NCBI GenBank assembly: GCA_025358295.1
Contig: JANYJY010000022.1
Location: 1 to 64,000 of the forward strand
Direction: 5' to 3'
DNA: 64,000 nucleotides
Source: Gammaproteobacteria bacterium
GTDB taxonomy: Bacteria; Pseudomonadota; Gammaproteobacteria; Steroidobacterales; Steroidobacteraceae
Under the pieces are notes generated by a model. It was not told the DNA's origin. It worked only from the letters and a program-made list of their open reading frames with translations, and did no database searches. Positions 1-64,000 of the stretch are shown piece after piece; positions within the stretch are counted from its first letter, which is position 1; the number at the start of each line of letters is the position of its first letter. Made by a program: the position numbers and the translations under genes.

Positions 1-30
1 CGGGGCTCTACCAGCTGAGCTACGTCCACC
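1..30 (-). tRNA. tRNA-His, 5' part only (cut by window edge)
   Basis: The reverse complement begins GGTGGACGTAGCTCAGC, giving the extra G-1 typical of tRNA-His, the acceptor strand, D-stem and D-loop (GCTCAGCTGGTAGAGC). It ends in the anticodon stem CCCCG at the window edge, so the anticodon itself is not visible. The identity rests on similarity to gammaproteobacterial tRNA-His and on its place directly after tRNA-Arg, as in many Gammaproteobacteria. Confidence 0.75.
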
Positions 31-53
31 ATCGTCCGACTTCCGACTTGGGA

Positions 54-130
54 TGGCGCGCCCGGCAGGAATCGAACCTGCAACCGCCGGCTTAGAAGGC
101 CGGTGCTCTATCCGGTTGAGCTACGGGCGC
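54..130 (-). tRNA. tRNA-Arg (anticodon TCT)
   Basis: This is a 77-nt cloverleaf read on the minus strand. Acceptor GCGCCCG pairs with CGGGCGC, the discriminator is G and CCA is encoded. The D-arm is GCTCAACCGGATAGAGC, the anticodon loop CTTCTAA carries TCT, and the T-arm contains GGTTCGATTCC. It lies 23 nt upstream of tRNA-His and is probably co-transcribed with it. Confidence 0.97.
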
Positions 131-412
131 TTTACCAATCAATAACTTACAGCGCCAAACGTAATTTTTCAGGCCGATGCTCGGGTCTCAAAACAAACCG
201 AATCGGAAGTGCGCGCGGATTATATAGGAGATTCCTGGGATTTGAAGCGCGGAATGGAATTGGACTCAATCTTCGACAGCCCACGGCAATTTCTTGATGG
301 CGTGGTCCCACCATGCGGACCGGCTCGCGGCCGCACAAGCGGCCATAATAGTGCCAAGCTGCGGAATTCGGTCTGCCGGCAGGCGTACTTGTTTAAAAAG
401 GCATATGGCTGC

Positions 413-733
413 ATGAGTAACTTCAAACTGTTCGACCCCGACAGCATCGATGAGACGCTTTCTCGGGTTGTCACTCACGGAGGTAATACCTATTTGATGT
501 TCCCGTATATCAACGGGACAGGGTCCATGCCGACAATGGAATCAATCAGCTTTCTGATCCAAGGCGCCACCGCCACCGTAGCGGATTTCCTGACTATGTC
601 AGCACTGATTAGGAAATCGGGAGGGGGTGCCCAGTGGCTGATCGAATTCAATACACCGTGGTTGTTACCATCGATGGACGTGGCAAGGAGCAAACGACCA
701 ATCGAGCGGACCGGGGCCACTCGCGAAAAATAA
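413..733 (+). CDS. hypothetical protein, 106 aa (doubtful)
   Basis: This open frame begins ATG-AGT-AAC. The product has a plausible mixed composition without the Arg/Pro/Ala excess of antisense shadow frames, with a short hydrophobic stretch around residues 45-60 and a basic C-terminus. I do not recognise a family and see no strong ribosome binding site. The frame stays open upstream to 209. It could equally be a decayed gene or chance, given its position in a weakly coding spacer between tRNAs. Confidence 0.25.
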   Translation: MSNFKLFDPDSIDETLSRVVTHGGNTYLMFPYINGTGSMPTMESISFLIQGATATVADFLTMSALIRKSGGGAQWLIEFNTPWLLPSMDVARSKRPIERTGATREK

Positions 734-805
734 GATTCCCGCGATCTCCGACTATATGAAGCGCTTACGCAATTTCCCTGACATTGCGGAAAGCGCCGGC
801 GTTTC

Positions 806-1042
806 TTAAGGGAACCGCTGAACCTCTCCGCTTGAGTCTTCTACCCAATACAGAATCATGGACTGATTCGGGAAATGCACTTCCCATCTGCCGTTGTCCA
901 GCATGCCCGCCGATCCCTCGGCGTCGCGCGCCCTCTTTATGTTGGCGTCGAGACGAGACATGGCGATCTCTCGTGATTCGCAATCCTCTTTGCGCGGCCA
1001 GCGTGAGCTGCAGAGGCTGAAAATTACACTGTCGATGGTCAT
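806..1042 (-). CDS. small hypothetical protein, 78 aa
   Basis: The ATG is preceded by GGAG at a reasonable distance on the minus strand. The N-terminal half is charged (SRLDANIKRARDAEGSAG) and the C-terminal part looks like a short beta-rich fold (GRWEVHFPNQSMILYWVED). No family recognised. A 9-bp stem hairpin 40-65 nt upstream could be its operator. The amphipathic, ordered composition and ribosome binding site favour a real gene over chance, but only weakly. Confidence 0.4.
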   Translation of the reverse strand: MTIDSVIFSLCSSRWPRKEDCESREIAMSRLDANIKRARDAEGSAGMLDNGRWEVHFPNQSMILYWVEDSSGEVQRFP

Positions 1043-1081
1043 TGGGGGGCTCCGTGACTCATTCCCATTCTGAGTGGCCTT

Positions 1082-1106
1082 GCTGCTGTACGAGTTATAC
1101 AGCAGC
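1082..1106. repeat. perfect inverted repeat, 9-bp arms
   Basis: GCTGCTGTA (1082-1090) and TACAGCAGC (1098-1106) are exact reverse complements around a 7-nt loop. There is no T-tract on either side, so a classical intrinsic terminator is unlikely. It lies about 160 nt downstream of tRNA-Pro and 40 nt upstream of the small gene at 1042, so it may be an RNA-processing hairpin or an operator. Confidence 0.55.
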
Positions 1107-1264
1107 GATCCACAGGCCGCCCCGCACCCAAGGTGCTAGAGAAACTAGACCTTGAGAGCGGCAGCTGCAAATTGCCTCAAGGCGCCGAAATCGCTTGGCG
1201 CATTAAGGCGGCACCACGGTGGCGAAGCCGCGCAATCAATTTACGCGTAACCGATTGATTTTTA

Positions 1265-1341
1265 TGGTCGGGGTGACAGGATTCGAACCTGCGACATCTA
1301 CGTCCCAAACGTAGCGCTCTACCAGTCTGAGCTACACCCCG
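1265..1341 (-). tRNA. tRNA-Pro (anticodon TGG)
   Basis: This is a 77-nt cloverleaf on the minus strand. Acceptor CGGGGTG pairs with CACCCCG, the discriminator is A and CCA is encoded. The D-arm is GCTCAGACTGGTAGAGC, the anticodon loop TTTGGGA carries TGG, and the T-arm contains GGTTCGAATCC. It is the first tRNA of the Pro-Arg-His array in the direction of transcription. Confidence 0.97.
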
Positions 1342-1416
1342 GCTCTCGGAGGCGCGGTAGTGTAGGGGTCGGCGGGCACTCAAGCAAATGCAGGTGCTTT
1401 GCCGCCCCAAGGGCGG

Positions 1417-2193
1417 CTATCGGCACCCTGCCATGCCGCCATCCAGGAATATCTCGCTGCCGGTGATATAGCTGCCAGAACGTGAAGCCAGAAAGACACA
1501 GGCGCCGGCGATATCTTCCGCGCGCCCCAGGCGTGCCAGGGGAACGCGCGCCAGCAGCTTCTGAATCGCCGCGTCTTCCTTACGAATATGCGCCGTCATC
1601 TGGGTCGGAAAATAACCCGGCGCAATGACATTGACGGTGATGTGATGTTCAACCAGATCGGCCGCAAGCTCTTTGGACAAGTGATGCATGGCCGCCTTGC
1701 TCGCGGCATACGAATACACGGAGAGCCTTTCCACAACCGCGCCGACCAGCGAGCCGATGTTAATGACGCGGCTCGGGTCTTGGGGAGAACCTGCAGCCTT
1801 CAACAGCGGCAATAGCTCGCGCACCAGCGTAAACGGACCTTGCACATTGAGCGCCATGATGCCGGGCCACGCCTTATCGGGAAACGTCTCCAGCGGCGCG
1901 CCCCAGGTCCGGCCCGCGTTGTTCACCAAAATATCGAGGCGTTGCTCACGGGACTTGTACTGATCGGCCAGGGCGACCGCAGCGTCGGCGCTGGCCAGAT
2001 CCGCATGCAAAGCAATGCAGGATCCTGACTCGGACATTTGCCGGGCCGCTTGTTCGGCAGCCGCGGCATCGCGGGAGGTGATGTACACTTTGCAGCCCGC
2101 ATCGACGAATCCCGCCGCGATCATTCTGCCAAGGCCCTTCGCGCCCCCGGTGACCAACGCCGTCTTGCCGGCGATATCGAACAGCGTATTCAC
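1417..2193 (-). CDS. SDR family oxidoreductase
   Basis: 258 aa, a classical short-chain dehydrogenase/reductase. The NAD(P)-binding motif TGGAKGLG lies near residue 14, NNAG near residue 92, and the catalytic Ser and YAASK (Tyr/Lys) in the middle. The C-terminal half has the usual substrate loop after APGYFPTQMT and ends in the conserved YITGSEIFLDGG. It is the last gene of a minus-strand operon with the MDR reductase (4-nt gap) and acyl-CoA dehydrogenase upstream. The start is GTG. In this context it probably reduces or oxidises a 3-hydroxy/3-keto acyl-CoA or alcohol intermediate; the substrate is not deducible. RhlG-like SDRs look most similar. Confidence 0.9.
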   Translation of the reverse strand: MNTLFDIAGKTALVTGGAKGLGRMIAAGFVDAGCKVYITSRDAAAAEQAARQMSESGSCIALHADLASADAAVALADQYKSREQRLDILVNNAGRTWGAPLETFPDKAWPGIMALNVQGPFTLVRELLPLLKAAGSPQDPSRVINIGSLVGAVVERLSVYSYAASKAAMHHLSKELAADLVEHHITVNVIAPGYFPTQMTAHIRKEDAAIQKLLARVPLARLGRAEDIAGACVFLASRSGSYITGSEIFLDGGMAGCR

Positions 2194-2197
2194 GATT

Positions 2198-3202
2198 TCA
2201 TTGGATTGAAATGACGACCTTGCCGAATTGATGCGCCGTCTCTAAATGCGCCAGCGCATCCTTGGCGGCATCGAGCGCAAAGCGTTTGTCGATCACGGGA
2301 TGGATCTTGTGGCGCTCGACGAAGGCCAGCATGTCGCGGAACTCGCGCGCATTGCCCACATTGGTCCCCATGATCTGAATATTCTTCAGAAACAGCTCCG
2401 GCGCATTGAGAGGCACCTGGGGCCCGCCGGTCGATCCGTAAATGACCACGCGCGCCCCCATTTTCAGCGCGCGGCTGTAGTTGGGGTAGGCCGCTGCCGG
2501 GGCGCCGTCGAACACCGCATCCAGACCGCCGGTTTCCTTTCCTACCGTCTTGCGCCGATCCGCGTCCTTGTAGTTAAAGCCACCCTTGGCGCCCAATTTC
2601 TTCGCCTGCTCCAAGGTATCCGCCGAGCCGCTGGTGACATAGGCATTCGCGCCCATCGCCACCGCGATTTTCAGCGCAAACATGGCGACGCCACCGCCGA
2701 CGCCGGTGATCAATACGGTGTCGCCCGGCGCGAGCGCCGCCTTGGTCATAAGACCCCGCCAGGCGGTGAGCGCCGCCAGAGGCATGGCCGCGGCGTGTTC
2801 GAAGTCCAGAAAATCCGGCACCGGCGCCACGCTGCCGGCCGGCACGACGATTTGCTCGGCCACCGTGCCGGGACCGGGCATTCCTAACAGTCCGAAGTTA
2901 GCTGCCGGGAAACGTGGATCCGGTCCCCAATGAAGACCGGGGTAGAGAACCACCCGGCTGCCCACCCACATCGGTTCCACACCGGCGCCCACCGATTCGA
3001 CGATGCCGGCGCCGTCGCATCCTAAGGTGCAGGGGAGCTGCATGCCCGGATACTGGCCGCGCGTAATCCAGAGTTCGCGATGATTGAGCGACGCTGCTTT
3101 TAGATTGACTCGAACCTCGCCGGCGCCGGGTGCGGGCGAGTCCACGTCCTTGAGTTCCACGCTGGAGGGGCCATCGGCGGTCGTCAGTACCAGGGCTTTC
3201 AT
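2198..3202 (-). CDS. zinc-independent MDR-family alcohol dehydrogenase / quinone oxidoreductase
   Basis: 334 aa from the ATG at 3202 (MKALVLTTADGPSSVELKDV); the frame extends upstream but only into non-homologous sequence overlapping the ACAD gene. A GroES-like N-terminal domain (HRELWITRGQYPGMQLPCTLGCDGAG) is followed by a Rossmann domain with ITGVGGGVAMFALKIA. The Cys/His set of zinc-dependent ADHs is not evident, so quinone-oxidoreductase or enoyl-reductase-like NAD(P)H chemistry is likelier. It lies 28 nt after the ACAD stop and 4 nt before the SDR, so it is probably co-transcribed. The substrate is unknown, probably an enoyl or carbonyl intermediate of the adjacent catabolic route. Confidence 0.88.
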   Translation of the reverse strand: MKALVLTTADGPSSVELKDVDSPAPGAGEVRVNLKAASLNHRELWITRGQYPGMQLPCTLGCDGAGIVESVGAGVEPMWVGSRVVLYPGLHWGPDPRFPAANFGLLGMPGPGTVAEQIVVPAGSVAPVPDFLDFEHAAAMPLAALTAWRGLMTKAALAPGDTVLITGVGGGVAMFALKIAVAMGANAYVTSGSADTLEQAKKLGAKGGFNYKDADRRKTVGKETGGLDAVFDGAPAAAYPNYSRALKMGARVVIYGSTGGPQVPLNAPELFLKNIQIMGTNVGNAREFRDMLAFVERHKIHPVIDKRFALDAAKDALAHLETAHQFGKVVISIQ

Positions 3203-3230
3203 GATGCGCAGGTGTCGTAGCGGGCTATGT

Positions 3231-4394
3231 TCAAAACGAGCGCGGCAGGCCCAAGCCTTCGGCAATACCGTTGCGCGCCATTTCATTGGTGATGGGTCCG
3301 ATGCGCCACAGACGCGCATCTCGCCAATAGCGCTGCATGTCGGTTTCCGCGGAGTAACCCATGCCACCGAGTATCTGAATGCCGAGATCGGCCGCGTTGA
3401 CCGCATTCTCCGACGCCATCACTTTCACCATGCTGGATTCCATGTGGCAGGGTTTACCCTTGGATTGCAAATCGGCCGTGTAATTCAACATGAGCGTGCC
3501 GCTCTGCTGCCAAATGGCCATATCGGCGACGTAGTGCTGCAGTATTTGAAACTCGCCGATGGCTTTGCCAAACGCCTTGCGCTGCTTCATGTAGTCGAGC
3601 GCATCTTCCAACACTCCATCGAGCACGCCCATGCAAAACGCCGCCACCATGATGCGCTCGTTGTTGAGTGTCGGCAGGAGCATGTACCAAGCGCGCCCCG
3701 GCTCGCCCAGCACCAAATCATCCGGCACGAACACATTCTCGAAATGCACGGCGCACGACCCCATGGCGCGCATTCCCAGCTTGGGCAGCGGGGTCACCTT
3801 GATCCCCGGGGATTTTGCCGGCACCCAGAACAGGCTGACGCCTTGATGGCGCTTCGCGACATTCTTGTCGGTGCGCGCCAGCACCAGAAGATAATCCGCC
3901 ACATGCGCCGAGGAGCTCCAGATTTTCTCGCCGCTCAATATCCAGCCGCCGTCGCCGCGAATCGCCTCGGTGCGCAAGGCGCCAAGCACATCCGTGCCGC
4001 CGCCCGGCTCAGTGAACGCAATCGCGGCACGCAGCTTGCCGGCGGCAATTTCCGGCAGGAATTTCTTCTGCTGTTCGAGCGAGCCGTAGATGCCGATGGA
4101 TTTGCTTCCGGCAAACGAGGTGATGCCCCAAATCCACGCCATGCCCCCGAGGGTGCGCGCCAACTCGCGGCCGAGAATCATTTGGGTAACGACATCGCCG
4201 CCCTGCCCCCCGAATTCTTCCTTGATGCCGATCCCATGAAAGCCGGCAGCGGAGAATTTGTCCCAGAGCGCAAACGGATAATGATGCTCATCGCGTTCGA
4301 GTTCGCGCGCCCAGGCCTTGGGTGCTTCGCGGTCGACCCACTTATGCACTGAATCACGAAACGCCAACTGGTCCTCGGAAAATTCAAAATCCAT
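3231..4394 (-). CDS. acyl-CoA dehydrogenase
   Basis: 387 aa from the ATG at 4394 (MDFEFSEDQLAFRDSVHKWV), the usual length. It has the helical N-terminal domain, FAD-binding middle segment (AIAFTEPGGGTDVLG, WILSGEKIWSSSA) and C-terminal helices (QRKAFGKAIGEFQ, QILGGMGYSAETDMQRYWRDAR). The spot where many family members carry the catalytic base (IYEGT) reads IGPIT, so the base may come from another helix, as in isovaleryl/long-chain types, or the enzyme may be specialised. It is the first gene of a three-gene minus-strand operon. A palindromic element lies 78 nt upstream and is repeated before the operon at 14032. Expected role: FAD-dependent alpha,beta-dehydrogenation of an acyl-CoA. Confidence 0.92.
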   Translation of the reverse strand: MDFEFSEDQLAFRDSVHKWVDREAPKAWARELERDEHHYPFALWDKFSAAGFHGIGIKEEFGGQGGDVVTQMILGRELARTLGGMAWIWGITSFAGSKSIGIYGSLEQQKKFLPEIAAGKLRAAIAFTEPGGGTDVLGALRTEAIRGDGGWILSGEKIWSSSAHVADYLLVLARTDKNVAKRHQGVSLFWVPAKSPGIKVTPLPKLGMRAMGSCAVHFENVFVPDDLVLGEPGRAWYMLLPTLNNERIMVAAFCMGVLDGVLEDALDYMKQRKAFGKAIGEFQILQHYVADMAIWQQSGTLMLNYTADLQSKGKPCHMESSMVKVMASENAVNAADLGIQILGGMGYSAETDMQRYWRDARLWRIGPITNEMARNGIAEGLGLPRSF

Positions 4395-4471
4395 ACATGC
4401 TTCCAGGGGGCACGTGGGCGCCCTTGACTTGGGGGAAAGCCCAAGGTTGGTGAAACACCGAGGCAGGCACA

Positions 4472-4486
4472 CCTATCGAAAGATAG
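4472..4486. promoter_or_regulatory. palindromic element shared by two acyl-CoA operons (copy 1)
   Basis: CCTATCGAAAGATAG on the plus strand; CTATC/GATAG form an inverted repeat around GAAA. It lies 78 nt upstream of the ACAD start (4394, minus) and 69 nt upstream of the thioesterase start (4555, plus), in a divergent promoter region. The same 15-mer with two changes occurs at 14102-14116, 70 nt upstream of the other catabolic operon. Probably an operator for a TetR-like or other acyl-CoA-responsive repressor, encoded elsewhere. Confidence 0.5.
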
Positions 4487-4554
4487 TGCGGCAATTCAAG
4501 CTGCCGGCCTAGTATTACAGAGCAATTCGCCCCTTTGCGACGGGAACCGCCCCT

Positions 4555-4989
4555 ATGTCATCGCCCGAAAATCTCGTCCATCGGCTCAACGCTCACAATG
4601 CCGGCATCCCCTTCAATGCATGGCTGCGCATCGAAGTGCTAAACGCCTCCGCGCAGGGGGTGGAGATGCGCGTTCCCTGGCGGCAAGAATTCGGGGGCGC
4701 GCCGGGAATGACCCACGGCGGGGTACTGGCGAGTTTGCTGGACACTGCCGCCTTCCTGGCCCTGCTGGCGGCCAACGGTGGCGGTGGCCCCACCATCGAC
4801 TTGCAGATTGACTATCTTCGCAGCACTGCCAACGGCACATTGACTGTAAGAAGCTCAGTGCTGCGCGCGGGCGCCTCTATAAGCACTGTCGAAGTACGGA
4901 TCAGCGACCCGGAACAACGCCTGCTTGCTTCCGGCCGTTGTGTCTTCTTAACCCGCGAACGCACTGGCCGCACGGCGCCCACAGTGTAA
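4555..4989 (+). CDS. PaaI-family acyl-CoA thioesterase (hot-dog fold)
   Basis: 144 aa with the hot-dog central helix motif MTHGGVLASLLDTAAFLALL near residues 56-75, including the His-Gly-Gly that shapes the thioester site, then DLQIDYLRSTANGTLTVRSS as the dimer strand. It is divergent from the ACAD operon and 32 nt upstream of a thiolase gene, so the two are probably one transcript. Likely role: hydrolysis of dead-end or excess acyl-CoAs to free CoA during growth on the catabolic substrate. Substrate range cannot be deduced. Confidence 0.88.
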   Translation: MSSPENLVHRLNAHNAGIPFNAWLRIEVLNASAQGVEMRVPWRQEFGGAPGMTHGGVLASLLDTAAFLALLAANGGGGPTIDLQIDYLRSTANGTLTVRSSVLRAGASISTVEVRISDPEQRLLASGRCVFLTRERTGRTAPTV

Positions 4990-5021
4990 AATCCCGGCCC
5001 CACTTGGCGATTGGACTACAC

Positions 5022-6206
5022 ATGGTTGACAGAGAAGTTTGGATTGTTTCCGCCGCGCGTACCGCGATAGGCACTTTTGGCGGCGCACTCAAGGACGTGC
5101 CCCTGGCCGACCTGGCCACGATCGCCGTTCGTGCCGCGCTGCAACGTTCCGGCCTGCCGCCTGAACAAATCGAGCATGTGGTGCTCGGCAATGTGATCCC
5201 GACCGAGCCACGCGACGCCTACTTGGCCCGGGTCGCAGCGATGAACGCCGGCATCCCCAAGGAATGCCCCGCATTTAATGTCAATCGGCTCTGCGGGTCG
5301 GGCTTGCAAGCCATCATATCGGCGGCGCAAACCATTCTCCTGAATGAGGCCGATGTCGCCATCGGCGGCGGCGCGGAATCCATGAGCCGCGGCCCGTATC
5401 TGTTGCCCAGCGCGCGCTGGGGAGCTCGCTTGGGCGATGCGCAGATGCTGGACTATATGAACGGCATCTTGCACGACCCGTTCGAGGCCTTTCACATGGG
5501 CATCACCGCGGAGAATGTGGCGGCACGCCATGCCATCACCCGCGACATGCAGGATGCGGTGGCGGTCGAGAGCCAGCAGCGCGCCGCACGCGCCATCGCC
5601 GAGGGCCGTTTCAAGTCGCAAATCGTGCCGGTCGAGATCGTCACGCGCAAGGGCACCGTGGTATTCGAGGTGGACGAGCACGTGCGCGCCACAGTCACCC
5701 TGGAGCAATTGGCGAAGATGAAACCCGCCTTCAAGAAGGAAGGTTCGGTGACGCCCGGCAATGCCTCAGGCATCAACGATGGCGCCGCTGCGCTCGCCCT
5801 GGCGAGCGGCGATAAGGTCAAATCAGCGTCGCTGAAGCCGCTCGCCAGGCTGGTCGCCTATGGTCACGCGGGTGTGGAGCCGGCCTACATGGGCATGGGC
5901 CCCGTGCCGGCGACGAAGCTGGCGTTGAAGCGTGCGGGATTACGGGTAGACCAGCTGGATGTAATCGAATCCAACGAGGCATTCGCGGCCCAGGCCTGCG
6001 CTGTGACTCGCGAGTTGGGCTTCGATCCTGCGAAAGTGAATCCCAACGGCTCGGGTATTTCCTTGGGCCATCCCGTGGGCGCCACCGGTGCCATGATCGC
6101 GACCAAGGCCATCTATGAATTGCAGCGCACGGGCGGCCGTTATGCCTTGGCCACCATGTGCATCGGCGGCGGCCAGGGCATCGCGGCGATATTCGAGCGC
6201 GCTTAA
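5022..6206 (+). CDS. acetyl-CoA C-acyltransferase (thiolase)
   Basis: 394 aa from the ATG at 5022; a longer reading frame to 4938 overlaps the thioesterase and lacks homology. Thiolase residues are in place: nucleophilic Cys91 in NRLCGSGLQA, NEAFAAQ, GHPVGATGA with the His, and the second Cys in CIGGGQG near the C-terminus. It catalyses CoA-dependent cleavage of a 3-ketoacyl-CoA, or acetoacetyl-CoA formation in reverse. It is a second thiolase beside that at 10644, so the two may split chain-length or branched substrates. Its end overlaps the convergent racemase gene by 4 nt. Confidence 0.95.
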   Translation: MVDREVWIVSAARTAIGTFGGALKDVPLADLATIAVRAALQRSGLPPEQIEHVVLGNVIPTEPRDAYLARVAAMNAGIPKECPAFNVNRLCGSGLQAIISAAQTILLNEADVAIGGGAESMSRGPYLLPSARWGARLGDAQMLDYMNGILHDPFEAFHMGITAENVAARHAITRDMQDAVAVESQQRAARAIAEGRFKSQIVPVEIVTRKGTVVFEVDEHVRATVTLEQLAKMKPAFKKEGSVTPGNASGINDGAAALALASGDKVKSASLKPLARLVAYGHAGVEPAYMGMGPVPATKLALKRAGLRVDQLDVIESNEAFAAQACAVTRELGFDPAKVNPNGSGISLGHPVGATGAMIATKAIYELQRTGGRYALATMCIGGGQGIAAIFERA

Positions 6207-7336
6207 GGGCTCGGCCACCGAGACGGATCGATACCCCACTCGGCCAGCACTTCTCGGGAGTGGGCGCCGATTGTCGGCGGCGGCGTCGGATGTGGCGCGG
6301 GCGTGCGTGAAAAGCGCGGTGCCGGCGCATTCTGTTCGACGCCGCCGACGTCGATGAAGGCTTGCCGTGCGCGGTTGTGGGGGTGTGCGGCGGCCTCTTT
6401 CAAAGTCAGCACCGGCGTGACGCACACATCGCTGCCCGCAAATAACGCGCACCATTCGTCGCGTGTCTTGCTCTTGAATATTCCCCCCAGTTCCGCCTTG
6501 AGCGCCGGCCAATCATGCTGCACGGTCTTTGCATCGTGCGAGGGGTATCCCGCCGATCGCCAGCGTTCGCCGTCCAAGCCCATTTTTTGCAGAAACCCTC
6601 GATAGGATTGAGGCTCGATGGGCGCGACCGCCAGGTACAACCCATCCTGGGTCGCATACGTGTCGTAATAATGGGCCCCGCCGCCGAGCAAATGAGTGCC
6701 CGTGCGGTCCTCGAATTGTCCCTGCGCGCGGTAGCCGAAGAACATGGACATGAACGACAGCGCGCCATCGAGCATGGCCGCATCGACCACCTGGCCGCGG
6801 CCGGATTGGCGCGCCTCCCACAAGGCACAGACCACGCCGAAAGCCATCAGCAGTCCGCCACCGCCGAAGTCGCCGATCACATTGAGGGGCACCACGGGCT
6901 TGCCGCCGCTGGGCCCGATCTGATGCAGTAGTCCCGCAAGGCCGATGTAGTTCAAATCATGTCCCGCGGATTGCGCCAGCGGCCCCGTCTGACCCCATCC
7001 CGTCATGCGTGCGTATACCAGCCGCGCATTACGCGCCAGGCAGGCGTCCGGTCCGATGCCGAGGCGTTCGGCCACGCCGGGTCGAAATGCCTCGACGAGC
7101 ACGTCCGCCTTCTCGGTCATGGCCAAGACCAAGTCGCGGCCACTGGGTTGTTTGAGGTCCAAGGCAATGGAGCGACGATTGCGCAATAGCGGCGAGTTCT
7201 CCGGCGTGTCGCCACTGCCGCCGGCTCGATCGATGCGCACCACGTCCGCACCCATGTCGGCCAGCATCATGCAGCCATAGGGTGCGGCACCGAGTCCCGC
7301 CACCTCAATTATTTTTACGCCGGCAAGAGGTCCCAT
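6203..7336 (-). CDS. alpha-methylacyl-CoA racemase (family III CoA transferase fold)
   Basis: 377 aa of the CaiB/BaiF superfamily. Three residues fall exactly where mycobacterial MCR has its catalytic set: His126 in SAGHDLNY, Asp156 in VIGDFGGGG and Glu241 in VAPIEPQSY. This distinguishes it from ordinary CoA transferases. It epimerises the 2-methyl centre of branched acyl-CoAs ((2R) to (2S)) so that S-specific acyl-CoA dehydrogenases can act, as in degradation of pristanic acid, bile acid and sterol side chains. It is the last gene of the eight-gene minus-strand operon, and its ATG overlaps the ACAD stop (TAATG), indicating translational coupling. Confidence 0.93.
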   Translation of the reverse strand: MGPLAGVKIIEVAGLGAAPYGCMMLADMGADVVRIDRAGGSGDTPENSPLLRNRRSIALDLKQPSGRDLVLAMTEKADVLVEAFRPGVAERLGIGPDACLARNARLVYARMTGWGQTGPLAQSAGHDLNYIGLAGLLHQIGPSGGKPVVPLNVIGDFGGGGLLMAFGVVCALWEARQSGRGQVVDAAMLDGALSFMSMFFGYRAQGQFEDRTGTHLLGGGAHYYDTYATQDGLYLAVAPIEPQSYRGFLQKMGLDGERWRSAGYPSHDAKTVQHDWPALKAELGGIFKSKTRDEWCALFAGSDVCVTPVLTLKEAAAHPHNRARQAFIDVGGVEQNAPAPRFSRTPAPHPTPPPTIGAHSREVLAEWGIDPSRWPSP

Positions 7337-8493
7337 TATTTGATCTTGCGCTCGTCCAACCCTAAGCTGCGGCCGATGATCTCTTTCATGATTTCCGATG
7401 TGCCCGCAAATATACGCATCACGCGCGCATCGGTGTACAACCGGCTGATTCGATATTCTTCCATATAACCGGCACCGCCATGTAATTGCACGCAGGAATC
7501 GACGACCCGTCCGGCAAGTTCGGTCGCCAGCAACTTCGCCTCTGCCGCCAGTTCAGGCGTCAGCCGGCCGGCGTTGAACTCCAGCACGCACTGATCCACG
7601 AAGGTCTGAATGGCATCGATCTGCGCCCGCATCTGGCCCATGACAAAGCGATTGTGCTGAAAGGTGCCGATGGGCCGGCCGAACGCTCTGCGCTGCTGCA
7701 CGAACTCCAGCGTCACATCGAAGCTCACCTGAGCAAGCGCGGCCCCGTCGATGGCGGAGATCAAGCGTTCGCCGCTCAAAAATTGACTCAAGTAGCCGAA
7801 GCCCTGCGTTGCATCGCCCAGCACATTTGATTTCGGAACCTTGACGCCATCGAAGAACAGCTCCGAGGTGTCCTGCGCCTTGAGCCCCATTTTCTGCAAG
7901 CGCGCGCCGCACTTGAATCCCGGCATGTCGGCTTCCACGACAAACAGACCGATTCCATAACGCTGATCGGGCACCGTCCGGGCGGCAACGATGATCAGAT
8001 CCGCCAATTGCCCGTTCGAGATATAGGTCTTCGAGCCATTGAGCAGCCAGTGATCGCCGCAATCCTGGGCAGTGCTCTTCATGCCCGCAAGATCGCTGCC
8101 CGAGGAAGGCTCGGTCATGGCGATCGCCAGAATTTTCTCGCCTCGAATGCAGGGCGGCAGCCAGCGTATTTTCTGTTCGGCGCTGCCGAGTTTTCCGATG
8201 TAGGGAGCCACCAGTCCCGAGTGCAGCTGAATATAGAAGCCGGGCTCGCCGTGTCGCATGTTCTCTTCGTACACGATCTGCTCGAAGCGAAAATCCGTGA
8301 TGCCGGCGCCACCGTAGGCCTCGTCGGCCCACATCAGCAAATAGCCCTGCTCTCCCGCCTTGGTGTAGATCGAGCGGTCCACGAATCCCTGCTCGCGCCA
8401 TTTCTCGGCATGCGGTGCCACTTCGTTTTGAAAGAAGCGCCGCACCGACGTGCGGAAATCCTCATGTTCAGGCTCGAATATGAGTCGGCGCAT
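7336..8493 (-). CDS. acyl-CoA dehydrogenase
   Basis: 385 aa, full length. The N-terminal helical domain (MRRLIFEPEHEDFRTSVRRF) resembles FadE-type enzymes, followed by AIAMTEPSSGSDLAGMKS for FAD and substrate, NGSKTYISNG, and QRRAFGRPIGTFQHN. The C-terminal QLHGGAGYMEEYRISRLYTDAR is followed by IFAGTSEIMKEII, with Ala at the usual Glu site, as in long-chain/isovaleryl-like enzymes that place the base in the GERLISA helix. It is translationally coupled to the racemase downstream and 6 nt after the FadB-like gene, so it probably acts on the (2S)-epimer made by the racemase. Confidence 0.94.
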   Translation of the reverse strand: MRRLIFEPEHEDFRTSVRRFFQNEVAPHAEKWREQGFVDRSIYTKAGEQGYLLMWADEAYGGAGITDFRFEQIVYEENMRHGEPGFYIQLHSGLVAPYIGKLGSAEQKIRWLPPCIRGEKILAIAMTEPSSGSDLAGMKSTAQDCGDHWLLNGSKTYISNGQLADLIIVAARTVPDQRYGIGLFVVEADMPGFKCGARLQKMGLKAQDTSELFFDGVKVPKSNVLGDATQGFGYLSQFLSGERLISAIDGAALAQVSFDVTLEFVQQRRAFGRPIGTFQHNRFVMGQMRAQIDAIQTFVDQCVLEFNAGRLTPELAAEAKLLATELAGRVVDSCVQLHGGAGYMEEYRISRLYTDARVMRIFAGTSEIMKEIIGRSLGLDERKIK

Positions 8494-8499
8494 GGCAGC

Positions 8500-10635
8500 T
8501 CAATAAAATGCATCGCCGCGCTCAGCGCGGCCGGCCAACCAGGCCGAGGGTGAGAATCGAGCGCCGTACAGTGAGGCCATGCGCGTGCAGTCCGCCACGA
8601 ACGCGCCCACCCCCACACTGTCGATCAGCGACAGAGTCCCTCCCGTCCAAGACGGAAAGCCCCACGCCAGGAGCGAGCCCACATCGCCGTCCGCGGGATG
8701 GGTGAGAACACCCTCCTCCAGACAGCGCGCCGTCTCGAGCGCCTGGATATAGAGAAAGCGCTTCTTGATTTCATCGACGGACGGCTGCGCCGCAGCCACC
8801 GGGAACGCCTGCGAAAGCCCGCTCCACAGCCGCTTCACGCCGCCTTCCGGATAGTCGTAGAAGCCCTTGCCGTATTGTTTGCCCGGACGCTGCAGCTCCT
8901 CAACCATGCGCCGCATCACGTCGTAGGCGCAGGGTTTGACGAACTGGGCGCCGAGCGCGGCTGCGGTTTCCCCGGTGATTTTCCACGGCAATTCCACCGT
9001 GACTTCGTCCACCAGCGCCAGCGGCCCTACCGGAAAGCCGGCGAACTTGGCGGCGTTTTCGATCAACGCGGGAGCGACGCCATCTTCCAACATACGCATC
9101 CCTTCGTGAATGAAGGTCTGAAACACACGGCTGGTGTAAAACCCGCGGGAGTCGTTCACCAAGATGGGGGTCATCTTGAGTTGCGCAACGAAGTCCAGCG
9201 ACTTTGCCAGGGTCGCCTTGCTGGTATCGGCACCGACAATGACCTCAACCAGAGGCATGCGCTCCACCGGCGAGAAAAAATGCAGGCCGATGAATTGCGT
9301 GGGACGCGATGAGGCCTTGGCGAGGCCGGTGATGGGCAGGGTCGAGGTGTTGCTGGCAAAGATGCCGCCTTGGGGCATGGCCGCTTCCGCCTTGTCGGTA
9401 ACGCCGGCCTTGACGGCGGGGTCTTCGAACACGGCCTCGACAACGAGATCACAGCTGCTTAAATCAGCATAATCCGCAGTGGTCCTGATTCGGGCCAAGA
9501 TCTCATCGGCCGCAGCGCGGGTCTTTTGACCGCGTTCGACCGCTTTGGCCAGCAGTTTGACCGTGGCCGCCTTGCCCTTCTCCGCGAGTTCCGCGCTGCT
9601 GTCGAGCAACACCACAGCTATGCCGGCGGCGGCCGCCACATGCGCAACGCCCGATCCCATCATGCCGGCGCCCAGCACGCCCAAGGTCTTCACGGCCGAC
9701 TTCGGCACGCCTTGCGGTCGCCGCGCGAGCTTCATGGCCTCACCCTTGTTGACGAAGGTGGTGCGAATTAAATTGCGTGCCACGGAACCGCACAGCAAGT
9801 GGGCGAAATACTTCGATTCGACTTTGAGCGCCTTGTCGAAGGGCAACAAGGTGCCTTCGAAGATGCAGTCTAGAATGGCGATGGGCGCCGGATAGTTGTA
9901 CTGGGTCCTGGCGGCGATGATCGCCGGTTGAAAAGTCATGACCTGGACGATCGCCGGATTCAACAGACCGCCGCCGCCACGATAACTTTTCTTGTCCCAG
10001 GCACGCACCGGGTCCGGCGATTTCAACAACCATTGACGCGCGGTGTCGAGCAATGCGGTAGCAGGCACCACGGCATCGACCATGCACAACTTCAACGCTT
10101 CCGCCGGGGCGACTTTTTTCCCCTCCAAGAGCACCGCGAGGGACTGTTCCACGCCGATCATCCGTGGCAGGCGCTGCGTGCCGCCCGAACCCGGTAAGAG
10201 ACCGACCGTGACCTCAGGCAGGCCCACGACGGCTTTGGCATCATCGACGATGACACGATAATGGCACGCCAGGGCTAATTCATAACCGCCGCCCAACGCC
10301 AAGCCGTTGATGGCGGCGACGAAGGGTTTGCCGCAGGTCTCCAGGCGCCGATGCATGGCCACTGAGGGCTTTTGACTGAACTTGTACGCCTCTGCGGAGC
10401 TTATCTTGCCGCCGGCCAGGCCGAGAATGTACTTCAAATCCGCACCGGCCATGAAAGCCGGCTTGGATGAGGTCAGGATCGCACCGACGATGCGAGGATC
10501 CGTGGCGATCTGTTCGATCGCGGCAATGAATTCGTCCATCCACTGCGGCGACACCACATTCATGGGCTTGGTCGGGTCGTCGAAGGTGACGAGCGCAATT
10601 CCCGCGGCATCGACCTCTACAGTCAGCGTCTGCAT
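8500..10635 (-). CDS. FadB/FadJ-like enoyl-CoA hydratase / 3-hydroxyacyl-CoA dehydrogenase
   Basis: 711 aa from the ATG at 10635 (MQTLTVEVDAAGIALVTFDD). The crotonase domain (about 1-190) keeps both catalytic glutamates, Glu119 in GGGYELAL and Glu141 in GLPEVTVG, so it should be an active hydratase. The NAD domain starts at TLGVLGAGMMGSGVAHVAA (about residue 310), followed by HFFSPVERMPLVEVI and NDSRGFYTSRVFQTF with the catalytic dyad region. It carries out beta-oxidation steps 2 and 3. It lies 8 nt downstream of the thiolase and 6 nt upstream of the ACAD. The usual partner would be the thiolase at 10644, as in the FadAB/FadIJ trifunctional complex. Confidence 0.95.
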   Translation of the reverse strand: MQTLTVEVDAAGIALVTFDDPTKPMNVVSPQWMDEFIAAIEQIATDPRIVGAILTSSKPAFMAGADLKYILGLAGGKISSAEAYKFSQKPSVAMHRRLETCGKPFVAAINGLALGGGYELALACHYRVIVDDAKAVVGLPEVTVGLLPGSGGTQRLPRMIGVEQSLAVLLEGKKVAPAEALKLCMVDAVVPATALLDTARQWLLKSPDPVRAWDKKSYRGGGGLLNPAIVQVMTFQPAIIAARTQYNYPAPIAILDCIFEGTLLPFDKALKVESKYFAHLLCGSVARNLIRTTFVNKGEAMKLARRPQGVPKSAVKTLGVLGAGMMGSGVAHVAAAAGIAVVLLDSSAELAEKGKAATVKLLAKAVERGQKTRAAADEILARIRTTADYADLSSCDLVVEAVFEDPAVKAGVTDKAEAAMPQGGIFASNTSTLPITGLAKASSRPTQFIGLHFFSPVERMPLVEVIVGADTSKATLAKSLDFVAQLKMTPILVNDSRGFYTSRVFQTFIHEGMRMLEDGVAPALIENAAKFAGFPVGPLALVDEVTVELPWKITGETAAALGAQFVKPCAYDVMRRMVEELQRPGKQYGKGFYDYPEGGVKRLWSGLSQAFPVAAAQPSVDEIKKRFLYIQALETARCLEEGVLTHPADGDVGSLLAWGFPSWTGGTLSLIDSVGVGAFVADCTRMASLYGARFSPSAWLAGRAERGDAFY

Positions 10636-10643
10636 GATTCGTG

Positions 10644-11849
10644 TCACACTCTTTCGATAATGGTCGCGGTGCCGAGACCATTGCCGGCACACAGGGTGAT
10701 CAAGGCGCAATTCAAGTCGCGGCGTTCGAGTTCGTCGAGCGCGGTGCCGAGGATGATCGCGCCGGTGGCGCCCAGCGGATGGCCCATGGCAATGGCACCG
10801 CCGTTGGCATTCACCTTGCCGGGATCCAAATCCAACGCGCGAATGTAGCGCAGCACCACGGCCGCGAAAGCCTCGTTGATCTCGAACAAATCGATATCCT
10901 TGGTCTGCATGCCGCAGCGCTTCAATAGCTTCTGCGTGGTCGGTACCGGTGCGCTCAGCATGATGGTGGGCTCGGAACCCATGGACACGAACGCCTTGAT
11001 GCGCCCACGGGGCTTTTTGCCGATCTTAAGACCGAACTCCCGATTGCCGAGCAGCACGCCGGCGGAACCGTCGACGATGCCGCTGGAGTTGCCGCCTGTG
11101 TGCACATGATTGATGGCTTCGATTTGCGGATACTTGTGCAAGGCCACGGTATCGAAGCCACCCTGGCCCATGGCGACGAATGAGGGCTGCAATTTGCCAA
11201 GCCCTTCCAATGTCGTGTCCGGACGCATGAACTCGTCGCGATCGAGCACCACGTCGCCGGCCACATCGCGCACCGGCACCACGGACTTGTCAAAGTGATG
11301 GTTCTGCCACGCATGCGCAGCGCGCCGCTGGCTCTCAACCGCAAAGCCATCGACGTCGGCGCGCGAGAATCCATCCAAGGTGGCGATCAAATCGGCGCCG
11401 ATCCCCTGCGGGGCGAAATAATTGTGATAGGCCACCCACGGATCGGCAGACCATGCGCCACTGTCGGCGCCCATTGCCGTCCGCGACATGGACTCCACGC
11501 CGCCACCGATGGCCGCATCGTGTTGACCCGTCATGATTTGTGCCGCCGCCGCATTCACCGCCTCGAGCGCGGACGCACAGAAGCGGTGCACTTGCTGACC
11601 CGCCACGGACTCCGCATAGCCGGCGAGCAGGGCCGCGGCCCGCGCGATATTGCCGCCCTGCTCACCGACGGGTTGTGCACAGCCCATGATCACATCGTCG
11701 ATCAGCGCGGTATCCAGTGCGTTGCGCTCGGCCAGCGCGGCCAGCACCTGCTGCGCGAGCCGCACCGAGCTGATTTCATGCAGCGAGCCATCCGGCCGGC
11801 CGCGGCCGCGCGGCGTGCGCACGTGGTCGTAGATAAAGGCATCGGTCAT
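10644..11849 (-). CDS. 3-ketoacyl-CoA thiolase (FadA/FadI-like)
   Basis: 401 aa. Nucleophilic Cys91 lies in VHRFCASALEAV, the second half has NEAFAAVVLRYI and GHPLGATGAI, and the C-terminal acid/base Cys lies in LCAGNGLGTA. It cleaves 3-ketoacyl-CoA to acetyl-CoA (or propionyl-CoA for 2-methyl substrates) and a shortened acyl-CoA. It is encoded just before the FadB/J-like subunit, matching a multienzyme complex. Its RFCAS motif puts it closer to FadA-type thiolases than to the biosynthetic-looking one at 5022. Confidence 0.94.
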   Translation of the reverse strand: MTDAFIYDHVRTPRGRGRPDGSLHEISSVRLAQQVLAALAERNALDTALIDDVIMGCAQPVGEQGGNIARAAALLAGYAESVAGQQVHRFCASALEAVNAAAAQIMTGQHDAAIGGGVESMSRTAMGADSGAWSADPWVAYHNYFAPQGIGADLIATLDGFSRADVDGFAVESQRRAAHAWQNHHFDKSVVPVRDVAGDVVLDRDEFMRPDTTLEGLGKLQPSFVAMGQGGFDTVALHKYPQIEAINHVHTGGNSSGIVDGSAGVLLGNREFGLKIGKKPRGRIKAFVSMGSEPTIMLSAPVPTTQKLLKRCGMQTKDIDLFEINEAFAAVVLRYIRALDLDPGKVNANGGAIAMGHPLGATGAIILGTALDELERRDLNCALITLCAGNGLGTATIIERV

Positions 11850-11867
11850 CGCGTTACACTCGGTGAG

Positions 11868-12356
11868 TTATTCGGTTGCGGGCGCATGCCATTTCCCGTC
11901 CTGATGACTTTCATAGGGCGAGGCGATCTCGAGCAATACCCCATGCGCGCTTTTGTTGGACACCCAACCCCAGCGCTGCCAGGGCATGGTGGGGTCGCTG
12001 TAGACCTGTCCCCCGGATGCCACTTCGATGCCCTCCGCGGACAGCTTGGCGAGCGAGCCCGCCACATCGCCCGTCGTGAAACACAGGTGATGCACATGCT
12101 CGCCGACCTTCTCCAGGCGCCTGCCAAGCGGCGTATCCGGTGCCGGCTGAATGAACTGTATCTCGCAGCCATGGTGCGAGACGAAGGTCGCCCAGCGCAT
12201 GCCTGAATCAGCGCCTCCGGCAAAATCATCGTATTTGACCAGCGGCTCTTTGAGCTGGCCGGGGTCGAGCACGCCTAAGATCTTGGTCCAGTCCTCAATC
12301 GCCTTATCGAGATCGTTGACGAGCATGCAAACATGAGCAAAGGGACCGCTGGGCAT
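11868..12356 (-). CDS. VOC-family protein, methylmalonyl-CoA epimerase-like
   Basis: 162 aa from the ATG at 12356 (MPSGPFAHVCMLVNDLDKAI). Two beta-alpha-beta-beta-beta modules are visible. Metal-ligand candidates are His8 in FAHVCMLV, Gln/Glu in CEIQFIQ, His in GEHVHHLCFTT and Glu in GVLLEIASP, as in methylmalonyl-CoA epimerase. The position inside an acyl-CoA operon with a methylacyl racemase suggests epimerisation of a branched or propionyl-derived CoA ester, but other VOC chemistry (lyase, isomerase) cannot be excluded. Confidence 0.78.
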   Translation of the reverse strand: MPSGPFAHVCMLVNDLDKAIEDWTKILGVLDPGQLKEPLVKYDDFAGGADSGMRWATFVSHHGCEIQFIQPAPDTPLGRRLEKVGEHVHHLCFTTGDVAGSLAKLSAEGIEVASGGQVYSDPTMPWQRWGWVSNKSAHGVLLEIASPYESHQDGKWHAPATE

Positions 12357-12387
12357 GACACTGACTCCTGCAAGCAATAAATGAAAT

Positions 12388-12801
12388 TCATCGAATCGCG
12401 GCCAAGGTGAGCGTCGCGGTGCCGGTGATGACCGGCCCGCGTGCCTCGGCCCGAAGCCAGACCTCGCACTTGATCTGTGGGGCATCATCCCCGCCGCTTA
12501 ACTCCAACACCCTACCGGATGCCTCGACCGCCTCGCCGCCGAACACATTGTCCACATAGCGCACCTCCAGAGTGTCGATGCGCGCGCCGGGGAAGGCAGA
12601 TTGCAGCATGCTGATGACATAGGCCAGATTGGCCGGACCCTGGTTGATGACGCGCTCCCCCAATCCCTTCGCGGCGACCGCCCTGGGGTCTAAGTGAAGC
12701 GGATTCGGATCGCGTAGGAACCCAGCCCACGCCTTCATTCCTTGCGGACTGACGTCGGCAATGCGCAAGGCCTTGAGCGTATCCCCGATCATGGGATTCA
12801 T
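12388..12801 (-). CDS. MaoC-like hot-dog hydratase subunit
   Basis: 137 aa with an (R)-hydratase-type motif DPNPLHLDP followed by a short helix, giving the Asp/His pair of hydratase-2 enzymes, and a C-terminal strand VRYVDNVFGGEAVEASGRV. The start overlaps the preceding FAS1-type hot-dog gene by 4 nt. Single-hot-dog MaoC proteins paired with a second hot-dog protein form heteromeric enoyl-CoA hydratases such as ChsH1/ChsH2 for bulky steroid side chains. I infer the same arrangement here, giving a hydratase that takes bulky or branched enoyl-CoAs in addition to the FadB-like one. Confidence 0.82.
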   Translation of the reverse strand: MNPMIGDTLKALRIADVSPQGMKAWAGFLRDPNPLHLDPRAVAAKGLGERVINQGPANLAYVISMLQSAFPGARIDTLEVRYVDNVFGGEAVEASGRVLELSGGDDAPQIKCEVWLRAEARGPVITGTATLTLAAIR

Positions 12802-13253
12802 GACAGATGCCTTCGCGGCAGGACCCAGACATTCGTGGTCTTGAGCACCGCGGTGCCGTCGGGCAACGACAATCGCAACTCATACTCCAGCATATCCATG
12901 ACCCCGAGCTTGCGGCTAAGCTTGCGGATCAGGCCCAGAATCTCGCCAGTGACCTGGTAAAGAACCTCAGTCATCAGCGGCTGCGAAAAGCCCACCTTGG
13001 TTGACGTGATCATCGGTCCGTCTTCGACATCGAAATCGCAGGTCTTACACAGCTCCGCCACCGTCATTCCCATGCCGATCTGCGTTGCGATGTAAAAATA
13101 GATCGGGTGAGCACTGCCGTCCTCGGCCGGCGCCACGCCGATGGTTGCGCAAAGCGCGCGATTCTCATCGGCACTGATGACATAGGGCGTCTTGCCGGAC
13201 AGCGAAATTCCGGCAACCGACGGCGCGTCAGGCAGGGGCTTTAGCGGGTCCAT
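12798..13253 (-). CDS. hot-dog (FAS1-type dehydratase-like) partner subunit
   Basis: 151 aa with a MaoC N-terminal / FAS1-dehydratase-like pattern: entry segment SGKTPYVISADENRALCATIGV, central HPIYFYIATQIGMGM and the strand VGFSQPLMTEVLYQVTGEI. No clear D-x4-H hydratase motif, so it is probably the substrate-shaping half of a heterodimer with the adjacent MaoC gene (4-nt overlap). Its own start overlaps the upstream SDR by 13 nt. The function is inferred from pairing; alone it would be an uncharacterised hot-dog protein. Confidence 0.75.
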   Translation of the reverse strand: MDPLKPLPDAPSVAGISLSGKTPYVISADENRALCATIGVAPAEDGSAHPIYFYIATQIGMGMTVAELCKTCDFDVEDGPMITSTKVGFSQPLMTEVLYQVTGEILGLIRKLSRKLGVMDMLEYELRLSLPDGTAVLKTTNVWVLPRRHLS

Positions 13254-14032
13254 GGATCACCGAATCCCGAAGCCGGCATGAGCATGGTCGACAAGCCTCC
13301 ATCGACCGTGAGATCGACTCCCGTGATGTACATCGCGTCGGGACCGAGCAGGAAAGAGATTGCGGCAGCCTGATTCTCCGGCGTACCGATCAGATGCAGG
13401 GGATTGCGCTGCGCCGCGACTGCCCGCTGGACGGGATCGGCGTAACGCACATCCGTCATCGGCGTGTGCGTCGAGCCGGGCGATACGGTGTTGCATCTAA
13501 TGCCGTCGGGCCCCCATTCCAGGGCCATCTGGCGCACCAACATGATCAACGCCGCCTTGCTGGCGCTATAGGCCCCGAGCGGAGGCGTTGGGTGATGCGC
13601 CGAAATCGACGCCGTCGCGACGATGCCGCCGCGGGACGCGGCCAACAGAGGATGCGCCGCCTTGGCCAGCAACCAGGTCGCCCGTGTGTTCACGGCGAAC
13701 GCGCGCTCGTAGTCCGCCAGCGAAAGATTCAGCAGGCTGGAGCGCTGGATGATCCCGGCGTTGCTCACGAGCGCATCCAGGCCGCCGAAGGCCTGCCGCG
13801 CCGCATTCATGACGGCCTCGGCGAGGCTGGGATCGGTCAAATCGGCCACCTGCGTCTTCGCCTCGGCGTGCTCCGCCCGCAGCAGCGCTGCGGTTTCCTC
13901 GAGCCCTTCCTTCGCCACGTCGACCAACAATAGATGAGCCGGCTTGCCTTCCCGGCTCGCCGAATCACGCCCGAGCCGAATTGCGGCCGCGCGGCCAATT
14001 CCGCCGGCTGCGCCGGTGACAATAACCCTCAT
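13241..14032 (-). CDS. SDR family oxidoreductase
   Basis: 263 aa from the ATG at 14032 (MRVIVTGAAGGIGRAAAIRL). TGAAGGIG for cofactor, SNAG, the Ser-Tyr-Lys set with YSASK, and a VSPGSTHTPM loop that resembles EntA/DhbA-like dehydrogenases. The long C-terminal tail after the usual VDGG (STMLMPASGFGDPWTR) is unusual. It is the first gene of the eight-gene operon, with the shared palindromic element 70 nt upstream. Probably a hydroxyacyl-CoA or alcohol dehydrogenase of the pathway; the substrate is not predictable. Confidence 0.88.
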   Translation of the reverse strand: MRVIVTGAAGGIGRAAAIRLGRDSASREGKPAHLLLVDVAKEGLEETAALLRAEHAEAKTQVADLTDPSLAEAVMNAARQAFGGLDALVSNAGIIQRSSLLNLSLADYERAFAVNTRATWLLAKAAHPLLAASRGGIVATASISAHHPTPPLGAYSASKAALIMLVRQMALEWGPDGIRCNTVSPGSTHTPMTDVRYADPVQRAVAAQRNPLHLIGTPENQAAAISFLLGPDAMYITGVDLTVDGGLSTMLMPASGFGDPWTR

Positions 14033-14101
14033 GTTTGCGAACCCTCTGGCGACAGTCCCGGTATCCTCGCCCCAACATGGCACATGGGGTATCGCAGGTT
14101 G

Positions 14102-14116
14102 CCTACCTAAAGATAG
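14102..14116. promoter_or_regulatory. palindromic element shared by two acyl-CoA operons (copy 2)
   Basis: CCTACCTAAAGATAG on the plus strand, 13 of 15 bases identical to the element at 4472-4486. It can fold as CCTA-AAGA-TAGG (14106-14117). It lies 70 nt upstream of the SDR start that opens the eight-gene operon, almost the same distance as copy 1 from its operon. The conserved sequence and distance suggest a common regulator or promoter. Confidence 0.5.
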
Positions 14117-14206
14117 GATTGGCGGCTTGGGCTGCCCCGCTCGCCCATCCCAGAACTACCCGACGGAGCAAAACTTGATTCAGGCAAAGGGCTCGACAGT
14201 GAAATC

Positions 14207-14227
14207 ATGTCATCTTTACAGTGACAT
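14207..14227. promoter_or_regulatory. inverted repeat upstream of cysD
   Basis: ATGTCA (14207-14212) and TGACAT (14222-14227) form a perfect 6-bp inverted repeat with a 9-bp spacer, 45 nt before the cysD ATG. Possible operator of the sulfate-activation operon. The arms are short, so chance is not excluded. Confidence 0.3.
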
Positions 14228-14272
14228 ATGGGGCATGGGCCCGTTCTGCACCTGCGCCGCGACGACGTGAAT

Positions 14273-15193
14273 ATGGACGCGACCCCGAACAAAATCGTCT
14301 CGCTGACGCATCTACAGCGCCTGGAATCCGAAAGCATTCACATCATGCGAGAGGTCGTCGCCGAGAGCGAACGCCCCGTCATGCTGTATTCGGTGGGCAA
14401 GGACAGCGCGGTGATGCTGCATCTCGCCCGCAAGGCGTTCCACCCCAGCCCCCCACCCTTCCCGCTGCTGCATGTCGATACGACTTGGAAGTTCCGCGCC
14501 ATGTACGACATGCGCGATCGCATGGCACGCGACAGCGGCATGCAGCTCATCGTGCATCACAATCCGGAGGCCAAGGCGCGCGGTATCAACCCCTTCGACC
14601 ATGGCGCCCTGCATACCGACCTGTGGAAGACCGAAGGCTTGAAACAGGCGCTGACCCAACACGGCTTCGATGCCGCCTTCGGCGGCGCGCGGCGCGACGA
14701 GGAAAAATCCCGCGCCAAGGAGCGGATATTTTCCTTTCGTTCGGCCAACCATCGCTGGGACCCGAAGAATCAGCGCCCGGAGCTATGGCATATTTATAAT
14801 TCGCGCAAGACCAAGAGCGAGAGCATCCGCGTCTTTCCGATTTCAAATTGGACCGAACTCGACATCTGGCAGTACATTCATCTTGAGAACATCCCCATCG
14901 TGCCCCTGTATCTCGCAGCGCCGCGCCCCACGGTCGAGCGCGACGGACTCTTGCTCATGGTCGATGACGAGCGGTTCCGCCTGCGGCCGGGTGAAGTGCC
15001 GGTGACGCGATCGGTGCGCTTTCGCACGCTCGGCTGTTACCCCCTGACCGGCGCCATCGAGAGTACGGCCACGACACTGCCACAGATCATCCAGGAAATG
15101 CTGCTCACCACCACATCCGAGCGCCAGGGTCGCGCCATCGATCACGATCATTCCGCATCGATGGAGACGAAGAAACAGGCGGGTTACTTCTAG
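14273..15193 (+). CDS. cysD: sulfate adenylyltransferase subunit 2
   Basis: 306 aa from the ATG at 14273; homology to CysD begins at [18 protein letters not shown], so upstream in-frame ATG codons are unlikely. The PP-loop ATP-pyrophosphatase motif is [18 protein letters not shown]; also [11 protein letters not shown] and a C-terminal region with [19 protein letters not shown]. With CysN it forms ATP sulfurylase, making APS from sulfate and ATP. Its TAG stop overlaps the GTG start of cysNC (TAGTG), so translation is coupled. No APS/PAPS reductase or sulfite reductase genes are in view. Confidence 0.97.
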
Positions 15194-17148
15194 TGCACAC
15201 TCCTTCCTCACCCTCCGTATACAAGGCTCATGACCTCGTCGGCGAAGATATCGACGCCTATCTGATTCAACACCAGCACAAGTCCCTGCTTCGATTCATC
15301 ACTTGCGGCTCTGTCGATGACGGCAAGTCGACTTTGATCGGCCGGCTGCTGTACGACTCGAAAATGATTTTCGAGGATCAACTCGCGGCGCTCGAGGCCG
15401 ATAGCAAGCGCATCGGCACTCAGGGCCAGAACATCGACTTCGCATTGTTGGTTGACGGACTGGCCGCCGAGCGCGAACAGGGCATCACCATCGACGTCGC
15501 CTATCGCTTCTTTGCCACGGAGCGGCGCAAATTCATCGTCGCGGACACCCCCGGCCATGAGCAATACACGCGCAATATGGTGACCGGCGCATCCACCGCC
15601 GACCTTGCCGTCATTTTGATCGACGCGCGCAAGGGAGTGCTGACCCAGACGCGTCGGCACAGCTACCTCGCTCACCTCATCGGCATCGAGAATCTGGTGT
15701 TGGCCGTCAACAAGATGGATCTCGTTGGCTACGATCAAGCGAAATACGAAGAAATCCTTGTCGCCTATCAAGATTTTGCCCACAACATAGGCATCAAGCA
15801 CTTTGTGCCCATTCCAATTTCCGGACTGGCCGGCGACAACATCACGACGGCATCGGTCAATACACCCTGGTACAGCGGCCCCACCTTGATGCAGCATCTG
15901 GAAACTGTCGAGATCGACATCAGCGCAGCGCAGCTGCGCCCGTTCCGCATGCCGGTGCAATGGGTCAACCGCCCCAATCTCGATTTCCGCGGCTTTTGCG
16001 GACTGATCTCCGACGGGCAGATCAGGCCGGGCGATGCCATCCGCGTATTGCCCTCGGGAAGGACCTCCACCGTGGCGAGGATAGTCACTTTGGATGGCGA
16101 TCTCGATGTTGCCGTGGCCGGCCAGTCAATCACGCTCACCTTAACGGATGAAGTCGATTGCAGCCGTGGGGACGTGCTGTCGATTGCCGGCGATCCCCCG
16201 GAAGTGGCCGATCAATTCGAAGCCACCCTCGTCTGGATGGCCGACGAAGAATTGTTGCCCGGGCGTCCCTACTGGCTGAAACTCGCCACACAATTGGTCA
16301 GCGCGACCATCCATAGTCCCAAGTACCAGATTAACGTCAATACCATGGAACATCTGGCGGCGAAGACGCTGGGCCTCAACGCCATAGGAATCGCAAGCCT
16401 GACCACCGACAAGCCCGTGGTGTTCCAGCCCTACGAGCAAAGCCACGATCTTGGCGGATTCATCCTGATCGATAAGATCAGCAATGCGACGGTCGCTGCC
16501 GGCATGCTGCACTTCGCCCTGCGCCGGTCGAGCAACGTGCATTGGCAGGCTCTGGACATCGATCGCGACGCGCATGCGCGATTGAAACACCAGCAGCCCC
16601 GTCTACTGTGGTTCACCGGCCTGAGCGGCTCGGGAAAATCCAGCATCGCCAATCTTGTGCAAAGAAAACTATACGCGCTGGGCAAACACAGCTTCCTGCT
16701 GGACGGCGATAATATCCGTCATGGCTTGAACAAGGACTTAGGCTTCACGGACGCCGACCGCGTGGAGAACATCCGTCGCATCGGCGAAGTCGCCAAGCTG
16801 ATGACCGACGCGGGCCTGATCGTACTGACGGCATTCATTTCCCCGTTCCGCGCCGAGCGGCGCATGGTGCGCGGCCTGATGCAGGCCGGAGAGTTCATCG
16901 AAATCTATGTCGAGACTCCGCTCGAAGTCGCCGAACAACGTGACGTGAAGGGCCTCTATAAGAAAGCCAGAGCCGGAGTCCTGAAAAACTTCACCGGCAT
17001 CGACTCACCCTATGAGCCGCCCGAAGCGCCCGAAATCCGCGTCAATACAGTGGCAACCTCAGCCGAGCAGGCCGCCGAAGAAATCGTCACCTATGTGCTG
17101 CGCCACTCGCTTCTCGCGCCCTATGTCGATGGCGACAACTGGCCGTAA
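15193..17148 (+). CDS. cysNC: bifunctional sulfate adenylyltransferase subunit 1 / adenylylsulfate kinase
   Basis: 651 aa. The CysN part (about 1-460) is an EF-Tu-like GTPase: P-loop [10 protein letters not shown], switch region [17 protein letters not shown] and NKMDLV, followed by beta-barrel domains. The C-terminal about 200 residues are an APS kinase: P-loop [28 protein letters not shown], and [12 protein letters not shown]. The fused enzyme makes APS and phosphorylates it to PAPS. Such fusions (NodQ-like) serve assimilation through PAPS or supply sulfotransferases. Starts at GTG 15193, overlapping cysD by one base. Confidence 0.97.
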
Positions 17149-17238
17149 CGGCGTTGAGGTGCGACTTACTGCTTGACCGCGCCGCCCCTCGACCCTAGAT
17201 TCCCCACTCACATTATTCAGATCAAGGGGAATAGCAGC

Positions 17239-18201
17239 ATGGCGAGCGAGCAACTGGTAGATGTGGAGCTCAAGCCGCTTCTCGATTTCTTCCCGCCGAT
17301 AGAGTTCTCCCGCGAGGGCCTGCCGGCTTTGCGGCAGATGTTCGCGGACATGCTCGCCGCCGCGCCGGTTGCGCCGGATTCGTCGGTAACGATGAGCCTA
17401 GTCAGCATTGCCGGACCCGCGAAGGCGCCGCCGCTGCGCATTTTGTGCTACCGACCTGCCACTTCCGCTGCAGCCCTGCCCGCGGTACTGCACATTCACG
17501 GCGGCGGATATGTGATCGGCACGCCGGACATGATGGACCTGAGCAATCGAAGATTGGCCGCGGATGTTAACTGCGCCGTGTTCTCGGTGGACTATCGACT
17601 GGCGCCGGAAACACCGCACCCCGGTCCGGTGGAGGATTGCTATGCGGCGCTGAAGTGGCTGTATGACAATGCGCCTTCGCTTAACATTGACCGCGCACGA
17701 ATTGCAGTCAAGGGCGAGAGTGCCGGCGGCGGTCTGGCCGCGGCGCTGGCCTTGTTGGCGCGCGATCGCGGCGAGGTGCCCTTGGTCCATCAGCACTTGA
17801 TCTATCCCATGCTCGACGATCGCACCATCCTCACCAGCTCGGAGAATCCCCACCCCTTCGTCGGCGAATACGTTTGGACTCCGGTCCAAAATCGCTTCGG
17901 CTGGGCCTCATTGCTGGCTGCCGAGCCGGGCAGCGCCGGCGTCTCTCCCTATGCCGCTCCCGCGCGCGCAGACACGCTGACCGGCTTGCCGTCCACGTTC
18001 ATTTCCGTCGGCGCGCTCGATCTGTTTTTGGAAGAGGATTTGGAATACGCGCGGCGACTCCTACGGACCGGTATCCCGGTCGAACTGCATGTCTATCCCG
18101 GCGCATTCCACGGCTTCGATTTCGCGCCGCAAACCGCACGAGTGGCGCTGGCGGCGGCGCGCGACAGCGAGGCGGCGCTGCGCAAGGCCCTGCACGGCTG
18201 A
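17239..18201 (+). CDS. alpha/beta hydrolase, HSL-type esterase
   Basis: 320 aa from the ATG at 17239. The hormone-sensitive-lipase signature HIHGGGYVIGTPD forms the oxyanion hole. The nucleophile Ser is in VKGESAGGGLA, the acid Asp in SVGALDLFLEED and the His in YPGAFHGFDFAP. No signal peptide, so a cytoplasmic carboxylesterase. It stands alone on the plus strand between cysNC and a convergent SDR. The substrate is unknown; family members hydrolyse short to medium acyl esters. Confidence 0.93.
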   Translation: MASEQLVDVELKPLLDFFPPIEFSREGLPALRQMFADMLAAAPVAPDSSVTMSLVSIAGPAKAPPLRILCYRPATSAAALPAVLHIHGGGYVIGTPDMMDLSNRRLAADVNCAVFSVDYRLAPETPHPGPVEDCYAALKWLYDNAPSLNIDRARIAVKGESAGGGLAAALALLARDRGEVPLVHQHLIYPMLDDRTILTSSENPHPFVGEYVWTPVQNRFGWASLLAAEPGSAGVSPYAAPARADTLTGLPSTFISVGALDLFLEEDLEYARRLLRTGIPVELHVYPGAFHGFDFAPQTARVALAAARDSEAALRKALHG

Positions 18202-18221
18202 GCCGGAATGACCCTGCGGCC

Positions 18222-18962
18222 CTAGCCCCGTCCGATGTAGGGCATCTTGGTCGCCATCACCGTCAGAAATTGGATGTTGGCGTCCAAGGGCAGGCCGGCC
18301 ATGTGCACCACGCTCGTGGCGACATGCTCTACATCCATGGTCGGCTCGGGTGCCATGGTTCCGTCGGCTTGTAGAGAACCTGCCGTCAAGCGGGCCGTCA
18401 TGTCGGTGGCCGCATTGCCGATGTCGATCTGCCCGCAGGCGATGTCGTGCGCACGGCCTTCCAGCGACAACGCTCGAGTCAACCCGGTGATGGCATGCTT
18501 TGAAACCGTATAGGGCGCGAAATGCGGGCGCGGCACATGCGCCGAGATGGAGCCGTTATTGATGATGCGCCCGCCCCGTGGCGATTGACCGGCCATCCGC
18601 CGAAAGGCCTCGCGCGCGCACAGAAATGCGCCGGTCACATTGACGCCCAACACCTGCGACCAATCCTCGATGCTTACCTCGGAAATCGGCACCGCGGGCA
18701 ATCCCTTGCCGGCATTGTTGAACAACAAATCGATTCGGCCAAATCGTGCCACGGCCTGGTCGAATAAATTGCGCACGGAATTCTCGTCGGTCACATCGGT
18801 GGCGACGGCGACAACACTGTCCGGTCGTTCCTTGCAGACGGCCGCCAAGGCATCTGGCCGGCGCCCGGCGATAACGACTCGCCATCCCGCGTGCGCAAGC
18901 GCCAATGCCACTGCGCGGCCTATGCCGCTGCCGCCGCCCGTTACGACCGCCACTGTACTCAT
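18222..18962 (-). CDS. SDR family oxidoreductase
   Basis: 246 aa. [16 protein letters not shown] near the start binds NAD(P), the Asn of FNNAGKG is near residue 85, Ser lies in NNGSISAH, and Tyr-Lys in YTVSKHA. The C-terminus lacks the usual VDGG and instead runs into [21 protein letters not shown], a form seen in a distinct SDR subgroup. It is monocistronic or followed by nothing obvious, and lies 21 nt upstream of the DUF1275 stop. Role unknown. Confidence 0.87.
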
Positions 18963-18983
18963 GATTGCGCCCTGCCTGTGAAT

Positions 18984-19658
18984 TTATACCGAGTTTTGCC
19001 GCGAGCGCCGATGCGCAGCGAATGCCAGAGCCACTGCGATGGACGGCAGGAGCACGACTGCCTCTGCGCGGCGCACGATCAGGGCTCCCGACAGCAATGC
19101 GCCAAACAGATAGGAGACGACCACCGCACTTTGGATCTTCACATCTTTGAGGCCCGATACATCGCCGTTGGCCAGGGAGTCCGCAATCGTGCCCACCAAG
19201 CGGGTGAGCGTCGTCGTGAACACGATGGTGGTCAGATTGGTCGTTTGGCCGACGACGGATTGCAGACCCATGGCAAGGGCAAGCAACAGGATTTGCAGGT
19301 GATCGGAAATCGTATGCGCGGTAAGCGGGATCGACAGCGAATAAATCGCGAAAAAAAGCAGCAAGACCGTCTCGCTCGCTATCAGGCGGGTGAGCGCCTG
19401 TTCCTGTGCGCGGCCACGTCGCTGCAGCACGCCGACGGCGCAGCCGATGGCGAAGCCGATCAGCGCAACCACCGAGCCCATGGCCGAATGGTAATCGCTC
19501 TGCGCAATATAATAGGCCAGCAAGGCGAAATTGCCGGTCATCGCCGAGGCGAATACGCCGCCGAGAGTGGCAAAACTGATGACATCCACCGCACCTGCCG
19601 CAAAGGCGGTGAGCAGGAGAATCATCTCGTTGTAGGTAGGTTTTATTCTTTCCGGCAC
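18984..19658 (-). CDS. DUF1275 (YoaK-like) membrane protein
   Basis: 224 aa with about six hydrophobic helices and the family signature near the N-terminus (AGAVDVISFATLGGVFASAMTGNF), followed by GLQSVVGQTTNLTTIVFTTTLTRLVG. The family is widespread and uncharacterised, with proposals of transport. The start given is GTG 19658 (PERIKPTYNE follows). An ATG at 19625 would remove only the first 11 residues and is possible. Confidence 0.85.
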   Translation of the reverse strand: MPERIKPTYNEMILLLTAFAAGAVDVISFATLGGVFASAMTGNFALLAYYIAQSDYHSAMGSVVALIGFAIGCAVGVLQRRGRAQEQALTRLIASETVLLLFFAIYSLSIPLTAHTISDHLQILLLALAMGLQSVVGQTTNLTTIVFTTTLTRLVGTIADSLANGDVSGLKDVKIQSAVVVSYLFGALLSGALIVRRAEAVVLLPSIAVALAFAAHRRSRQNSV

Positions 19659-19714
19659 GATTCACCCGCCCTTGTCATCCTATCAAGGGAGGGGTCGAGA
19701 GGTCACGCATCATC

Positions 19715-20677
19715 TTAGGGCGGATCGACCTCGTAGCCTTTCTTGCGCAACTGATCGAGCAAACCGCCGGGTTCCAGCAGCATGTCCATGTTGATGACCG
19801 CCACCGTGGTCGACCCGCTGCGTGAGTAGTGTTCAATACTGTCCAGCCAGGTCTTGCGCATACGGGCAATGAGCTCCGCGGCGCCCACCCCGTTGTCGAG
19901 CGCCGCTCGACAAGCGTCCACTTCCGGCGGTTCACGTAATTTAGCGATGCGCTCGATGTTGCCGCTCGCCCAGGCCTGCGCCCGGTCGAGCAGCCGCGGC
20001 AAATCACGCTCGATGGTCGCGAGCGATGCGCCGACACAGACGTTCTCGGTCGACGGCGGCAGTTGCTTCAAGGCATCCATCACATCTCCGACGCCGGCGA
20101 TCTTGATTTCCTCGACTTGGACATGATGCTTCTTGGCAAGCAGGCGCATCGCCGCCCCCAAATCCAGGCGCGTGGACAGGCCCACTTGATGGAATGCGGC
20201 CTGTTGCAGAAAAGCCGAGGCGATGAGCGGCCGGAATCGTTCCCATTTGTCCGGATCGTCGCTGTACTTGGCCCGCTGCACGGCAAAGCGAGCATGCAAG
20301 TCGGCGGGCAACAGATCTTTCAGGCGTTTGCCGCCGCCGATCATCAAGACATGTCGTTCCGTGATCAAAAGCCACAGTATCCGCGCGATGCCGATCTCGA
20401 ACGGCTTTTGCACCAGCACCTGGTTGGTGCTGTCCAACACCTGCTCCACTTGTCTGGAGCGCCAGGTGATGCCCTTGGGCAGCGGTGACATGCTCCCCAA
20501 GATCCACACCTGGGCCGTGCCGCGATGCAGGTGCCACATGCTGGGGCCCGTGCGTTCGCTGCTCACCACCAGTTCGTCCATCTCGGACGCCGGCGGTGTA
20601 TCGGCCCTGGCCACAACGGGCGCCAGTACTTGCACACACAGGAACGCCGTCATCGACAGGGCAATCGGCGTTCGCAT
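19715..20677 (-). CDS. TraB/GumN family protein, secreted
   Basis: 320 aa from the ATG at 20677, which gives a clean signal peptide (MRTPIALSMTAFLCVQ, cleavage near VARA-D). The body has the TraB/GumN-type opening strand (MWHLHRGTAQVWILGSM), a helical middle, and a C-terminal NMDMLLEPGGLLDQLRKKGY. The GxxH-like motif of Tiki/TraB hydrolases is altered here (LGSM instead of GTxH), so catalytic activity is uncertain. It follows paaK by 31 nt on the same strand and may be read through from the paa operon, but a metabolic link is not evident. Confidence 0.8.
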   Translation of the reverse strand: MRTPIALSMTAFLCVQVLAPVVARADTPPASEMDELVVSSERTGPSMWHLHRGTAQVWILGSMSPLPKGITWRSRQVEQVLDSTNQVLVQKPFEIGIARILWLLITERHVLMIGGGKRLKDLLPADLHARFAVQRAKYSDDPDKWERFRPLIASAFLQQAAFHQVGLSTRLDLGAAMRLLAKKHHVQVEEIKIAGVGDVMDALKQLPPSTENVCVGASLATIERDLPRLLDRAQAWASGNIERIAKLREPPEVDACRAALDNGVGAAELIARMRKTWLDSIEHYSRSGSTTVAVINMDMLLEPGGLLDQLRKKGYEVDPP

Positions 20678-20708
20678 GCCTATATCTCTGTTGGGCCAGG
20701 GGCACCCG

Positions 20709-22010
20709 CTAGCGGCGATCCTTGACATGGCTGGCCTTGCCGGCCGAACGGGGCAACGAACCCCACGCGGCCACCCGAATATCCGCGGAAATTCCAATAT
20801 TGTCCTTTAATTTTGCGGCCAGCAGCTGGGCTTCGGCCTGATGGGCATTATCGCTCAAGTCGGCACGGGCCTCGACGACAATGGAGATCTCATCGAGACG
20901 GTTCGGCCGGGTGATTTCGATTTCATAATGGGGCGCAAGCCCCTTGCAGCGCAGAATCAGCTCCTCGATCTGCGACGGGAATACATTCACGCCGCGAACG
21001 ATCAGCATATCGTCGCTGCGCCCGCTGATTTTTGCCATTCGCCGCATGGCGGTCGCCGATCCCGGCAGCAGCCGCGTCATATCTCGCGTCCGGTAACGGA
21101 TCACCGGCATGGCCTCCTTGGTGAGCGAGGTGAACACCAACTCGCCCGGCTCGCCTTGCGCGACCACACTCCCCGTCGCCGGATCCACGATTTCGGCGAT
21201 GAAGTGATCTTCCCAGATCGTCGGTCCATCCTTGGTGTGCGCGAACTCCTGCGCCACACCGGGACCCATGACCTCGGACAGTCCATAAATGTCGCAGGCA
21301 TCGATCTTGAATGCGGATTCGATTTCCGCGCGCATGCCGTCGCCCCAGGGTTCCGCGCCGAAGATGCCGATGCGCAGCGATGTGGCGCGCGGATCCTGCC
21401 CCTGGCGCCTGAACTCATCGAGAATCGCAAGCATATAGCTCGGCGTCACCATGATGATGTCCGGGGCGAAATCACGAATCAATTGCACCTGCTTTTCCGT
21501 CTGGCCGCCCGACATGGGGATGACCGTGCAACCTGCCGCCTCCGCACCGTAGTGGGCGCCCAAGCCGCCGGTAAAAAGACCATAGCCGTACGCCACATGA
21601 ACCTTCATGCCGGCGCGCCCGCCGGCTGCTCGAATAGAACGCGCTACGAGATTGCTCCAGGTCGCAATATCATTGCGCGTGTAGCCGACGACCGTGGGCT
21701 TCCCGGTGGTGCCGGAAGAGGCATGAATGCGCGCCACTTGTTCGCGCGGCACCGAGAAGAAACCGAAAGGATAGGCCTCACGCAAATCGGCCTTGGTCGT
21801 GAACGGGAAGCGGGCCAAATCGGCGAGCGAGCGCAGATCATCGGGGTGCACGCCCGCGGCATCGAATTTTCTCGTGTAACTCGGGTTGTTCGCGTAAGCA
21901 TGCTGGAGCGTCGACCGCAGTCGCTTCAGTTGCAGCGACTCGAGCTCATCACGGCTCGCGCCTAAGATCGGCTCGAGACTCATCAACTCTTGAATATCGT
22001 GTGATTCCAT
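20709..22010 (-). CDS. paaK: phenylacetate-CoA ligase
   Basis: 433 aa, the normal PaaK length. The AMP-forming ligase P-loop is [15 protein letters not shown] (about residues 97-111), followed by [27 protein letters not shown], the adenylate-binding [12 protein letters not shown] and the C-terminal lid [18 protein letters not shown]. It activates phenylacetate to phenylacetyl-CoA, the entry step of the pathway. It is the last paa gene of the operon, 24 nt after the crotonase-like gene. Confidence 0.97.
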
Positions 22011-22034
22011 GGTGCCGCGGCCTCCTGACGCCGG

Positions 22035-22862
22035 CTATTCGGTCTTGTCGCGGTCGAAATTGGGGCGGCGCTTCTCGCGCGCCGAGGCCAGCCCCTCGCG
22101 CACATCCGCTAATTTGAATCCCAGAAATTCCAAGGCCAGCGACGTGTCGAAGCTCGGACCGGCCAAGCGCAGCCAATTGTTTAGGGCATGCTTGGTCCAG
22201 CCGATGGCCGTGACGCTGCCGGCTGCCAGTGTGCGTGCCGTGTCGAGCGCAGTTTCCATCACTTGAGCGTCGGGCACCGCCAGGGCCACCAGGCCGATGC
22301 GTTCGGCCTCGGCGCCGGACAGGGGCTTATTCATCAACAGGTGGTACCTTGCTTTCGCCAGACCGCACAACAGCGGCCAGATGATGACGGCGTGATCGCC
22401 TGCCGCCACCCCGAGCCGTGTATGGCCATCGAGAATTCGGGCATCGTCCGCGGCGATCGAGACGTCGGCCAACAAAGCAATGGCCAGCCCTGCCCCCACC
22501 GCGCTGCCGCGGATGGCGGACACCACGGGCTTGGAACAATTGATGAGGTTGTAGACGAGGTCGCTTGCTTCCTTCCACACTCGGATCAGCGTCGCCTCAT
22601 CGTTCATCATGCGTTCGATCATGTCGAAATCACCGCCGGAGGAGAAGTTCGAGCCCTCGCCCCGCACCACCACCACCCGCACGGCCTCGTCCATGTCGAT
22701 GGCACGCCATACCAAGGCAAGGTCCCGGTGCATGGACTCGGTGGCCGCATTCAGACGGCCCTTGTTGGCCATGACCAGCTCGAGTATGCGGGCCTCGGGC
22801 GCGAGGAATTGCAGACTGGGGAAGTCCCGCTCGTAGCGCTCGATATTGATGGGGGCACTCAC
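22035..22862 (-). CDS. crotonase-superfamily protein lacking both hydratase glutamates
   Basis: 275 aa with the crotonase fold: oxyanion-hole [10 protein letters not shown] and the turn [19 protein letters not shown]. At the positions of the two catalytic Glu of enoyl-CoA hydratases there are Ala127 (GAGLA) and Thr148 (DGHTRLG), so normal hydratase activity is not expected. An Asp (Asp156 in VAAGDHAVI) lies in the segment where isomerase-type members such as PaaG keep an acid. It is not obviously PaaF. It is embedded in the paa operon (GTG start, 4-nt overlap with paaZ), so it should act on a ring-opened or epoxide CoA intermediate, or on a different aromatic acyl-CoA. Confidence 0.85.
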
Positions 22863-24919
22863 TGCGGCGCCTCCACCGAATCGGGAATTGCATGCACGCT
22901 GACCATGGTCAGCACATTGTAAGAGGCCACTGTCTCTTGATGTTGATTGGTGATTTCCGTATCCCAGGCCACCTCGCCCCAGCCCTTGTCGGCACGCAGG
23001 CTTTTGCGTGCGCAGGTCAGCCGCACCTTGATTCTGTCGCCGGGCTTCACCGGCTTCACGAACCGCAGTTCATCGAGGCCGTAATTGCCGAGAACCGGAC
23101 CGTAGTCCGGATCGACGAACAACCCCGCTGCCGCTGAGATGAGGAAATAGCCGTGGGCGACGCGTCCGCCGAACAATGGATTGCGCGCAGCCTGCGCATC
23201 GTTCATGTGAGCGTAGAAATTATCGCCCGTGAGCGCCGCAAATTGCTCGATGTCGGCCACGGTGACTTCGCGCTCGGCGGATTTCAGCGTGTCGCCCAAT
23301 TCCAGATCGTTGAAGGGAATCCGAAATGGATGCCTGCCGGGATCGCGCAACCGGCTGCCCCGCACCCAGCGGCCGCCCGTCGCCGTCAGTGTGTCCGGGG
23401 AACCCTGCACCGCCGTGCGTTGCATGTAGTGCAGCACGCCGCGAATACCGCCCATCTCTTCGCCGCCACCGGCGCGGCCCGGCCCGCCGTGAATGAGCGG
23501 AGCGAGCGGCGAGCCATGGCCCGTGGACTCCTTGGCGCAACTTTGGTTCACCACCAGGATCCGGCCGTGGTAGGGCGCCAGCCCGAGGACGATTTCACGA
23601 GCAAGCGAATCGTCGGCAGAGAACACCGAGGCTGCCAAGCTCCCCTCGCCGCGCCGGGCAAGCGTAATGGCATCGGCGGTATCACGGTAAGGCACCACCG
23701 TGGCAACGGGACCGAACGCCTCGACCTCGTGAATGGCGCGCGCCGTGCGCGGATCGCGCGACAGGAGCAAGAGCGGCGGCACGAACGCGCCACGCCTGCG
23801 ATCGGCACCCTGAACCTCGAAATGATCCGCATTGCCCGCCACCACGTCCGCCTCGCCGCAAAGCTCGGCGACGCGCGCCAGCACATCTGTGCGCTGCTCC
23901 TGACTGACCAGCGGCCCCATGCGCACTCCGTCCACGCGCGGATCGCCCACGACGATTTTCCGCAGCGCCACCTGCAGGGCCGAAATGACATCGCCGGTCA
24001 TGGTGAACGGCACCATCGCCTTGCGGATCGCCGTGCACTTCTGTCCCGCTTTGACGGTCATCTCGCGCACGACCTCTTTGATGAACAGATCGAACTCCGC
24101 CGTGCCCGGCCCCGCATCCGGAGCGAGAATGCTGGAATTCAGCGAATCGGTCTCCGCGATGAAGGGCACGGCATGCCGGATGATGGCCGGATGCACTCGA
24201 AGCCGCGCAGCCGTGTGCGCCGATCCCGTGAACGAAACGATATCCTGGCAATTCAAGCCATCGAACAAATTCCCGAGACTGCCGCACACCAGCTGTAAGG
24301 CGCCTTCAGGCAGCAGCTTCGATTCGACTATGCGGCGCACGACGAGCTCGGTGAGATAAGCCGTGGCGGTCGCCGGTTTCACGATGGCGGGCATGCCCGC
24401 CAACAGGGTGGGCGCAAGCTTTTCGAGCATTCCCCAGACGGGGAAATTGAACGCATTGATATGGACTGCCGCCCCTTCGCGCGACACGTACAGGTGCTGT
24501 CCGAGAAAACTTCCGGTCTTCGACAGGCCTTCCACATCACCGTCCACGTAGACCCGGGCATTGGGCAGCTCGCGCGAACCCTTGCTGGCGAAAACGAAAA
24601 CCGTGCCGATGCCGCCATCGATATCGATCATCGAGTCGCTTTTGGTTGCGCCGGTGCGGTAGGAGAGCGCATAGAGCTCTTCCTTGAATTCCGACAGCTT
24701 CTTGGCTAGCGCTTTCAATGCGCCGGCGCGCTCGTGAAACGTCATTGAACGCAGCGCAGGCCCGCCGACCTCGCGCGCGTGAGTCAGCACCGCAGCGAAA
24801 TCTACTCCCGCGGAGGACGCCTGGCCGATGACGTCGCCCGTGGTGGCATCGCGCATCGCGACGCCCTCATCCCGTCCGCTGGACCAGGCGCCGCACACAT
24901 AACTTTGCAATTTCATCAT
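22859..24919 (-). CDS. paaZ: oxepin-CoA hydrolase / 3-oxo-5,6-dehydrosuberyl-CoA semialdehyde dehydrogenase
   Basis: 686 aa from the ATG at 24919 (AGGA at a good distance; TTG at 24925 is also in frame). The N-terminal about 530 residues are an aldehyde dehydrogenase with [10 protein letters not shown] and the catalytic Cys in [11 protein letters not shown]. The C-terminal about 150 residues are a MaoC-type hydratase with [13 protein letters not shown] and GGRVAHGYF. It opens the oxepin-CoA ring and oxidises the resulting aldehyde. Full-length fusion with both active sites, so no separate dehydrogenase is needed. Confidence 0.97.
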
Positions 24920-24933
24920 CTTCAATTCCTGGG

Positions 24934-25386
24934 TCAGGGGGTCGGGACCGGTCCACGAAAGCGCGCACAGCGGCCGCGAAATTGTGCAATCACGTTGCCG
25001 GCTGCTGTCGCAACCGCCACATCGTAGATTGCATGGCGCGCTGCGCGGGAAACTTCCCGCGACTCGGCAATCAGACGGTCAGCCGCTGCCGCCGGCGCGA
25101 TAAATTCGATGCTCGCACCTGCCGCCACCATCGGATCGCCGTACGAATTGCAGGCAAATGCAAACGCGCAATCCGCGAAGGAGAAAATGATGCCGCCATG
25201 GCAGGTACCATGGCCGTTGAGCATGTCGGGGCGCACGCTCATGGCAATTCGCGCATATCCCGGCGCCGCATCCAGGATTTCGACGCCGAATGCCTGCGAT
25301 GCCAAATCGGCGCGATACAGCGCCTGAACCACGGCTCGGGCCCGGACCACGGCCTGCTCCGTCGCTGACGAATGATCCGCCGCCAT
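24934..25386 (-). CDS. paaI: hydroxyphenylacetyl-CoA thioesterase
   Basis: 150 aa from the ATG at 25386; an in-frame TTG at 25392 would overlap the paaG stop by 4 nt and is an alternative. The hot-dog motif is GHGTCHGGIIFSFADCAFAFAC with the conserved His-Gly-Gly, and Asn-Gly just before it. PaaI rescues CoA from dead-end (hydroxy)phenylacetyl-CoA or oxepin by-products. It lies between paaG and paaZ, 14 nt from the latter. Confidence 0.93.
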   Translation of the reverse strand: MAADHSSATEQAVVRARAVVQALYRADLASQAFGVEILDAAPGYARIAMSVRPDMLNGHGTCHGGIIFSFADCAFAFACNSYGDPMVAAGASIEFIAPAAAADRLIAESREVSRAARHAIYDVAVATAAGNVIAQFRGRCARFRGPVPTP

Positions 25387-25388
25387 GT

Positions 25389-26177
25389 TCAACGGCCCGT
25401 AAAGCGGGGCGTCCGCTTACCGATGAATGCGGCAACGCCTTCCGCATAGTCCGCAGACCGGCCGAGCTTGCGCTGCGCGTCGCGCTCGACGTCGAGCTGT
25501 TCGGCGAGCGAATGCTGCCAGCTGGCGCGGATCGCCGCCTTGGTCCACGCGAGTCCGCGGGTCGGCGCCGCCGCCAACGTGGTCGCAAGTGCATCGACGG
25601 TCGTGCCCAGATCGGCATCCGCCACGCATTGCCAGATCATTCCCCAGGCCGCGGCCTGTTCCGCCGGCAGCTTATTGCCGAGCAAGGTCAGTCCCAGTGC
25701 GCGAGCATTGCCGACCAAACGCGGCAGCGTCCAGGTCCCGCCCGAATCCGGCAGCAACCCGATTTTTGAAAATGCCTGAACGAAAGTGGCCGACTGCGCC
25801 GCGATGACAATGTCGCAGGCCAGCGCAATATTGGCTCCGGCGCCCGCCGCCACGCCGTTGACCGCGGCGATCACGGGCAGGGGCAGATTGTGCAAGCTCA
25901 GCACCAAGGGCTTGTAGTACTTGTCGATGGATTCGCCCAGGTCGATGCCTGCAGAGCCCGGAGCCACCGCTCGATCACTGAGATCCTGGCCGGCGCAAAA
26001 ACCTCGGCCCGCGCCGCTCAACACCAGAACGCGCGCATCGCTGCCGGCCAATCGTCCGAGCGCATCGCGCACCTCAGTGTGCATCTGCGTATTAAAGCTG
26101 TTGAGTTTGTCCGGCCGATTCAACGTCAGGCGCGCGATGCCGCCTTCCATGCCGAACAAAATGGTGTCGTATGCCAT
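25389..26177 (-). CDS. paaG: 1,2-epoxyphenylacetyl-CoA isomerase
   Basis: 262 aa, close to E. coli PaaG along its length. GAGRGFCAGQDLSDR forms the oxyanion hole, and VNGVAAGAGANIALACD and AFSKIGLLPDSGGTW carry the catalytic Asp of the isomerase (LPDSGG) in place of the two hydratase Glu residues. The ending SADYAEGVAAFIGKRTPRFTG is typical. It converts ring-epoxide phenylacetyl-CoA to oxepin-CoA. It lies 45 nt after paaE, the largest gap within the operon. Confidence 0.96.
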   Translation of the reverse strand: MAYDTILFGMEGGIARLTLNRPDKLNSFNTQMHTEVRDALGRLAGSDARVLVLSGAGRGFCAGQDLSDRAVAPGSAGIDLGESIDKYYKPLVLSLHNLPLPVIAAVNGVAAGAGANIALACDIVIAAQSATFVQAFSKIGLLPDSGGTWTLPRLVGNARALGLTLLGNKLPAEQAAAWGMIWQCVADADLGTTVDALATTLAAAPTRGLAWTKAAIRASWQHSLAEQLDVERDAQRKLGRSADYAEGVAAFIGKRTPRFTGR

Positions 26178-26222
26178 AAGCCTCCCCGCAACGTAAGCGC
26201 CGCGATTCCCTCGGCGCCCGGA

Positions 26223-27311
26223 TTATTTATGATCGTAGCTAATGTCGAGCGTCGGCGTGGTCGGCCGCGCCTGACAACAGAGCACAAACCCCGCGTCGAT
26301 CTCCCAGGGTTCGAGGGCGATATTGTGCGTCATCACCGCCGCGCCGGCGGTGATTCGAGTGCGGCAAGTGGCACAAATACCCGAACGGCAGGAGAACGGC
26401 AGCTCCAATCCGGCCCGTTCCGCCGCATCGAGCACGGACACGTCGCTGGGCGCCATTGGAAAGCTGCGTCGCCGGCCGTCCATGACCACGGAAATGGTGG
26501 CCAACACCTCTTGGGGCGCCGGCGCCGGAGGCGTTGCCTGAGACCCGCCGGCGGCAGGCCGCGGCGCGGCGCCGCCAGTAGCGAAGCGCTCGAAGCGCAC
26601 GGCGGCATTGCCGTTTATGTCCTTCAGCGCATTGCGCACTGCATCGACCATGTCCCCCGGACCGCAAATCAAGTACTCATCCGCGTTAGCGACTTCAGAC
26701 AGGTGGCGGGACAATTCGCGCACCTTGCCGGCATCGATACGGCCGTTGAGACACTCGGTTTGCTGCGGCTCCCGGCTCATGACGAAGTGCACGGCAAAGC
26801 GTCCGATATAGCGATTCTTGAGTGCCAGTGTTTCTTCCAGGAACATGGTGCGTGAAATGCTGCGATTGCCGTAAATCAGCGTGACGCGGCTGTTCGCCTC
26901 ACGCGCCAGGATGTCCGTGGCGAGCGACAAAATCGGCGTGATCCCACTGCCCGCGGCGAAGGCCACATAGGATCGTGCTCGCTCGGCGCTGATGGACGTG
27001 CGGAATCGACCCATCGGCGTGCCGACATCAAGCTCATCGCCGGCCCGGAGCTTCGCAGTAAGCTCGCTGGACATCCGGCCGCAGGGCTGCCGACGAACGC
27101 CCAGCGTAAGCGCGACTCCCCCCGGCGCCGTCACGATGGAATACGTGCGCCGCTCTTCGCGCCCATCGATCGTACGCCGCACAGTGACGTACTGCCCTGC
27201 GTCGTAGGCAAAGACCTCTTGAAGCGCGGGCGGAATCGCCAGCGTCACGCAGGCCGCATCATCCGCGGTGCGCTCGACGGCGGTGACTTTTAAAGGATGA
27301 AAGTTATACAC
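26223..27311 (-). CDS. paaE: ring-1,2-phenylacetyl-CoA epoxidase reductase subunit
   Basis: 362 aa. A ferredoxin-NADP reductase-like half with FAD motif RRTYSI and FAAGSGITPILSLATDIL for nucleotide, then a Pro/Ala-rich linker and a C-terminal plant-type [2Fe-2S] ferredoxin with C-x4-C-x2-C (CRSGICATC) and the fourth Cys in VLCCQARP. It passes electrons from NADPH to the PaaA di-iron centre. The start is GTG (YNFHPLKV follows), 9 nt after the paaD stop. Confidence 0.96.
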   Translation of the reverse strand: MYNFHPLKVTAVERTADDAACVTLAIPPALQEVFAYDAGQYVTVRRTIDGREERRTYSIVTAPGGVALTLGVRRQPCGRMSSELTAKLRAGDELDVGTPMGRFRTSISAERARSYVAFAAGSGITPILSLATDILAREANSRVTLIYGNRSISRTMFLEETLALKNRYIGRFAVHFVMSREPQQTECLNGRIDAGKVRELSRHLSEVANADEYLICGPGDMVDAVRNALKDINGNAAVRFERFATGGAAPRPAAGGSQATPPAPAPQEVLATISVVMDGRRRSFPMAPSDVSVLDAAERAGLELPFSCRSGICATCRTRITAGAAVMTHNIALEPWEIDAGFVLCCQARPTTPTLDISYDHK

Positions 27312-27320
27312 GCGCGCGGC

Positions 27321-27830
27321 TCAAATGCATTTGAAGTACTCGAACGGCTCGAGGCAAGCCCGGCAGCGGTACAGGGATTTGCACGGCGTCGACCCGAATT
27401 CACTGACGCATTCGGTATCGGTGGAACGGCAGCGGGGACAGCCGACGGGTCGATTGCCGCGCAGCACTTCGCGCAAAGATGCCGCGGGCCGATCCGGCGG
27501 CACGATGCCGTAGGCATCGAGCTTGCGCCGGCCGTCGACGGTGATCCAATCGCTGCTCCAGGCCGGCGACAAGACCTGCGTCACGGCGAAGGCGCCGGCC
27601 CCGGCCTTGCTCAAGGCGGTCTCCACGGATTCCCGTATCACTTCGGTGGCCGGACAGCCCACATAGGTCGGAGATAATCCCACCTCAAGGGTGCCGTCGG
27701 GTCGCTCGGCGACAAAGCGAACCAGACCCAGATCGACGATGCTCAATGCCGGGATCTCGGGATCATCAACCGATGCGAGCACCTTCCACGCGGCCTCGAC
27801 GCGCCCATCGGCGGGGAGTGCGGCGCTCAC
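27321..27830 (-). CDS. paaD: epoxidase maturation factor PaaD
   Basis: 169 aa from GTG 27830, which overlaps the paaC stop as GTGA; no upstream start gives homologous sequence. The N-terminal MIP18/DUF59 domain has DPEIPALSIVDLGLV and SPTYVGCPATEVI. The C-terminal domain holds two CxxC pairs (CPRCRS and CRAC) for metal. PaaD is thought to help assemble the iron centres of the epoxidase, by analogy with SufT-like proteins. Full length. Confidence 0.93.
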   Translation of the reverse strand: MSAALPADGRVEAAWKVLASVDDPEIPALSIVDLGLVRFVAERPDGTLEVGLSPTYVGCPATEVIRESVETALSKAGAGAFAVTQVLSPAWSSDWITVDGRRKLDAYGIVPPDRPAASLREVLRGNRPVGCPRCRSTDTECVSEFGSTPCKSLYRCRACLEPFEYFKCI

Positions 27831-28603
27831 CAGCGTGCTCCCGGATAGGTGCGCTGCAGATGCTGCATTTCGGCAAGAATATAGCCCAGATGTTCGCTGT
27901 GCTGGCCACGCTTGCCATGCCAGGCATGCGGCCTGTCCTTGGGTCGCTGCAACGTCGCTGCGGCGAGTATGGCGTCGATGCGCGCCGACCAAGCGGCCTG
28001 CACGTCGGACAACCGCGGCGCCACGCCACGATCGGCCATGCTCCGATCCAACTCGTCCTCGGCGAACAACTCCACCGTATAGGGCCACAATGCCTCCAGG
28101 GCGGCCTGGACCCGCGCGTTGCTCGCCTCGGTGCCGTCGCCGAGCCGCACCAGCCAGTCGCTGCTATAGCGCAGATGATAGCGAACCTCTTTCACCGATT
28201 TCGCCGCGATGGCAGCCAGGCGCTCGTCCGTGGACGTCGCCATGCGCTCGTAAAGCTCCAACTGGAAGGCGTCGATCAGCACCTGGCGCACGATGGTCCG
28301 TCCGAAATCACCATTCGGTTGTTCGGCCAACACCGCATTGAAGTAATCGCCATGCTCGCGCAGAAACGCAAGCTCATCCTCGCCGCGGCCCTTGGCTTCG
28401 ATCTCGCCGGCATAGGTAAGGAGCAGCCGCGCCTGTCCGATCAAGTCGAGCGCCACATTGGCCAAGCCCAAATCCTCTTCGAGCGCGGGCGCGTGCCCGA
28501 CCCACTCTCCCAAGCGCTGTCCCAGCACCAGGCTCAAATCGCCGAGGCGCAGCACGAATCGGAACAAGTCCTGCGCAGCCGCCCCGGAAGGTGCGGCGCT
28601 CAC
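27827..28603 (-). CDS. paaC: ring-1,2-phenylacetyl-CoA epoxidase subunit PaaC
   Basis: 258 aa, helical ferritin-like protein without the di-iron ligands, as expected for the structural subunit that pairs with PaaA. Recognisable stretches are LGQRLGEWVGHAPALEEDL, NVALDLIGQARLLL and KSVKEVRYHLRYSSDWL. The start is GTG 28603, overlapping the paaB stop by 4 nt (GTGA), and its own stop overlaps paaD in the same way, so subunit synthesis is coupled. Confidence 0.96.
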   Translation of the reverse strand: MSAAPSGAAAQDLFRFVLRLGDLSLVLGQRLGEWVGHAPALEEDLGLANVALDLIGQARLLLTYAGEIEAKGRGEDELAFLREHGDYFNAVLAEQPNGDFGRTIVRQVLIDAFQLELYERMATSTDERLAAIAAKSVKEVRYHLRYSSDWLVRLGDGTEASNARVQAALEALWPYTVELFAEDELDRSMADRGVAPRLSDVQAAWSARIDAILAAATLQRPKDRPHAWHGKRGQHSEHLGYILAEMQHLQRTYPGARW

Positions 28604-28902
28604 AGCGTCTTCACTTCATCGGGAATTTCATAGAAGGTCGGGTGGCGGTAAATCTTGTCGCGTGCGGGTTCGAACAGTGAATCCGTCTCCGCGGGGTCCG
28701 ATGCCGTGATCTCCTTGGAAGGCACGACCCATATGCTGACTCCCTCCTGCCGGCGGGTATACAAATCGCGCGCGTGATCGATGGCCATGCGCGCATCGGA
28801 GGCGTGCAGGCTGCCGACGTGCTTATGATCAAGCCCCCCGCGCGCACGGACGAACACTTCGTACAAGGGCCACTCGCGGCCTTCTTCCATCGTATTGCTC
28901 AT
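28600..28902 (-). CDS. paaB: ring-1,2-phenylacetyl-CoA epoxidase subunit PaaB
   Basis: 100 aa from the ATG at 28902; the longer frame to 29034 overlaps paaA and is not homologous. The sequence EWPLYEVFVRARGGLDHKHV, then LHASDARMAIDHARDLYTRR and WVVPSKEITASDP, is typical PaaB, the small bridging subunit of the PaaABCE complex. 11 nt after paaA. Confidence 0.96.
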   Translation of the reverse strand: MSNTMEEGREWPLYEVFVRARGGLDHKHVGSLHASDARMAIDHARDLYTRRQEGVSIWVVPSKEITASDPAETDSLFEPARDKIYRHPTFYEIPDEVKTL

Positions 28903-28913
28903 GAGGCGATCCT

Positions 28914-29906
28914 TCAGGCTGCCTGGGTGATGGCACGCTGCCGCTGCTTCTCGGCGTAGGCGCTCGCGGCGTCCCGCACCCACTGCCCCTCGGCATGCGC
29001 ATGACGGCGCGCGGCAAGGCGCTCTACATTGCATGGGCCATTGCCTTTCAGAACTTGATCGAATTCGTTCCAGTCGATGGGACCGAAGGTGTGCATTTGC
29101 TTGGCTTCATCCCAGCGCAACAGCGGATCGGGAACGCTCAGATCCAGGAACTTCGCCTGCGGCACGGTGAAGTCCACGAATTTCTGCCGCAGCTCATCGT
29201 TCGAGAAGCGCTTTATTTTCCACCGTTGCGAGTCGCCGCTATGCGTCGAATTCGCATCCGAAGGGCCGAACATCATGAGCGCCGGCCACCACCAACGATT
29301 CAGCGCCTCCTGCGCCATGCGCTTCTGCTCGGGCGTGCCGCGCGCAAGGTGCAACATCAGGTCATAGCCCTGCCGCTGATGGAAGCTCTCTTCGCGGCAT
29401 ACGCGCACCATGCCGCGCGCATAGGGGCCGTAGGAGCAGCGACACAGCGGGATCTGATTCATGATGGCGGCGCCGTCGACCAGCCAGCCGATGGCGCCCA
29501 CATCCGCCCAGGTCGGCGTCGGGTAGTTGAAAATACTCGAGTACTTGGCCTTGCCCGACAGCAGCTGATCGATGAGTTGGTCGCGGCTCACCCCCAAAGT
29601 CTCAGCCGCACTGTAGAGATAGGCTCCATGGCCGCCCTCGTCCTGCACCTTGGCAATCAATATGGCCTTGCGTTTGAGCGTGGGCGCGCGGGTGATCCAA
29701 TTGCCCTCGGGCAGCATGCCGACGATTTCTGAATGGGCGTGCTGCGAAATCTGCCGGATCAATGTGTTGCGATAACGCGCCGGCATCCAGTCTTTCGGTT
29801 CGATTTTCTCTTCGGCATCGACGCGCGCGAGAAAACGCTGTTCGAGCGCACCCTCGCCCAGGGATGCCGCTTCCGCACCCAGAGTATCCAGAGCCTGCGT
29901 GTACAT
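28914..29906 (-). CDS. paaA: ring-1,2-phenylacetyl-CoA epoxidase catalytic subunit PaaA
   Basis: 330 aa from the ATG at 29906, preceded by AAGGAG at 5 nt. Ferritin-like di-iron oxygenase with E-x2-H ligand pairs visible in [12 protein letters not shown] and [13 protein letters not shown]. It epoxidises the ring of phenylacetyl-CoA with O2. It is the first gene of the operon, immediately downstream of the PaaX-type inverted repeat (29938-29982). Confidence 0.97.
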
Positions 29907-29937
29907 ACTCGCTCCTTGACGACCCAGCCAGAGAATA

Positions 29938-29982
29938 TTGTGATACACAAACTTCAATAAATCAATATTTTCTGTATCACAA
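29938..29982. promoter_or_regulatory. putative PaaX operator in the paaA-paaX divergent region
   Basis: TTGTGATACA (29938-29947) and TGTATCACAA (29973-29982) are perfect 10-bp reverse complements separated by 25 bp, in an AT-rich 102-bp gap between divergent paaA and paaX. Arm centres are 35 bp apart, a little over three helical turns, so a dimer or two dimers could bind one face of the DNA. It lies 32 nt upstream of paaA and 27 nt upstream of paaX. PaaX proteins are phenylacetyl-CoA-responsive repressors; that PaaX binds this site is inferred. Confidence 0.75.
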
Positions 29983-30008
29983 GAAATTTAAGTCTACAAT
30001 GCCGAAAA

Positions 30009-30935
30009 ATGCCTGCAAGTACCGCCCCTGCCGCCGCCGAACTCGTCATGCGCTTTCGCCGCCAACGGCCCGTGCGCGGCGGATCCCTGATCGTGACGAT
30101 TTACGGCGACTCCATCCTGCCGCGCGGCGGTGCCGTGACCCTGGGCAGCCTGATTGCCCTGGCGGAGCCTTTTGGACTCAACGAGCGCTTGGTGCGCACC
30201 GCCACTGCGCGGCTTGCGAAGGACGGTTGGCTGACGGGTCACCGCGCGGGCAAACTCAGCGAGTACCATTTGTCGACCGTGGGACGCGAGCGCTTTGCGG
30301 AAGCGACGCGGCGCATCTACAACGAACCGCAGCGCGACTGGTCGGGGCGCTGGACCGTGGTCGTCCTGCCGCCGCTGCCCGCGGCCGCAAGGAAGGAACT
30401 CAGAGAAGAACTGGTATGGCGGGGCTTTGGCGAGCTCTCGAACAATGTCTTCGCCCACCCCGAACTCGATTCGACTTCCTTGCGAAACGCCCGGCGCGCG
30501 GCCGGCCCGCTGTCCAAGGCTATCGTCTTCGACGCCAGTCTCGACGACGAAGCGCCGCAGAGACTCGTGAGCTTGGGCTGGGATCTCGAAGAGCTCGGAG
30601 CGCGCTACCGGCGCTTTGTGGCGCGTTTCGAGCTCGTGCTCGACGCCCTGCAGGAGCGGCACGCCTTCGATCATCAAGCCAGTTTCATCGTGCGCACTCT
30701 GCTGATCCATGAGTACCGCCGGCTGCATTTGCGGGATCCGCTGCTGCCGCAGCGGCTGCTGCGGGACAATTGGCCGGGCACGCAGGCGGCAAAACTCTGC
30801 CGCGATATCTATGCTCGCGTGTTCAACGGCTCCGAAGCGCACCTTTCCCGAGTGGCGACCCAGCTGCACGGTCCCTTGCCCGCCCCCGATCCATCCGTGA
30901 TGCAGCGATTCGGCGGAATCAAGCCGCTGGATTAG
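30009..30935 (+). CDS. paaX: phenylacetate pathway repressor PaaX
   Basis: 308 aa, the usual PaaX length. The N-terminal winged helix (ILPRGGAVTLGSLIALAEPF with recognition part NERLVRTATARLAKDGWL) is followed by a central ligand-binding/ferredoxin-like domain (DWSGRWTVVVLPPLP) and the C-terminal helical part (RTLLIHEYRRLHLRDPLLP). It represses the paa operon until phenylacetyl-CoA is made. Divergent from paaA; its 3' end overlaps the convergent E2 gene by 17 nt. Confidence 0.96.
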   Translation: MPASTAPAAAELVMRFRRQRPVRGGSLIVTIYGDSILPRGGAVTLGSLIALAEPFGLNERLVRTATARLAKDGWLTGHRAGKLSEYHLSTVGRERFAEATRRIYNEPQRDWSGRWTVVVLPPLPAAARKELREELVWRGFGELSNNVFAHPELDSTSLRNARRAAGPLSKAIVFDASLDDEAPQRLVSLGWDLEELGARYRRFVARFELVLDALQERHAFDHQASFIVRTLLIHEYRRLHLRDPLLPQRLLRDNWPGTQAAKLCRDIYARVFNGSEAHLSRVATQLHGPLPAPDPSVMQRFGGIKPLD

Positions 30936-32103
30936 CGGGCCACTGCTCCAAAGTCGCAACCACAGCGCTCAAGAACGCGTTGGCCTGAAAGGCGTCCAGG
31001 GCACGATGATCGATCGTCAGCGTTAGATAGCACATCGAGCGCACGCCGATGGCCTCCACGCCGTCGACCTCGACGACACAAACCCGGCGTTCGACCTTGC
31101 CCACACCCAGAATCGCCACCTGAGGCTGATTGATGACAATGGGCGCGGCCAGCAGGCTGCCGCCGACTCCGTGGTTCGAGAGAGTGAAGGTGCCTCCCCG
31201 AACATCCTCGGGGGCGAGCTTGCCGGCGCGCGCAGCGTCCACCAGCGGCCCCAGTCGCCGCGCCACACCGAACAGATCCAGCTCCTGAGCGCAGTGAATG
31301 ACGGGGACGATCAAACCTTTGTTGCCGAGCGCCGTGCCCACGCCGATGTTCACGTCCGCATGCAGCTCCAGCGCGTCCGGGTGAAACGTGGCGTTGACCT
31401 CGGGATGTGCGCGCAATGCGCTTGCACAGGCACTGATGAAGTAGGCGGTGAGCGTCAGGCGCGCACCGCGCGCTGCGAACTCGGCGGCATGCCGCGCCCG
31501 GTGCGCACGCGCGCGCGTCAGATCCGCTTCGAACAAGGTAGTGACATGCGGCGCCTCGCTGAGGCTTCGCACCATGTGTTCGGCCACGCGGCGGCGAATG
31601 GCCGTATGCGGTACTCGGATATTGCTTCGCGCCGTCGCAGCCGCATGGCGTGTGACGTCCTGCGCCGTGATGCGCCCATCGCGCCCCGTACCCTCGATGT
31701 CGGTAAGCGTAACCGCGTGTTCCTGCAGCAATCGCCGCACCGCCGGACTCAGGGTCAGGCGCGCAGCACCCTGACCGGCAGCCGGGGAGGGTCGCTGCGC
31801 AGGTCCCGGCGCGGATTGCACAAGATCCGGTAACGCCGCGTCAGCCTGCTCGACAGCGGCAGTCCCGAGACTCAGGCGTGCAAGCACCTCGTCGGGATTG
31901 ACCTCAGCATTTTCCTGCTTGAGGATCTCCAGCAAGGTGCCGCTGTTCGGCGCGGCGATCTCCACCGTGACCTTGTCGGTCTCCAATTCCACCAGCGGTT
32001 CATCTTTGAGCACCGTGTCGCCCACGCGCTTGCACCAGCGCAATACGGTGGCACGGGTTCCCTCCCCGTTCGCCGGCACCAGCACGTCTTGCAGCTGCGT
32101 CAT
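30919..32103 (-). CDS. 2-oxoacid dehydrogenase E2 (dihydrolipoamide acyltransferase)
   Basis: 394 aa. The N-terminal lipoyl domain carries Lys44 in ELETDKVTVE. After an Ala/Pro linker comes the peripheral subunit-binding domain (about 117-151, SPAVRRLLQEHAV to GRDGRITAQDV), then the CAT domain (160-394). The active-site His motif near the C-terminus reads DHRALDA, where most family members have DHRxxDG. Single lipoyl domain, like branched-chain or acetoin enzymes. It is transcribed with the fused E1 (2-nt gap). No E3 gene is in view, so it probably uses the shared dihydrolipoamide dehydrogenase. Confidence 0.94.
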   Translation of the reverse strand: MTQLQDVLVPANGEGTRATVLRWCKRVGDTVLKDEPLVELETDKVTVEIAAPNSGTLLEILKQENAEVNPDEVLARLSLGTAAVEQADAALPDLVQSAPGPAQRPSPAAGQGAARLTLSPAVRRLLQEHAVTLTDIEGTGRDGRITAQDVTRHAAATARSNIRVPHTAIRRRVAEHMVRSLSEAPHVTTLFEADLTRARAHRARHAAEFAARGARLTLTAYFISACASALRAHPEVNATFHPDALELHADVNIGVGTALGNKGLIVPVIHCAQELDLFGVARRLGPLVDAARAGKLAPEDVRGGTFTLSNHGVGGSLLAAPIVINQPQVAILGVGKVERRVCVVEVDGVEAIGVRSMCYLTLTIDHRALDAFQANAFLSAVVATLEQWPANPAA

Positions 32104-32105
32104 GC

Positions 32106-34202
32106 TTAGAGTTCCGCCAGCACTTTGATTGACCGGGATATGGTTTGGACATTGGGCAGTACTACATCGAGCAGCACCGGATTATGCGGACTGGGTATAT
32201 CCGGCATGGCGAGCCGCTCCAATGGTGCGTCGAGATCGAAGAATGCTTCCTTGGCGATGACGGCGGCAATCTCGGCGCCGAAACCCGCGGTCATGGTGTC
32301 TTCATGGACGATCAGGCAGCGGCGCGTTTTGCGCACCGAAGCCAGTGTTGCTTCGCGATCCCAGGGCGAGAGGGTTCGCAGGTCCAACAGGTCGGCGGAA
32401 ATCCCTGTCCCGGCGATGGCCTGTTCGCACCGCTCGACCATGGCTCCCCACGTGACGACGGTCAGCGTCGTACCCTCGCGCAACAGACTGGCCTTGCCGA
32501 AGGGCACGACGAATTCATCGCCGGGGTAGGCACGCCGCGCCCAGCTGCCGTCGAGCAACGAGCGGTGCTCGAAGAAAATCGTCGGGTCATTGCCGCGCAG
32601 GGCGCTGCGCAGCAGGCCGACGGCATCCTGAGCATTGGAGGGCATGGCCACGCGCCAGCCTAATCCATGCACCCACTGCACCTCATTCGATTGACTGTGC
32701 CAGGGATCGCCGCATTTGAAAAAACCGCCCGGAATGCGCACCACCATGGGCGCCGCGAAGCGGTTGACGGTCCGCCAGCGCATCGTGCCACAGTCGTTGA
32801 GCTGCTCCGCCGCGGGATCCGCGTATTTTCGAAACTGAATCTCCGGCACCGGCATGAGCCCTGCCGCCGCCATGCCCACGGCCCGGCCGATGATGCCCTC
32901 TTCCGAGAGGCTGGTGTCGAACACCCTGGCAGTGCCAAATTTCTCCTGCAGGCCTAGAGTCGCTGCATGCACGCCGCCTTTGCGGCCGACGTCCTCGCCG
33001 AAGATGAGCATGCGAGAATTGACGGCCATCTCGTGTTCCAGTGTGCGGCGCACGGCGGTGACCAGATTGATGCGTGGACCTTGCGGATTGGCTTGTCCGA
33101 GGCCGGGCAAGGGCACCAAACCCTCGCCGTACATTCCACCTTGCTGCTGCACCTCGACCTCGCCCGCCGTGGTTTCCGAAAACATATAGCGTCGAACCCG
33201 CGCAGAATCGGGTGTGCCGCGAGTCTCCACCAAGGCATGCGCCGCCTCGACCGCGAGACGACCCTGGGCCATCTCGACATCCCAGTCGGCGGCCGAAATA
33301 AAATTAGGCACCAATTGGGCGCGCAGCATTTGCAGTGGATCGCGCGCCCGCTCGGCCGCGATTTCCGCCGCGTCCTTATAGGCCTGAGTGTCCTGTCCCG
33401 AGTGTCCGGATAGCCGCGGCACCACCAGCCTGAGCAGCGCAGGGCCGGTGCCCGCTCGGACTCCCGTCACAGCGTCTTCGATCAGGGCTGCGACCCGCAG
33501 CGGATCTGAAGCATCGCCGTCGAGCACGCGCAGACCCCGAAAGCTCTCGAGGTTTTTGGCGATATTGCCGCCCGGCGTCTGTTGCCGCGACGGCACCGAA
33601 ATTCCGTAGCCATTGTCTTCGATAAAGAACAAGAGCGGCAGCTGCTCCGTGGTCGCAATATTCAGCGCAGACCAAAAGCCGTTCGTGGCCGTGGAGGCGT
33701 CGCCGCCATGCGCGACGGCAATGCTGGTATCGCATTCGCGCTCGCCAAGCACGCTGGCGCGATAGCGCAATGCCTGAGCCCAGCCTACGGCGGGAGTGTA
33801 TTGAGCGCCCACACCGCCACACACGGGCAGCACGCAGGCGCCGGATTTGCGCGGGAGATTGAATACCACGCCGATATCGCGTCCGTCGCTCATGCCCCCG
33901 GCGCGCATCATGGTCGATGCCAGCGCATCCTCCAGCCGCAATCCGAGGCTCAGGCATAGGGGCCGCGATCGATAATAGGCGCCGATACCGTCTCGCATTC
34001 CGGTCAGCAGGCGGCCCAACAGCACCTGGGTGAGCTCATGTCCGCGTGCCGAAAATTGATAGAGCACCTTGCGCTCTGGCACCAGCGTCGATTCTTCGAG
34101 GTCATCCAGCGCACGCGACGTGGCGATTTGCCGCAACACAGAGCGCCACTCCAGTGGCTCAAGTCCCGGCCTCCCCCGCACTAACTTTGGGCTTGCGTTC
34201 AT
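32106..34202 (-). CDS. 2-oxoacid dehydrogenase E1, alpha and beta subunits fused
   Basis: 698 aa. The alpha part (about 1-335) has the ThDP motif HGGDASTATNGFWSALN through EDNGYGIS. The beta part (about 355-698) begins INLVTAVRRTLEHEMAV and contains GEDVGRKGGV, EEGIIGRAVGMAAAGL and VHEDTMTAGFGAEI. Most proteobacterial branched-chain E1s are two genes, so this one is a fusion. It decarboxylates a 2-oxoacid and loads the acyl group on E2. Candidates are branched-chain 2-oxoacids (valine, leucine, isoleucine breakdown) or, given the adjoining paa genes, phenylpyruvate. Divergent from an Lrp/AsnC regulator. Confidence 0.93.
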   Translation of the reverse strand: MNASPKLVRGRPGLEPLEWRSVLRQIATSRALDDLEESTLVPERKVLYQFSARGHELTQVLLGRLLTGMRDGIGAYYRSRPLCLSLGLRLEDALASTMMRAGGMSDGRDIGVVFNLPRKSGACVLPVCGGVGAQYTPAVGWAQALRYRASVLGERECDTSIAVAHGGDASTATNGFWSALNIATTEQLPLLFFIEDNGYGISVPSRQQTPGGNIAKNLESFRGLRVLDGDASDPLRVAALIEDAVTGVRAGTGPALLRLVVPRLSGHSGQDTQAYKDAAEIAAERARDPLQMLRAQLVPNFISAADWDVEMAQGRLAVEAAHALVETRGTPDSARVRRYMFSETTAGEVEVQQQGGMYGEGLVPLPGLGQANPQGPRINLVTAVRRTLEHEMAVNSRMLIFGEDVGRKGGVHAATLGLQEKFGTARVFDTSLSEEGIIGRAVGMAAAGLMPVPEIQFRKYADPAAEQLNDCGTMRWRTVNRFAAPMVVRIPGGFFKCGDPWHSQSNEVQWVHGLGWRVAMPSNAQDAVGLLRSALRGNDPTIFFEHRSLLDGSWARRAYPGDEFVVPFGKASLLREGTTLTVVTWGAMVERCEQAIAGTGISADLLDLRTLSPWDREATLASVRKTRRCLIVHEDTMTAGFGAEIAAVIAKEAFFDLDAPLERLAMPDIPSPHNPVLLDVVLPNVQTISRSIKVLAEL

Positions 34203-34261
34203 GCCAAGAGACTAAGCCAGCGCCAGGAATAGGAATCGCTAAATGCTCCATGTATTGGGCT

Positions 34262-34288
34262 ATTTATTAGTGCTATTCTCTAATAAAT
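34262..34288. promoter_or_regulatory. AT-rich palindrome between E1 and the Lrp/AsnC gene
   Basis: ATTTATTAG (34262-34270) and CTAATAAAT (34280-34288) are perfect 9-bp inverted repeats with a 9-bp spacer in a 105-bp divergent region. Such AT-rich spaced dyads are typical Lrp/AsnC-type targets. It lies 20 nt upstream of the regulator ATG, so autoregulation plus control of E1-E2 is likely. Confidence 0.65.
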
Positions 34289-34307
34289 GTGATTTTTGGA
34301 GTTATAT

Positions 34308-34781
34308 ATGGAGATTGATCGCCTCGACGCCAAAATTCTTGCCGCGCTGCAGCGAGACGGCCGTCTTTCCGTCGTGGAACTGGCGGAGAGCATCGGCCTG
34401 TCCCCCACCCCCTGCGCACGCCGCGTCAAGGCATTGGAGTCGGGCGGCGCCATCGAAAGTTATGCCGCCATCCTCAATCCGGCCCGCGTCGGCCTTGGCG
34501 TAGTCGCCATCGTGCAGGTCAAGCTGACCGAGCACACCGACGAAACCGTGGCACGATTCGAAAAGGAAATTTTGCGCATGGATGAAGTCACCAAATGCCT
34601 CGCCATGACCGGCAACTATGATTTCATTCTGGAGGTCTACGGCAAGGACTTGGACGCGTTGAGCAATGTCGTCCTCAAGAAGCTCATCCGAGTACCCAAT
34701 GTGCGCGACATGCAATCGAGCGTGGTGCTCGAGACCATCAAGCGCACGGTGAGGATTCCTCTCGGGCACCTGCCGGCTTGA
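34308..34781 (+). CDS. Lrp/AsnC family transcriptional regulator
   Basis: 157 aa from the ATG at 34308 with GGAG 7 nt upstream; a TTG at 34296 is in frame but less likely. The N-terminal HTH has LDAKILAALQRDGRLSVVEL and SPTPCARRVKALESGGAI; the C-terminal RAM domain has TGNYDFILEVYGKDLDAL and a closing VRDMQSSVVLETIK. It resembles BkdR-type regulators that sense amino acids and control branched-chain oxoacid dehydrogenase genes. Divergent from E1-E2, with an AT-rich palindrome between. Confidence 0.95.
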   Translation: MEIDRLDAKILAALQRDGRLSVVELAESIGLSPTPCARRVKALESGGAIESYAAILNPARVGLGVVAIVQVKLTEHTDETVARFEKEILRMDEVTKCLAMTGNYDFILEVYGKDLDALSNVVLKKLIRVPNVRDMQSSVVLETIKRTVRIPLGHLPA

Positions 34782-34902
34782 GCGTCCCTGCACGGCCGGA
34801 CGCGACGCTCATTAAGATTTCCTTAACAAGAGTCATTTATTTGTTTACCCGCGCTGCCGGAATATCCTGGATCATGCGCGACCGTAGAAAGAGATTCTCA
34901 CC

Positions 34903-35859
34903 GTGGCTACACCCTTGCAAAAGCATTCCCCACCCAAGCCCGCAACCTGGCTCGTCGCCGCCTGCTTGGTCTCAGTCTATGTCATCTGGGGCACGACCTA
35001 TTTCGCGATCAAGGTAGGCATCGAAGAGTCGCCGCCCTTCTTTTTGATGGGAACACGCTTTGTGGTGGCAGGCGGTCTGCTGCTCGTCTGGCAACTGCTT
35101 CGCCGACAACCCATGCCGACGATTAAACAATGGCGCGGCGCCACGCTCATCGGATTCTTGCTGCTCGTGGGCGGCAACGGCGCCGTCGCCGTTGCCGAGC
35201 GCTGGGTCAGTTCCGGTGCCACCGTCGCGCTCATCAGCGCCATGCCGCTCTGTACTGCGCTGTGGTCCGGTGTGTTCGGCCAGTGGCCGCGCCGCATGGA
35301 ATGGGGAGCCATTGTGTTGGGCGGGATCGGAGCCGCGGTGATGCTGATGGGCAGGGATCTGCAGGGGAGCCTGGCGGGAACGCTGGTGATAATGCTCGGC
35401 ATCTCATCCTGGTCGCTGGGTACCGTATTGTCGCGCCGGGTCGATGTCCCACATGGCCCGACCGGATTTGGCGCCGAGATGCTTGCCGCCGGATTGATTG
35501 ACCTGGTCATCAGCGCATCGCTCGGCGAGCATTGGGCTGCGGCGTACTCGCCGCGGGTCGAGTGGGCCTGGTTCTATCTGGTGATCTTCGGCTCGGTGAT
35601 CGCTTTTTCAGCGTATCGCTTCGTCGTTGAGCGTGTATCCACGACGCTGGCGTCAACCTATGCTTACGTCAATCCTCCGGTTGCGCTGTTTGTGGGCTGG
35701 TGGCTGGGGCACGAGTCGTTTTCCACCAATACCCTGTTCGGATTGCCGATTGTCCTAGGTGCCGTGGCGCTGCTCGCCTGGGTGCAATCACGCGGTTCCC
35801 GCCGTGAGGATCAAAGTCCCCCCTCAGCAGCGCTGGCAATCGCCACGTCACGAAAATGA
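34903..35859 (+). CDS. EamA/DMT-family transporter
   Basis: 318 aa with ten predicted transmembrane helices in two EamA repeats. The first begins SVYVIWGTTYFAIKVGIEES; the second starts near AGTLVIMLGISSWSLGTVLS and ends in TYAYVNPPVALFVGWWLG and the basic tail. Resembles YedA-type metabolite exporters. GTG start at 34903. It follows the Lrp-type regulator by 121 nt, so export of an amino acid is a reasonable guess, but the substrate is not deducible. Confidence 0.9.
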   Translation: MATPLQKHSPPKPATWLVAACLVSVYVIWGTTYFAIKVGIEESPPFFLMGTRFVVAGGLLLVWQLLRRQPMPTIKQWRGATLIGFLLLVGGNGAVAVAERWVSSGATVALISAMPLCTALWSGVFGQWPRRMEWGAIVLGGIGAAVMLMGRDLQGSLAGTLVIMLGISSWSLGTVLSRRVDVPHGPTGFGAEMLAAGLIDLVISASLGEHWAAAYSPRVEWAWFYLVIFGSVIAFSAYRFVVERVSTTLASTYAYVNPPVALFVGWWLGHESFSTNTLFGLPIVLGAVALLAWVQSRGSRREDQSPPSAALAIATSRK

Positions 35860-35980
35860 CGTCACGATGCCCGTAGCACCTGGCGCTCGCGGGCACACAG
35901 CTGAAGCATAAAAGTGCCTGACGCCATGTCTGCGGCGAACGACAGTGCCATTTGCCGCCATGGTATTGCAGAATCCGCGC

Positions 35981-36451
35981 ATGGCGCATCGATGCTGTCC
36001 CTATATTCTGCTGTTGGCGTGTGTGGGCTTGAATTTGGCGCAGGTTCCGCCGGCACGCGCCGGTCTCGGCGATGACGCTGCCAGCGTTCAGTCGGACGCC
36101 GATGCCTTGCACGGCATCGCGCAAGTCACCTCGCTGCGGCAGTACGCAGTGTATGAAATCGATTCCGGCAGCGGCATGCAGGTGCGCGAATACGTCGATC
36201 GCAGCGGGACGGTTTTTGCCATAGCTTGGGTCGGCCCGGCCGTGCCCAATCTGCGTGGGCTCCTCGGCATGCACTTTGCTGCGTATTCCAAAGCATTAGC
36301 GCGCATAAGCCTGCCGGGCCGGCAGCGTATGCTGCGCGTAGCATCGCCGCAGCTCGTGGTCGAGTCTGGCGGGCACTTACGCGCTTATCGAGGCTGCGCC
36401 TATCTTCCCGCGCTGGTGCCGGCCGGGATTACCGCGGCGGATCTGCGTTGA
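35981..36451 (+). CDS. DUF2844 family secreted protein
   Basis: 156 aa from the ATG at 35981, giving a signal peptide (MAHRCCPYILLLACVGLNLA, cleavage near PARA-G). In-frame ATG 35960 and GTG 35945 exist. The mature part starts with the family pattern GLGDDAASVQSDADAL, then YAVYEIDSGSGMQVREYVD and GTVFAIAWVGPAVPNLRGLL. DUF2844 proteins are uncharacterised and typically sit next to DUF3443, as here: its TGA stop overlaps a TTG start (TTGA) of the next gene. Confidence 0.85.
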   Translation: MAHRCCPYILLLACVGLNLAQVPPARAGLGDDAASVQSDADALHGIAQVTSLRQYAVYEIDSGSGMQVREYVDRSGTVFAIAWVGPAVPNLRGLLGMHFAAYSKALARISLPGRQRMLRVASPQLVVESGGHLRAYRGCAYLPALVPAGITAADLR

Positions 36452-37687
36452 GCCGCGGCCGCCTGCCCACGCCTATCCGTAACTCCCTTCAAGTCGCGGT
36501 TATATCGGTCAGCTGTCTGCTCACGGCGTGTCTCGGTAATAACAAATCGACTGGCAGCAGCACAACGCCCCCGCCCGCCACGCTCAATGTCCTGGCGCTA
36601 AGCGTCGATGCCGGGCCTGCGGCAGCGCCGGGCGCGATCAATCATGCCTATGTAACGGTGAAGGTTTGCGCGCCGGGCAGCCAGACGCAATGCGCCAGTA
36701 TCGATCATGTGCTTCTCGATACGGGATCGGTTGGATTACGGCTGGTCGGATCTGTTTTGTCCGCGAATTCGGTCGTGTTGGCTGCGCAGAGGGATGCTCA
36801 AGGGCGGGCCATTGAAGAGTGCGTCACATTCGGCGCAGGTCAGACCTGGGGCCCGGTCGCACTGGCCGACATCTCGATGGCAGGGGAAGTGGCTGCCAAA
36901 TTACCCGTCCAAGTCATGGACGATGCCGCGTCGGGTGCGGCGGCGCCGGCAACCTGCGGGGCCAATGGGACATTGATCAATGGTGTTTCCGGCTTCGGCG
37001 CGAACGGAGTGCTGGGGCTCGGCGTTTTTGCGCACGACTGCGGCGCCGCTGCCGATCTACTACGGCTGCACCTCGGCCGGTGCGTGCACAGCAGAGAACA
37101 TCACGCTGGCAAGTCAAGTCTCGAACCCGGTCGCTTTTTTTGCCGCCGACAACAACGGCATCATCGTCAGCCTGCCGCCCTTGATCAATGCCAATGGAGA
37201 TTCGACCGTGGCCGGCGAGGTCATATTCGGGATCGCCACTCAGACGGACAATGCGATGCCCGCATCCGGCCTGACCGTCCTCGGCACGGATGCCGCCGGA
37301 GATTTTACCGCCACATACAACGGCGTAGCCGCCGCGCGACCGGCATTGATCGATTCAGGCACCGATTCCTACGCGTTCGATGATCCGTCAATCCCGGTGT
37401 GCACCACCGGCAATTTCGTCGGCTACTACTGTCCGCCGGTAGCGCCGCATAACGCCTTCGCGATCAATCAGGGGGTGGGCGCGAACGCCGGCACGAATAC
37501 GGTGAATTTCGCGATTGCAGATCCGAATACCTTCGTTCCCAATGCGGCAGCCTTCGCCGATCTCGCGGGCGGCGGTGGATCGAGCCGTTTTACTTGGGGA
37601 ATGCCGTTCTTCTACGGGCGCAAGATTTATATCGCGATCGAGCAGCGTGCTGCCAGCGCCAACACCGGACCGTATTACGCCTATTGA
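36448..37687 (+). pseudogene. DUF3443 lipoprotein gene, split by a frameshift
   Basis: The first part, from TTG 36448 (overlapping the DUF2844 stop), has a lipoprotein signal (VAVISVSCLLTAC) and the retropepsin-like LLDTGSVGLRL, and runs to LGVFAHDCGAA. Homology then moves to the next frame (LPIYYGCTSAGACTAENITL), which continues through IDSGTDSYAFDD, a second DTG-like motif, to the stop at 37687. The switch lies around 37040-37056 and needs one base removed (or two added). The first frame reads on to a stop at 37383 in unrelated sequence. It could be a true mutation, an assembly error or slippage; both halves look well conserved, favouring a recent event or error. Confidence 0.75.
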
Positions 37688-37702
37688 GCCGCGGCGCGAA
37701 GC

Positions 37703-39703
37703 TTAACTACTGCCACCCAATTCCTTGGCAATGGGTACGAATCCGCGGCCGGCCGCCACATCGAGCGCCGAGGAACCGGCGCTGTTGCGCAGCATCTTGT
37801 TCGCCCCGGCAGCCAGCAACATCCGACAGATGTCGGCGTGCCCGCCTCGACTGGCCGCTATCAGCGCGGTGTCGCCGATGGAGTTCTGCACATTGAGATT
37901 CGCGGAGCGAGCCAGCAATGCTTCAACCACATCGGCACGGCCAGTCGATGCAGCGATGAGCAGCGGCGTGTCGCCGGCGTTGTCGCGTCGGTCAACCATT
38001 GAATCGGCAGCCAGCAGCTGCGCCAGCGCTTCGGCGTGCGCTTGAGCAGCCGCCACGTGCAACGGCGTGAGGCCTCGCGCATCGGCCGCCGCCGGGTTGG
38101 AACCGCCGGCCAACAGGGCCCCGATCGCATCGCGCGACCCGGAGCCGGCGGCATAGAAGAGCGCCGTGCGATGGTCCTGATCTTGTACATCCAGCTTTGC
38201 GTGACGCTCGATCAGAAGCTTGATCAGCGCCGCGTCCCCGCTCGAGCATGCCAGCATCAGGGGCGTGCGTCCTTGCGCATCGGCAGTCTCGATACCGGCG
38301 CCGGCATCGAGCAAACTCCTCGCCGCATCGGAATGCGCTGCGCGCAGTGCTGCGTTCAGCGGCGCCTGCTCGCCGGCCGCGTGCGTGTCGGGCGCCACTC
38401 CGGCACCGAGCAGCGACTTGATGAGGGTGACATCGCCGCGCGACGCGGCCAGCCACAACACACTGTGGCCGCTACGATCAGCCGCGGCCGCATCGGCGCC
38501 CCGCGCCACCAAGAGGGCCACACTCTGCAGCGCCTGCGCATCGGCTGCCAGGTGCAGCAGAGAATCGCCGCGCGGCACCTGTAAGTTGGGATCCGCCCCA
38601 GCCGCCAGAAACTGCCGCACCCCGACCGTGTCGTTACGCGCCACCGCCAGCGCCAGGGGCGGCCAGCCGCGATAGATTTCACCGGGTCGCGCCGGATCGA
38701 ATTTGCCGCTTTGGCGGGCGGGATCCACAGTGACTCGATCGGCGTGGACTCCCAAGGATCGCAGCCGCGCTGCCGCTTCATCGGCGCCTACGACGAGAGC
38801 TGAGTCGAGCGCGTTGTAGCCACGGCTGTCATGCGCCTCGAGCAACGCGCCGGCGCGCTGTAGCGCGGTAACCGCATCGGCACGATTGGCGCGGGCCGCA
38901 TAGAACAGCGCCGTGCGCTGCTGCGAGTCCGACGCTTGCGAATCGGCCCCGTGTCCTAGCAACAGCTCGACCATCCCTGCGTTAGGACGCCCGGCCGCAA
39001 TCATCAAGGCTGTCGTGCCCACTGCATCCGCAGCGCGCACGTCGGCGCCCAAGTCCAACAGCGCGGCGGCGGCCGCGAGCGTGCCGGCGTCGGCTGCATA
39101 GGACAGTGCCCCGCGGCCGAATTCGTCACGCAGCGCCGCGCTCCGCGCCCCGATGCCGCGCAGCTCCGCCGCGTCATCTCTGCGGACACAGTCGATCACC
39201 CATGCCATCAACTCGCCGGGATCCGCGGCGCCGACGCGTTCACGTGCCAGCAGGGGCCTGCCCGAGCGCACCGTTTCAACCCCGCGGTGATAGCCCAATT
39301 GTGCCGACCGCTCCAGCCACTGCCGGACCGCGTCGAATGTTGCACCTGGCTCTTGCGCAAGCTCTGCGGCCAAGACAAAGGCGGCCATTCCCTGACCGCG
39401 TTCCGCAGCTGCTTGTAACAAGACGCGCGCGCGCGCCGGATCGGCGGCGGTGCCGATGCCGTTCAAGTACATGACGCCGAGCAGGTATTGAGCGTCCGCA
39501 TTGCCGGCCTTGTCAGCTGCGCTTAACAGCACGATGGCCTGGTCGAATTGCAATGTCCGCAGCGCCGCGCGGGCCGGCTCCAAGGGATCCACGGGCCGCA
39601 GGGTCTTGCCGGCGGACGCGGCGACCGACGTCGCGGCGATGACGCAGCACAGAGCGGCGTTGGACCAGCGGTCGCGGCAGCGATGAATAAAGAACTGGGT
39701 CAT
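37703..39703 (-). CDS. ankyrin-repeat protein with N-terminal Sel1-like repeats, exported
   Basis: 666 aa from the ATG at 39703 (MTQFFIHRCRDRWSNAALCC); upstream frame overlaps the flavoprotein gene. The N-terminus looks like a signal peptide (CCVIAATSVAASAG). Residues about 60-130 contain Sel1/TPR-like helices (AQYLLGVMYLNGIGTAADPA). From about 180 to the end there are roughly a dozen ankyrin repeats with the G-x-TPLxxAA pattern (GRTPLMLACSSGDAALIKLL, GLTPLHVAAAQAHAEALAQL). Probably a periplasmic scaffold. It lies 19 nt after the ferredoxin-flavoprotein on the same strand, so it likely belongs to the multiheme redox locus, perhaps organising its proteins. Confidence 0.9.
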   Translation of the reverse strand: MTQFFIHRCRDRWSNAALCCVIAATSVAASAGKTLRPVDPLEPARAALRTLQFDQAIVLLSAADKAGNADAQYLLGVMYLNGIGTAADPARARVLLQAAAERGQGMAAFVLAAELAQEPGATFDAVRQWLERSAQLGYHRGVETVRSGRPLLARERVGAADPGELMAWVIDCVRRDDAAELRGIGARSAALRDEFGRGALSYAADAGTLAAAAALLDLGADVRAADAVGTTALMIAAGRPNAGMVELLLGHGADSQASDSQQRTALFYAARANRADAVTALQRAGALLEAHDSRGYNALDSALVVGADEAAARLRSLGVHADRVTVDPARQSGKFDPARPGEIYRGWPPLALAVARNDTVGVRQFLAAGADPNLQVPRGDSLLHLAADAQALQSVALLVARGADAAAADRSGHSVLWLAASRGDVTLIKSLLGAGVAPDTHAAGEQAPLNAALRAAHSDAARSLLDAGAGIETADAQGRTPLMLACSSGDAALIKLLIERHAKLDVQDQDHRTALFYAAGSGSRDAIGALLAGGSNPAAADARGLTPLHVAAAQAHAEALAQLLAADSMVDRRDNAGDTPLLIAASTGRADVVEALLARSANLNVQNSIGDTALIAASRGGHADICRMLLAAGANKMLRNSAGSSALDVAAGRGFVPIAKELGGSS

Positions 39704-39722
39704 GGCGGCGTTCGACGAAGTT

Positions 39723-41045
39723 TCATGCGGTTCCGAACTTGGTCTCGACTTCGATGCCGATCGATTTAAGAAAATCATTGGGTAACACTCCGCCGGCACT
39801 GACGATGACGGCATCGTTTTGCAACTCGATAGCCTTGTCGGAGTGGTGTACCAGCACGAGGTTCGGACGGATTTCCCGAATCTGGGAATTCAATAGAATC
39901 CTGAGCTGCCCCTTGGCGCTTGCCTCGTCGATACGCTGTCGGTTGCGCTGCTTGGCACGCTGGAATGCGTCGCCGCGATAGGACAGGCACACCTTGGTGT
40001 TGCCCAGTTCGGCGATGCTGGCGGCCGCTTCCAGAGCGCTGTCGCCGCCGCCGACCACGATGACCTGCCGGCCCTGGTATTGCTCGGGATCGATCAGCCG
40101 GTAGACGACCTTCGGCAGATCTTCTCCCGGCACGCCCAACTTACGCGGAGTCCCGCGGCGTCCTATGGCCAATAGCACCGCCGCCGCCCGATATTGTTGC
40201 TTGCTGGTGCGCACGTGAAACACGCCGTCTTTTCTTTCCATGCTCTCCATGCGCTCCTGATAGCGGATTTTCAAGCCATTGCCGTTGCAGGCCTGAGTCC
40301 AGAATTTCAGCAATTCCTCCTTCGAGGTATTACGGAATTGCACCCTCCCGACGATCGGTAGGTCTACTGGCGCGGTCATCACCAATTTTCCGCGTGGATA
40401 CTGAAATACCGCGCCGCCCAAGGAATCTTGCTCGACGGTCTGATAGGTCAACCCCAGTTTCGTGGCGGCCAGCGATGCGGCAAGTCCGGCAGGCCCGGCG
40501 CCGATGATCAACACGTCGAGCGCCCCATCGCGCTTCACCGCGGCTTTGGCAATCGACTCCAGCGCCTGCTGCCCCTGAGTCAGCGCATTTTTGATGAGTC
40601 CCATTCCCCCGAGCTCGCCAGCGATGAATACGCCGGGAACATTCGATTCGAAATTCGGACGTAGAACCGGAATATCCAGTCCACGTCTCTCCGTACCGAA
40701 CACCAAGCTGATCGCATCGAAAGGGCACGCGGTTTTGCACGCTCCGTGTCCTATGCAATTGCTCGGACCGATCAGCACCGCCTTGCCCATGATCAATCCC
40801 AACACGTCGTGGTGCGGGGCTTCAGGACAGGCCTTGACGCAAGCACCGCATCCCAGACATTTGCTGGCATCGATCAGCGGATGTAAGGATGCAGGTTCGG
40901 TCATGCCCGCGGCAACGGTGTCTTCGAAAGTCCGCGAGTCGCGCACGTGCACGCGCCGCTGGCGCAGCAGATACACGCCGATGATCGCCGCGAGCGGCAA
41001 CACATAGACACCGAGAGACCAAAAATCGGTGGATGGTGGGTTCAA
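39723..41045 (-). CDS. membrane-anchored ferredoxin-flavoprotein oxidoreductase
   Basis: 440 aa from TTG 41045; this start is needed to include the single N-terminal helix (FWSLGVYVLPLAAIIGVYLL). A two-cluster ferredoxin domain follows: CLGCGACVKACP is a standard [4Fe-4S] half, while CIGHGACKTACP has His where the second Cys is expected. From residue about 150 there is a thioredoxin-reductase-like flavoprotein: FAD motif [17 protein letters not shown] and NAD(P) motif VIVVGGGDSALEAAASIA, with no redox CxxC. It probably shuttles electrons between NAD(P)H and a membrane partner, most simply the predicted di-heme b protein divergently encoded at 42106. Confidence 0.9.
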   Translation of the reverse strand: MNPPSTDFWSLGVYVLPLAAIIGVYLLRQRRVHVRDSRTFEDTVAAGMTEPASLHPLIDASKCLGCGACVKACPEAPHHDVLGLIMGKAVLIGPSNCIGHGACKTACPFDAISLVFGTERRGLDIPVLRPNFESNVPGVFIAGELGGMGLIKNALTQGQQALESIAKAAVKRDGALDVLIIGAGPAGLAASLAATKLGLTYQTVEQDSLGGAVFQYPRGKLVMTAPVDLPIVGRVQFRNTSKEELLKFWTQACNGNGLKIRYQERMESMERKDGVFHVRTSKQQYRAAAVLLAIGRRGTPRKLGVPGEDLPKVVYRLIDPEQYQGRQVIVVGGGDSALEAAASIAELGNTKVCLSYRGDAFQRAKQRNRQRIDEASAKGQLRILLNSQIREIRPNLVLVHHSDKAIELQNDAVIVSAGGVLPNDFLKSIGIEVETKFGTA

Positions 41046-41126
41046 CTTATCGGCAGCTTATCTGTTAGCGAACGTGCGCAGCATTTTGCAGCGACAATGT
41101 GTGAGTCTCATCACTTATTGCAGCTT

Positions 41127-41146
41127 GCGAAAGTGTCGCATTTCGC
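41127..41146. promoter_or_regulatory. short inverted repeat in the divergent redox-locus promoter region
   Basis: GCGAAA (41127-41132) and TTTCGC (41141-41146) with an 8-bp spacer, in the 209-bp gap between the flavoprotein (minus) and CcmI-like (plus) genes. The only dyad I noticed there; a TATACA hexamer at 41175 could be a -10 for the plus-strand gene. Weak evidence. Confidence 0.3.
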
Positions 41147-41254
41147 GCACATTTTATTGATTCATTCGTGGCGCTATACACTCGAGCCATCCCCGACAGA
41201 GGTTGCCGTGCAGCAATCGGTTCGGCCCTGAAATACCGGTAAGTCGGAGTCTTA

Positions 41255-42109
41255 ATGCCGTTCCTTTGGTTTATGGCCGGATCAGTGACGACGCTTGCCG
41301 TTCTCGTCGTGATTTTGCCTTGGTTACGCACGTTTGCGCGCTTCGCAGGCTTGCCCACCTTCTCGTGGCAGGCTTCTGTCGGCAGCGCAGCGCTCGTAAT
41401 TGCGGCTGTGGGATTTGCTACCTACAGCGGCTTGCAGCATCCAGGAGCGGCTCTGTCGAGCGGCCCGGCCGTGGGCGGTGCCTTTGGCGATGCGGCCAAA
41501 TTGTTCGCGAACACCGAAGGCGTGTCCCCAAATACAGTAAACACGGCTGTTAATCCGCCGATGAAAACCGCGGCGGTCTCCATGCAGAGCGCCATTGCAA
41601 ATTTGCAAGCCCGCCTCAGCAAGGGGGGCGGAAGCACCGACGACTGGGAGTTGCTCGCCAAATCGTTCGAGTATTTGTCCCGGCCGGAGGATGCAGCCAG
41701 GGCTCGCGCACACCAACTGCCGGCGTCGGCGTCGGGCGCCGCTGTCACGGCAGCCGCATCCGGTGCTGCCATCGACGGCGAAATTACACTGGCTCCCGGA
41801 CTCAGCGCCAAAACGGCCGCCGGCGAAACTTTGTTCATCGTCGCCAAATCCGTCGACACACCCGGCATTCCGGTGGCGGTTTTGCGGCGCAGTGTGGGCG
41901 ACTGGCCTTTGAAATTCACTCTGGATGATTCGCAGGCCATGATGCCGGGTCGCAATCTCTCGAGCGCCGGCCGCGTGACCATTGAGGCGCGGATTTCGCA
42001 CAACGGCCAGGCACTGCCGGCGGCGGGAGATCTGCAGGGTTCAACCGGCGTGATCAATCCTAATGACCATAAGCCGCTCAAGATACTTATCGATCGAGTC
42101 ATTACGTGA
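41255..42109 (+). CDS. CcmI/CycH-like cytochrome c biogenesis protein
   Basis: 284 aa; GGAG precedes the ATG. Two N-terminal membrane helices (about 1-24 and 37-60) flank a short basic loop, as in CcmI. A brief TPR-like segment (WELLAKSFEYLSRPEDAARA) replaces the usual longer TPR array. The C-terminal about 110 residues match the CcmI periplasmic domain (GETLFIVAKSVDTPGIPVAV, DDSQAMMPGRNLSSAGRVTI, ARISHNGQALPAAGDL). CcmI presents apocytochrome c for heme ligation. A dedicated copy at the head of a 67-heme locus suggests a specialised ligation helper. Its stop overlaps the next start (GTGA). Confidence 0.85.
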   Translation: MPFLWFMAGSVTTLAVLVVILPWLRTFARFAGLPTFSWQASVGSAALVIAAVGFATYSGLQHPGAALSSGPAVGGAFGDAAKLFANTEGVSPNTVNTAVNPPMKTAAVSMQSAIANLQARLSKGGGSTDDWELLAKSFEYLSRPEDAARARAHQLPASASGAAVTAAASGAAIDGEITLAPGLSAKTAAGETLFIVAKSVDTPGIPVAVLRRSVGDWPLKFTLDDSQAMMPGRNLSSAGRVTIEARISHNGQALPAAGDLQGSTGVINPNDHKPLKILIDRVIT

Positions 42110-42990
42110 ACACGGTGGCCGCCAAGCTTGCGGCGACACCCGCACCGAAGATTCCACGCCTCCACTGGCCTTTGATATGGACCGTGACAGTCGCGTGTCT
42201 GATCGCCTGGGGTATGCATGCGCATTTGGAGCGCTACATCACTCCACACAGCGGCCTTGGCTACTGGCTGGGGATCGTCGGCGGCTCTCTGATGCTGCTG
42301 CTGCTGTTGTATTCCGCCCGCAAGCGCTTCTCGTGGTTGAGTTGGATGGGCGGAATCCCGGCGTGGTTCGAGTTTCACATGGTCTTGGGCGTCGTCGGCC
42401 CGGTTCTTGTGCTATTTCACGCGAATTTCAAACTCGGCGCCACCAACAGCAATGTGGCCCTTTTCAGCATGCTGCTGGTCGCCGGCAGCGGCGTGGTCGG
42501 CCGCTACATCTACACCCGCCTGCACGCGCATCTAGAGGGTCACGAAGACACTCTGGAGCAGTTAAAGGCCGTCGGCGACCGGCTGCGGCAGCAATCGACC
42601 TCGATTACATTTCTTCCGGGACTTCTCGATGCCATCGAGCGCGTGGAGCACCGATATATCGACCCTCCCAAGAGCGCCATTGCACGCGCCATGCACTTAG
42701 CCACGGGCGCCGTGCGCATTGCCCTGGCACGCTGGGCCGTGCGCCGGGAAATAGGAATGGCGGTGAAAAAGGCGCTTCAACCTGAATCCGTCGTCATTTC
42801 GCGACATGCACATCGCTTCGGCGCGGTCGCCCGGCAGTACGCGTATCGGCGACTAGATGCCGGCCGGCGCATGAACGAATTTAAAATGTATTCTCAATTG
42901 TTCTCGTTTTGGCACGTATTGCACATACCGCTGTTTTTCATGCTCCTGATTGCAGGCAGCGTTCACATCATCGCGATCAACGTCTATTGA
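42106..42990 (+). CDS. predicted di-heme b transmembrane electron-transfer protein
   Basis: 294 aa (GTG start, 4-nt overlap with the CcmI-like gene). About five membrane helices. One helix carries His91 and His105 (FEFHMVLGVVGPVLVLFHAN) and the last carries His273 and His287 (HIPLFFMLLIAGSVHI). Both pairs are 14 residues apart, the H-x13-H geometry of cytochrome b and ferric-reductase cores that hold two stacked b hemes. A large basic cytoplasmic-type loop (about 140-260) sits between. Inferred role: moving electrons across the inner membrane from the flavoprotein to periplasmic cytochromes. Confidence 0.8.
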   Translation: MNTVAAKLAATPAPKIPRLHWPLIWTVTVACLIAWGMHAHLERYITPHSGLGYWLGIVGGSLMLLLLLYSARKRFSWLSWMGGIPAWFEFHMVLGVVGPVLVLFHANFKLGATNSNVALFSMLLVAGSGVVGRYIYTRLHAHLEGHEDTLEQLKAVGDRLRQQSTSITFLPGLLDAIERVEHRYIDPPKSAIARAMHLATGAVRIALARWAVRREIGMAVKKALQPESVVISRHAHRFGAVARQYAYRRLDAGRRMNEFKMYSQLFSFWHVLHIPLFFMLLIAGSVHIIAINVY

Positions 42991-43062
42991 GCGCCCGCGT
43001 TCGCTTCGACGCTAGGTAAACTCAGTAGTCTTCGGCGCCGAATGTCTGCTATCACAGACGGA

Positions 43063-43109
43063 CTGACGCGCGCGCAAAGCGATCATATAATTTGCTTTGC
43101 ACTGCAAAG
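43063..43109 (+). promoter_or_regulatory. promoter with palindromic operator upstream of the 21-heme cytochrome
   Basis: -35 CTGACG (43063-43068), 17-bp spacer, consensus -10 TATAAT (43086-43091). Immediately downstream is a perfect 15-bp palindrome CTTTGCACTGCAAAG (43095-43109), which would cover the transcription start. The same motif sits at the promoters of 57906 and 58167. This gives the cytochrome genes their own promoter and a leader of about 160 nt. Confidence 0.65.
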
Positions 43110-43159
43110 AGTTGCTTGATAAACGCGCCCCTTGGCGGGCACGGCATAATAAGGATGCG

Positions 43160-43273
43160 ATGGCCAACAACACCATAACTTGGGCCCGTCCACCCGCTCT
43201 GAGCCGCGGTCTCGATGATCGTGAGATCGGCGCAACATTGCCGCTCGACGCAGCGCCATGCGTCGACATCTAG
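43160..43273 (+). CDS. possible 37-aa leader peptide overlapping the cytochrome start
   Basis: ATG 43160 follows AAGGA and the frame (MANNTITWARPPALSRGLDD...) ends in TAG at 43271-43273, 13 nt past the start of the 21-heme cytochrome gene (43258). Translation of this frame could open the cytochrome start by coupling. No homologue is recognised, so it may be chance. Confidence 0.3.
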   Translation: MANNTITWARPPALSRGLDDREIGATLPLDAAPCVDI

Positions 43274-44826
43274 GGGCGATTCTCGCCATGTCTCTCCTCG
43301 CAGCATTGTTAGGCAATTCAGCGAGGCCGGTGCTGGCCGCCAATGTCGAAACTCTTCTCATGCCGGGAAAGGTCGCACAGGCGCATTTGAAGCAGGAAGA
43401 AAGTTGCGCGAACTGCCACGACCGCTCCAATGTCAGGACGCAAACCTCGCTGTGCTTGGACTGTCACAAGCCCATCGCCGTGGACTTGCAGCAGCATCAG
43501 GGTTATCACGGACGCATGCCCAATGCCGGCGTCGGCGAGTGCCGCGCGTGCCATACCGAACACAAGGGCCGCTCGGCAGATATCGTTCGTCTGGATCGTG
43601 CGCTGTTCAATCACCGCCTCACCGACTTTGCTCTCGAGGGAGCACATGCCGAGTTGGGCTGCGAGAGCTGTCACAAGAAGGCCGAACCCTGGGGCAAAGC
43701 CGTCACGAGCTGCGCGGGCTGCCACAAGGCGGACGACGTGCACCACGGCCAGTTCAGCCAAGCATGCGGCGACTGCCATGGCTCTGTGAGTTGGACCGGA
43801 GGCAAGTTCGATCATGACAAGACGAACTTCAAATTGACCGGGGCTCACACGACGGTCACATGCAATGCCTGCCACATCGGCGGGCAATACCGGCAGACGC
43901 CCAAGACTTGCGTCGCATGTCACGCCACCGACGATGAGCATCGTGGTTCTCGCGGCGAGGATTGTGCGAAGTGCCATGTGACCAAGGAGTGGAAGACGGC
44001 CAAGTTCGACCACCTCAAGGAAACCAGCTATGAACTGCTGGGCGTCCACGATCGGATCAACTGCGTGGCGTGTCACCGCAGCGGTAATTACAAGGAGAAG
44101 ATCCCGAAGGACTGCAATGGCTGCCACCAGGCCGACGATTCGCATGCAACCCGTTTTGGGCCGCAGTGCGGCGACTGTCACGACAACGATCATTGGCAAG
44201 TCGCCGACTACGACCATGCGGGAAAACATCACTTTGCGCTGCTTGGCGCGCACGCCAAAATAGATTGCTACGCCTGTCACACGGCTCCCGTGGCATCTCA
44301 GAAGTTGGCCAAAGATTGCGGTGGCTGTCACCGCAGTGAAGATCCTCACAACGCCACGCTCAAGGGCGGCTGCGAATCCTGCCATGGACAGAAGTCCTGG
44401 CGCTCCGATATGGCATTCGATCACGACCTCAGCCATTTTCCGTTATTGGGACTGCATCGAGTCGCCAGCTGTGCGCAGTGTCACGCCACCATGGCCTTCA
44501 ATCAGGCGCCCACGGCGTGCGTCGATTGCCATGCCCCCGATGATGTTCACAAGGGAGGACTCGGCAAGAAATGTGAGAGCTGCCACTCTTCGAACGGCTG
44601 GCCGCTATGGGTTTTCGATCACGCGAAGGAGACTCATTTTGCATTGCTGGGCGCACATGCGAAATTGCAGTGCGAGGACTGCCATCGCGAACCGCCAGGC
44701 TCGGTGAAGACATCACCGCTGTGCGTCAGCTGTCACCGCAAGGATGATCGACATCTCGGCGAGTATGGTGCGCAATGCGGCCGCTGCCATACGGTCAATT
44801 CCTGGAAAGATGCGCGGATCCAATAG
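43258..44826 (+). CDS. 21-heme c-type cytochrome (seven triheme modules)
   Basis: 522 aa. Signal peptide (MRRHLGAILAMSLLAALL, cleavage near VLA-A). I count 21 CxxCH heme-binding motifs, arranged as seven triheme modules. In six of them the order is F-x-H, about 10 residues, GAH, CxxCH, about 10-15 residues, CxxCH-x-x-DD-x-H-x-G, then CxxCH and a Trp; the N-terminal module is less regular. The conserved extra His residues (FDH, GAH, DxH) can serve as distal ligands, giving bis-His low-potential hemes. Expected to be a periplasmic wire-like electron carrier. It is followed 4 nt later by the 46-heme gene. Maturation needs the Ccm system. Confidence 0.95.
   Translation: MRRHLGAILAMSLLAALLGNSARPVLAANVETLLMPGKVAQAHLKQEESCANCHDRSNVRTQTSLCLDCHKPIAVDLQQHQGYHGRMPNAGVGECRACHTEHKGRSADIVRLDRALFNHRLTDFALEGAHAELGCESCHKKAEPWGKAVTSCAGCHKADDVHHGQFSQACGDCHGSVSWTGGKFDHDKTNFKLTGAHTTVTCNACHIGGQYRQTPKTCVACHATDDEHRGSRGEDCAKCHVTKEWKTAKFDHLKETSYELLGVHDRINCVACHRSGNYKEKIPKDCNGCHQADDSHATRFGPQCGDCHDNDHWQVADYDHAGKHHFALLGAHAKIDCYACHTAPVASQKLAKDCGGCHRSEDPHNATLKGGCESCHGQKSWRSDMAFDHDLSHFPLLGLHRVASCAQCHATMAFNQAPTACVDCHAPDDVHKGGLGKKCESCHSSNGWPLWVFDHAKETHFALLGAHAKLQCEDCHREPPGSVKTSPLCVSCHRKDDRHLGEYGAQCGRCHTVNSWKDARIQ
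43606..44805 (+). repeat. six tandem triheme modules, about 67 aa each
   Basis: Within the 21-heme cytochrome, six successive modules (heme motifs 4-6, 7-9, 10-12, 13-15, 16-18, 19-21) share the pattern F[DN]H...F.L.G.H...CxxCH...CxxCH...CxxCH...W. Residue identity between modules is moderate, suggesting old internal duplication rather than recent expansion. Confidence 0.85.
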
Positions 44827-44830
44827 GCCC

Positions 44831-47800
44831 ATGGCCCTCCGGCGCAAATTGTCTTGGATCTCCCGACGCGCATTGGCGCCGGCCGTCGCGGCGTTGCTCG
44901 CCGCGGCGGCGTTGGTTGCCCCGTCGGCGCTGAATGCGGCGGCGGGTACGCAGCCGATTACGGTGCCTTTCGATCATTTGGCGACCGGCTTTGAACTCGA
45001 CGGCGTGCATCGCGACCTGGCCTGCGAATCCTGCCATTTGCACGCGGTCTTCAAAGGGACGCCGAGGAACTGCGGCAGCTGCCACATTACCGGCTCGACT
45101 TTCAATGCGACGCCGAAATCGCTCACGCACATTCAAAGCACCAACAACTGCACCGCCTGCCACGATTCCTCGTCGTTCCGGCCGGACGTGCATTTCGATC
45201 ACTCCGAAGTCATGGGAACCTGCGTCAGCTGCCACAATGGCACGATCGCCCAGGGCGAAGGACCCACCCATCCGGCGACGAGTCAAACCTGCGAGGCCTG
45301 CCACACCGTATTGAGCTGGAATCCGCCCAAGGTGGTGGATCACACGCAGATTCCCCTGGCGGTTGCCGGCTTCTGCATCATCTGTCACAACGGCGTGCAG
45401 GCGTCCGGCAAGAGCGCCAACCACATAGCGACGGCCTTGGAATGCGGCGACTGTCATCTCACGACAAGCTGGCTCGGTGCCGCATTCGATCATACGGGGA
45501 TCACCACGGGCTGCGCGAGCTGCCACAACGGCACGAAAGCCGTCGGCAAACAGGGCAGCCATATGCCCACGACCAATCTGTGCGAGCACTGTCATACCAC
45601 GGGCATCGGGACCAAGACGCCGAGTTGGGTGCCGTCAGGCTTCGAGCACACACAGATGACCGTCACGACCTGCCAGTCCTGCCACAGCGGCACGGTGAAA
45701 ATCTCCACCGGGCTCGTCTCCGGACAGCCCGCCAATCATGTCCCACCGATACCGTCCGTCATCGATTGCGGCATTTGCCATGGCAACACGCCGACGGCGG
45801 AAACATGGACGGTGTTGGCCGCAAGCATACCGACGCTGCATACGGGATTGAACGTCGGGAACTGCGTGCTGTGCCACGCCGGCCAGACTTTCGCCGGCGT
45901 TCCGGCGCCCTACATTCCAATGTCGATTTCGGGCGTGTCACCGACCAAGAAGACGCCGCTCGTGCCCCCGCACATCCCGATTTTGGCAGGCACGGACTGC
46001 AGCGCCTGCCATGGCGCGGCTTATGCCGCCGGCGGTTTCGGCCCGGCAACCGCGATGAATGCCGCCAAGCACGGCTTTGTATCCGGGGCGTGCAACACCT
46101 GTCATGACACCGGCAAGAGTTTCTATGTGGGCGGCGGCACGCCGCTGCAGCTGCGCCCGGCGGACCATCTCACCAGCGCCGATACCCGCATGGCTGCGGG
46201 TGACTGCTCGCTATGCCACGAGACCACGGATTGGGTCAGCAGCACCATGCCGGCAGGGCACATGCCGAATCCGGCCAATCAGACCTGTGCCAAATGCCAC
46301 GCCTCGGCGCCCAGCGACTACACAGCGGCGACGCTCGCACCAAACGCCATTCTGCATACCGGCATCAGCAGCAATTGCGGGCTGTGCCACGGCGACACTG
46401 TAACGGCGCTCACGTGGTTCAAGAATTTCACGCCGAAGGATGCTCTGCTCACGCCCTCGCACATACCCTATCTGGCGGGGACGGACTGCAGCTCATGCCA
46501 CGCCTCGAGTACTTACGCAGCCGGCACCTTCGGGCCGATGAATATGACTCAGGCCAAGCACGCCTTCGTGCCCACGGCCTGCAACACCTGCCACGAAGCA
46601 GGCCTGTCCTTCTATATAGGGTCGGCAAGCCCCCTTCTGCAGGGGCGCCCCGCCGATCACACGACGGGACAAATGGTGGCGCCGAACGACTGCAGCCTTT
46701 GCCACACCACGGCGAACTGGAACAGCACCATGCTGCCGGCGGGCCATATGCCCAATCCGGGCAATGCCGCTTGCACGGTCTGTCACACGAACCCAGCGAA
46801 CAACGCGACGTTGGCGGCCGTTGCCGTGCTGCATACAGGCATCACCGGCAGTTGCGGCACCTGTCATGGCGCGACCACGGCGCTCACGTGGTACAACAAT
46901 TTCACGCCGAAGGACGCGGTGTTGACGCCGTCGCACATCCCATATCTCACCGGCACGGATTGCAGTTCCTGTCATGCGACGACTTACGTGACCGGCGGCT
47001 TCGGACCGGCGACGGCCATGAGCGCGGCCAAGCACGCCTTCGTGCCCACGAGCTGCGACACCTGCCATGACACCGGCAAGAATTTCTATGTGGGCAGCGG
47101 CACGCCCTTGCAATTGCGTCCGCCGACCCACGTGTCGGCGCCCAATCCTCCAAGCCAGGCGGCCGGCGACTGCTCGCTTTGTCACAACACGACTGTCTGG
47201 ACCACGCCCACTACGCTGCCGGACGGCCACATGCCGATTCCAGGCACCCAGGTCTGCACCGTGTGTCATACCGCCGCGGTTGCCGGCAATCCCAATAGCT
47301 ATGCCACCCTGGCGAGCATCCCGATATTGCATACCGGCATCAATACGGGATGCGCCCAATGCCACGGCGGCACGACGCCGCTGACCTTCTACAACAACAA
47401 CGACAATCCGAAAGCAGCGCCGCCGACTCACATCCCATCGTTCACCAACAACGACTGCAGTGCCTGCCATAAAGCGAATTACGTGGCCGGCGGCTTCGGC
47501 CCGATGAATATGACGGCGGCCACGCACACCAATGTGTCGACGCTGACCTGCAAGACCTGCCACGAGTCGGGACTTTCGTTTTACATGGGCGCGGCGAGCC
47601 CGGGCCTGCAGGGCCGTCCGGCCGATCACACCAGCGCCGTCATGGCAGCCCCGAACGATTGCAGCGCCTGCCACACCACGGCGAACTGGAACAGCAACGC
47701 CATGCCGGCCGGTCATATGCCGAACCCGGCAAACACCGCGTGCAATACCTGCCACACGACAGCGCCGGGGAGTTACGCGACGCTGGCGGCTAATTCGGTC

Positions 47801-49294
47801 CTGCACACCGGCATCAGCAGCAACTGCGGGCAATGTCACGGCGGAACCGCCGCGGCGCTCACCTGGTACAACAATTTCACACCGAAAGCGGCCGTGCTCA
47901 CGCCCGCGCATATTCCGTATCTCGCCGGCACCGATTGCAGCGCCTGCCATTCTTCCGCGACCTATGCGGTCGGTACCTTCGGCCCGTCGAATATGACTCA
48001 GGCCAGGCACGCGTACGTCACGACCGCCTGCACCACCTGTCACGAAAAGGGTTTGAGCTTCACCATGGGCGCGGCGAATCCGGCGCTGCAAGGCCGCCCG
48101 GCCGATCACACCTCCGGTCAAATGGTGGCGCCCAACAATTGCAGCCTTTGCCATACGACCGCGAATTGGAACAGCACGGCGCTGCCGGCTGGCCACATGC
48201 CGAATCCCGGCAATCAAACTTGTTCGGTCTGTCACACTGGCGCGCCGACGAATTACACCACGCTGGCTGCGAACGCGACCCTGCACACCGGCATCGGCAG
48301 CGGCTGCATCACCTGCCATGGCGCGCCGTCGGCGACGCCGCCGGTTTTCTACAACAACTTCACGCCCAAGTCGGCGAGACTTTCGCCCGTGCACATCCCG
48401 ACCGGCGCCACGCCCTGCGAGGACTGTCACTCCAAGACCGTCTTTACCTCGTTCAGCGGCGCGGCGATGACGGCGGCGAAGCACAATCTGATGTTTACGT
48501 TCATCGGCAGCACCTGCGACGCCTGTCACAATCGCGTCACGCCGACATTGAGCTTCTACGGCGTCACGAACCTCACTATCCGGCCGACGTCGGATCCCCA
48601 CAACAATGGTAACGCGCTGACCAACGATTGCAGCAGCTGTCATAGTCCGAACAACTGGGGCGGCGGCGGCGCAAGAAGAACCGCCAAGACCCAGAAGACG
48701 AGCCGCAGCACGATTGCCGCAGTCGTCAGCGCACCCGCAGTCTCACGTGCCGCGACCAGCGCTCTGGCAGCCGGCCTCGCCAAGCGAGGAATCGGTGCGG
48801 GCGCGCTTCTGCGGCCCACTCATAGCGGAGTGACCAGCAACTGTTTCAGTTGCCACAATGGCTCGCTGGCCACAGGCAAGGACGCGGCCCATGTCGCAGC
48901 GAACAGCTCTTGCGAGAATTGCCATACGACGATCGCATGGACGCCGGCACGCTTCGATCACCGTGGGCTCACTGCGAACTGCGCCGGCTGCCACAACGGA
49001 GTATCGGCGCCGGGCAAGCCGACACGACATGTGCAAACCGCGCAGGATTGCGGCACTTGTCACGGGACGATTACCTGGGCCGCGGCGAGGTTTAGCCACA
49101 TGGGTGTCGCCGCGGCATGCCAGAGCTGCCACAACTCCATCACGGCGACCGGCAAGCAAGTCCAGCACGTACCGACCACCCTTGATTGCGGCAGCTGCCA
49201 CAACATCCTGAGTTGGACGGTCACAGCGGTACCGCCGCGGCTGCGACCCTTGCTACCGACCAAGCGCGGTGCGGCCACCGGTCCTACCCAGTGA
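44831..49294 (+). CDS. giant 46-heme c-type cytochrome
   Basis: 1487 aa from the ATG at 44831, giving a long signal peptide (basic n-region, SWISRRALAPAVAALLAAAA, cleavage near LNA-A). I count 46 CxxCH motifs. Layout: N-terminal region with 12 hemes, several in a CxxCHNG...GK...H pattern; five tandem pentaheme repeats (hemes 13-37); a transition with hemes 38-40; an Ala/Arg/Lys-rich linker of about 60 residues; and a C-terminal hexaheme part (41-46) that returns to the CxxCHNG...GK pattern. The repeats are rich in Ala/Thr/Asn/Pro and low in charge, like surface proteins. No lipobox, so it may span the periplasm or be exported. It lies 4 nt after the 21-heme gene and 29 nt before the barrel gene. 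Confidence 0.95.
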   Translation: MALRRKLSWISRRALAPAVAALLAAAALVAPSALNAAAGTQPITVPFDHLATGFELDGVHRDLACESCHLHAVFKGTPRNCGSCHITGSTFNATPKSLTHIQSTNNCTACHDSSSFRPDVHFDHSEVMGTCVSCHNGTIAQGEGPTHPATSQTCEACHTVLSWNPPKVVDHTQIPLAVAGFCIICHNGVQASGKSANHIATALECGDCHLTTSWLGAAFDHTGITTGCASCHNGTKAVGKQGSHMPTTNLCEHCHTTGIGTKTPSWVPSGFEHTQMTVTTCQSCHSGTVKISTGLVSGQPANHVPPIPSVIDCGICHGNTPTAETWTVLAASIPTLHTGLNVGNCVLCHAGQTFAGVPAPYIPMSISGVSPTKKTPLVPPHIPILAGTDCSACHGAAYAAGGFGPATAMNAAKHGFVSGACNTCHDTGKSFYVGGGTPLQLRPADHLTSADTRMAAGDCSLCHETTDWVSSTMPAGHMPNPANQTCAKCHASAPSDYTAATLAPNAILHTGISSNCGLCHGDTVTALTWFKNFTPKDALLTPSHIPYLAGTDCSSCHASSTYAAGTFGPMNMTQAKHAFVPTACNTCHEAGLSFYIGSASPLLQGRPADHTTGQMVAPNDCSLCHTTANWNSTMLPAGHMPNPGNAACTVCHTNPANNATLAAVAVLHTGITGSCGTCHGATTALTWYNNFTPKDAVLTPSHIPYLTGTDCSSCHATTYVTGGFGPATAMSAAKHAFVPTSCDTCHDTGKNFYVGSGTPLQLRPPTHVSAPNPPSQAAGDCSLCHNTTVWTTPTTLPDGHMPIPGTQVCTVCHTAAVAGNPNSYATLASIPILHTGINTGCAQCHGGTTPLTFYNNNDNPKAAPPTHIPSFTNNDCSACHKANYVAGGFGPMNMTAATHTNVSTLTCKTCHESGLSFYMGAASPGLQGRPADHTSAVMAAPNDCSACHTTANWNSNAMPAGHMPNPANTACNTCHTTAPGSYATLAANSVLHTGISSNCGQCHGGTAAALTWYNNFTPKAAVLTPAHIPYLAGTDCSACHSSATYAVGTFGPSNMTQARHAYVTTACTTCHEKGLSFTMGAANPALQGRPADHTSGQMVAPNNCSLCHTTANWNSTALPAGHMPNPGNQTCSVCHTGAPTNYTTLAANATLHTGIGSGCITCHGAPSATPPVFYNNFTPKSARLSPVHIPTGATPCEDCHSKTVFTSFSGAAMTAAKHNLMFTFIGSTCDACHNRVTPTLSFYGVTNLTIRPTSDPHNNGNALTNDCSSCHSPNNWGGGGARRTAKTQKTSRSTIAAVVSAPAVSRAATSALAAGLAKRGIGAGALLRPTHSGVTSNCFSCHNGSLATGKDAAHVAANSSCENCHTTIAWTPARFDHRGLTANCAGCHNGVSAPGKPTRHVQTAQDCGTCHGTITWAAARFSHMGVAAACQSCHNSITATGKQVQHVPTTLDCGSCHNILSWTVTAVPPRLRPLLPTKRGAATGPTQ
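45995..48412 (+). repeat. five tandem pentaheme repeats, 158-165 aa each
   Basis: Repeat boundaries at the DC[SN]xCH motifs fall at 45995, 46484, 46958, 47453, 47933 and 48413, giving units of 489, 474, 495, 480 and 480 bp. Each unit reads DCSxCH...GGFGP...KHxFV...CxTCH...GRPADH...DCSLCH...PAGHMPNP...CxxCH...LHTGI...CGxCH...NFTPK...HIPYL. High identity (for example NDCSLCHTTANWNS in units 2 and 5) points to fairly recent duplication. Confidence 0.9.
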
Positions 49295-49323
49295 CGGCGG
49301 GAACGACGCGAACTGGACAGCGG

Positions 49324-51759
49324 ATGCGGCCGTGGCTGACGCATGCCATCGCATTGTTGATCGCGTTGGCCATGCCGGCAATGCGCTCGACCGCCGCGCC
49401 GGCTCCGGAACTGTCGCTGGGGCCGATGGTGCGCCTGATCGACACCCAGGAACTGGACGATCACGCAGATATCTCCATTCAGTTCGCCTGCTCCACGCGT
49501 TACATGTCCAACACACCGGTCAGTCACGGTACCGGCACGACCATTACGCTGCGGCTCGGGCCGGATTGCGGCACTCAGCTGAGTCCGCTTCCGCCGGAAC
49601 TGCCGCTGGTGGGCGGGGGTGGACAACTCGTAACGGGAGCGCGTGTCGATTCGCTGCTGCCCGGACAAATTACAGTGGAGTTAACCTGGTCGCGATCCCT
49701 GGACTTCGTCATGGCGCCCACCGCAGCGGGCCTCGGCTTGCGGGTGCGCCTGCTCAACATCAACCGCCACAAAGGCAGCGTCTTCGTCGCCGAGACCGAG
49801 GCGCCAGGGGGCTATGCGGTCAATCTGGACTCCTCACAATCTCCGATTGCGCACGAGATCGTGGAGGCGGCCGCGGCCGGCCTCCAAACCCAGGCCTATG
49901 TGTCCGAGACGGACATAGACGATGAGCACTGGTTCCGATTGCGGGTGGGGCCATTCACCACCCGCAAGGAGGCTGAACGGGTTCTCACCATCGCGCAAGC
50001 TCACTACCCGCGCGCGTGGCTTGCGGTCAATGACGAACTCACCGACCTCTCCCCCGTCGAACATGCCGGAGTCCAATCGCCGGAGGCGAGCGGGCCGACT
50101 GACCCGCCGCTCCCCGACGTCGAGCGCGCGCAAGTCCTGCGCGCCGCGCGCGCAGCGCTCGGCGCCCGCCAGTATCGCGAGGCCGTCGATCTTTTGAACC
50201 GGCTGCTGCGCCAGCCCGAATTCCCGGCGCGCGCCGAGGCGCAAGAACTGCTGGGTTTGGTGCGGGAACGCGCCGGTCAATTGGCGCAGGCCAAGGCAGA
50301 GTACCAGGAGTATCTGCGCCGCTACCCGGACGGCGCGGCGGCTGTGCGCACACGGGGCCGCCTCCAGGCCCTGGCTGCCGCTTCCCTCGAGCCAAAATCC
50401 ATCGGGGATTCCGGCGCGGCCACCAACAATCGCTGGGCATTGGCCGGCAGTGCGTCAATCAGCTATCAATATGGCAAGGCACAGACATCCTCGGGCAGGA
50501 CGACCACGACGACGAGTTCGGTCAGTTCGGCGCAGGTTTACGGCAATCTGTTGCTTCGCGACCGCGGCAATCGCTACGATTTCACGGCGCGCGTGGATGG
50601 CGGCTACGCACACAATCTGCGCACGGACTTTGGCGGCGGCAGTCAGGATCGCACCACTGCGGCCTACGCCGAACTCAGCGATCGGCTGTTCGGATTGACC
50701 GCCCGAATCGGCCGTCAGTCCCTGGCCAGTCAGGGCGTCATCGGGCTCTTCGACGGCGTGTTCGTCGGCTACCAGGCAAACTCGACGTTCGCCGTCAGCG
50801 CCGCCGCGGGGCTCCCGGCATACTCGAGCTATTCGGCGGTCTCGAGCCAACGTAAATTCGGCACCCTGACTGCGGAGTTCGATCCCTTTCACCAAGCGTG
50901 GGTGTTCGACGCTTATTTTTTCGACGAGACCAATGGCGGCGACACCGAGCGCCGCGCGATCGGCCTACAGACGCGCTATTCCGCGCCGGGACGCACCGCC
51001 GTGATGTTGATCGATTACGACATCGCCTTCCAGCAGCTTAACTCGGCAACCCTGATTGGCAACACGAAGATAGGCCAATACTGGATACTCAGCATCGACG
51101 TGGATCACCGCCGCAGCCCGCTGCTCGAACTCAGCAATGCGCTCATCGGCCAAGGCGCAACTGACCTGCGTGCGCTCGAAACCGGATTTACGCCGTCGCA
51201 AATCAAACAGCTGGCGCTCGACCGCACGTCCACCAGCAATACCGTCGTCGTCTCCGCCAACCGGCCCCTGGGCGAGCGCTGGCAATTCATGGGCGACCTT
51301 TCCGCCATCGAACTCAGCGGCACCCGCGCCACCGGCGGAGTCCCCGACACCGAGTCCACCGGCCTCGATAAGAACGCGTCCATACAGATGGCCGGATCCA
51401 GTTTGCTGCAAGCGGGCGACTTGCACATATTTAGCGCGCGCTTCGACAATTCTCCCACCTTTCGCAGTACCACCCTGTCATGGGACGCACGCTTCCGGCT
51501 GCACGGCGCCTGGCGGCTGGGGCCGCGCCTAAGTGTCGAGAAATTGAACGACTCCATGCTAGGCGGCAAGCAGATGCTGTACCTGCCGCAGTTGCGCGGC
51601 GATTGGACCAGCCGATTCTCCGTATTCGACTTCACGGCCGGCTACCAAGTGCAGAGCCAACAGGCGCTGCAGCAGCAGTCGTTGACCGGTCAGCCTGATG
51701 CTGGCACGGTGCAACAGCGTTCGCTCTACCTCTCAGCTACTTACCGGGAACGTTTTTGA
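49324..51759 (+). CDS. outer-membrane beta-barrel protein with AMIN-like, SPOR and TPR domains
   Basis: 811 aa from the ATG at 49324 (MRPWLTHAIALLIALAMPAM, signal peptide). Residues about 30-150 look like an AMIN-type beta domain (VRLIDTQELDDHADISIQF). About 165-240 is a SPOR fold (TQAYVSETDIDDEHWFRLRV, VGPFTTRKEAERVL), and about 275-355 TPR helices (ALGARQYREAVDLLNRLL, AKAEYQEYLRRYPDGAAA). From about 367 to the end the sequence alternates amphipathic strands and short turns, and it closes with LYLSATYRERF, a C-terminal Phe suited to BAM recognition. Roughly 440 residues allow a large barrel of about 18-22 strands. Next to the cytochromes it could sheath them across the outer membrane; peptidoglycan contact by SPOR is likely. 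Confidence 0.8.
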   Translation: MRPWLTHAIALLIALAMPAMRSTAAPAPELSLGPMVRLIDTQELDDHADISIQFACSTRYMSNTPVSHGTGTTITLRLGPDCGTQLSPLPPELPLVGGGGQLVTGARVDSLLPGQITVELTWSRSLDFVMAPTAAGLGLRVRLLNINRHKGSVFVAETEAPGGYAVNLDSSQSPIAHEIVEAAAAGLQTQAYVSETDIDDEHWFRLRVGPFTTRKEAERVLTIAQAHYPRAWLAVNDELTDLSPVEHAGVQSPEASGPTDPPLPDVERAQVLRAARAALGARQYREAVDLLNRLLRQPEFPARAEAQELLGLVRERAGQLAQAKAEYQEYLRRYPDGAAAVRTRGRLQALAAASLEPKSIGDSGAATNNRWALAGSASISYQYGKAQTSSGRTTTTTSSVSSAQVYGNLLLRDRGNRYDFTARVDGGYAHNLRTDFGGGSQDRTTAAYAELSDRLFGLTARIGRQSLASQGVIGLFDGVFVGYQANSTFAVSAAAGLPAYSSYSAVSSQRKFGTLTAEFDPFHQAWVFDAYFFDETNGGDTERRAIGLQTRYSAPGRTAVMLIDYDIAFQQLNSATLIGNTKIGQYWILSIDVDHRRSPLLELSNALIGQGATDLRALETGFTPSQIKQLALDRTSTSNTVVVSANRPLGERWQFMGDLSAIELSGTRATGGVPDTESTGLDKNASIQMAGSSLLQAGDLHIFSARFDNSPTFRSTTLSWDARFRLHGAWRLGPRLSVEKLNDSMLGGKQMLYLPQLRGDWTSRFSVFDFTAGYQVQSQQALQQQSLTGQPDAGTVQQRSLYLSATYRERF

Positions 51760-51764
51760 GGACC

Positions 51765-52337
51765 ATGAACATTCGCGCAGCCTTGATCCTGTTGCTGGTA
51801 TGGCTTCCCTCTTGTGCAGCCCAGTCACAGGTTGCACCCCGGGAAATATTCGACGAGCAGAGCGGCAGCACGTTGACGGTGGTCAGCAAGCCTCTGGTGT
51901 TCGCGCGCGAACGGTCGGACGTTGCCGCTCACGCGCGCGACTACGCGACAGTGGTTGCGGTCGAAATAGACCGCTCCGGAGACTACCAGCAGTATCTATT
52001 GCTATACCGATGGTCCACGGTTGACCGACGCATGTCGCCGCCGCCGGATCCCGCAGCCGGCGCAATGCGCATGCTCGCCGATGGCCGGCCGATCGATCTC
52101 TTGCCCTTGGAGCGAATGCCGGTCAGTTTGCAGCGTTCGAGCGAATTGCACGTTCCGGATCACGCCGCGGTGGTCACCCGCGCCTACAAAGTTGATCCGT
52201 CCTTGCTGCATTACATTGCCACGAGCGCAACGCTGACCCTGCGCATGCCGCGGGAATCGCTCGATGTCCCGTTCACGCTGTGGGAAGACGGGCGCGACGC
52301 GCTGGTCAAATTCCTGCAGACCGCCGCAGCGCCCTAA
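51765..52337 (+). CDS. putative lipoprotein of unknown function
   Basis: 190 aa from the ATG at 51765, with TGAGGA as ribosome binding site overlapping the barrel gene stop. The N-terminus MNIRAALILLLVWLPSCAAQ has a lipobox-like LPSC. The mature part is beta-rich (STLTVVSKPLVFARERSDVA, YQQYLLLYRWSTVDRR) with no CxxCH or other motif known to me. As the last gene of the cytochrome run it may be an assembly or surface partner of the barrel. Confidence 0.75.
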   Translation: MNIRAALILLLVWLPSCAAQSQVAPREIFDEQSGSTLTVVSKPLVFARERSDVAAHARDYATVVAVEIDRSGDYQQYLLLYRWSTVDRRMSPPPDPAAGAMRMLADGRPIDLLPLERMPVSLQRSSELHVPDHAAVVTRAYKVDPSLLHYIATSATLTLRMPRESLDVPFTLWEDGRDALVKFLQTAAAP

Positions 52338-52371
52338 AAGGGTTCGGCAGCACGCCGGCGGCGCGGCGCCG

Positions 52372-53340
52372 TTATCGGCTGAGCGCAGCTCTACCCTCGA
52401 TCCATTGCCAAGCGATGAGCTGCGGGAGGCTGAACGCCAATTCGCGCATACGTTTGGCGAGCGACAAGGCGATGGCGACGTCGGCGCCAATACCGAGCAA
52501 GTGAGCCACTCCCATCAGGCCGGCCTCTTGAACGCCGAGTCCTGCGGGGACCAAAAAGAACACATGCCTCGCCGCCTGCGCCGAGCTTTCTAATGCAAGC
52601 GCCGCAGGAACGCCCACCGGATGACCGAGCCAGCGCAGAGCCAGCCAGGTTTCCGAGCACCCCACCAGCAGACCGGCGAGTTGCCAGAACAACGCGCGTA
52701 GCAGCCGTCCATGCGCGGCCAGCAGGTCGCGAATCGCCGCATCCAAATGGGCGCCGCGCGAAAGCTCGCTCGCGCCCCGCGAGTTCAGGCCGAACAAATG
52801 CCCCGCAACGCGTTCCAGGCGGCCAAAAACCGCCCCATTTCGCAACAGCGCGAAAAATACGCCGAGCAACAGGCCGCTTGCGGCCAGGCCCAAAACCAAC
52901 CCGCTGGTCAAGCCTACGGCATCCGTGAGGCGCAGCACGCACAGCACCCCAAGCACGGCGAAGATGAATTGCGCGGTCAATGTGACGGTCAGCTCAACGA
53001 TAACGCTCGCCGCAGCAACGGTGCCGTCCACCCGCTGGCGCACCAGCAATCGTATGCCCACGATTTCCCCGCCGAGGCCCGCTGTCGGCAGCAGTCGTCC
53101 GACGGCTTCGCGAATGCAGGCAATGAAGAACAGCACCCCAAGTCGGCTGCGGGCGCGAACCAGTTCCTGCCAGCCACGGGCGTCGAGCAGCAACGGCAGC
53201 GCATGCAAGGGGACGAGCAGGAGCAGGGCCCACCCTCCCCGCAGCAGCAAATCCAAGATTTCCTGGACGCCCTGATGCGCAATGAGCACGATCAGAACGC
53301 CGAGACCGATGACGAATCCGATGCGCACAGCGAATCTCAC
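52372..53340 (-). CDS. hpnL: hopanoid-associated membrane protein HpnL (flippase-like)
   Basis: 322 aa from GTG 53340, which overlaps the hpnK stop as GTGA; the longer frame to 53388 adds only basic, non-homologous residues. Seven or so membrane helices of the UPF0104/AglD-like family, with REAVGRLLPTAGLGGEIVGIRLL and the closing VPAGLGVQEAGLMGVAHLLG, the typical PxGLGxxE motif. In hopanoid clusters this is HpnL, proposed to move lipids between leaflets. Convergent with the lipoprotein gene at 52337. Confidence 0.88.
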   Translation of the reverse strand: MRFAVRIGFVIGLGVLIVLIAHQGVQEILDLLLRGGWALLLLVPLHALPLLLDARGWQELVRARSRLGVLFFIACIREAVGRLLPTAGLGGEIVGIRLLVRQRVDGTVAAASVIVELTVTLTAQFIFAVLGVLCVLRLTDAVGLTSGLVLGLAASGLLLGVFFALLRNGAVFGRLERVAGHLFGLNSRGASELSRGAHLDAAIRDLLAAHGRLLRALFWQLAGLLVGCSETWLALRWLGHPVGVPAALALESSAQAARHVFFLVPAGLGVQEAGLMGVAHLLGIGADVAIALSLAKRMRELAFSLPQLIAWQWIEGRAALSR

Positions 53341-54209
53341 GCCGCGTGCAGCTCCCGATTGCGTGGCACGTCTGCATATCCGCCGCAAATGGCGCCGGCC
53401 GCGCCGATCGCGGCACGAACTCGTGGACTCAGCAACGCACCCAGCTCGTCCGCGTGGCGATATCCGCTCATGGTCCGCGCGATGGCACTGCCCGATTCGG
53501 TCGCGGGATGAAGATAGATCTCCGTAACGCCCGGCGGCAGGCGGGCGAGAATCGCCAGAAGTTCGGCCTCCACCATCGCGCCGCTGGCCGCGACGCCAAA
53601 AATCCGATCATTGTGCAGAACCGCCTCCGCGCGCAGTCGGCGTCTCATGCGCAGTAGCCATGGTGCGAGCAGCGCTGCGTTGGCAAGCGCAGGCCATTTA
53701 CCGCTGCGCGCCGCGAACCACAGCGGCTCATCGGGAACCCTGACAGCCTCCACGCCGTACTCTCGGCCGATCCCCAACAGCAAGTCGAACAGCGTTGGAT
53801 GCAGATGGAAATGCTTGTGGACGTTGACATGATCCAGCGTCAAGCCGGTGCACGCGAATGCCGCGAATTGCGCGCGGATTTCCGCTGCCAATTGCCTGCG
53901 TAGCCTTCGGGAAGCGAAGTAGCGCACCCCATTGAGGAACATCCGGCCGTTCAATTGTCCGTCGCGACCCGCCAGACCGGGGATGAGATCCGGGGCCAGC
54001 GTGGCGCGTCCGTCCGCGAGGACGACATGCAGACCCACGCGCAACCCCGGCAGGTCGCGTGCGCGCCGAATGGCGTCCTCAGCCGCCGGCGCTGCCACCA
54101 TCAGACTCGCCGCCGTCAGAATTCCCTGGCGGGCCGCCGTCTCGACCGCTTGGTTGACTGACTCATGCAGCCCAAAGTCATCGGCGGTGACGATCAGGAA
54201 TTTCTGCAT
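53337..54209 (-). CDS. hpnK: hopanoid biosynthesis deacetylase HpnK (YdjC/ChbG-like)
   Basis: 290 aa. The N-terminal metal motif VTADDFGLHESVNQAV, then LRVGLHVVLADG and LDHVNVHKHFHLHPTLFDLL supply Asp/His ligands of the YdjC-family TIM-barrel deacetylases, and EIYLHPATES lies near the end. HpnK removes the N-acetyl group from GlcNAc-bacteriohopanetetrol to give the glucosamine form. It lies between hpnJ (16 nt) and hpnL (overlap). Confidence 0.93.
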   Translation of the reverse strand: MQKFLIVTADDFGLHESVNQAVETAARQGILTAASLMVAAPAAEDAIRRARDLPGLRVGLHVVLADGRATLAPDLIPGLAGRDGQLNGRMFLNGVRYFASRRLRRQLAAEIRAQFAAFACTGLTLDHVNVHKHFHLHPTLFDLLLGIGREYGVEAVRVPDEPLWFAARSGKWPALANAALLAPWLLRMRRRLRAEAVLHNDRIFGVAASGAMVEAELLAILARLPPGVTEIYLHPATESGSAIARTMSGYRHADELGALLSPRVRAAIGAAGAICGGYADVPRNRELHAA

Positions 54210-54225
54210 CGCGTGCGGCGGACCC

Positions 54226-55647
54226 TCAAGCGTTGCGCAGATGCAGGAACTTGAAGAACTCCACTCCTTCGCGCAAGCGCCGCTTGGTCATCTCCCAACT
54301 CGTCATCATTTCTGCGGTCAGCTCGACGATCTTGCGCGGCCTGAAATAGAAGCGCCGGTAAAAGGTCTCCACGGCACCGTAAATCTGTTCAGCGGCAAGG
54401 TTGGGATAGCTCAGCGGCGAGAGCTGCACTCCTTGGCTGTTGACCAGGTTCAAGCCTTCATTCGCTTTGAGCCAACCGTTCTCGACAGCCTGCTTGTAGA
54501 GTTCCGTGCCGGGATAGGGCGCTGCCAAGGACACTTGGATGGTGTGCGGATTGATATCCATGGCAAATTGAATGGTCTCGCCGATCGTCTCCATCGTCTC
54601 GCCCGGCAGCCCTAAAATGAAGGTTCCGTGAATGGCTATGCCAAGCTTGCGGCAGTCACGGGTGAAGCGCCGGGCGATGTCAGTGCGCAATCCCTTGCGG
54701 ATATTATGCAGAATCTGATCGTTGCCCGATTCATAGCCGACCAACAGAAGCCGCAGTCCGTTTTCCTTCATGATGCGCAAAGTTTCGAAGGGCACATTCG
54801 CCTTGGCATTGCATGACCAGGTGACGCCGAGCTTGCCCAATCCGCGCGCGATCTCCTCTGCGCGCGGGCGGAAATCCGTGAACGTGTCGTCGTCGAAGAA
54901 TATCTCCTTCACCTCGGGCATGTTCTCCTGAATCCAGCGTACCTCGGCGAGCACATTGTCCGGACTGCGCACGCGATAGCGGTGGCCCCCGACCGTCTGC
55001 GGCCAGAGACAGAACGTACACTTGGAACGGCAGCCGCGGCCCGTGTACAGCGACACGTAAGGGTGCTGCAGATAGCCGATGAAATACTTCTGGATGCTAA
55101 GATCGCGCTTGTACACGGGAGCCACCCAGGGCAGCTGGTCCATGTCCTCGATCATGGGACGCGCACCGTTGTGCTGAATAACTCCGTCCGCCCGCCTGAA
55201 ACTCAATCCCAGGATTGTGTCGAGGGGACGGCCCAGGGCCACGTCCTGGCAGGTGTAATCGAATTCTTCTCGGGCGACGAAGTCGATGGCCGCCGATGCC
55301 GCGAGCGACCCTTCCGGATCGACCGCCACCTTGGCGCCCACCATCCCGATCAGCAAGCGCGGATTCTCCTGCTTGAGCAGCTCGGCGACCTTTGCGTCCT
55401 TTGGAAAGGACGGTGAGCTCGTATGCATGATGATGAGATCGTAGTCGCGCGCCAGCGGCAGCACATCCTGCATCGTCAAACCATCGGCGGGAGCGTCCAC
55501 CAATTTGCTCCCCGGAACCAGCGCCGCCGGTTGCGCAAGCCAGGTGGGATACCAGAAAGAACGAATCTCGCGTTTGGCCTGGTACCGGGAGCCGGCGCCG
55601 CCGTCGAAGCCGTCGAAAGATGGGGGATGTAAAAAAAGCGTTTTCAT
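54226..55647 (-). CDS. hpnJ: hopanoid biosynthesis B12-binding radical SAM protein HpnJ
   Basis: 473 aa from the ATG at 55647 (MKTLFLHPPSFDGFDGGAGS). The N-terminal about 150 residues form a cobalamin-binding-like Rossmann domain (YDLIIMHTSSPSFPKDAKVA). The radical SAM CxxxCxxC motif is in GRGCRSKCTFCLWPQ, followed by EIFFDDDTFTDFRPRAEEIA and GTFILGLPGETMETI. HpnJ contracts the glucosamine of BHT-glucosamine to the cyclitol ether head group. It starts 2 nt after the hpnI stop. Confidence 0.95.
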   Translation of the reverse strand: MKTLFLHPPSFDGFDGGAGSRYQAKREIRSFWYPTWLAQPAALVPGSKLVDAPADGLTMQDVLPLARDYDLIIMHTSSPSFPKDAKVAELLKQENPRLLIGMVGAKVAVDPEGSLAASAAIDFVAREEFDYTCQDVALGRPLDTILGLSFRRADGVIQHNGARPMIEDMDQLPWVAPVYKRDLSIQKYFIGYLQHPYVSLYTGRGCRSKCTFCLWPQTVGGHRYRVRSPDNVLAEVRWIQENMPEVKEIFFDDDTFTDFRPRAEEIARGLGKLGVTWSCNAKANVPFETLRIMKENGLRLLLVGYESGNDQILHNIRKGLRTDIARRFTRDCRKLGIAIHGTFILGLPGETMETIGETIQFAMDINPHTIQVSLAAPYPGTELYKQAVENGWLKANEGLNLVNSQGVQLSPLSYPNLAAEQIYGAVETFYRRFYFRPRKIVELTAEMMTSWEMTKRRLREGVEFFKFLHLRNA

Positions 55648-55648
55648 T

Positions 55649-56797
55649 TCACGATATCCTTGCAATGGGCTGGACGGATCCGTCGCGTGCTACATGGTAG
55701 TGGTCCTCCCGCCAGCGCACACGGCGGGTGACGAAGCTCCAAGCCCACAAGCTTAGGCTCAAGACATCTCGTATGGGCGGCATCACGAGGCGCATCGGCA
55801 ATGCCGGTCGCGTACCGCCCCACACATGCTGCAGAATCCGGGCCATTGCAGTGACTGCCAACATTGCGATCGCCGGACCCGAGCCTCCCGTGAGCACGGT
55901 TCCCAGCCCCGCCACAGGCACTCCAAAGGTAACGAAGAAGAACCCGTAGGCCGTCGGTCGTAGCGTGCGAATGGTGCGCAGCCACCTCAGCTCGTGCCGC
56001 ACGAGTCCCGCGAAACTGTGCTCCGCCACGCAAACATCAACCACCACCTCCGAAAGCACCGTGCGCAGGCCCAGACGGCGGGTCAATTCGCCCAGCCGAT
56101 AGTCGTCGGCCAATTGATCGGCAATCGATTTGAAGCCGCCGATGAGGCTGAGCACTTGGCGCCGTATCGCAATGGTGGCGCCGAACGCAAAGGATCGCGA
56201 ACCTGATAGCGCCGCGACGTGCACAGACGGCATGAACCACTCGTTAATGAATAATGCGCCCAACATCGACCAGGGGTCCGCCTGCGGGCACCCTCGATAA
56301 GCGCAGGTAACGATACCCACGCCGCTGTCGAGAAGCGGTGTAACGACTTTGGCGAGATAATCGCGATCGACCCGCACGTCGCTGTCCGACAGCACCAGAA
56401 ACTCGTCCTCGGTAAAGGCCAGCATATTGATGAGATTGCTCACCTTGCGGCTGCTGCCATGCTGTCGCCGATCGACGACAACCCGCAATTGCCGGCCAGG
56501 AAACTCCCTCTGCAATCGCTCCACGATGGCGAGCGCCGGATCGTTCGAGTCGCGAACGCCGAATACCACTTGAAACGTAGGGTAGGACTGATCGCAGAAT
56601 GAACGCAGACATTCGTACGTCTCCGGCTCGGCTCCGCACAGCGGCTTTAATAACGTTACCGGCGGCAGGTCCCTCGCGGGGATCAGCGGCGGCGCTAGCC
56701 GTTTGCGCATGGCAACACACGCAATGACGGCGTACATGGCGGCGGACGCTGCAAACGCATATCCCATCCAAAAGACTGCGTGGTGAACCGCGCTCAC
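55649..56797 (-). CDS. hpnI: hopanoid biosynthesis glycosyltransferase HpnI
   Basis: 382 aa from GTG 56797 (VSAVHHAVFWMGYAFAASAA); the in-frame extension to 56851 is not homologous. N-terminal membrane helix, GT2/GT21-type catalytic domain with LLKPLCGAEPETYECLRSF, the DxD-like VLSDSDVRVD, and a HELRWLRTIR motif equal to (Q/R)xxRW, then C-terminal helices. It transfers N-acetylglucosamine to bacteriohopanetetrol. It is the first gene of hpnIJKL; the squalene-hopene cyclase and hpnH/G genes are not in this window. Confidence 0.93.
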   Translation of the reverse strand: MSAVHHAVFWMGYAFAASAAMYAVIACVAMRKRLAPPLIPARDLPPVTLLKPLCGAEPETYECLRSFCDQSYPTFQVVFGVRDSNDPALAIVERLQREFPGRQLRVVVDRRQHGSSRKVSNLINMLAFTEDEFLVLSDSDVRVDRDYLAKVVTPLLDSGVGIVTCAYRGCPQADPWSMLGALFINEWFMPSVHVAALSGSRSFAFGATIAIRRQVLSLIGGFKSIADQLADDYRLGELTRRLGLRTVLSEVVVDVCVAEHSFAGLVRHELRWLRTIRTLRPTAYGFFFVTFGVPVAGLGTVLTGGSGPAIAMLAVTAMARILQHVWGGTRPALPMRLVMPPIRDVLSLSLWAWSFVTRRVRWREDHYHVARDGSVQPIARIS

Positions 56798-56924
56798 CTC
56801 AGCCGCCCGTGACTTGAAGAATTGACGATGACCGTCTCCCGTGACACGCAAACACTTTGCGTTACAAACTATATGAGGTTAAGGGCAGGAAGCAAGTGAC
56901 GGCTGGGGGAGTGTCCCCCTTATT

Positions 56925-57311
56925 TCAAATGGCCGCTTTCACCGTTCGTCCGCAGCTCACGGCGGCAACAGCGTCCAATAGTACCTGCTCCAAAACCGCG
57001 AGGTATTCGACATAGCGCCGGCGGCCCAAGGCCGTCACGCGGCAAAAAGTCTGCGGACGGTTGTTTTGGATGTTTTTCGTAATGACGACCAGCTTCGCTT
57101 CCTCAAGCACCTGCAAGTGCCTGTTCAGATTGCCGTCCGTCAGCGCACAGAGCTGTTTTAGATCGCCGAAAGGCAATCCCTTCGAATGTGTCACGAGAGA
57201 GGTCAGCACACTGAGCCGCGCGCGCTCGTGAATGACACGGTCCAGTCCATCGTAGGCGAAACGAGGGGCCGGATCGTTCTTGCTGACTCGCTTATTCAAG
57301 GCTTTCTCCAT
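56925..57311 (-). CDS. winged-helix transcriptional regulator (PF13601-like)
   Basis: 128 aa from the ATG at 57311. Pattern DRVIHERARLSVLTSLVTHS, then LCALTDGNLNRHLQVLEEAK as recognition region, then the wing and TALGRRRYVEYLAVLEQVL. This is the MarR/ArsR-like single-domain family often co-transcribed with a membrane protein, as here (20-nt overlap with 57292-57906). No metal-binding Cys set. Its own operon promoter carries one of three copies of the ACTTTGCACT motif, so it is the prime candidate to bind that motif. Confidence 0.9.
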   Translation of the reverse strand: MEKALNKRVSKNDPAPRFAYDGLDRVIHERARLSVLTSLVTHSKGLPFGDLKQLCALTDGNLNRHLQVLEEAKLVVITKNIQNNRPQTFCRVTALGRRRYVEYLAVLEQVLLDAVAAVSCGRTVKAAI

Positions 57312-57906
57312 ATCCAAATCGAAGCACGCTTGCCACCAATAGCTGGCCGATGCCAAACGGAATGCCCATCATCCAGGGCGACAATGTCTGCGTGAGGCTT
57401 CCGGCGGCCAGACAGTAAAGACCGGCCGCGAGGTACCAAACTCCGACAGCGAACATTTGCCGCGGCAGAAATCGGCACGAAGCGAACACCCCCAGGCTGA
57501 AAATCAACTCCCACAGCCCCGGCAGCAGCCAACAGACTTGCGGAGCTACGCGGACCAAAACGACCGTGAGCAAGAATCCGACCATCGCGGCGGGCAGAAA
57601 CTGCGCCACTGCCGCCTGCACCATTTCTCTGGCGAATCCCACGTGCACTCGCCGAGCGCGGGTCAGCGTTTCGATGCCGGTCAGCAGCACCGCCACCAGG
57701 GCCGTGCCCGCCCACACCGCAACCCAAACGGCGAGGGCTGCCGGTGCGGGCTTACCCATCAAGTGCACCTGCAATGCTGCCACCAACAGCGCGAGCAATC
57801 CGCTCAGTCCCACCGACAAGGGCCCATAGCCGCGAAATTCCGTTTCGTGCGCCACCTGATTGCGGATGGTCTGAATCTCGGACAGCGCTTGTTGCAATTC
57901 GTTCAT
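57292..57906 (-). CDS. membrane protein co-transcribed with the winged-helix regulator
   Basis: 204 aa from the ATG at 57906 (MNELQQALSEIQTIRNQVAH). A short N-terminal helix is followed by six hydrophobic segments (LSVGLSGLLALLVAALQVHL, AVWVAVWAGTALVAVLLTGI, MVGFLLTVVLVRVAPQVCWL). The same gene order (such a membrane protein, then an HTH of this type) is common, but the function is unknown; it may sense a signal for the regulator. An operator-like motif lies 16 nt upstream. Confidence 0.8.
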   Translation of the reverse strand: MNELQQALSEIQTIRNQVAHETEFRGYGPLSVGLSGLLALLVAALQVHLMGKPAPAALAVWVAVWAGTALVAVLLTGIETLTRARRVHVGFAREMVQAAVAQFLPAAMVGFLLTVVLVRVAPQVCWLLPGLWELIFSLGVFASCRFLPRQMFAVGVWYLAAGLYCLAAGSLTQTLSPWMMGIPFGIGQLLVASVLRFGYGESLE

Positions 57907-57921
57907 AGAAGCATTCCATTG

Positions 57922-57957
57922 ACTTTGCACTACACAATGTCGGCGATCACAGTACAA
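57922..57957 (-). promoter_or_regulatory. promoter and operator of the regulator operon
   Basis: On the minus strand a -35 TTGTAC (57952-57957), a 17-bp spacer and a weak -10 TGTAGT (57929-57934). ACTTTGCACTACACAATGT (plus strand, 57922-57940) covers the -10; its first 13 bases are identical to the site at 58138. It is a less perfect palindrome than the other two copies, as is often the case at an autoregulated promoter. Confidence 0.55.
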
Positions 57958-58112
57958 ATACCGCGCATGGGCGCGAATCTTCGGCGGTATCTTAAAGGAA
58001 CGGCGGGGGCAACCCAAGCGTCGCATATTTGGGCCGATCAACGCCGCCCGCCCGGCTCGCCCGGCGGCGCATATATCGGTTTCCACTCGTACTAGCGGGC
58101 GCGCTCCGATCC

Positions 58113-58154
58113 TTGCGTTCGCATTCCGACGGCATATACTTTGCACTACAAAGT
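58113..58154 (+). promoter_or_regulatory. promoter and operator of the b561-like gene
   Basis: -35 TTGCGT (58113-58118), 16-bp spacer, -10 TATACT (58135-58140), and the palindrome ACTTTGCACTACAAAGT (58138-58154), which overlaps the end of the -10 and the likely transcription start. The gene starts at 58167. The motif matches those at 43095 and 57922. Confidence 0.65.
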
Positions 58155-58166
58155 GTCGCGCCGGCG

Positions 58167-58556
58167 ATGCAGGCGCCGAACGACAAACTGGAGGCTCCCT
58201 TGCCCGCGTCATGGATGGATCTACATGCCCTGTTCGGCGTGCTGTCATGGATCTACGTCGTCGCCTGCTTCCAGCGGTGCATGCATCAGCGCTTGCCGCG
58301 GCAGCCGGCCGATATCCACGGGCTTTCCCGGCGTCTATCTCGCCAGGTGTACTTGCTGCTCTATGTCTTGCTGTTCTGCGCGCAAACCGTCGCCGTTCGT
58401 AGCGGCGCGCCGGGGCACATCCTGTCCGATGCCGCCGACAGTTTCCGCGGCTATCTTGCCTACGGTCTGTTCACAATCGCGACCGTTCATGTCCTGGCCG
58501 CTGTGAGCCGCCACATCATCTCGAATGACCTGGTCCCTGCTTTGGACTCGATTTAA
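58167..58556 (+). CDS. short cytochrome b561-like membrane protein
   Basis: 129 aa from the ATG at 58167. Three membrane helices align with helices 2-4 of cytochrome b561: LHALFGVLSWIYVVACFQ with its His, QVYLLLYVLLFCAQTV, and YLAYGLFTIATVHVLAAVSR with its His. The first helix of the usual four-helix family is absent and the preceding residues are hydrophilic, so it may be a naturally short form, act as a dimer, or be decayed. The shared operator with the cytochrome c gene at 43258 suggests a redox role. Confidence 0.65.
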   Translation: MQAPNDKLEAPLPASWMDLHALFGVLSWIYVVACFQRCMHQRLPRQPADIHGLSRRLSRQVYLLLYVLLFCAQTVAVRSGAPGHILSDAADSFRGYLAYGLFTIATVHVLAAVSRHIISNDLVPALDSI

Positions 58557-59140
58557 GGAAACGGCCGGCTGAGGTATTTCGAGCCCGCGAGGCCAAAGCG
58601 CCAAGGCTGATCGACCGCCTTGGAAATGCCGATTCGCGGCCCGCGCTCGACACTGATTCGCGTTTTTGCCGCCGTCAAACTGAAGGGTAATCTATCGACG
58701 CGCTTGCCGTTCAGCTCGTGAGTGATCGCCAATGCCTGCCCCAGCCGGCCCGGTCCCGCGCATAGCAGTCGCGGATCGCGTTGCCGCCGACGCTCGACCA
58801 TGGTCGCGATGCCCGCCGTCGGCTCCAATGCGCGAATCAACACTCCCGCACCGTGGCCGACTTCGCGGCAAACGAAATTGAGGCACCAGTGAATGCCGTA
58901 CGACAAATACACATAGGCGCGCCCGGGCGGACCGAACATCACCGCGTTGCGCGGCGTGGGGCCCGAAAAACTGTGTGATGCAGGATCCTCCCGGTCGTAA
59001 GCCTCGGTCTCGACTATGACCCCGCCGACCCCGTCGACCATCACGGTCATCCCGATGAGCCGCCGCGCGACTTGCGGGGAGTCCTGCCCAAAATCAATGC
59101 CTCTCAATCGCGCAGCGCCTGATGCACTTGCTGCACACAT
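58553..59140 (-). CDS. 3-methyladenine DNA glycosylase (AAG/MPG family)
   Basis: 195 aa. The family core is complete: [20 protein letters not shown] with the catalytic Glu in [26 protein letters not shown], and [14 protein letters not shown]. It excises alkylated purines in base excision repair. The start given (ATG 59140) overlaps the thioredoxin-reductase relic; a later start cannot be excluded as the first 15 residues are variable. Its end overlaps the b561-like gene by 4 nt. Confidence 0.95.
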
Positions 59141-59721
59141 GCCGATCCCTCGCCGACCGCAGCGGCCACCCGCTTGACGCTGCCGCAGCGCAGGTCGCCG
59201 ACCGCGAATATTCCGAGCCAGTTCGTTTCGAAGGATTGCGGCAGCCGCGCGGCGGCCCGCATCGTCGCAGGCAGGTCCGTCGGCGCCAGCTCGGATCCCA
59301 TCAATACGAACCCCTTGTCATTGAGCGCGATGCAGCCATCGAGCCAATGGGTGCTGGGCACGGCACCCGTCATGAAAAACACATGTGCGATCTCGTGAGT
59401 CTCCAATGCATTGGCGGGCCCGGACTTCCAAATCACCCGCTCCAGCTGCTGATATCCCTCCAGAGAGGCGATCTCGGTGTTGACGTGCAGAGTGATGTTC
59501 GGAGAATCGTTGATTCGGCGGAAGATTCCCGTGGGGAATCCCAGATAATTCTCTATTTTTGAGCTCGATCCTGCCTGGCCGCCCGGGGTGCCGGTCTCGA
59601 GCACGAGCACGTCCAGTCCTTCGCTGGCCGCGTATACGGCGGCGGCCAAGCCGGCCGGGCCGGCCCCCACAATGACGAGGTACGAACGTATCGAGGTCAG
59701 TGCATTGCTGTCTGCTTTCAG
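59104..59721 (-). pseudogene. thioredoxin-reductase-like flavoprotein relic (5' truncated, internal deletion)
   Basis: The first segment reads [20 protein letters not shown] and [20 protein letters not shown], which is the FAD-binding start of thioredoxin-reductase-like proteins often fused behind a cyclic-nucleotide domain. It then jumps directly to [18 protein letters not shown], which normally lies about 130 residues later, after the NAD(P)-binding domain; [17 protein letters not shown] and [20 protein letters not shown] close the FAD domain. No convincing start codon precedes the Gly motif, since an in-frame stop lies just upstream of 59721. The pyridine-nucleotide domain is missing, so the product cannot work as a reductase. 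Confidence 0.8.
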
Positions 59722-59774
59722 TCATTGGTGCTCCTGAACCTCCAAAACCTACTGCGCCACAATCCGAAACTCAA

Positions 59775-60260
59775 CTAGACGAATCCGATCCAACGTCCGA
59801 GCGAAACCACGCCGATCCATAGTGCCAGGGACAGCCCGCCCGATACTCTTGCTGCACGCGGCAGTCGCCGGCTTGCGCCCCAGGCAGCGACGCCGCGGTA
59901 CGTGGTTGCGTGAAACACCAGCATATTGAGGCCAGCCAGCGCCATGACCAGCATCTTTGCGCGAAACGGCACCGTGCCCCAGTAGTGAGTCGCGTTCGAG
60001 GAGAATAGTAGCGCTCCGCTGCACACGGCGACGGCAAAGCTGATCCAAGTCCACGGCAATACTTCGGCGATCAGCTCTTGCACTGGGCGGTCGCGCAAAT
60101 TGATACCGAGCAACCGCAAATCCACCATGCTGATCGAGCCGACCACCAGCGTAATGGCGAGAACGTGAACGCTCTCGATCCCCGGAAAAAGCCAGGAGGA
60201 TTCGCTGATCGCGACCGCGATCGGAGTGGATTCAAGCCAGTGCAGAAAATGATCGAACAC
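59775..60260 (-). CDS. DUF6644-like four-helix membrane protein (copy 2)
   Basis: 161 aa (GTG start). Opens with FDHFLHWLESTPIAVAISES, then four helices: IESVHVLAITLVVGSISMVD, TWISFAVAVCSGALLFSS, AKMLVMALAGLNMLVFHATT and LSLALWIGVVSLGRWIGF. His residues in helices 1 and 3 could bind heme, but this is not established. It lies 3 nt after a paralogue with the same layout (60264-60758), so the pair arose by tandem duplication and probably forms a heterodimer. Confidence 0.75.
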   Translation of the reverse strand: MFDHFLHWLESTPIAVAISESSWLFPGIESVHVLAITLVVGSISMVDLRLLGINLRDRPVQELIAEVLPWTWISFAVAVCSGALLFSSNATHYWGTVPFRAKMLVMALAGLNMLVFHATTYRGVAAWGASRRLPRAARVSGGLSLALWIGVVSLGRWIGFV

Positions 60261-60263
60261 GGT

Positions 60264-60758
60264 TCAGCCTGTATACGCGATTAAGCGCCCGGCCACCGCG
60301 ATCCCGACCCATAGGACGAGCGACAACAGGCCGACGATTTTAGCGGCGGCAAAGTGCGGGGATGCCAGATCCGTGTTGCCGCCGGCCAAGTCGCGCTTGA
60401 GGATGATTTGAAAACCCAGCGTCAGCAGGATGGCGGCGGCCAGCAGGCACATCTTTGCCAGAAAGACCGAGTTGCCGAGCGCGCGCTTCGGCTCACCGAT
60501 GATCAGAATGCTGCCGCTGACCGCCAGCACAATGAGCGAGCCCCATAGCCATGGCATGAAGCGCCGCGACAGCGACACGATGCTGTGGCGCGTTCCCACG
60601 AGTCCGAGGAGGCGCAGATCGAACATCGCCATGGAGGCCAGCACCGCCGAGATCGCCAAAATATGCACGGTCTGGACGGTCGGGATGATCCAGAGCACCT
60701 TTTGGATGAGCAAGCTGAGCGGAGTGGCGCCGAGCCAAGTATTAAATTCGTCCAGCAT
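60264..60758 (-). CDS. DUF6644-like four-helix membrane protein (copy 1)
   Basis: 164 aa from the ATG at 60758 (MLDEFNTWLGATPLSLLIQK). Same architecture as the next gene: VQTVHILAISAVLASMAMFD with DLRLLG directly after (also in copy 2), PWLWGSLIVLAVSGSILIIG, FLAKMCLLAAAILLTLGFQI and LLSLVLWVGIAVAGRLIAYT. The shared HxLAI and DLRLLG motifs prove paralogy. Function unknown. Confidence 0.78.
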   Translation of the reverse strand: MLDEFNTWLGATPLSLLIQKVLWIIPTVQTVHILAISAVLASMAMFDLRLLGLVGTRHSIVSLSRRFMPWLWGSLIVLAVSGSILIIGEPKRALGNSVFLAKMCLLAAAILLTLGFQIILKRDLAGGNTDLASPHFAAAKIVGLLSLVLWVGIAVAGRLIAYTG

Positions 60759-60858
60759 GGGCAGCCGCTCGCGCAACACAAACCCGGATAATAGCCAATA
60801 CCTTACTTTGGGAGGCGACTATCGCCGCTACTGGGCGTGCAGGATCGTGCCTGCCAGC

Positions 60859-61350
60859 CTAGAAAATGCCCAAGGCCATGCCCGATGCCAACGCCGCCCC
60901 GACTTCCTCGCAGGGCTTGAGCTCCTGTTCCGAAATGTGCTTTGGCCTCAGAATTTCCTCGGTAGTTTGGGCGTGCGTACACACGATGATCGGATCGGCA
61001 ATCGCCCGCAGCCGCCAGCCGGTCGCGATACGTTCGATCTGTTGCGCCGCATTGCGCCCGTCGCTGCCGGCACAGACCAGCGTTGCATACGGCCTGCCGT
61101 TCACATGTTCGAGCGCGGCGTAGTAGGTGCGGTCGAAGAAATCCTTCATCTTTCCCGACATGGCGGCGAGATTTTCCGGCGTCGCAAATATGAAGCCGCC
61201 GGCATCCAGCACATCGGCGGCCTGAGCATCCGCGGCTCGCAGCAAGGACACCTGCAATACCGATTCGCTGCGGGCACCGGTGGCTGCGGCCTGCGCCATT
61301 TGCAGGGTCCCGCCCGTCATGGAGTGATACACGATCAGCAAGGTTTTCAT
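60859..61350 (-). CDS. flavodoxin-family / NAD(P)H-dependent FMN reductase-like protein
   Basis: 163 aa from the ATG at 61350 ([20 protein letters not shown]). The first strand and SMTGGT loop bind the FMN phosphate; [20 protein letters not shown] and [18 protein letters not shown] follow the flavodoxin fold. WrbA/flavodoxin-like, role unknown. The stop lies 100 nt before the DUF6644 pair on the same strand. Confidence 0.85.
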
Positions 61351-61510
61351 GGCCCGAATTATCGCAGAACGCGCCGCGGCCAAGGGCCTGCAACAGACGT
61401 CGGCTGGGTCCTACAGCTGGCGACGATCCGCGCCGACTGTACCCCGCCGATCATTAGCCGACACTGCCCGCGAAGCGCAGCAATGCGTCCACGTCCAAAA
61501 AGGTGCCATC

Positions 61511-61675
61511 ATGCTTCACTATGCCGCTGTTTTTTTCGTCATTGCCTTGATCGCCGCCGTGTTCGGTTTCGGCGGTATCGCGGTCGGCGCGGCCGGAATC
61601 GCAAAAATACTGTTCATCGTATTTCTCATTGGCGCAGTCATCAGTGTCTTGATGAGCTTAGGCCGCCGGGCCTAG
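61511..61675 (+). CDS. DUF1328 small membrane protein (YtjA-like)
   Basis: 54 aa: [20 protein letters not shown], then [20 protein letters not shown]. Two membrane helices with the conserved small-residue pattern of the DUF1328/YtjA family, linked in other bacteria to stress. A weak AGGTG precedes the ATG. Convergent with cysS (9-nt gap). Confidence 0.92.
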
Positions 61676-61684
61676 CATAGCAGT

Positions 61685-63073
61685 CTATGCGCGGCGCCAC
61701 TGCGTGGCGCCGCCGGGCCTGTCTTCCAGCAATATCCCGGCTGCGGTCAATTGCGCGCGAATCCGATCGGACTCGCCGAAATCCTTGGCGGCGCGCGCCG
61801 CCTTGCGCGCGGCAAGCAGCGCGTCTACGTCGGCATCGGACACGGTCTGCGAGCCCACGCTGCGTTTCAAATAGGCATCGGGTTCCTGTTGCAGCACGCC
61901 GAGCACTGCGCCCATGGCGAGCAGCGTTGCCGCGCCGCCGGCCGCCTTCAGCGCGTCTCCCGCCGCCTTCGCCTGATTGATCTCCCGCGCCACGCCCTGC
62001 ATTGTCGCCAGCGCCTCGGGAGTGTTGAAATCGTCATCCATGGCTTCGCGGAACTGTCCCATCCATTCCGCATTGACGGCTCCGGAGGTGCCCGCCTCCT
62101 TCAGCGCGCGGTAGAGGCCCAGCAAGGTCTCATCCGCCTGCGTGAGCTGCACCGAGGAGTAATTAATGGGCCCCCGATAATGGCTGCTCAATAAAAAGAA
62201 TCGCAGAACTTCCGGATCGCGCAGCGTCTTCAGCACCTCGCGCACAGTGAAGAAATTGCCGAGAGACTTCGACATCTTCTCGTCATTCACGCGCACGAAA
62301 CCATTGTGCATCCAGACGTTCACGAACGGCGTACCGCAGGCACAGACGGACTGGGCGATTTCGTTCTCATGGTGGGGGAACTTCAAATCTTCGCCGCCGC
62401 CGTGCAGATCGAAATAGCTGCCGAGCACGCTGGTCGACATGGCCGAACACTCGATGTGCCAGCCGGGGCGGCCCTCGCCCCAGGGCGATGCCCAGGAAGG
62501 TTCGCCCGGCTTTGCATGCTTCCAGAGCACGAAATCCAAGGGATCCAGCTTGGCGTCGTCCACCTGCACGCGCGAGCCGGAGCGCAAATCGTCGATCTTC
62601 TTGCCTGACAGAAGACCGTAGGCGGGGAACTTTCGCACCGAGAACATGACGTCGTTGTTGTGGGCCACATAGGCGAAGCCCTTGTCGATCAGGGTCTGTG
62701 TCATGGCGATGATCTGGCCGATGTACTGCGTGGCGCGTGGCTCCACGTCCGGCGGCTGCAATCCCAGGGTCGCGCAATCCTCGTGCATGGCCGCGGTGAA
62801 GCGGCCCGCGAGGTCGGCCCAGTTCTCGCCATTGGCGGCGGCGCGCTCGATGATCTTGTCGTCTATGTCCGTCACGTTGCGCACATAGGTGACCGCATAT
62901 CCCAGTGAGCGCAGATAGCGCTGAATGAGATCGAATACGGTCAGCATGCGCGCATGCCCGACATGGATGTAGTCGTAGTTCGTCATTCCGCACACATACA
63001 TGCGGACTTCGTTAGGACGCAGCGGTTTGAACTCTTGCTTCTCGCCCGTGAGTGAATTATGTATTTTGAGCAT
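61685..63073 (-). CDS. cysS: cysteinyl-tRNA synthetase
   Basis: 462 aa from the ATG at 63073 ([20 protein letters not shown]). Class I motifs are YIHVGHARM (HIGH variant) and [10 protein letters not shown] (KMSKS); the zinc ligands begin with Cys in [10 protein letters not shown] and continue with WHIECSAMS and HHENE. Charges tRNA-Cys. The start overlaps the end of gltX by 17 nt, so the two synthetases are probably one operon. Confidence 0.98.
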
Positions 63074-64000
63074 GGGACTCAAGGCGGCGGCGCGCAGTCT
63101 CCGGAGACATGAGCTTGAGGAGGGGGCCCAGTTCGGGGCCATGCGCCTGACCGGTCAATGCCACTCGCAGCGGCATGAACAGCCCCGCGCCCTTGCGGCC
63201 CGTGCGCTCTTTCAAGAGTTTGGTCAGCTGGTTCAGATCCGACCGAGACTGGTCGAATGCAGCGGCGGCCGCGGCGAAAAACTCCGGTCCGGCCGCCGCA
63301 ACGATGCTTAGCTCAGCGCTTCCCAGAGGCGGCAGGTCACCGCGCACCACGGCCCGCCACGGCGCGGCATCTGCTGGCAGCACCACATTGTGGCGGACCA
63401 ACTCGATGAACTCGGCCGAGTCATCGGCTCCCAACCAGCGGCCGAATTGCGCGGCCGACATCCGCTCCACCGTCTCTTTTTGCCAGTGCGCCAATTGAGT
63501 CTCGTCGAATCGCGCCGGCGCGCGGCCCAAATGTTCCGGACGGAAATGCGCCGGCATGTCGGCCTCCGGCAGCCAGCCGTCAATGTCGCTCGCGTGCCCC
63601 AGGCGGAACAGGTGATTGAGTATGGCGGCAGGCAAAAATCCACGCTCGCGAAATTCCTGGGCGCTCGTGCTGCCGTGGCGCTTCGACAGCGGCGCGCCGT
63701 CCGCCCCCACCAACAAGCCCACATGACCGTAGCCGGGGCGGCGCATGTCCAATGCGTCCAGCAGCATGAGCTGGCGCGGCGTATTGGTGAGGTGATCGTC
63801 GCCGCGTAACACCTGCGTGACGCCCATCACGGAGTCATCGACGGCATTGCAAAAGAAAAATGCCGCCGTGCCGATGTCGCGACGGATGATGAAGTCGCCG
63901 ATGTCGTTGGATGCGAATCGTTGCGCACCGTGCACCACGTCGGTGAACTCGATGACCTGATCGTTCGGCACGGCGAACCGCAGCGTCGGCTTCAGGCCCC
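63057..64000 (-). CDS. gltX: glutamyl-tRNA synthetase, C-terminal part (cut by window edge)
   Basis: About 314 codons of the C-terminal half; the frame stays open to the window end ([12 protein letters not shown] at the edge). FNDVVHG-type segment [31 protein letters not shown] and the KMSKS counterpart [11 protein letters not shown] are followed by the helical anticodon-binding domain. Attaches Glu to tRNA. The N-terminal half with the HIGH motif lies outside the window. Confidence 0.97.

Follow-up and report, generated by a model that had tools for sequence, protein, structure and literature searches.

On its motifs and homology, the multiheme cytochrome locus analysed here is a PCC3 cluster and not a new conduit, and the usual PCC3 unit, as read from conserved gene order, extends beyond the four genes published for it. 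Where the surface cytochrome is long, a membrane-anchored flavoprotein with FAD and NAD(P)H domains proves to be a near-constant partner. Gene content suggests that the PCC3 set probably carries electrons across the whole cell envelope, and a flavin enzyme on the cytoplasmic side may show which way those electrons flow.

The 64,000-nucleotide stretch of DNA that was analysed (the window) is part of a 167-kb contig in a 4.0 Mb host genome (97.5 percent complete, 74 contigs). An ORF check of the window found open frames for all the genes that a first-pass annotation of this DNA had named, confirming that gene set as real:

37703..39814 (likely start about 39703), minus strand: Sel1/ankyrin-repeat protein with a signal peptide (Pfam Ank/Sel1)
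39723..41045, minus strand: flavoprotein with an N-terminal membrane anchor, two Fe-S motifs, and FAD and NAD(P)H domains of thioredoxin-reductase/FNR type (Pfam Fer4, Pyr_redox)
41255..42109, plus strand: CcmI/CycH-type Ig-domain protein with N-terminal hydrophobic segments (PF23892, E 2.1e-31)
42106..42990, plus strand: predicted inner-membrane di-heme b protein (IMP; invariant motifs, five hydrophobic segments)
43258..44826, plus strand: multiheme cytochrome of 522 aa with 21 CXXCH (motif count), assigned to the periplasm
44744..49294 (start at 44744, 44810 or 44831), plus strand: large multiheme cytochrome with 46 CXXCH (motif count), presumed extracellular
about 49324..51759, plus strand: predicted outer-membrane barrel protein with an N-terminal beta domain, SPOR, TPR and about 22 strands (Pfam, strand prediction)
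51765..52337, plus strand: small putative outer-membrane lipoprotein (lipobox, predicted beta-rich fold)

The annotation's membrane-anchored flavoprotein is borne out by an N-terminal hydrophobic helix, two Fe-S motifs and an FAD/NAD(P) domain, its heme-ligation helper by the match to the CcmI-type Ig domain, and its 21-heme and 46-heme cytochromes by the 21 and 46 CXXCH counted in the two frames. The ankyrin scaffold stood in part: the gene does encode Sel1/ankyrin repeats, but it lies mostly beyond the segment 39723..52337 to which it had been assigned. Genes for HpnL and HpnK (Pfam/NCBIfam annotation) adjoin the cluster.

These genes had been read as a candidate complete trans-envelope electron conduit, and the set does look like one. 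They had also been read as a new combination, and this part of the interpretation, which overall is partly supported, finds no support: the set matches PCC3 of 2017, down to the 21 hemes that are the median there, the varying size of the larger cytochrome and the motifs in the inner-membrane protein. PCC3, known from Alpha-, Beta- and Gammaproteobacteria since that year, consists of a porin, an extracellular cytochrome with a median of 34 hemes, a periplasmic one with a median of 21, and an IMP. The IMP is about 300 aa long and has five helices, of which the fourth bears SGXXG and the third and fifth each bear WX3HX13H (PMC5566968, He et al. 2017). In the window we found a predicted barrel gene, a 21-heme cytochrome, a larger variable cytochrome and the IMP motifs (W87xxxH91x13H105 on TM3, S128GxxG132 on TM4, W269xxxH273x13H287 on TM5), along with homology to a bearer named in the same paper, Bradyrhizobium sp. 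STM 3843 (PMC5566968). The STM 3843 locus (L110) runs in the same order, with an ankyrin match, the flavoprotein, the IMP, an 18-heme periplasmic cytochrome and the first part of a large one, and its IMP, periplasmic cytochrome and flavoprotein are 40, 44 and 52 percent identical to those of the window. We assign the locus to PCC3 because of the motifs of He et al. and this homology. PCC3 appears widespread: of 274 genomes sampled across the class, 34 carry the IMP. Later papers treat it as predicted (PMC10734462, PMC12442390, PMC8788666, PMC12016527, PMC13386937), and neither their texts nor that of PMC5566968 reports a demonstrated function.

The first-pass annotation had named conservation of these genes together as a check, and here it was right: the order recurs both in relatives and in named genomes, which speaks against a chance assembly. 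The named-genome scan returned 245 stretches encoding an IMP relative, and the best 80, chosen by IMP, were kept (L055–L134). Among these 80, the periplasmic cytochrome gene is present in 63 of the 64 loci whose downstream sequence reaches 3 kb, the large cytochrome gene in 50 of the 51 reaching 6 kb, and the barrel gene in 41 of the 43 reaching 9.5 kb. One of the two barrel misses (L075) is a stretch that ends inside the large cytochrome, and the overlapping L040 has the barrel; the other (L085) carries none of the barrel and cytochrome genes. The further companions vary in constancy. Wherever the upstream sequence reaches 4.5 kb, the divergently encoded flavoprotein is present (58 of 58 loci). 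An ankyrin match occurs in 50 of the 54 loci whose upstream sequence reaches 6 kb, the CcmI-like gene in 39 of the 64 in which it reaches 3 kb, and the lipoprotein gene in 30 of 43. Figures and supplements aside, He 2017, Hoover 2023 and three expression papers make no mention of a flavoprotein, pyridine nucleotide or ankyrin, and none of the literature matches listed connects PCC3 with either partner protein; both may be drawn, without a name, in the figures of He et al.

The link between flavoprotein and IMP also holds across whole genomes. An order-level set of 147 genomes was searched with thresholds of E below 1e-80 for the IMP and E 1e-60 or lower for the flavoprotein. Of these genomes, 30 carry the IMP, 29 the flavoprotein and 28 both, so that the flavoprotein is found in 28 of the 30 with the IMP against 1 of the remaining 117 (Fisher p 1.2e-26, kinship ignored). 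Eight genomes with weaker IMP matches, among them G039 with a fragment at a contig end, are excluded from the 30. In the class-level set of 274 genomes (IMP at E up to 1e-25), the flavoprotein is found in 36 genomes, 33 of them with the IMP, or in 33 of 34 IMP genomes versus 3 of 240 others (Fisher p 5.6e-38, kinship again ignored). In each genome these searches scored only part of the first-look candidates (at most 16 and 11 for the order-level set, at most 8 and 6 for the class-level set), which makes absences provisional, and the linkage data exclude the loci of Sideroxydans lithotrophicus ES-1 and Leptothrix. The exceptions are few: G142 and G150 have an IMP without a flavoprotein match; in G078 the flavoprotein lies near a contig end; in G364, the sole IMP exception in the class set, a flavoprotein fragment below threshold adjoins the IMP; and G272, G313 and G351 have a flavoprotein match only. 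Three genomes (G209, G386, G412) keep both genes though they lie about 5–11 kb apart. Copy numbers do not always track each other; they match in G207, G210 and G275 but not in G115 and G121 (two strong IMPs and one flavoprotein each) or G133 (one IMP and two flavoprotein matches, one of them partial). Linkage of genes does not prove electron transfer.

The build of the flavoprotein would suit a cytoplasmic entry point. A single N-terminal hydrophobic helix is followed by 3 to 8 K/R within 15 residues in 18 of 18 homologues, and given these positive residues the body of the protein should be cytoplasmic. Two Fe-S motifs follow, CxxCxxCxxxCP and then CxxHxxCxxxCP, the histidine of the second (H100) being invariant in all 18 homologues. 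In profile comparison the C-terminal part matches structures of YpdA, thioredoxin reductase and FNR; its conserved arginines can be read, and this is only a reading, as a preference for NADPH. The thioredoxin-reductase-like domain, the neighbouring CcmI-like gene and the very large heme load would all suit another role, in which flavoprotein and IMP stand outside the wire and act alongside the CcmI-like protein as a maturation or repair port, reducing heme iron or cysteines during attachment of 67 c-hemes; the absence of the flavoprotein where the surface cytochrome is very short (see below) points the same way. We regard such a port as improbable: the alignment holds no invariant CxxC redox pair, the only invariant cysteines being those of the Fe-S motifs, and among the best 80 of 245 loci the CcmI-like gene occurs in 39 of 64 against 58 of 58 for the flavoprotein.

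The motifs of the IMP, including all four motif histidines, are invariant in 15 of 15 homologues. By a simple hydropathy rule, the window IMP and 12 of the 15 homologues have five hydrophobic segments, and the rest have four or six. The window IMP matches no Pfam or NCBIfam family over cut-off; the 15 homologues give only weak matches, those listed for the window IMP all being below curated cut-offs, and a ferric reductase domain is not among the Pfam families listed for them up to E 1. Loops 2-3 and 4-5 are positively charged (mean K/R 4.3 and 23.8 versus D/E 0.07 and 12.7), from which we infer that H91/H273 lie on the cytoplasmic and H105/H287 on the periplasmic side. The loop that this places in the cytoplasm, about 130 residues long, could serve as a dock. 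Further support for joint working comes from an independent pairing of the two proteins. An IMP match was found in 23 of 60 relatives, weak ones included, and the wider stretches around these genes fall into two kinds of cluster, PCC3 and a second cytochrome cluster. All six loci examined of the second kind (L045, L046, L048–L051) combine a longer flavoprotein, in which both Fe-S motifs are all-cysteine, with an IMP bearing the same motifs and a decaheme cytochrome; in L045 the flavoprotein also contains domains that bind cNMP, and the decaheme protein has an FHA domain.

Both cytochromes match the cytochrome c7/c3 Pfam families, and neither the 522-aa nor the 1516-aa frame contains a CX3CH, CX4CH or CXXCK motif. 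The periplasmic cytochrome has 21 CXXCH in 68 of 73 uncut homologues, 18 in four and 22 in one (best 80 of 245 loci). Since the 18-heme forms lack a three-heme block in the alignment, and since Gallionellaceae PCC3 cytochromes of the periplasm have 21, 24 and 27 hemes (PMC10734462), this protein seems to be built of triheme modules and constrained in length, as expected for a part that spans the periplasm. The large cytochrome ranges from 15 to 73 CXXCH (median 41; 49 uncut frames of L055–L134, the best 80 of 245), and its middle repeats vary between homologues. Its N-terminal heme spacing of 16-26-24 is shared by the window and 17 of 18 others listed, the remaining one (L127) having 16-23-24. 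The window protein ends in a regular hexaheme block after a heme-free stretch between motifs 40 and 41, and some homologues likewise have a long heme-free stretch and then a regular terminal block. The window protein has a signal-peptide-like start and no lipobox. The first-pass annotation took it for a second periplasmic wire; by analogy with published PCC3, we think it more likely to be a surface wire. The very high heme number and the freely varying length of the large cytochrome would also suit a heme capacitor, a device for storing or discharging electrons inside the envelope with no extracellular partner, and the texts of the PCC3 papers, which report no demonstrated function, leave room for this. 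We nonetheless consider it improbable, as a barrel gene stands beside the cytochromes in 41 of the 43 loci described above and the 5-heme forms of the surface cytochrome (see below) hold little charge.

The outer-membrane parts were recovered with some qualifications. SPOR and TPR, which had been ascribed to the barrel, are both present in the window protein, but SPOR is not a constant feature (16 of 22 barrels). The contrast drawn with the Mtr conduits is supported for the barrel: MtrB_PioB (PF11854) has no match in the 22 barrels, the window's included, nor in the host genome, in a search whose control genomes also gave no positive over cut-off. The lipoprotein has its lipobox Cys in the window, but only 14 of 19 aligned homologues, the window's included, have it; its predicted fold is beta-rich, and structure comparison gave no trustworthy match. 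A simple hydrophobicity threshold finds a signal-peptide-like N-terminus in 49 of 54 ankyrin/Sel1 homologues of 480–800 aa, a protein presumed to be a periplasmic scaffold, and the CcmI-like protein is presumed to be an apocytochrome chaperone.

We propose that these parts form an outward conduit with a port split between two proteins. NAD(P)H would reduce the FAD of the membrane-anchored flavoprotein, whose two Fe-S clusters would hand electrons to the cytoplasmic-side heme b (H91/H273) of the IMP; they would then pass to the periplasmic-side heme b (H105/H287) and on to the periplasm-spanning 21-heme wire. From there they would cross the roughly 22-stranded barrel to the surface cytochrome, which would dock by its conserved N-terminal pentaheme block, and would travel along the rest of the 46-heme wire. 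Such a port, resembling a NOX or ferric reductase in two pieces, would require neither the quinone pool nor CymA/NapC. The CcmI-like protein would help to load the 67 hemes, and SPOR/TPR together with the ankyrin protein would fix the wire to the cell wall. Electron flow from NAD(P)H to the outside is downhill and aided by the membrane potential, and reverse flow through such a port needs energy. Because both potentials favour the outward direction we prefer it, and we give a PCC3 conduit that runs outward from a NOX-like NAD(P)H port about an even chance of being correct.

Direction is the weakest step of this mechanism. He et al. modelled PCC3 as an inward conduit into the quinone pool (PMC5566968), and the corresponding reading of the window would lead electrons from Fe(II), a mineral or a cathode through the large cytochrome, barrel, 21-heme wire and IMP to the quinone pool, with the flavoprotein as an accessory, for example in reverse electron transfer or redox sensing. 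PCC3 occurs in iron oxidisers (PMC5566968, PMC10734462, PMC12442390), and PCC3 loci without the flavoprotein exist. In the host, genes for CbbX, FBPase, CbbR and the large subunit of RuBisCO lie close together, which we infer keeps inward flow open. Strong RuBisCO matches, read as form I, are commoner in the order-set genomes with the IMP (7 of 30) than in the rest (8 of 117; p=0.015), a count that omits four genomes in which all matches are weaker, near E 1e-70. The host Cbb genes and the commoner RuBisCO in IMP genomes both fit electron uptake. Yet 23 of the 30 order-set IMP genomes show no strong RuBisCO match, and an inward conduit leaves a near-constant NAD(P)H flavoprotein unexplained. 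The host genome also has two heme-copper oxidase genes.

Expression data point both ways and do not settle the role of PCC3. In Sideroxydans ES-1 both clusters (Slit_0867-0870 and Slit_1446-1449) are down-regulated with Fe(II) (PMC8788666), which counts for the outward port, and the extracellular subunit of one of them, Slit_1448, stands at 0 in all eight columns of the proteome table (PMC12016527), which speaks against an inward conduit. In strain CL21 both PCC3 copies are expressed above the mean, and the sole significant change, a rise of the copy-2 IMP when cells can oxidise iron (PMC12442390), counts against the outward port. We regard the inward conduit as a serious possibility, though short of an even chance.

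A short form of PCC3 bears on the outward port as well. Four loci have no flavoprotein match: L135 and L136 (in G142 and G150), and L142 and L143, which are second copies in G121 and G115, genomes that own a flavoprotein elsewhere. L135 and L136 keep the ankyrin gene, and L142 and L143 have neither a flavoprotein nor an ankyrin match nearby. All four retain the IMP, 21-heme cytochrome, barrel and lipoprotein; however, their surface cytochromes have only 9, 5, 5 and 5 CXXCH, as against at least 15 in all 49 uncut large frames of L055–L134. It is this contrast that leads us to associate the long wire with the flavoprotein. L047 (G039), a 9-heme form with no flavoprotein match at threshold in a stretch cut upstream, fits the short form. 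The 5-heme cytochromes consist of the N-terminal pentaheme block (spacing 16-26-24-23) and no other hemes, which marks this block as the docking part; it is probably the irreducible portion that meets the barrel and the 21-heme wire. Complete loci without a flavoprotein imply that the PCC3 core can use another electron partner, perhaps quinol, and since the IMP needs such a partner there, a quinone link becomes possible for all PCC3; the short form thus slightly lowers the probability of the NAD(P)H port. Tentatively, and with less confidence than in the port itself, we suggest that the long-wire form of PCC3 lets electrons from NAD(P)H out of the cell independently of quinones, the split port feeding straight into the 21-heme cable and a surface wire that can reach 70 hemes or more. 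It would then be a reductase for redox balance instead of an iron oxidase, and the short pentaheme-tip form would be a different, perhaps quinone-linked device on the same core.

The type of conduit was already known. What is new here are two partners not found in the PCC3 texts (figures and supplements being outside that scope), the short form lacking one of them, the flavoprotein, and the proposal for a mechanism. The constancy of the flavoprotein and its absence from short-wire forms make the role of PCC3 directly testable; if the port is real, cytosolic electrons would be pushed outside the cell without quinones or CymA-type proteins.

Compared with published PCC3, the window shares the porin, the larger variable cytochrome, the 21-heme cytochrome and the IMP with SGXXG and two WX3HX13H motifs. 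To that four-gene unit it adds the flavoprotein, ankyrin/Sel1 protein, CcmI-like protein and lipoprotein as companions, and the flavoprotein and ankyrin/Sel1 protein occur in nearly all PCC3 loci with a long surface cytochrome. PCC4 also has a porin and an IMP with the same motif pattern, with Fe-S and other redox genes nearby (PMC5566968), but its cytochromes have 4, 5 and 10 hemes and none is extracellular, unlike the 21 and 46 hemes of the window. MtrCAB/MtoAB share a periplasmic wire and a barrel, with an optional surface cytochrome; their own features are decahemes, an MtrB/PioB barrel and a CymA/NapC-type quinol link. The window differs in its barrel, without an MtrB_PioB match, and in a host genome without a Cytochrom_NNT gene match; here the first-pass annotation, which had seen no NapC/CymA, was correct, as PF03264 finds no match in the 97.5 percent complete genome and the E. 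coli control is positive. At the inner membrane there is a likeness to NADPH oxidases and ferric reductases, in which a cytoplasmic flavin and NAD(P)H feed two stacked b hemes held on HX13H pairs. He et al. had likened the HX13H motif to these enzymes (PMC5566968). The window port, which has no ferric reductase family match, differs from them in being split into two genes with Fe-S motifs between; what it shares is the predicted cytoplasmic flavin/NAD(P)H side and the HX13H di-heme arrangement, a likeness that in sequence is confined to the spacing of the histidines.

Within the large, presumably extracellular cytochrome of the window (44744-49294, forward strand), heme-binding CXXCH motifs 40 and 41 enclose a heme-free stretch, 71 residues from motif start to motif start, after which comes the regular hexaheme end. 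Such a stretch reaches up to 217 residues in the large cytochrome of locus L127, and is absent from large cytochromes with a uniform spacing of 23-24.

At four loci (L142, L143, L135, L136) PCC3 takes a short form without the NAD(P)H/FAD/Fe-S flavoprotein, and its surface cytochrome carries 5 or 9 CXXCH motifs, consisting in three of the four of the conserved N-terminal pentaheme block alone. Genomes G121 and G115 have this short form alongside a second set or gene bearing the flavoprotein. Elsewhere (L095, L097, L099, L116, L122, L130) the inner-membrane di-heme protein (IMP) and 21-heme genes lie on one strand and the barrel and large cytochrome genes on the other, a layout that is a rearranged PCC3. 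Within 10 kb downstream of the L085 IMP homologue, the 21-heme cytochrome, large cytochrome and barrel found no match. The flavoprotein homologue of G208 (C1:2217460-2219028) is in two pieces with one internal TGA, possibly a broken gene or a sequencing error.

Two further gene groups of the host:

Window 52372-54209: hopanoid-associated HpnL and HpnK genes, directly adjoining the conduit
L141 614-6409 (host contig C47): genes for the large subunit of RuBisCO, for CbbX, FBPase and CbbR

Judging by the latter four, the host appears capable of CO2 fixation.

We also observed a non-PCC3 cluster type at L045 (5958-19762), L046, L048, L049, L050 and L051. Five of the six loci encode, in addition, both a 10-heme protein of 1233-1296 aa, with LVIVD repeats in L045, and a 4-heme protein. 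The L045 long flavoprotein bears cNMP-binding domains and the decaheme cytochrome an FHA domain, with an HbpS-like gene in between. The PCC3-type barrel had no match in these clusters, which combine the long flavoprotein and decaheme cytochrome with an IMP sharing the motifs of its PCC3 counterpart.
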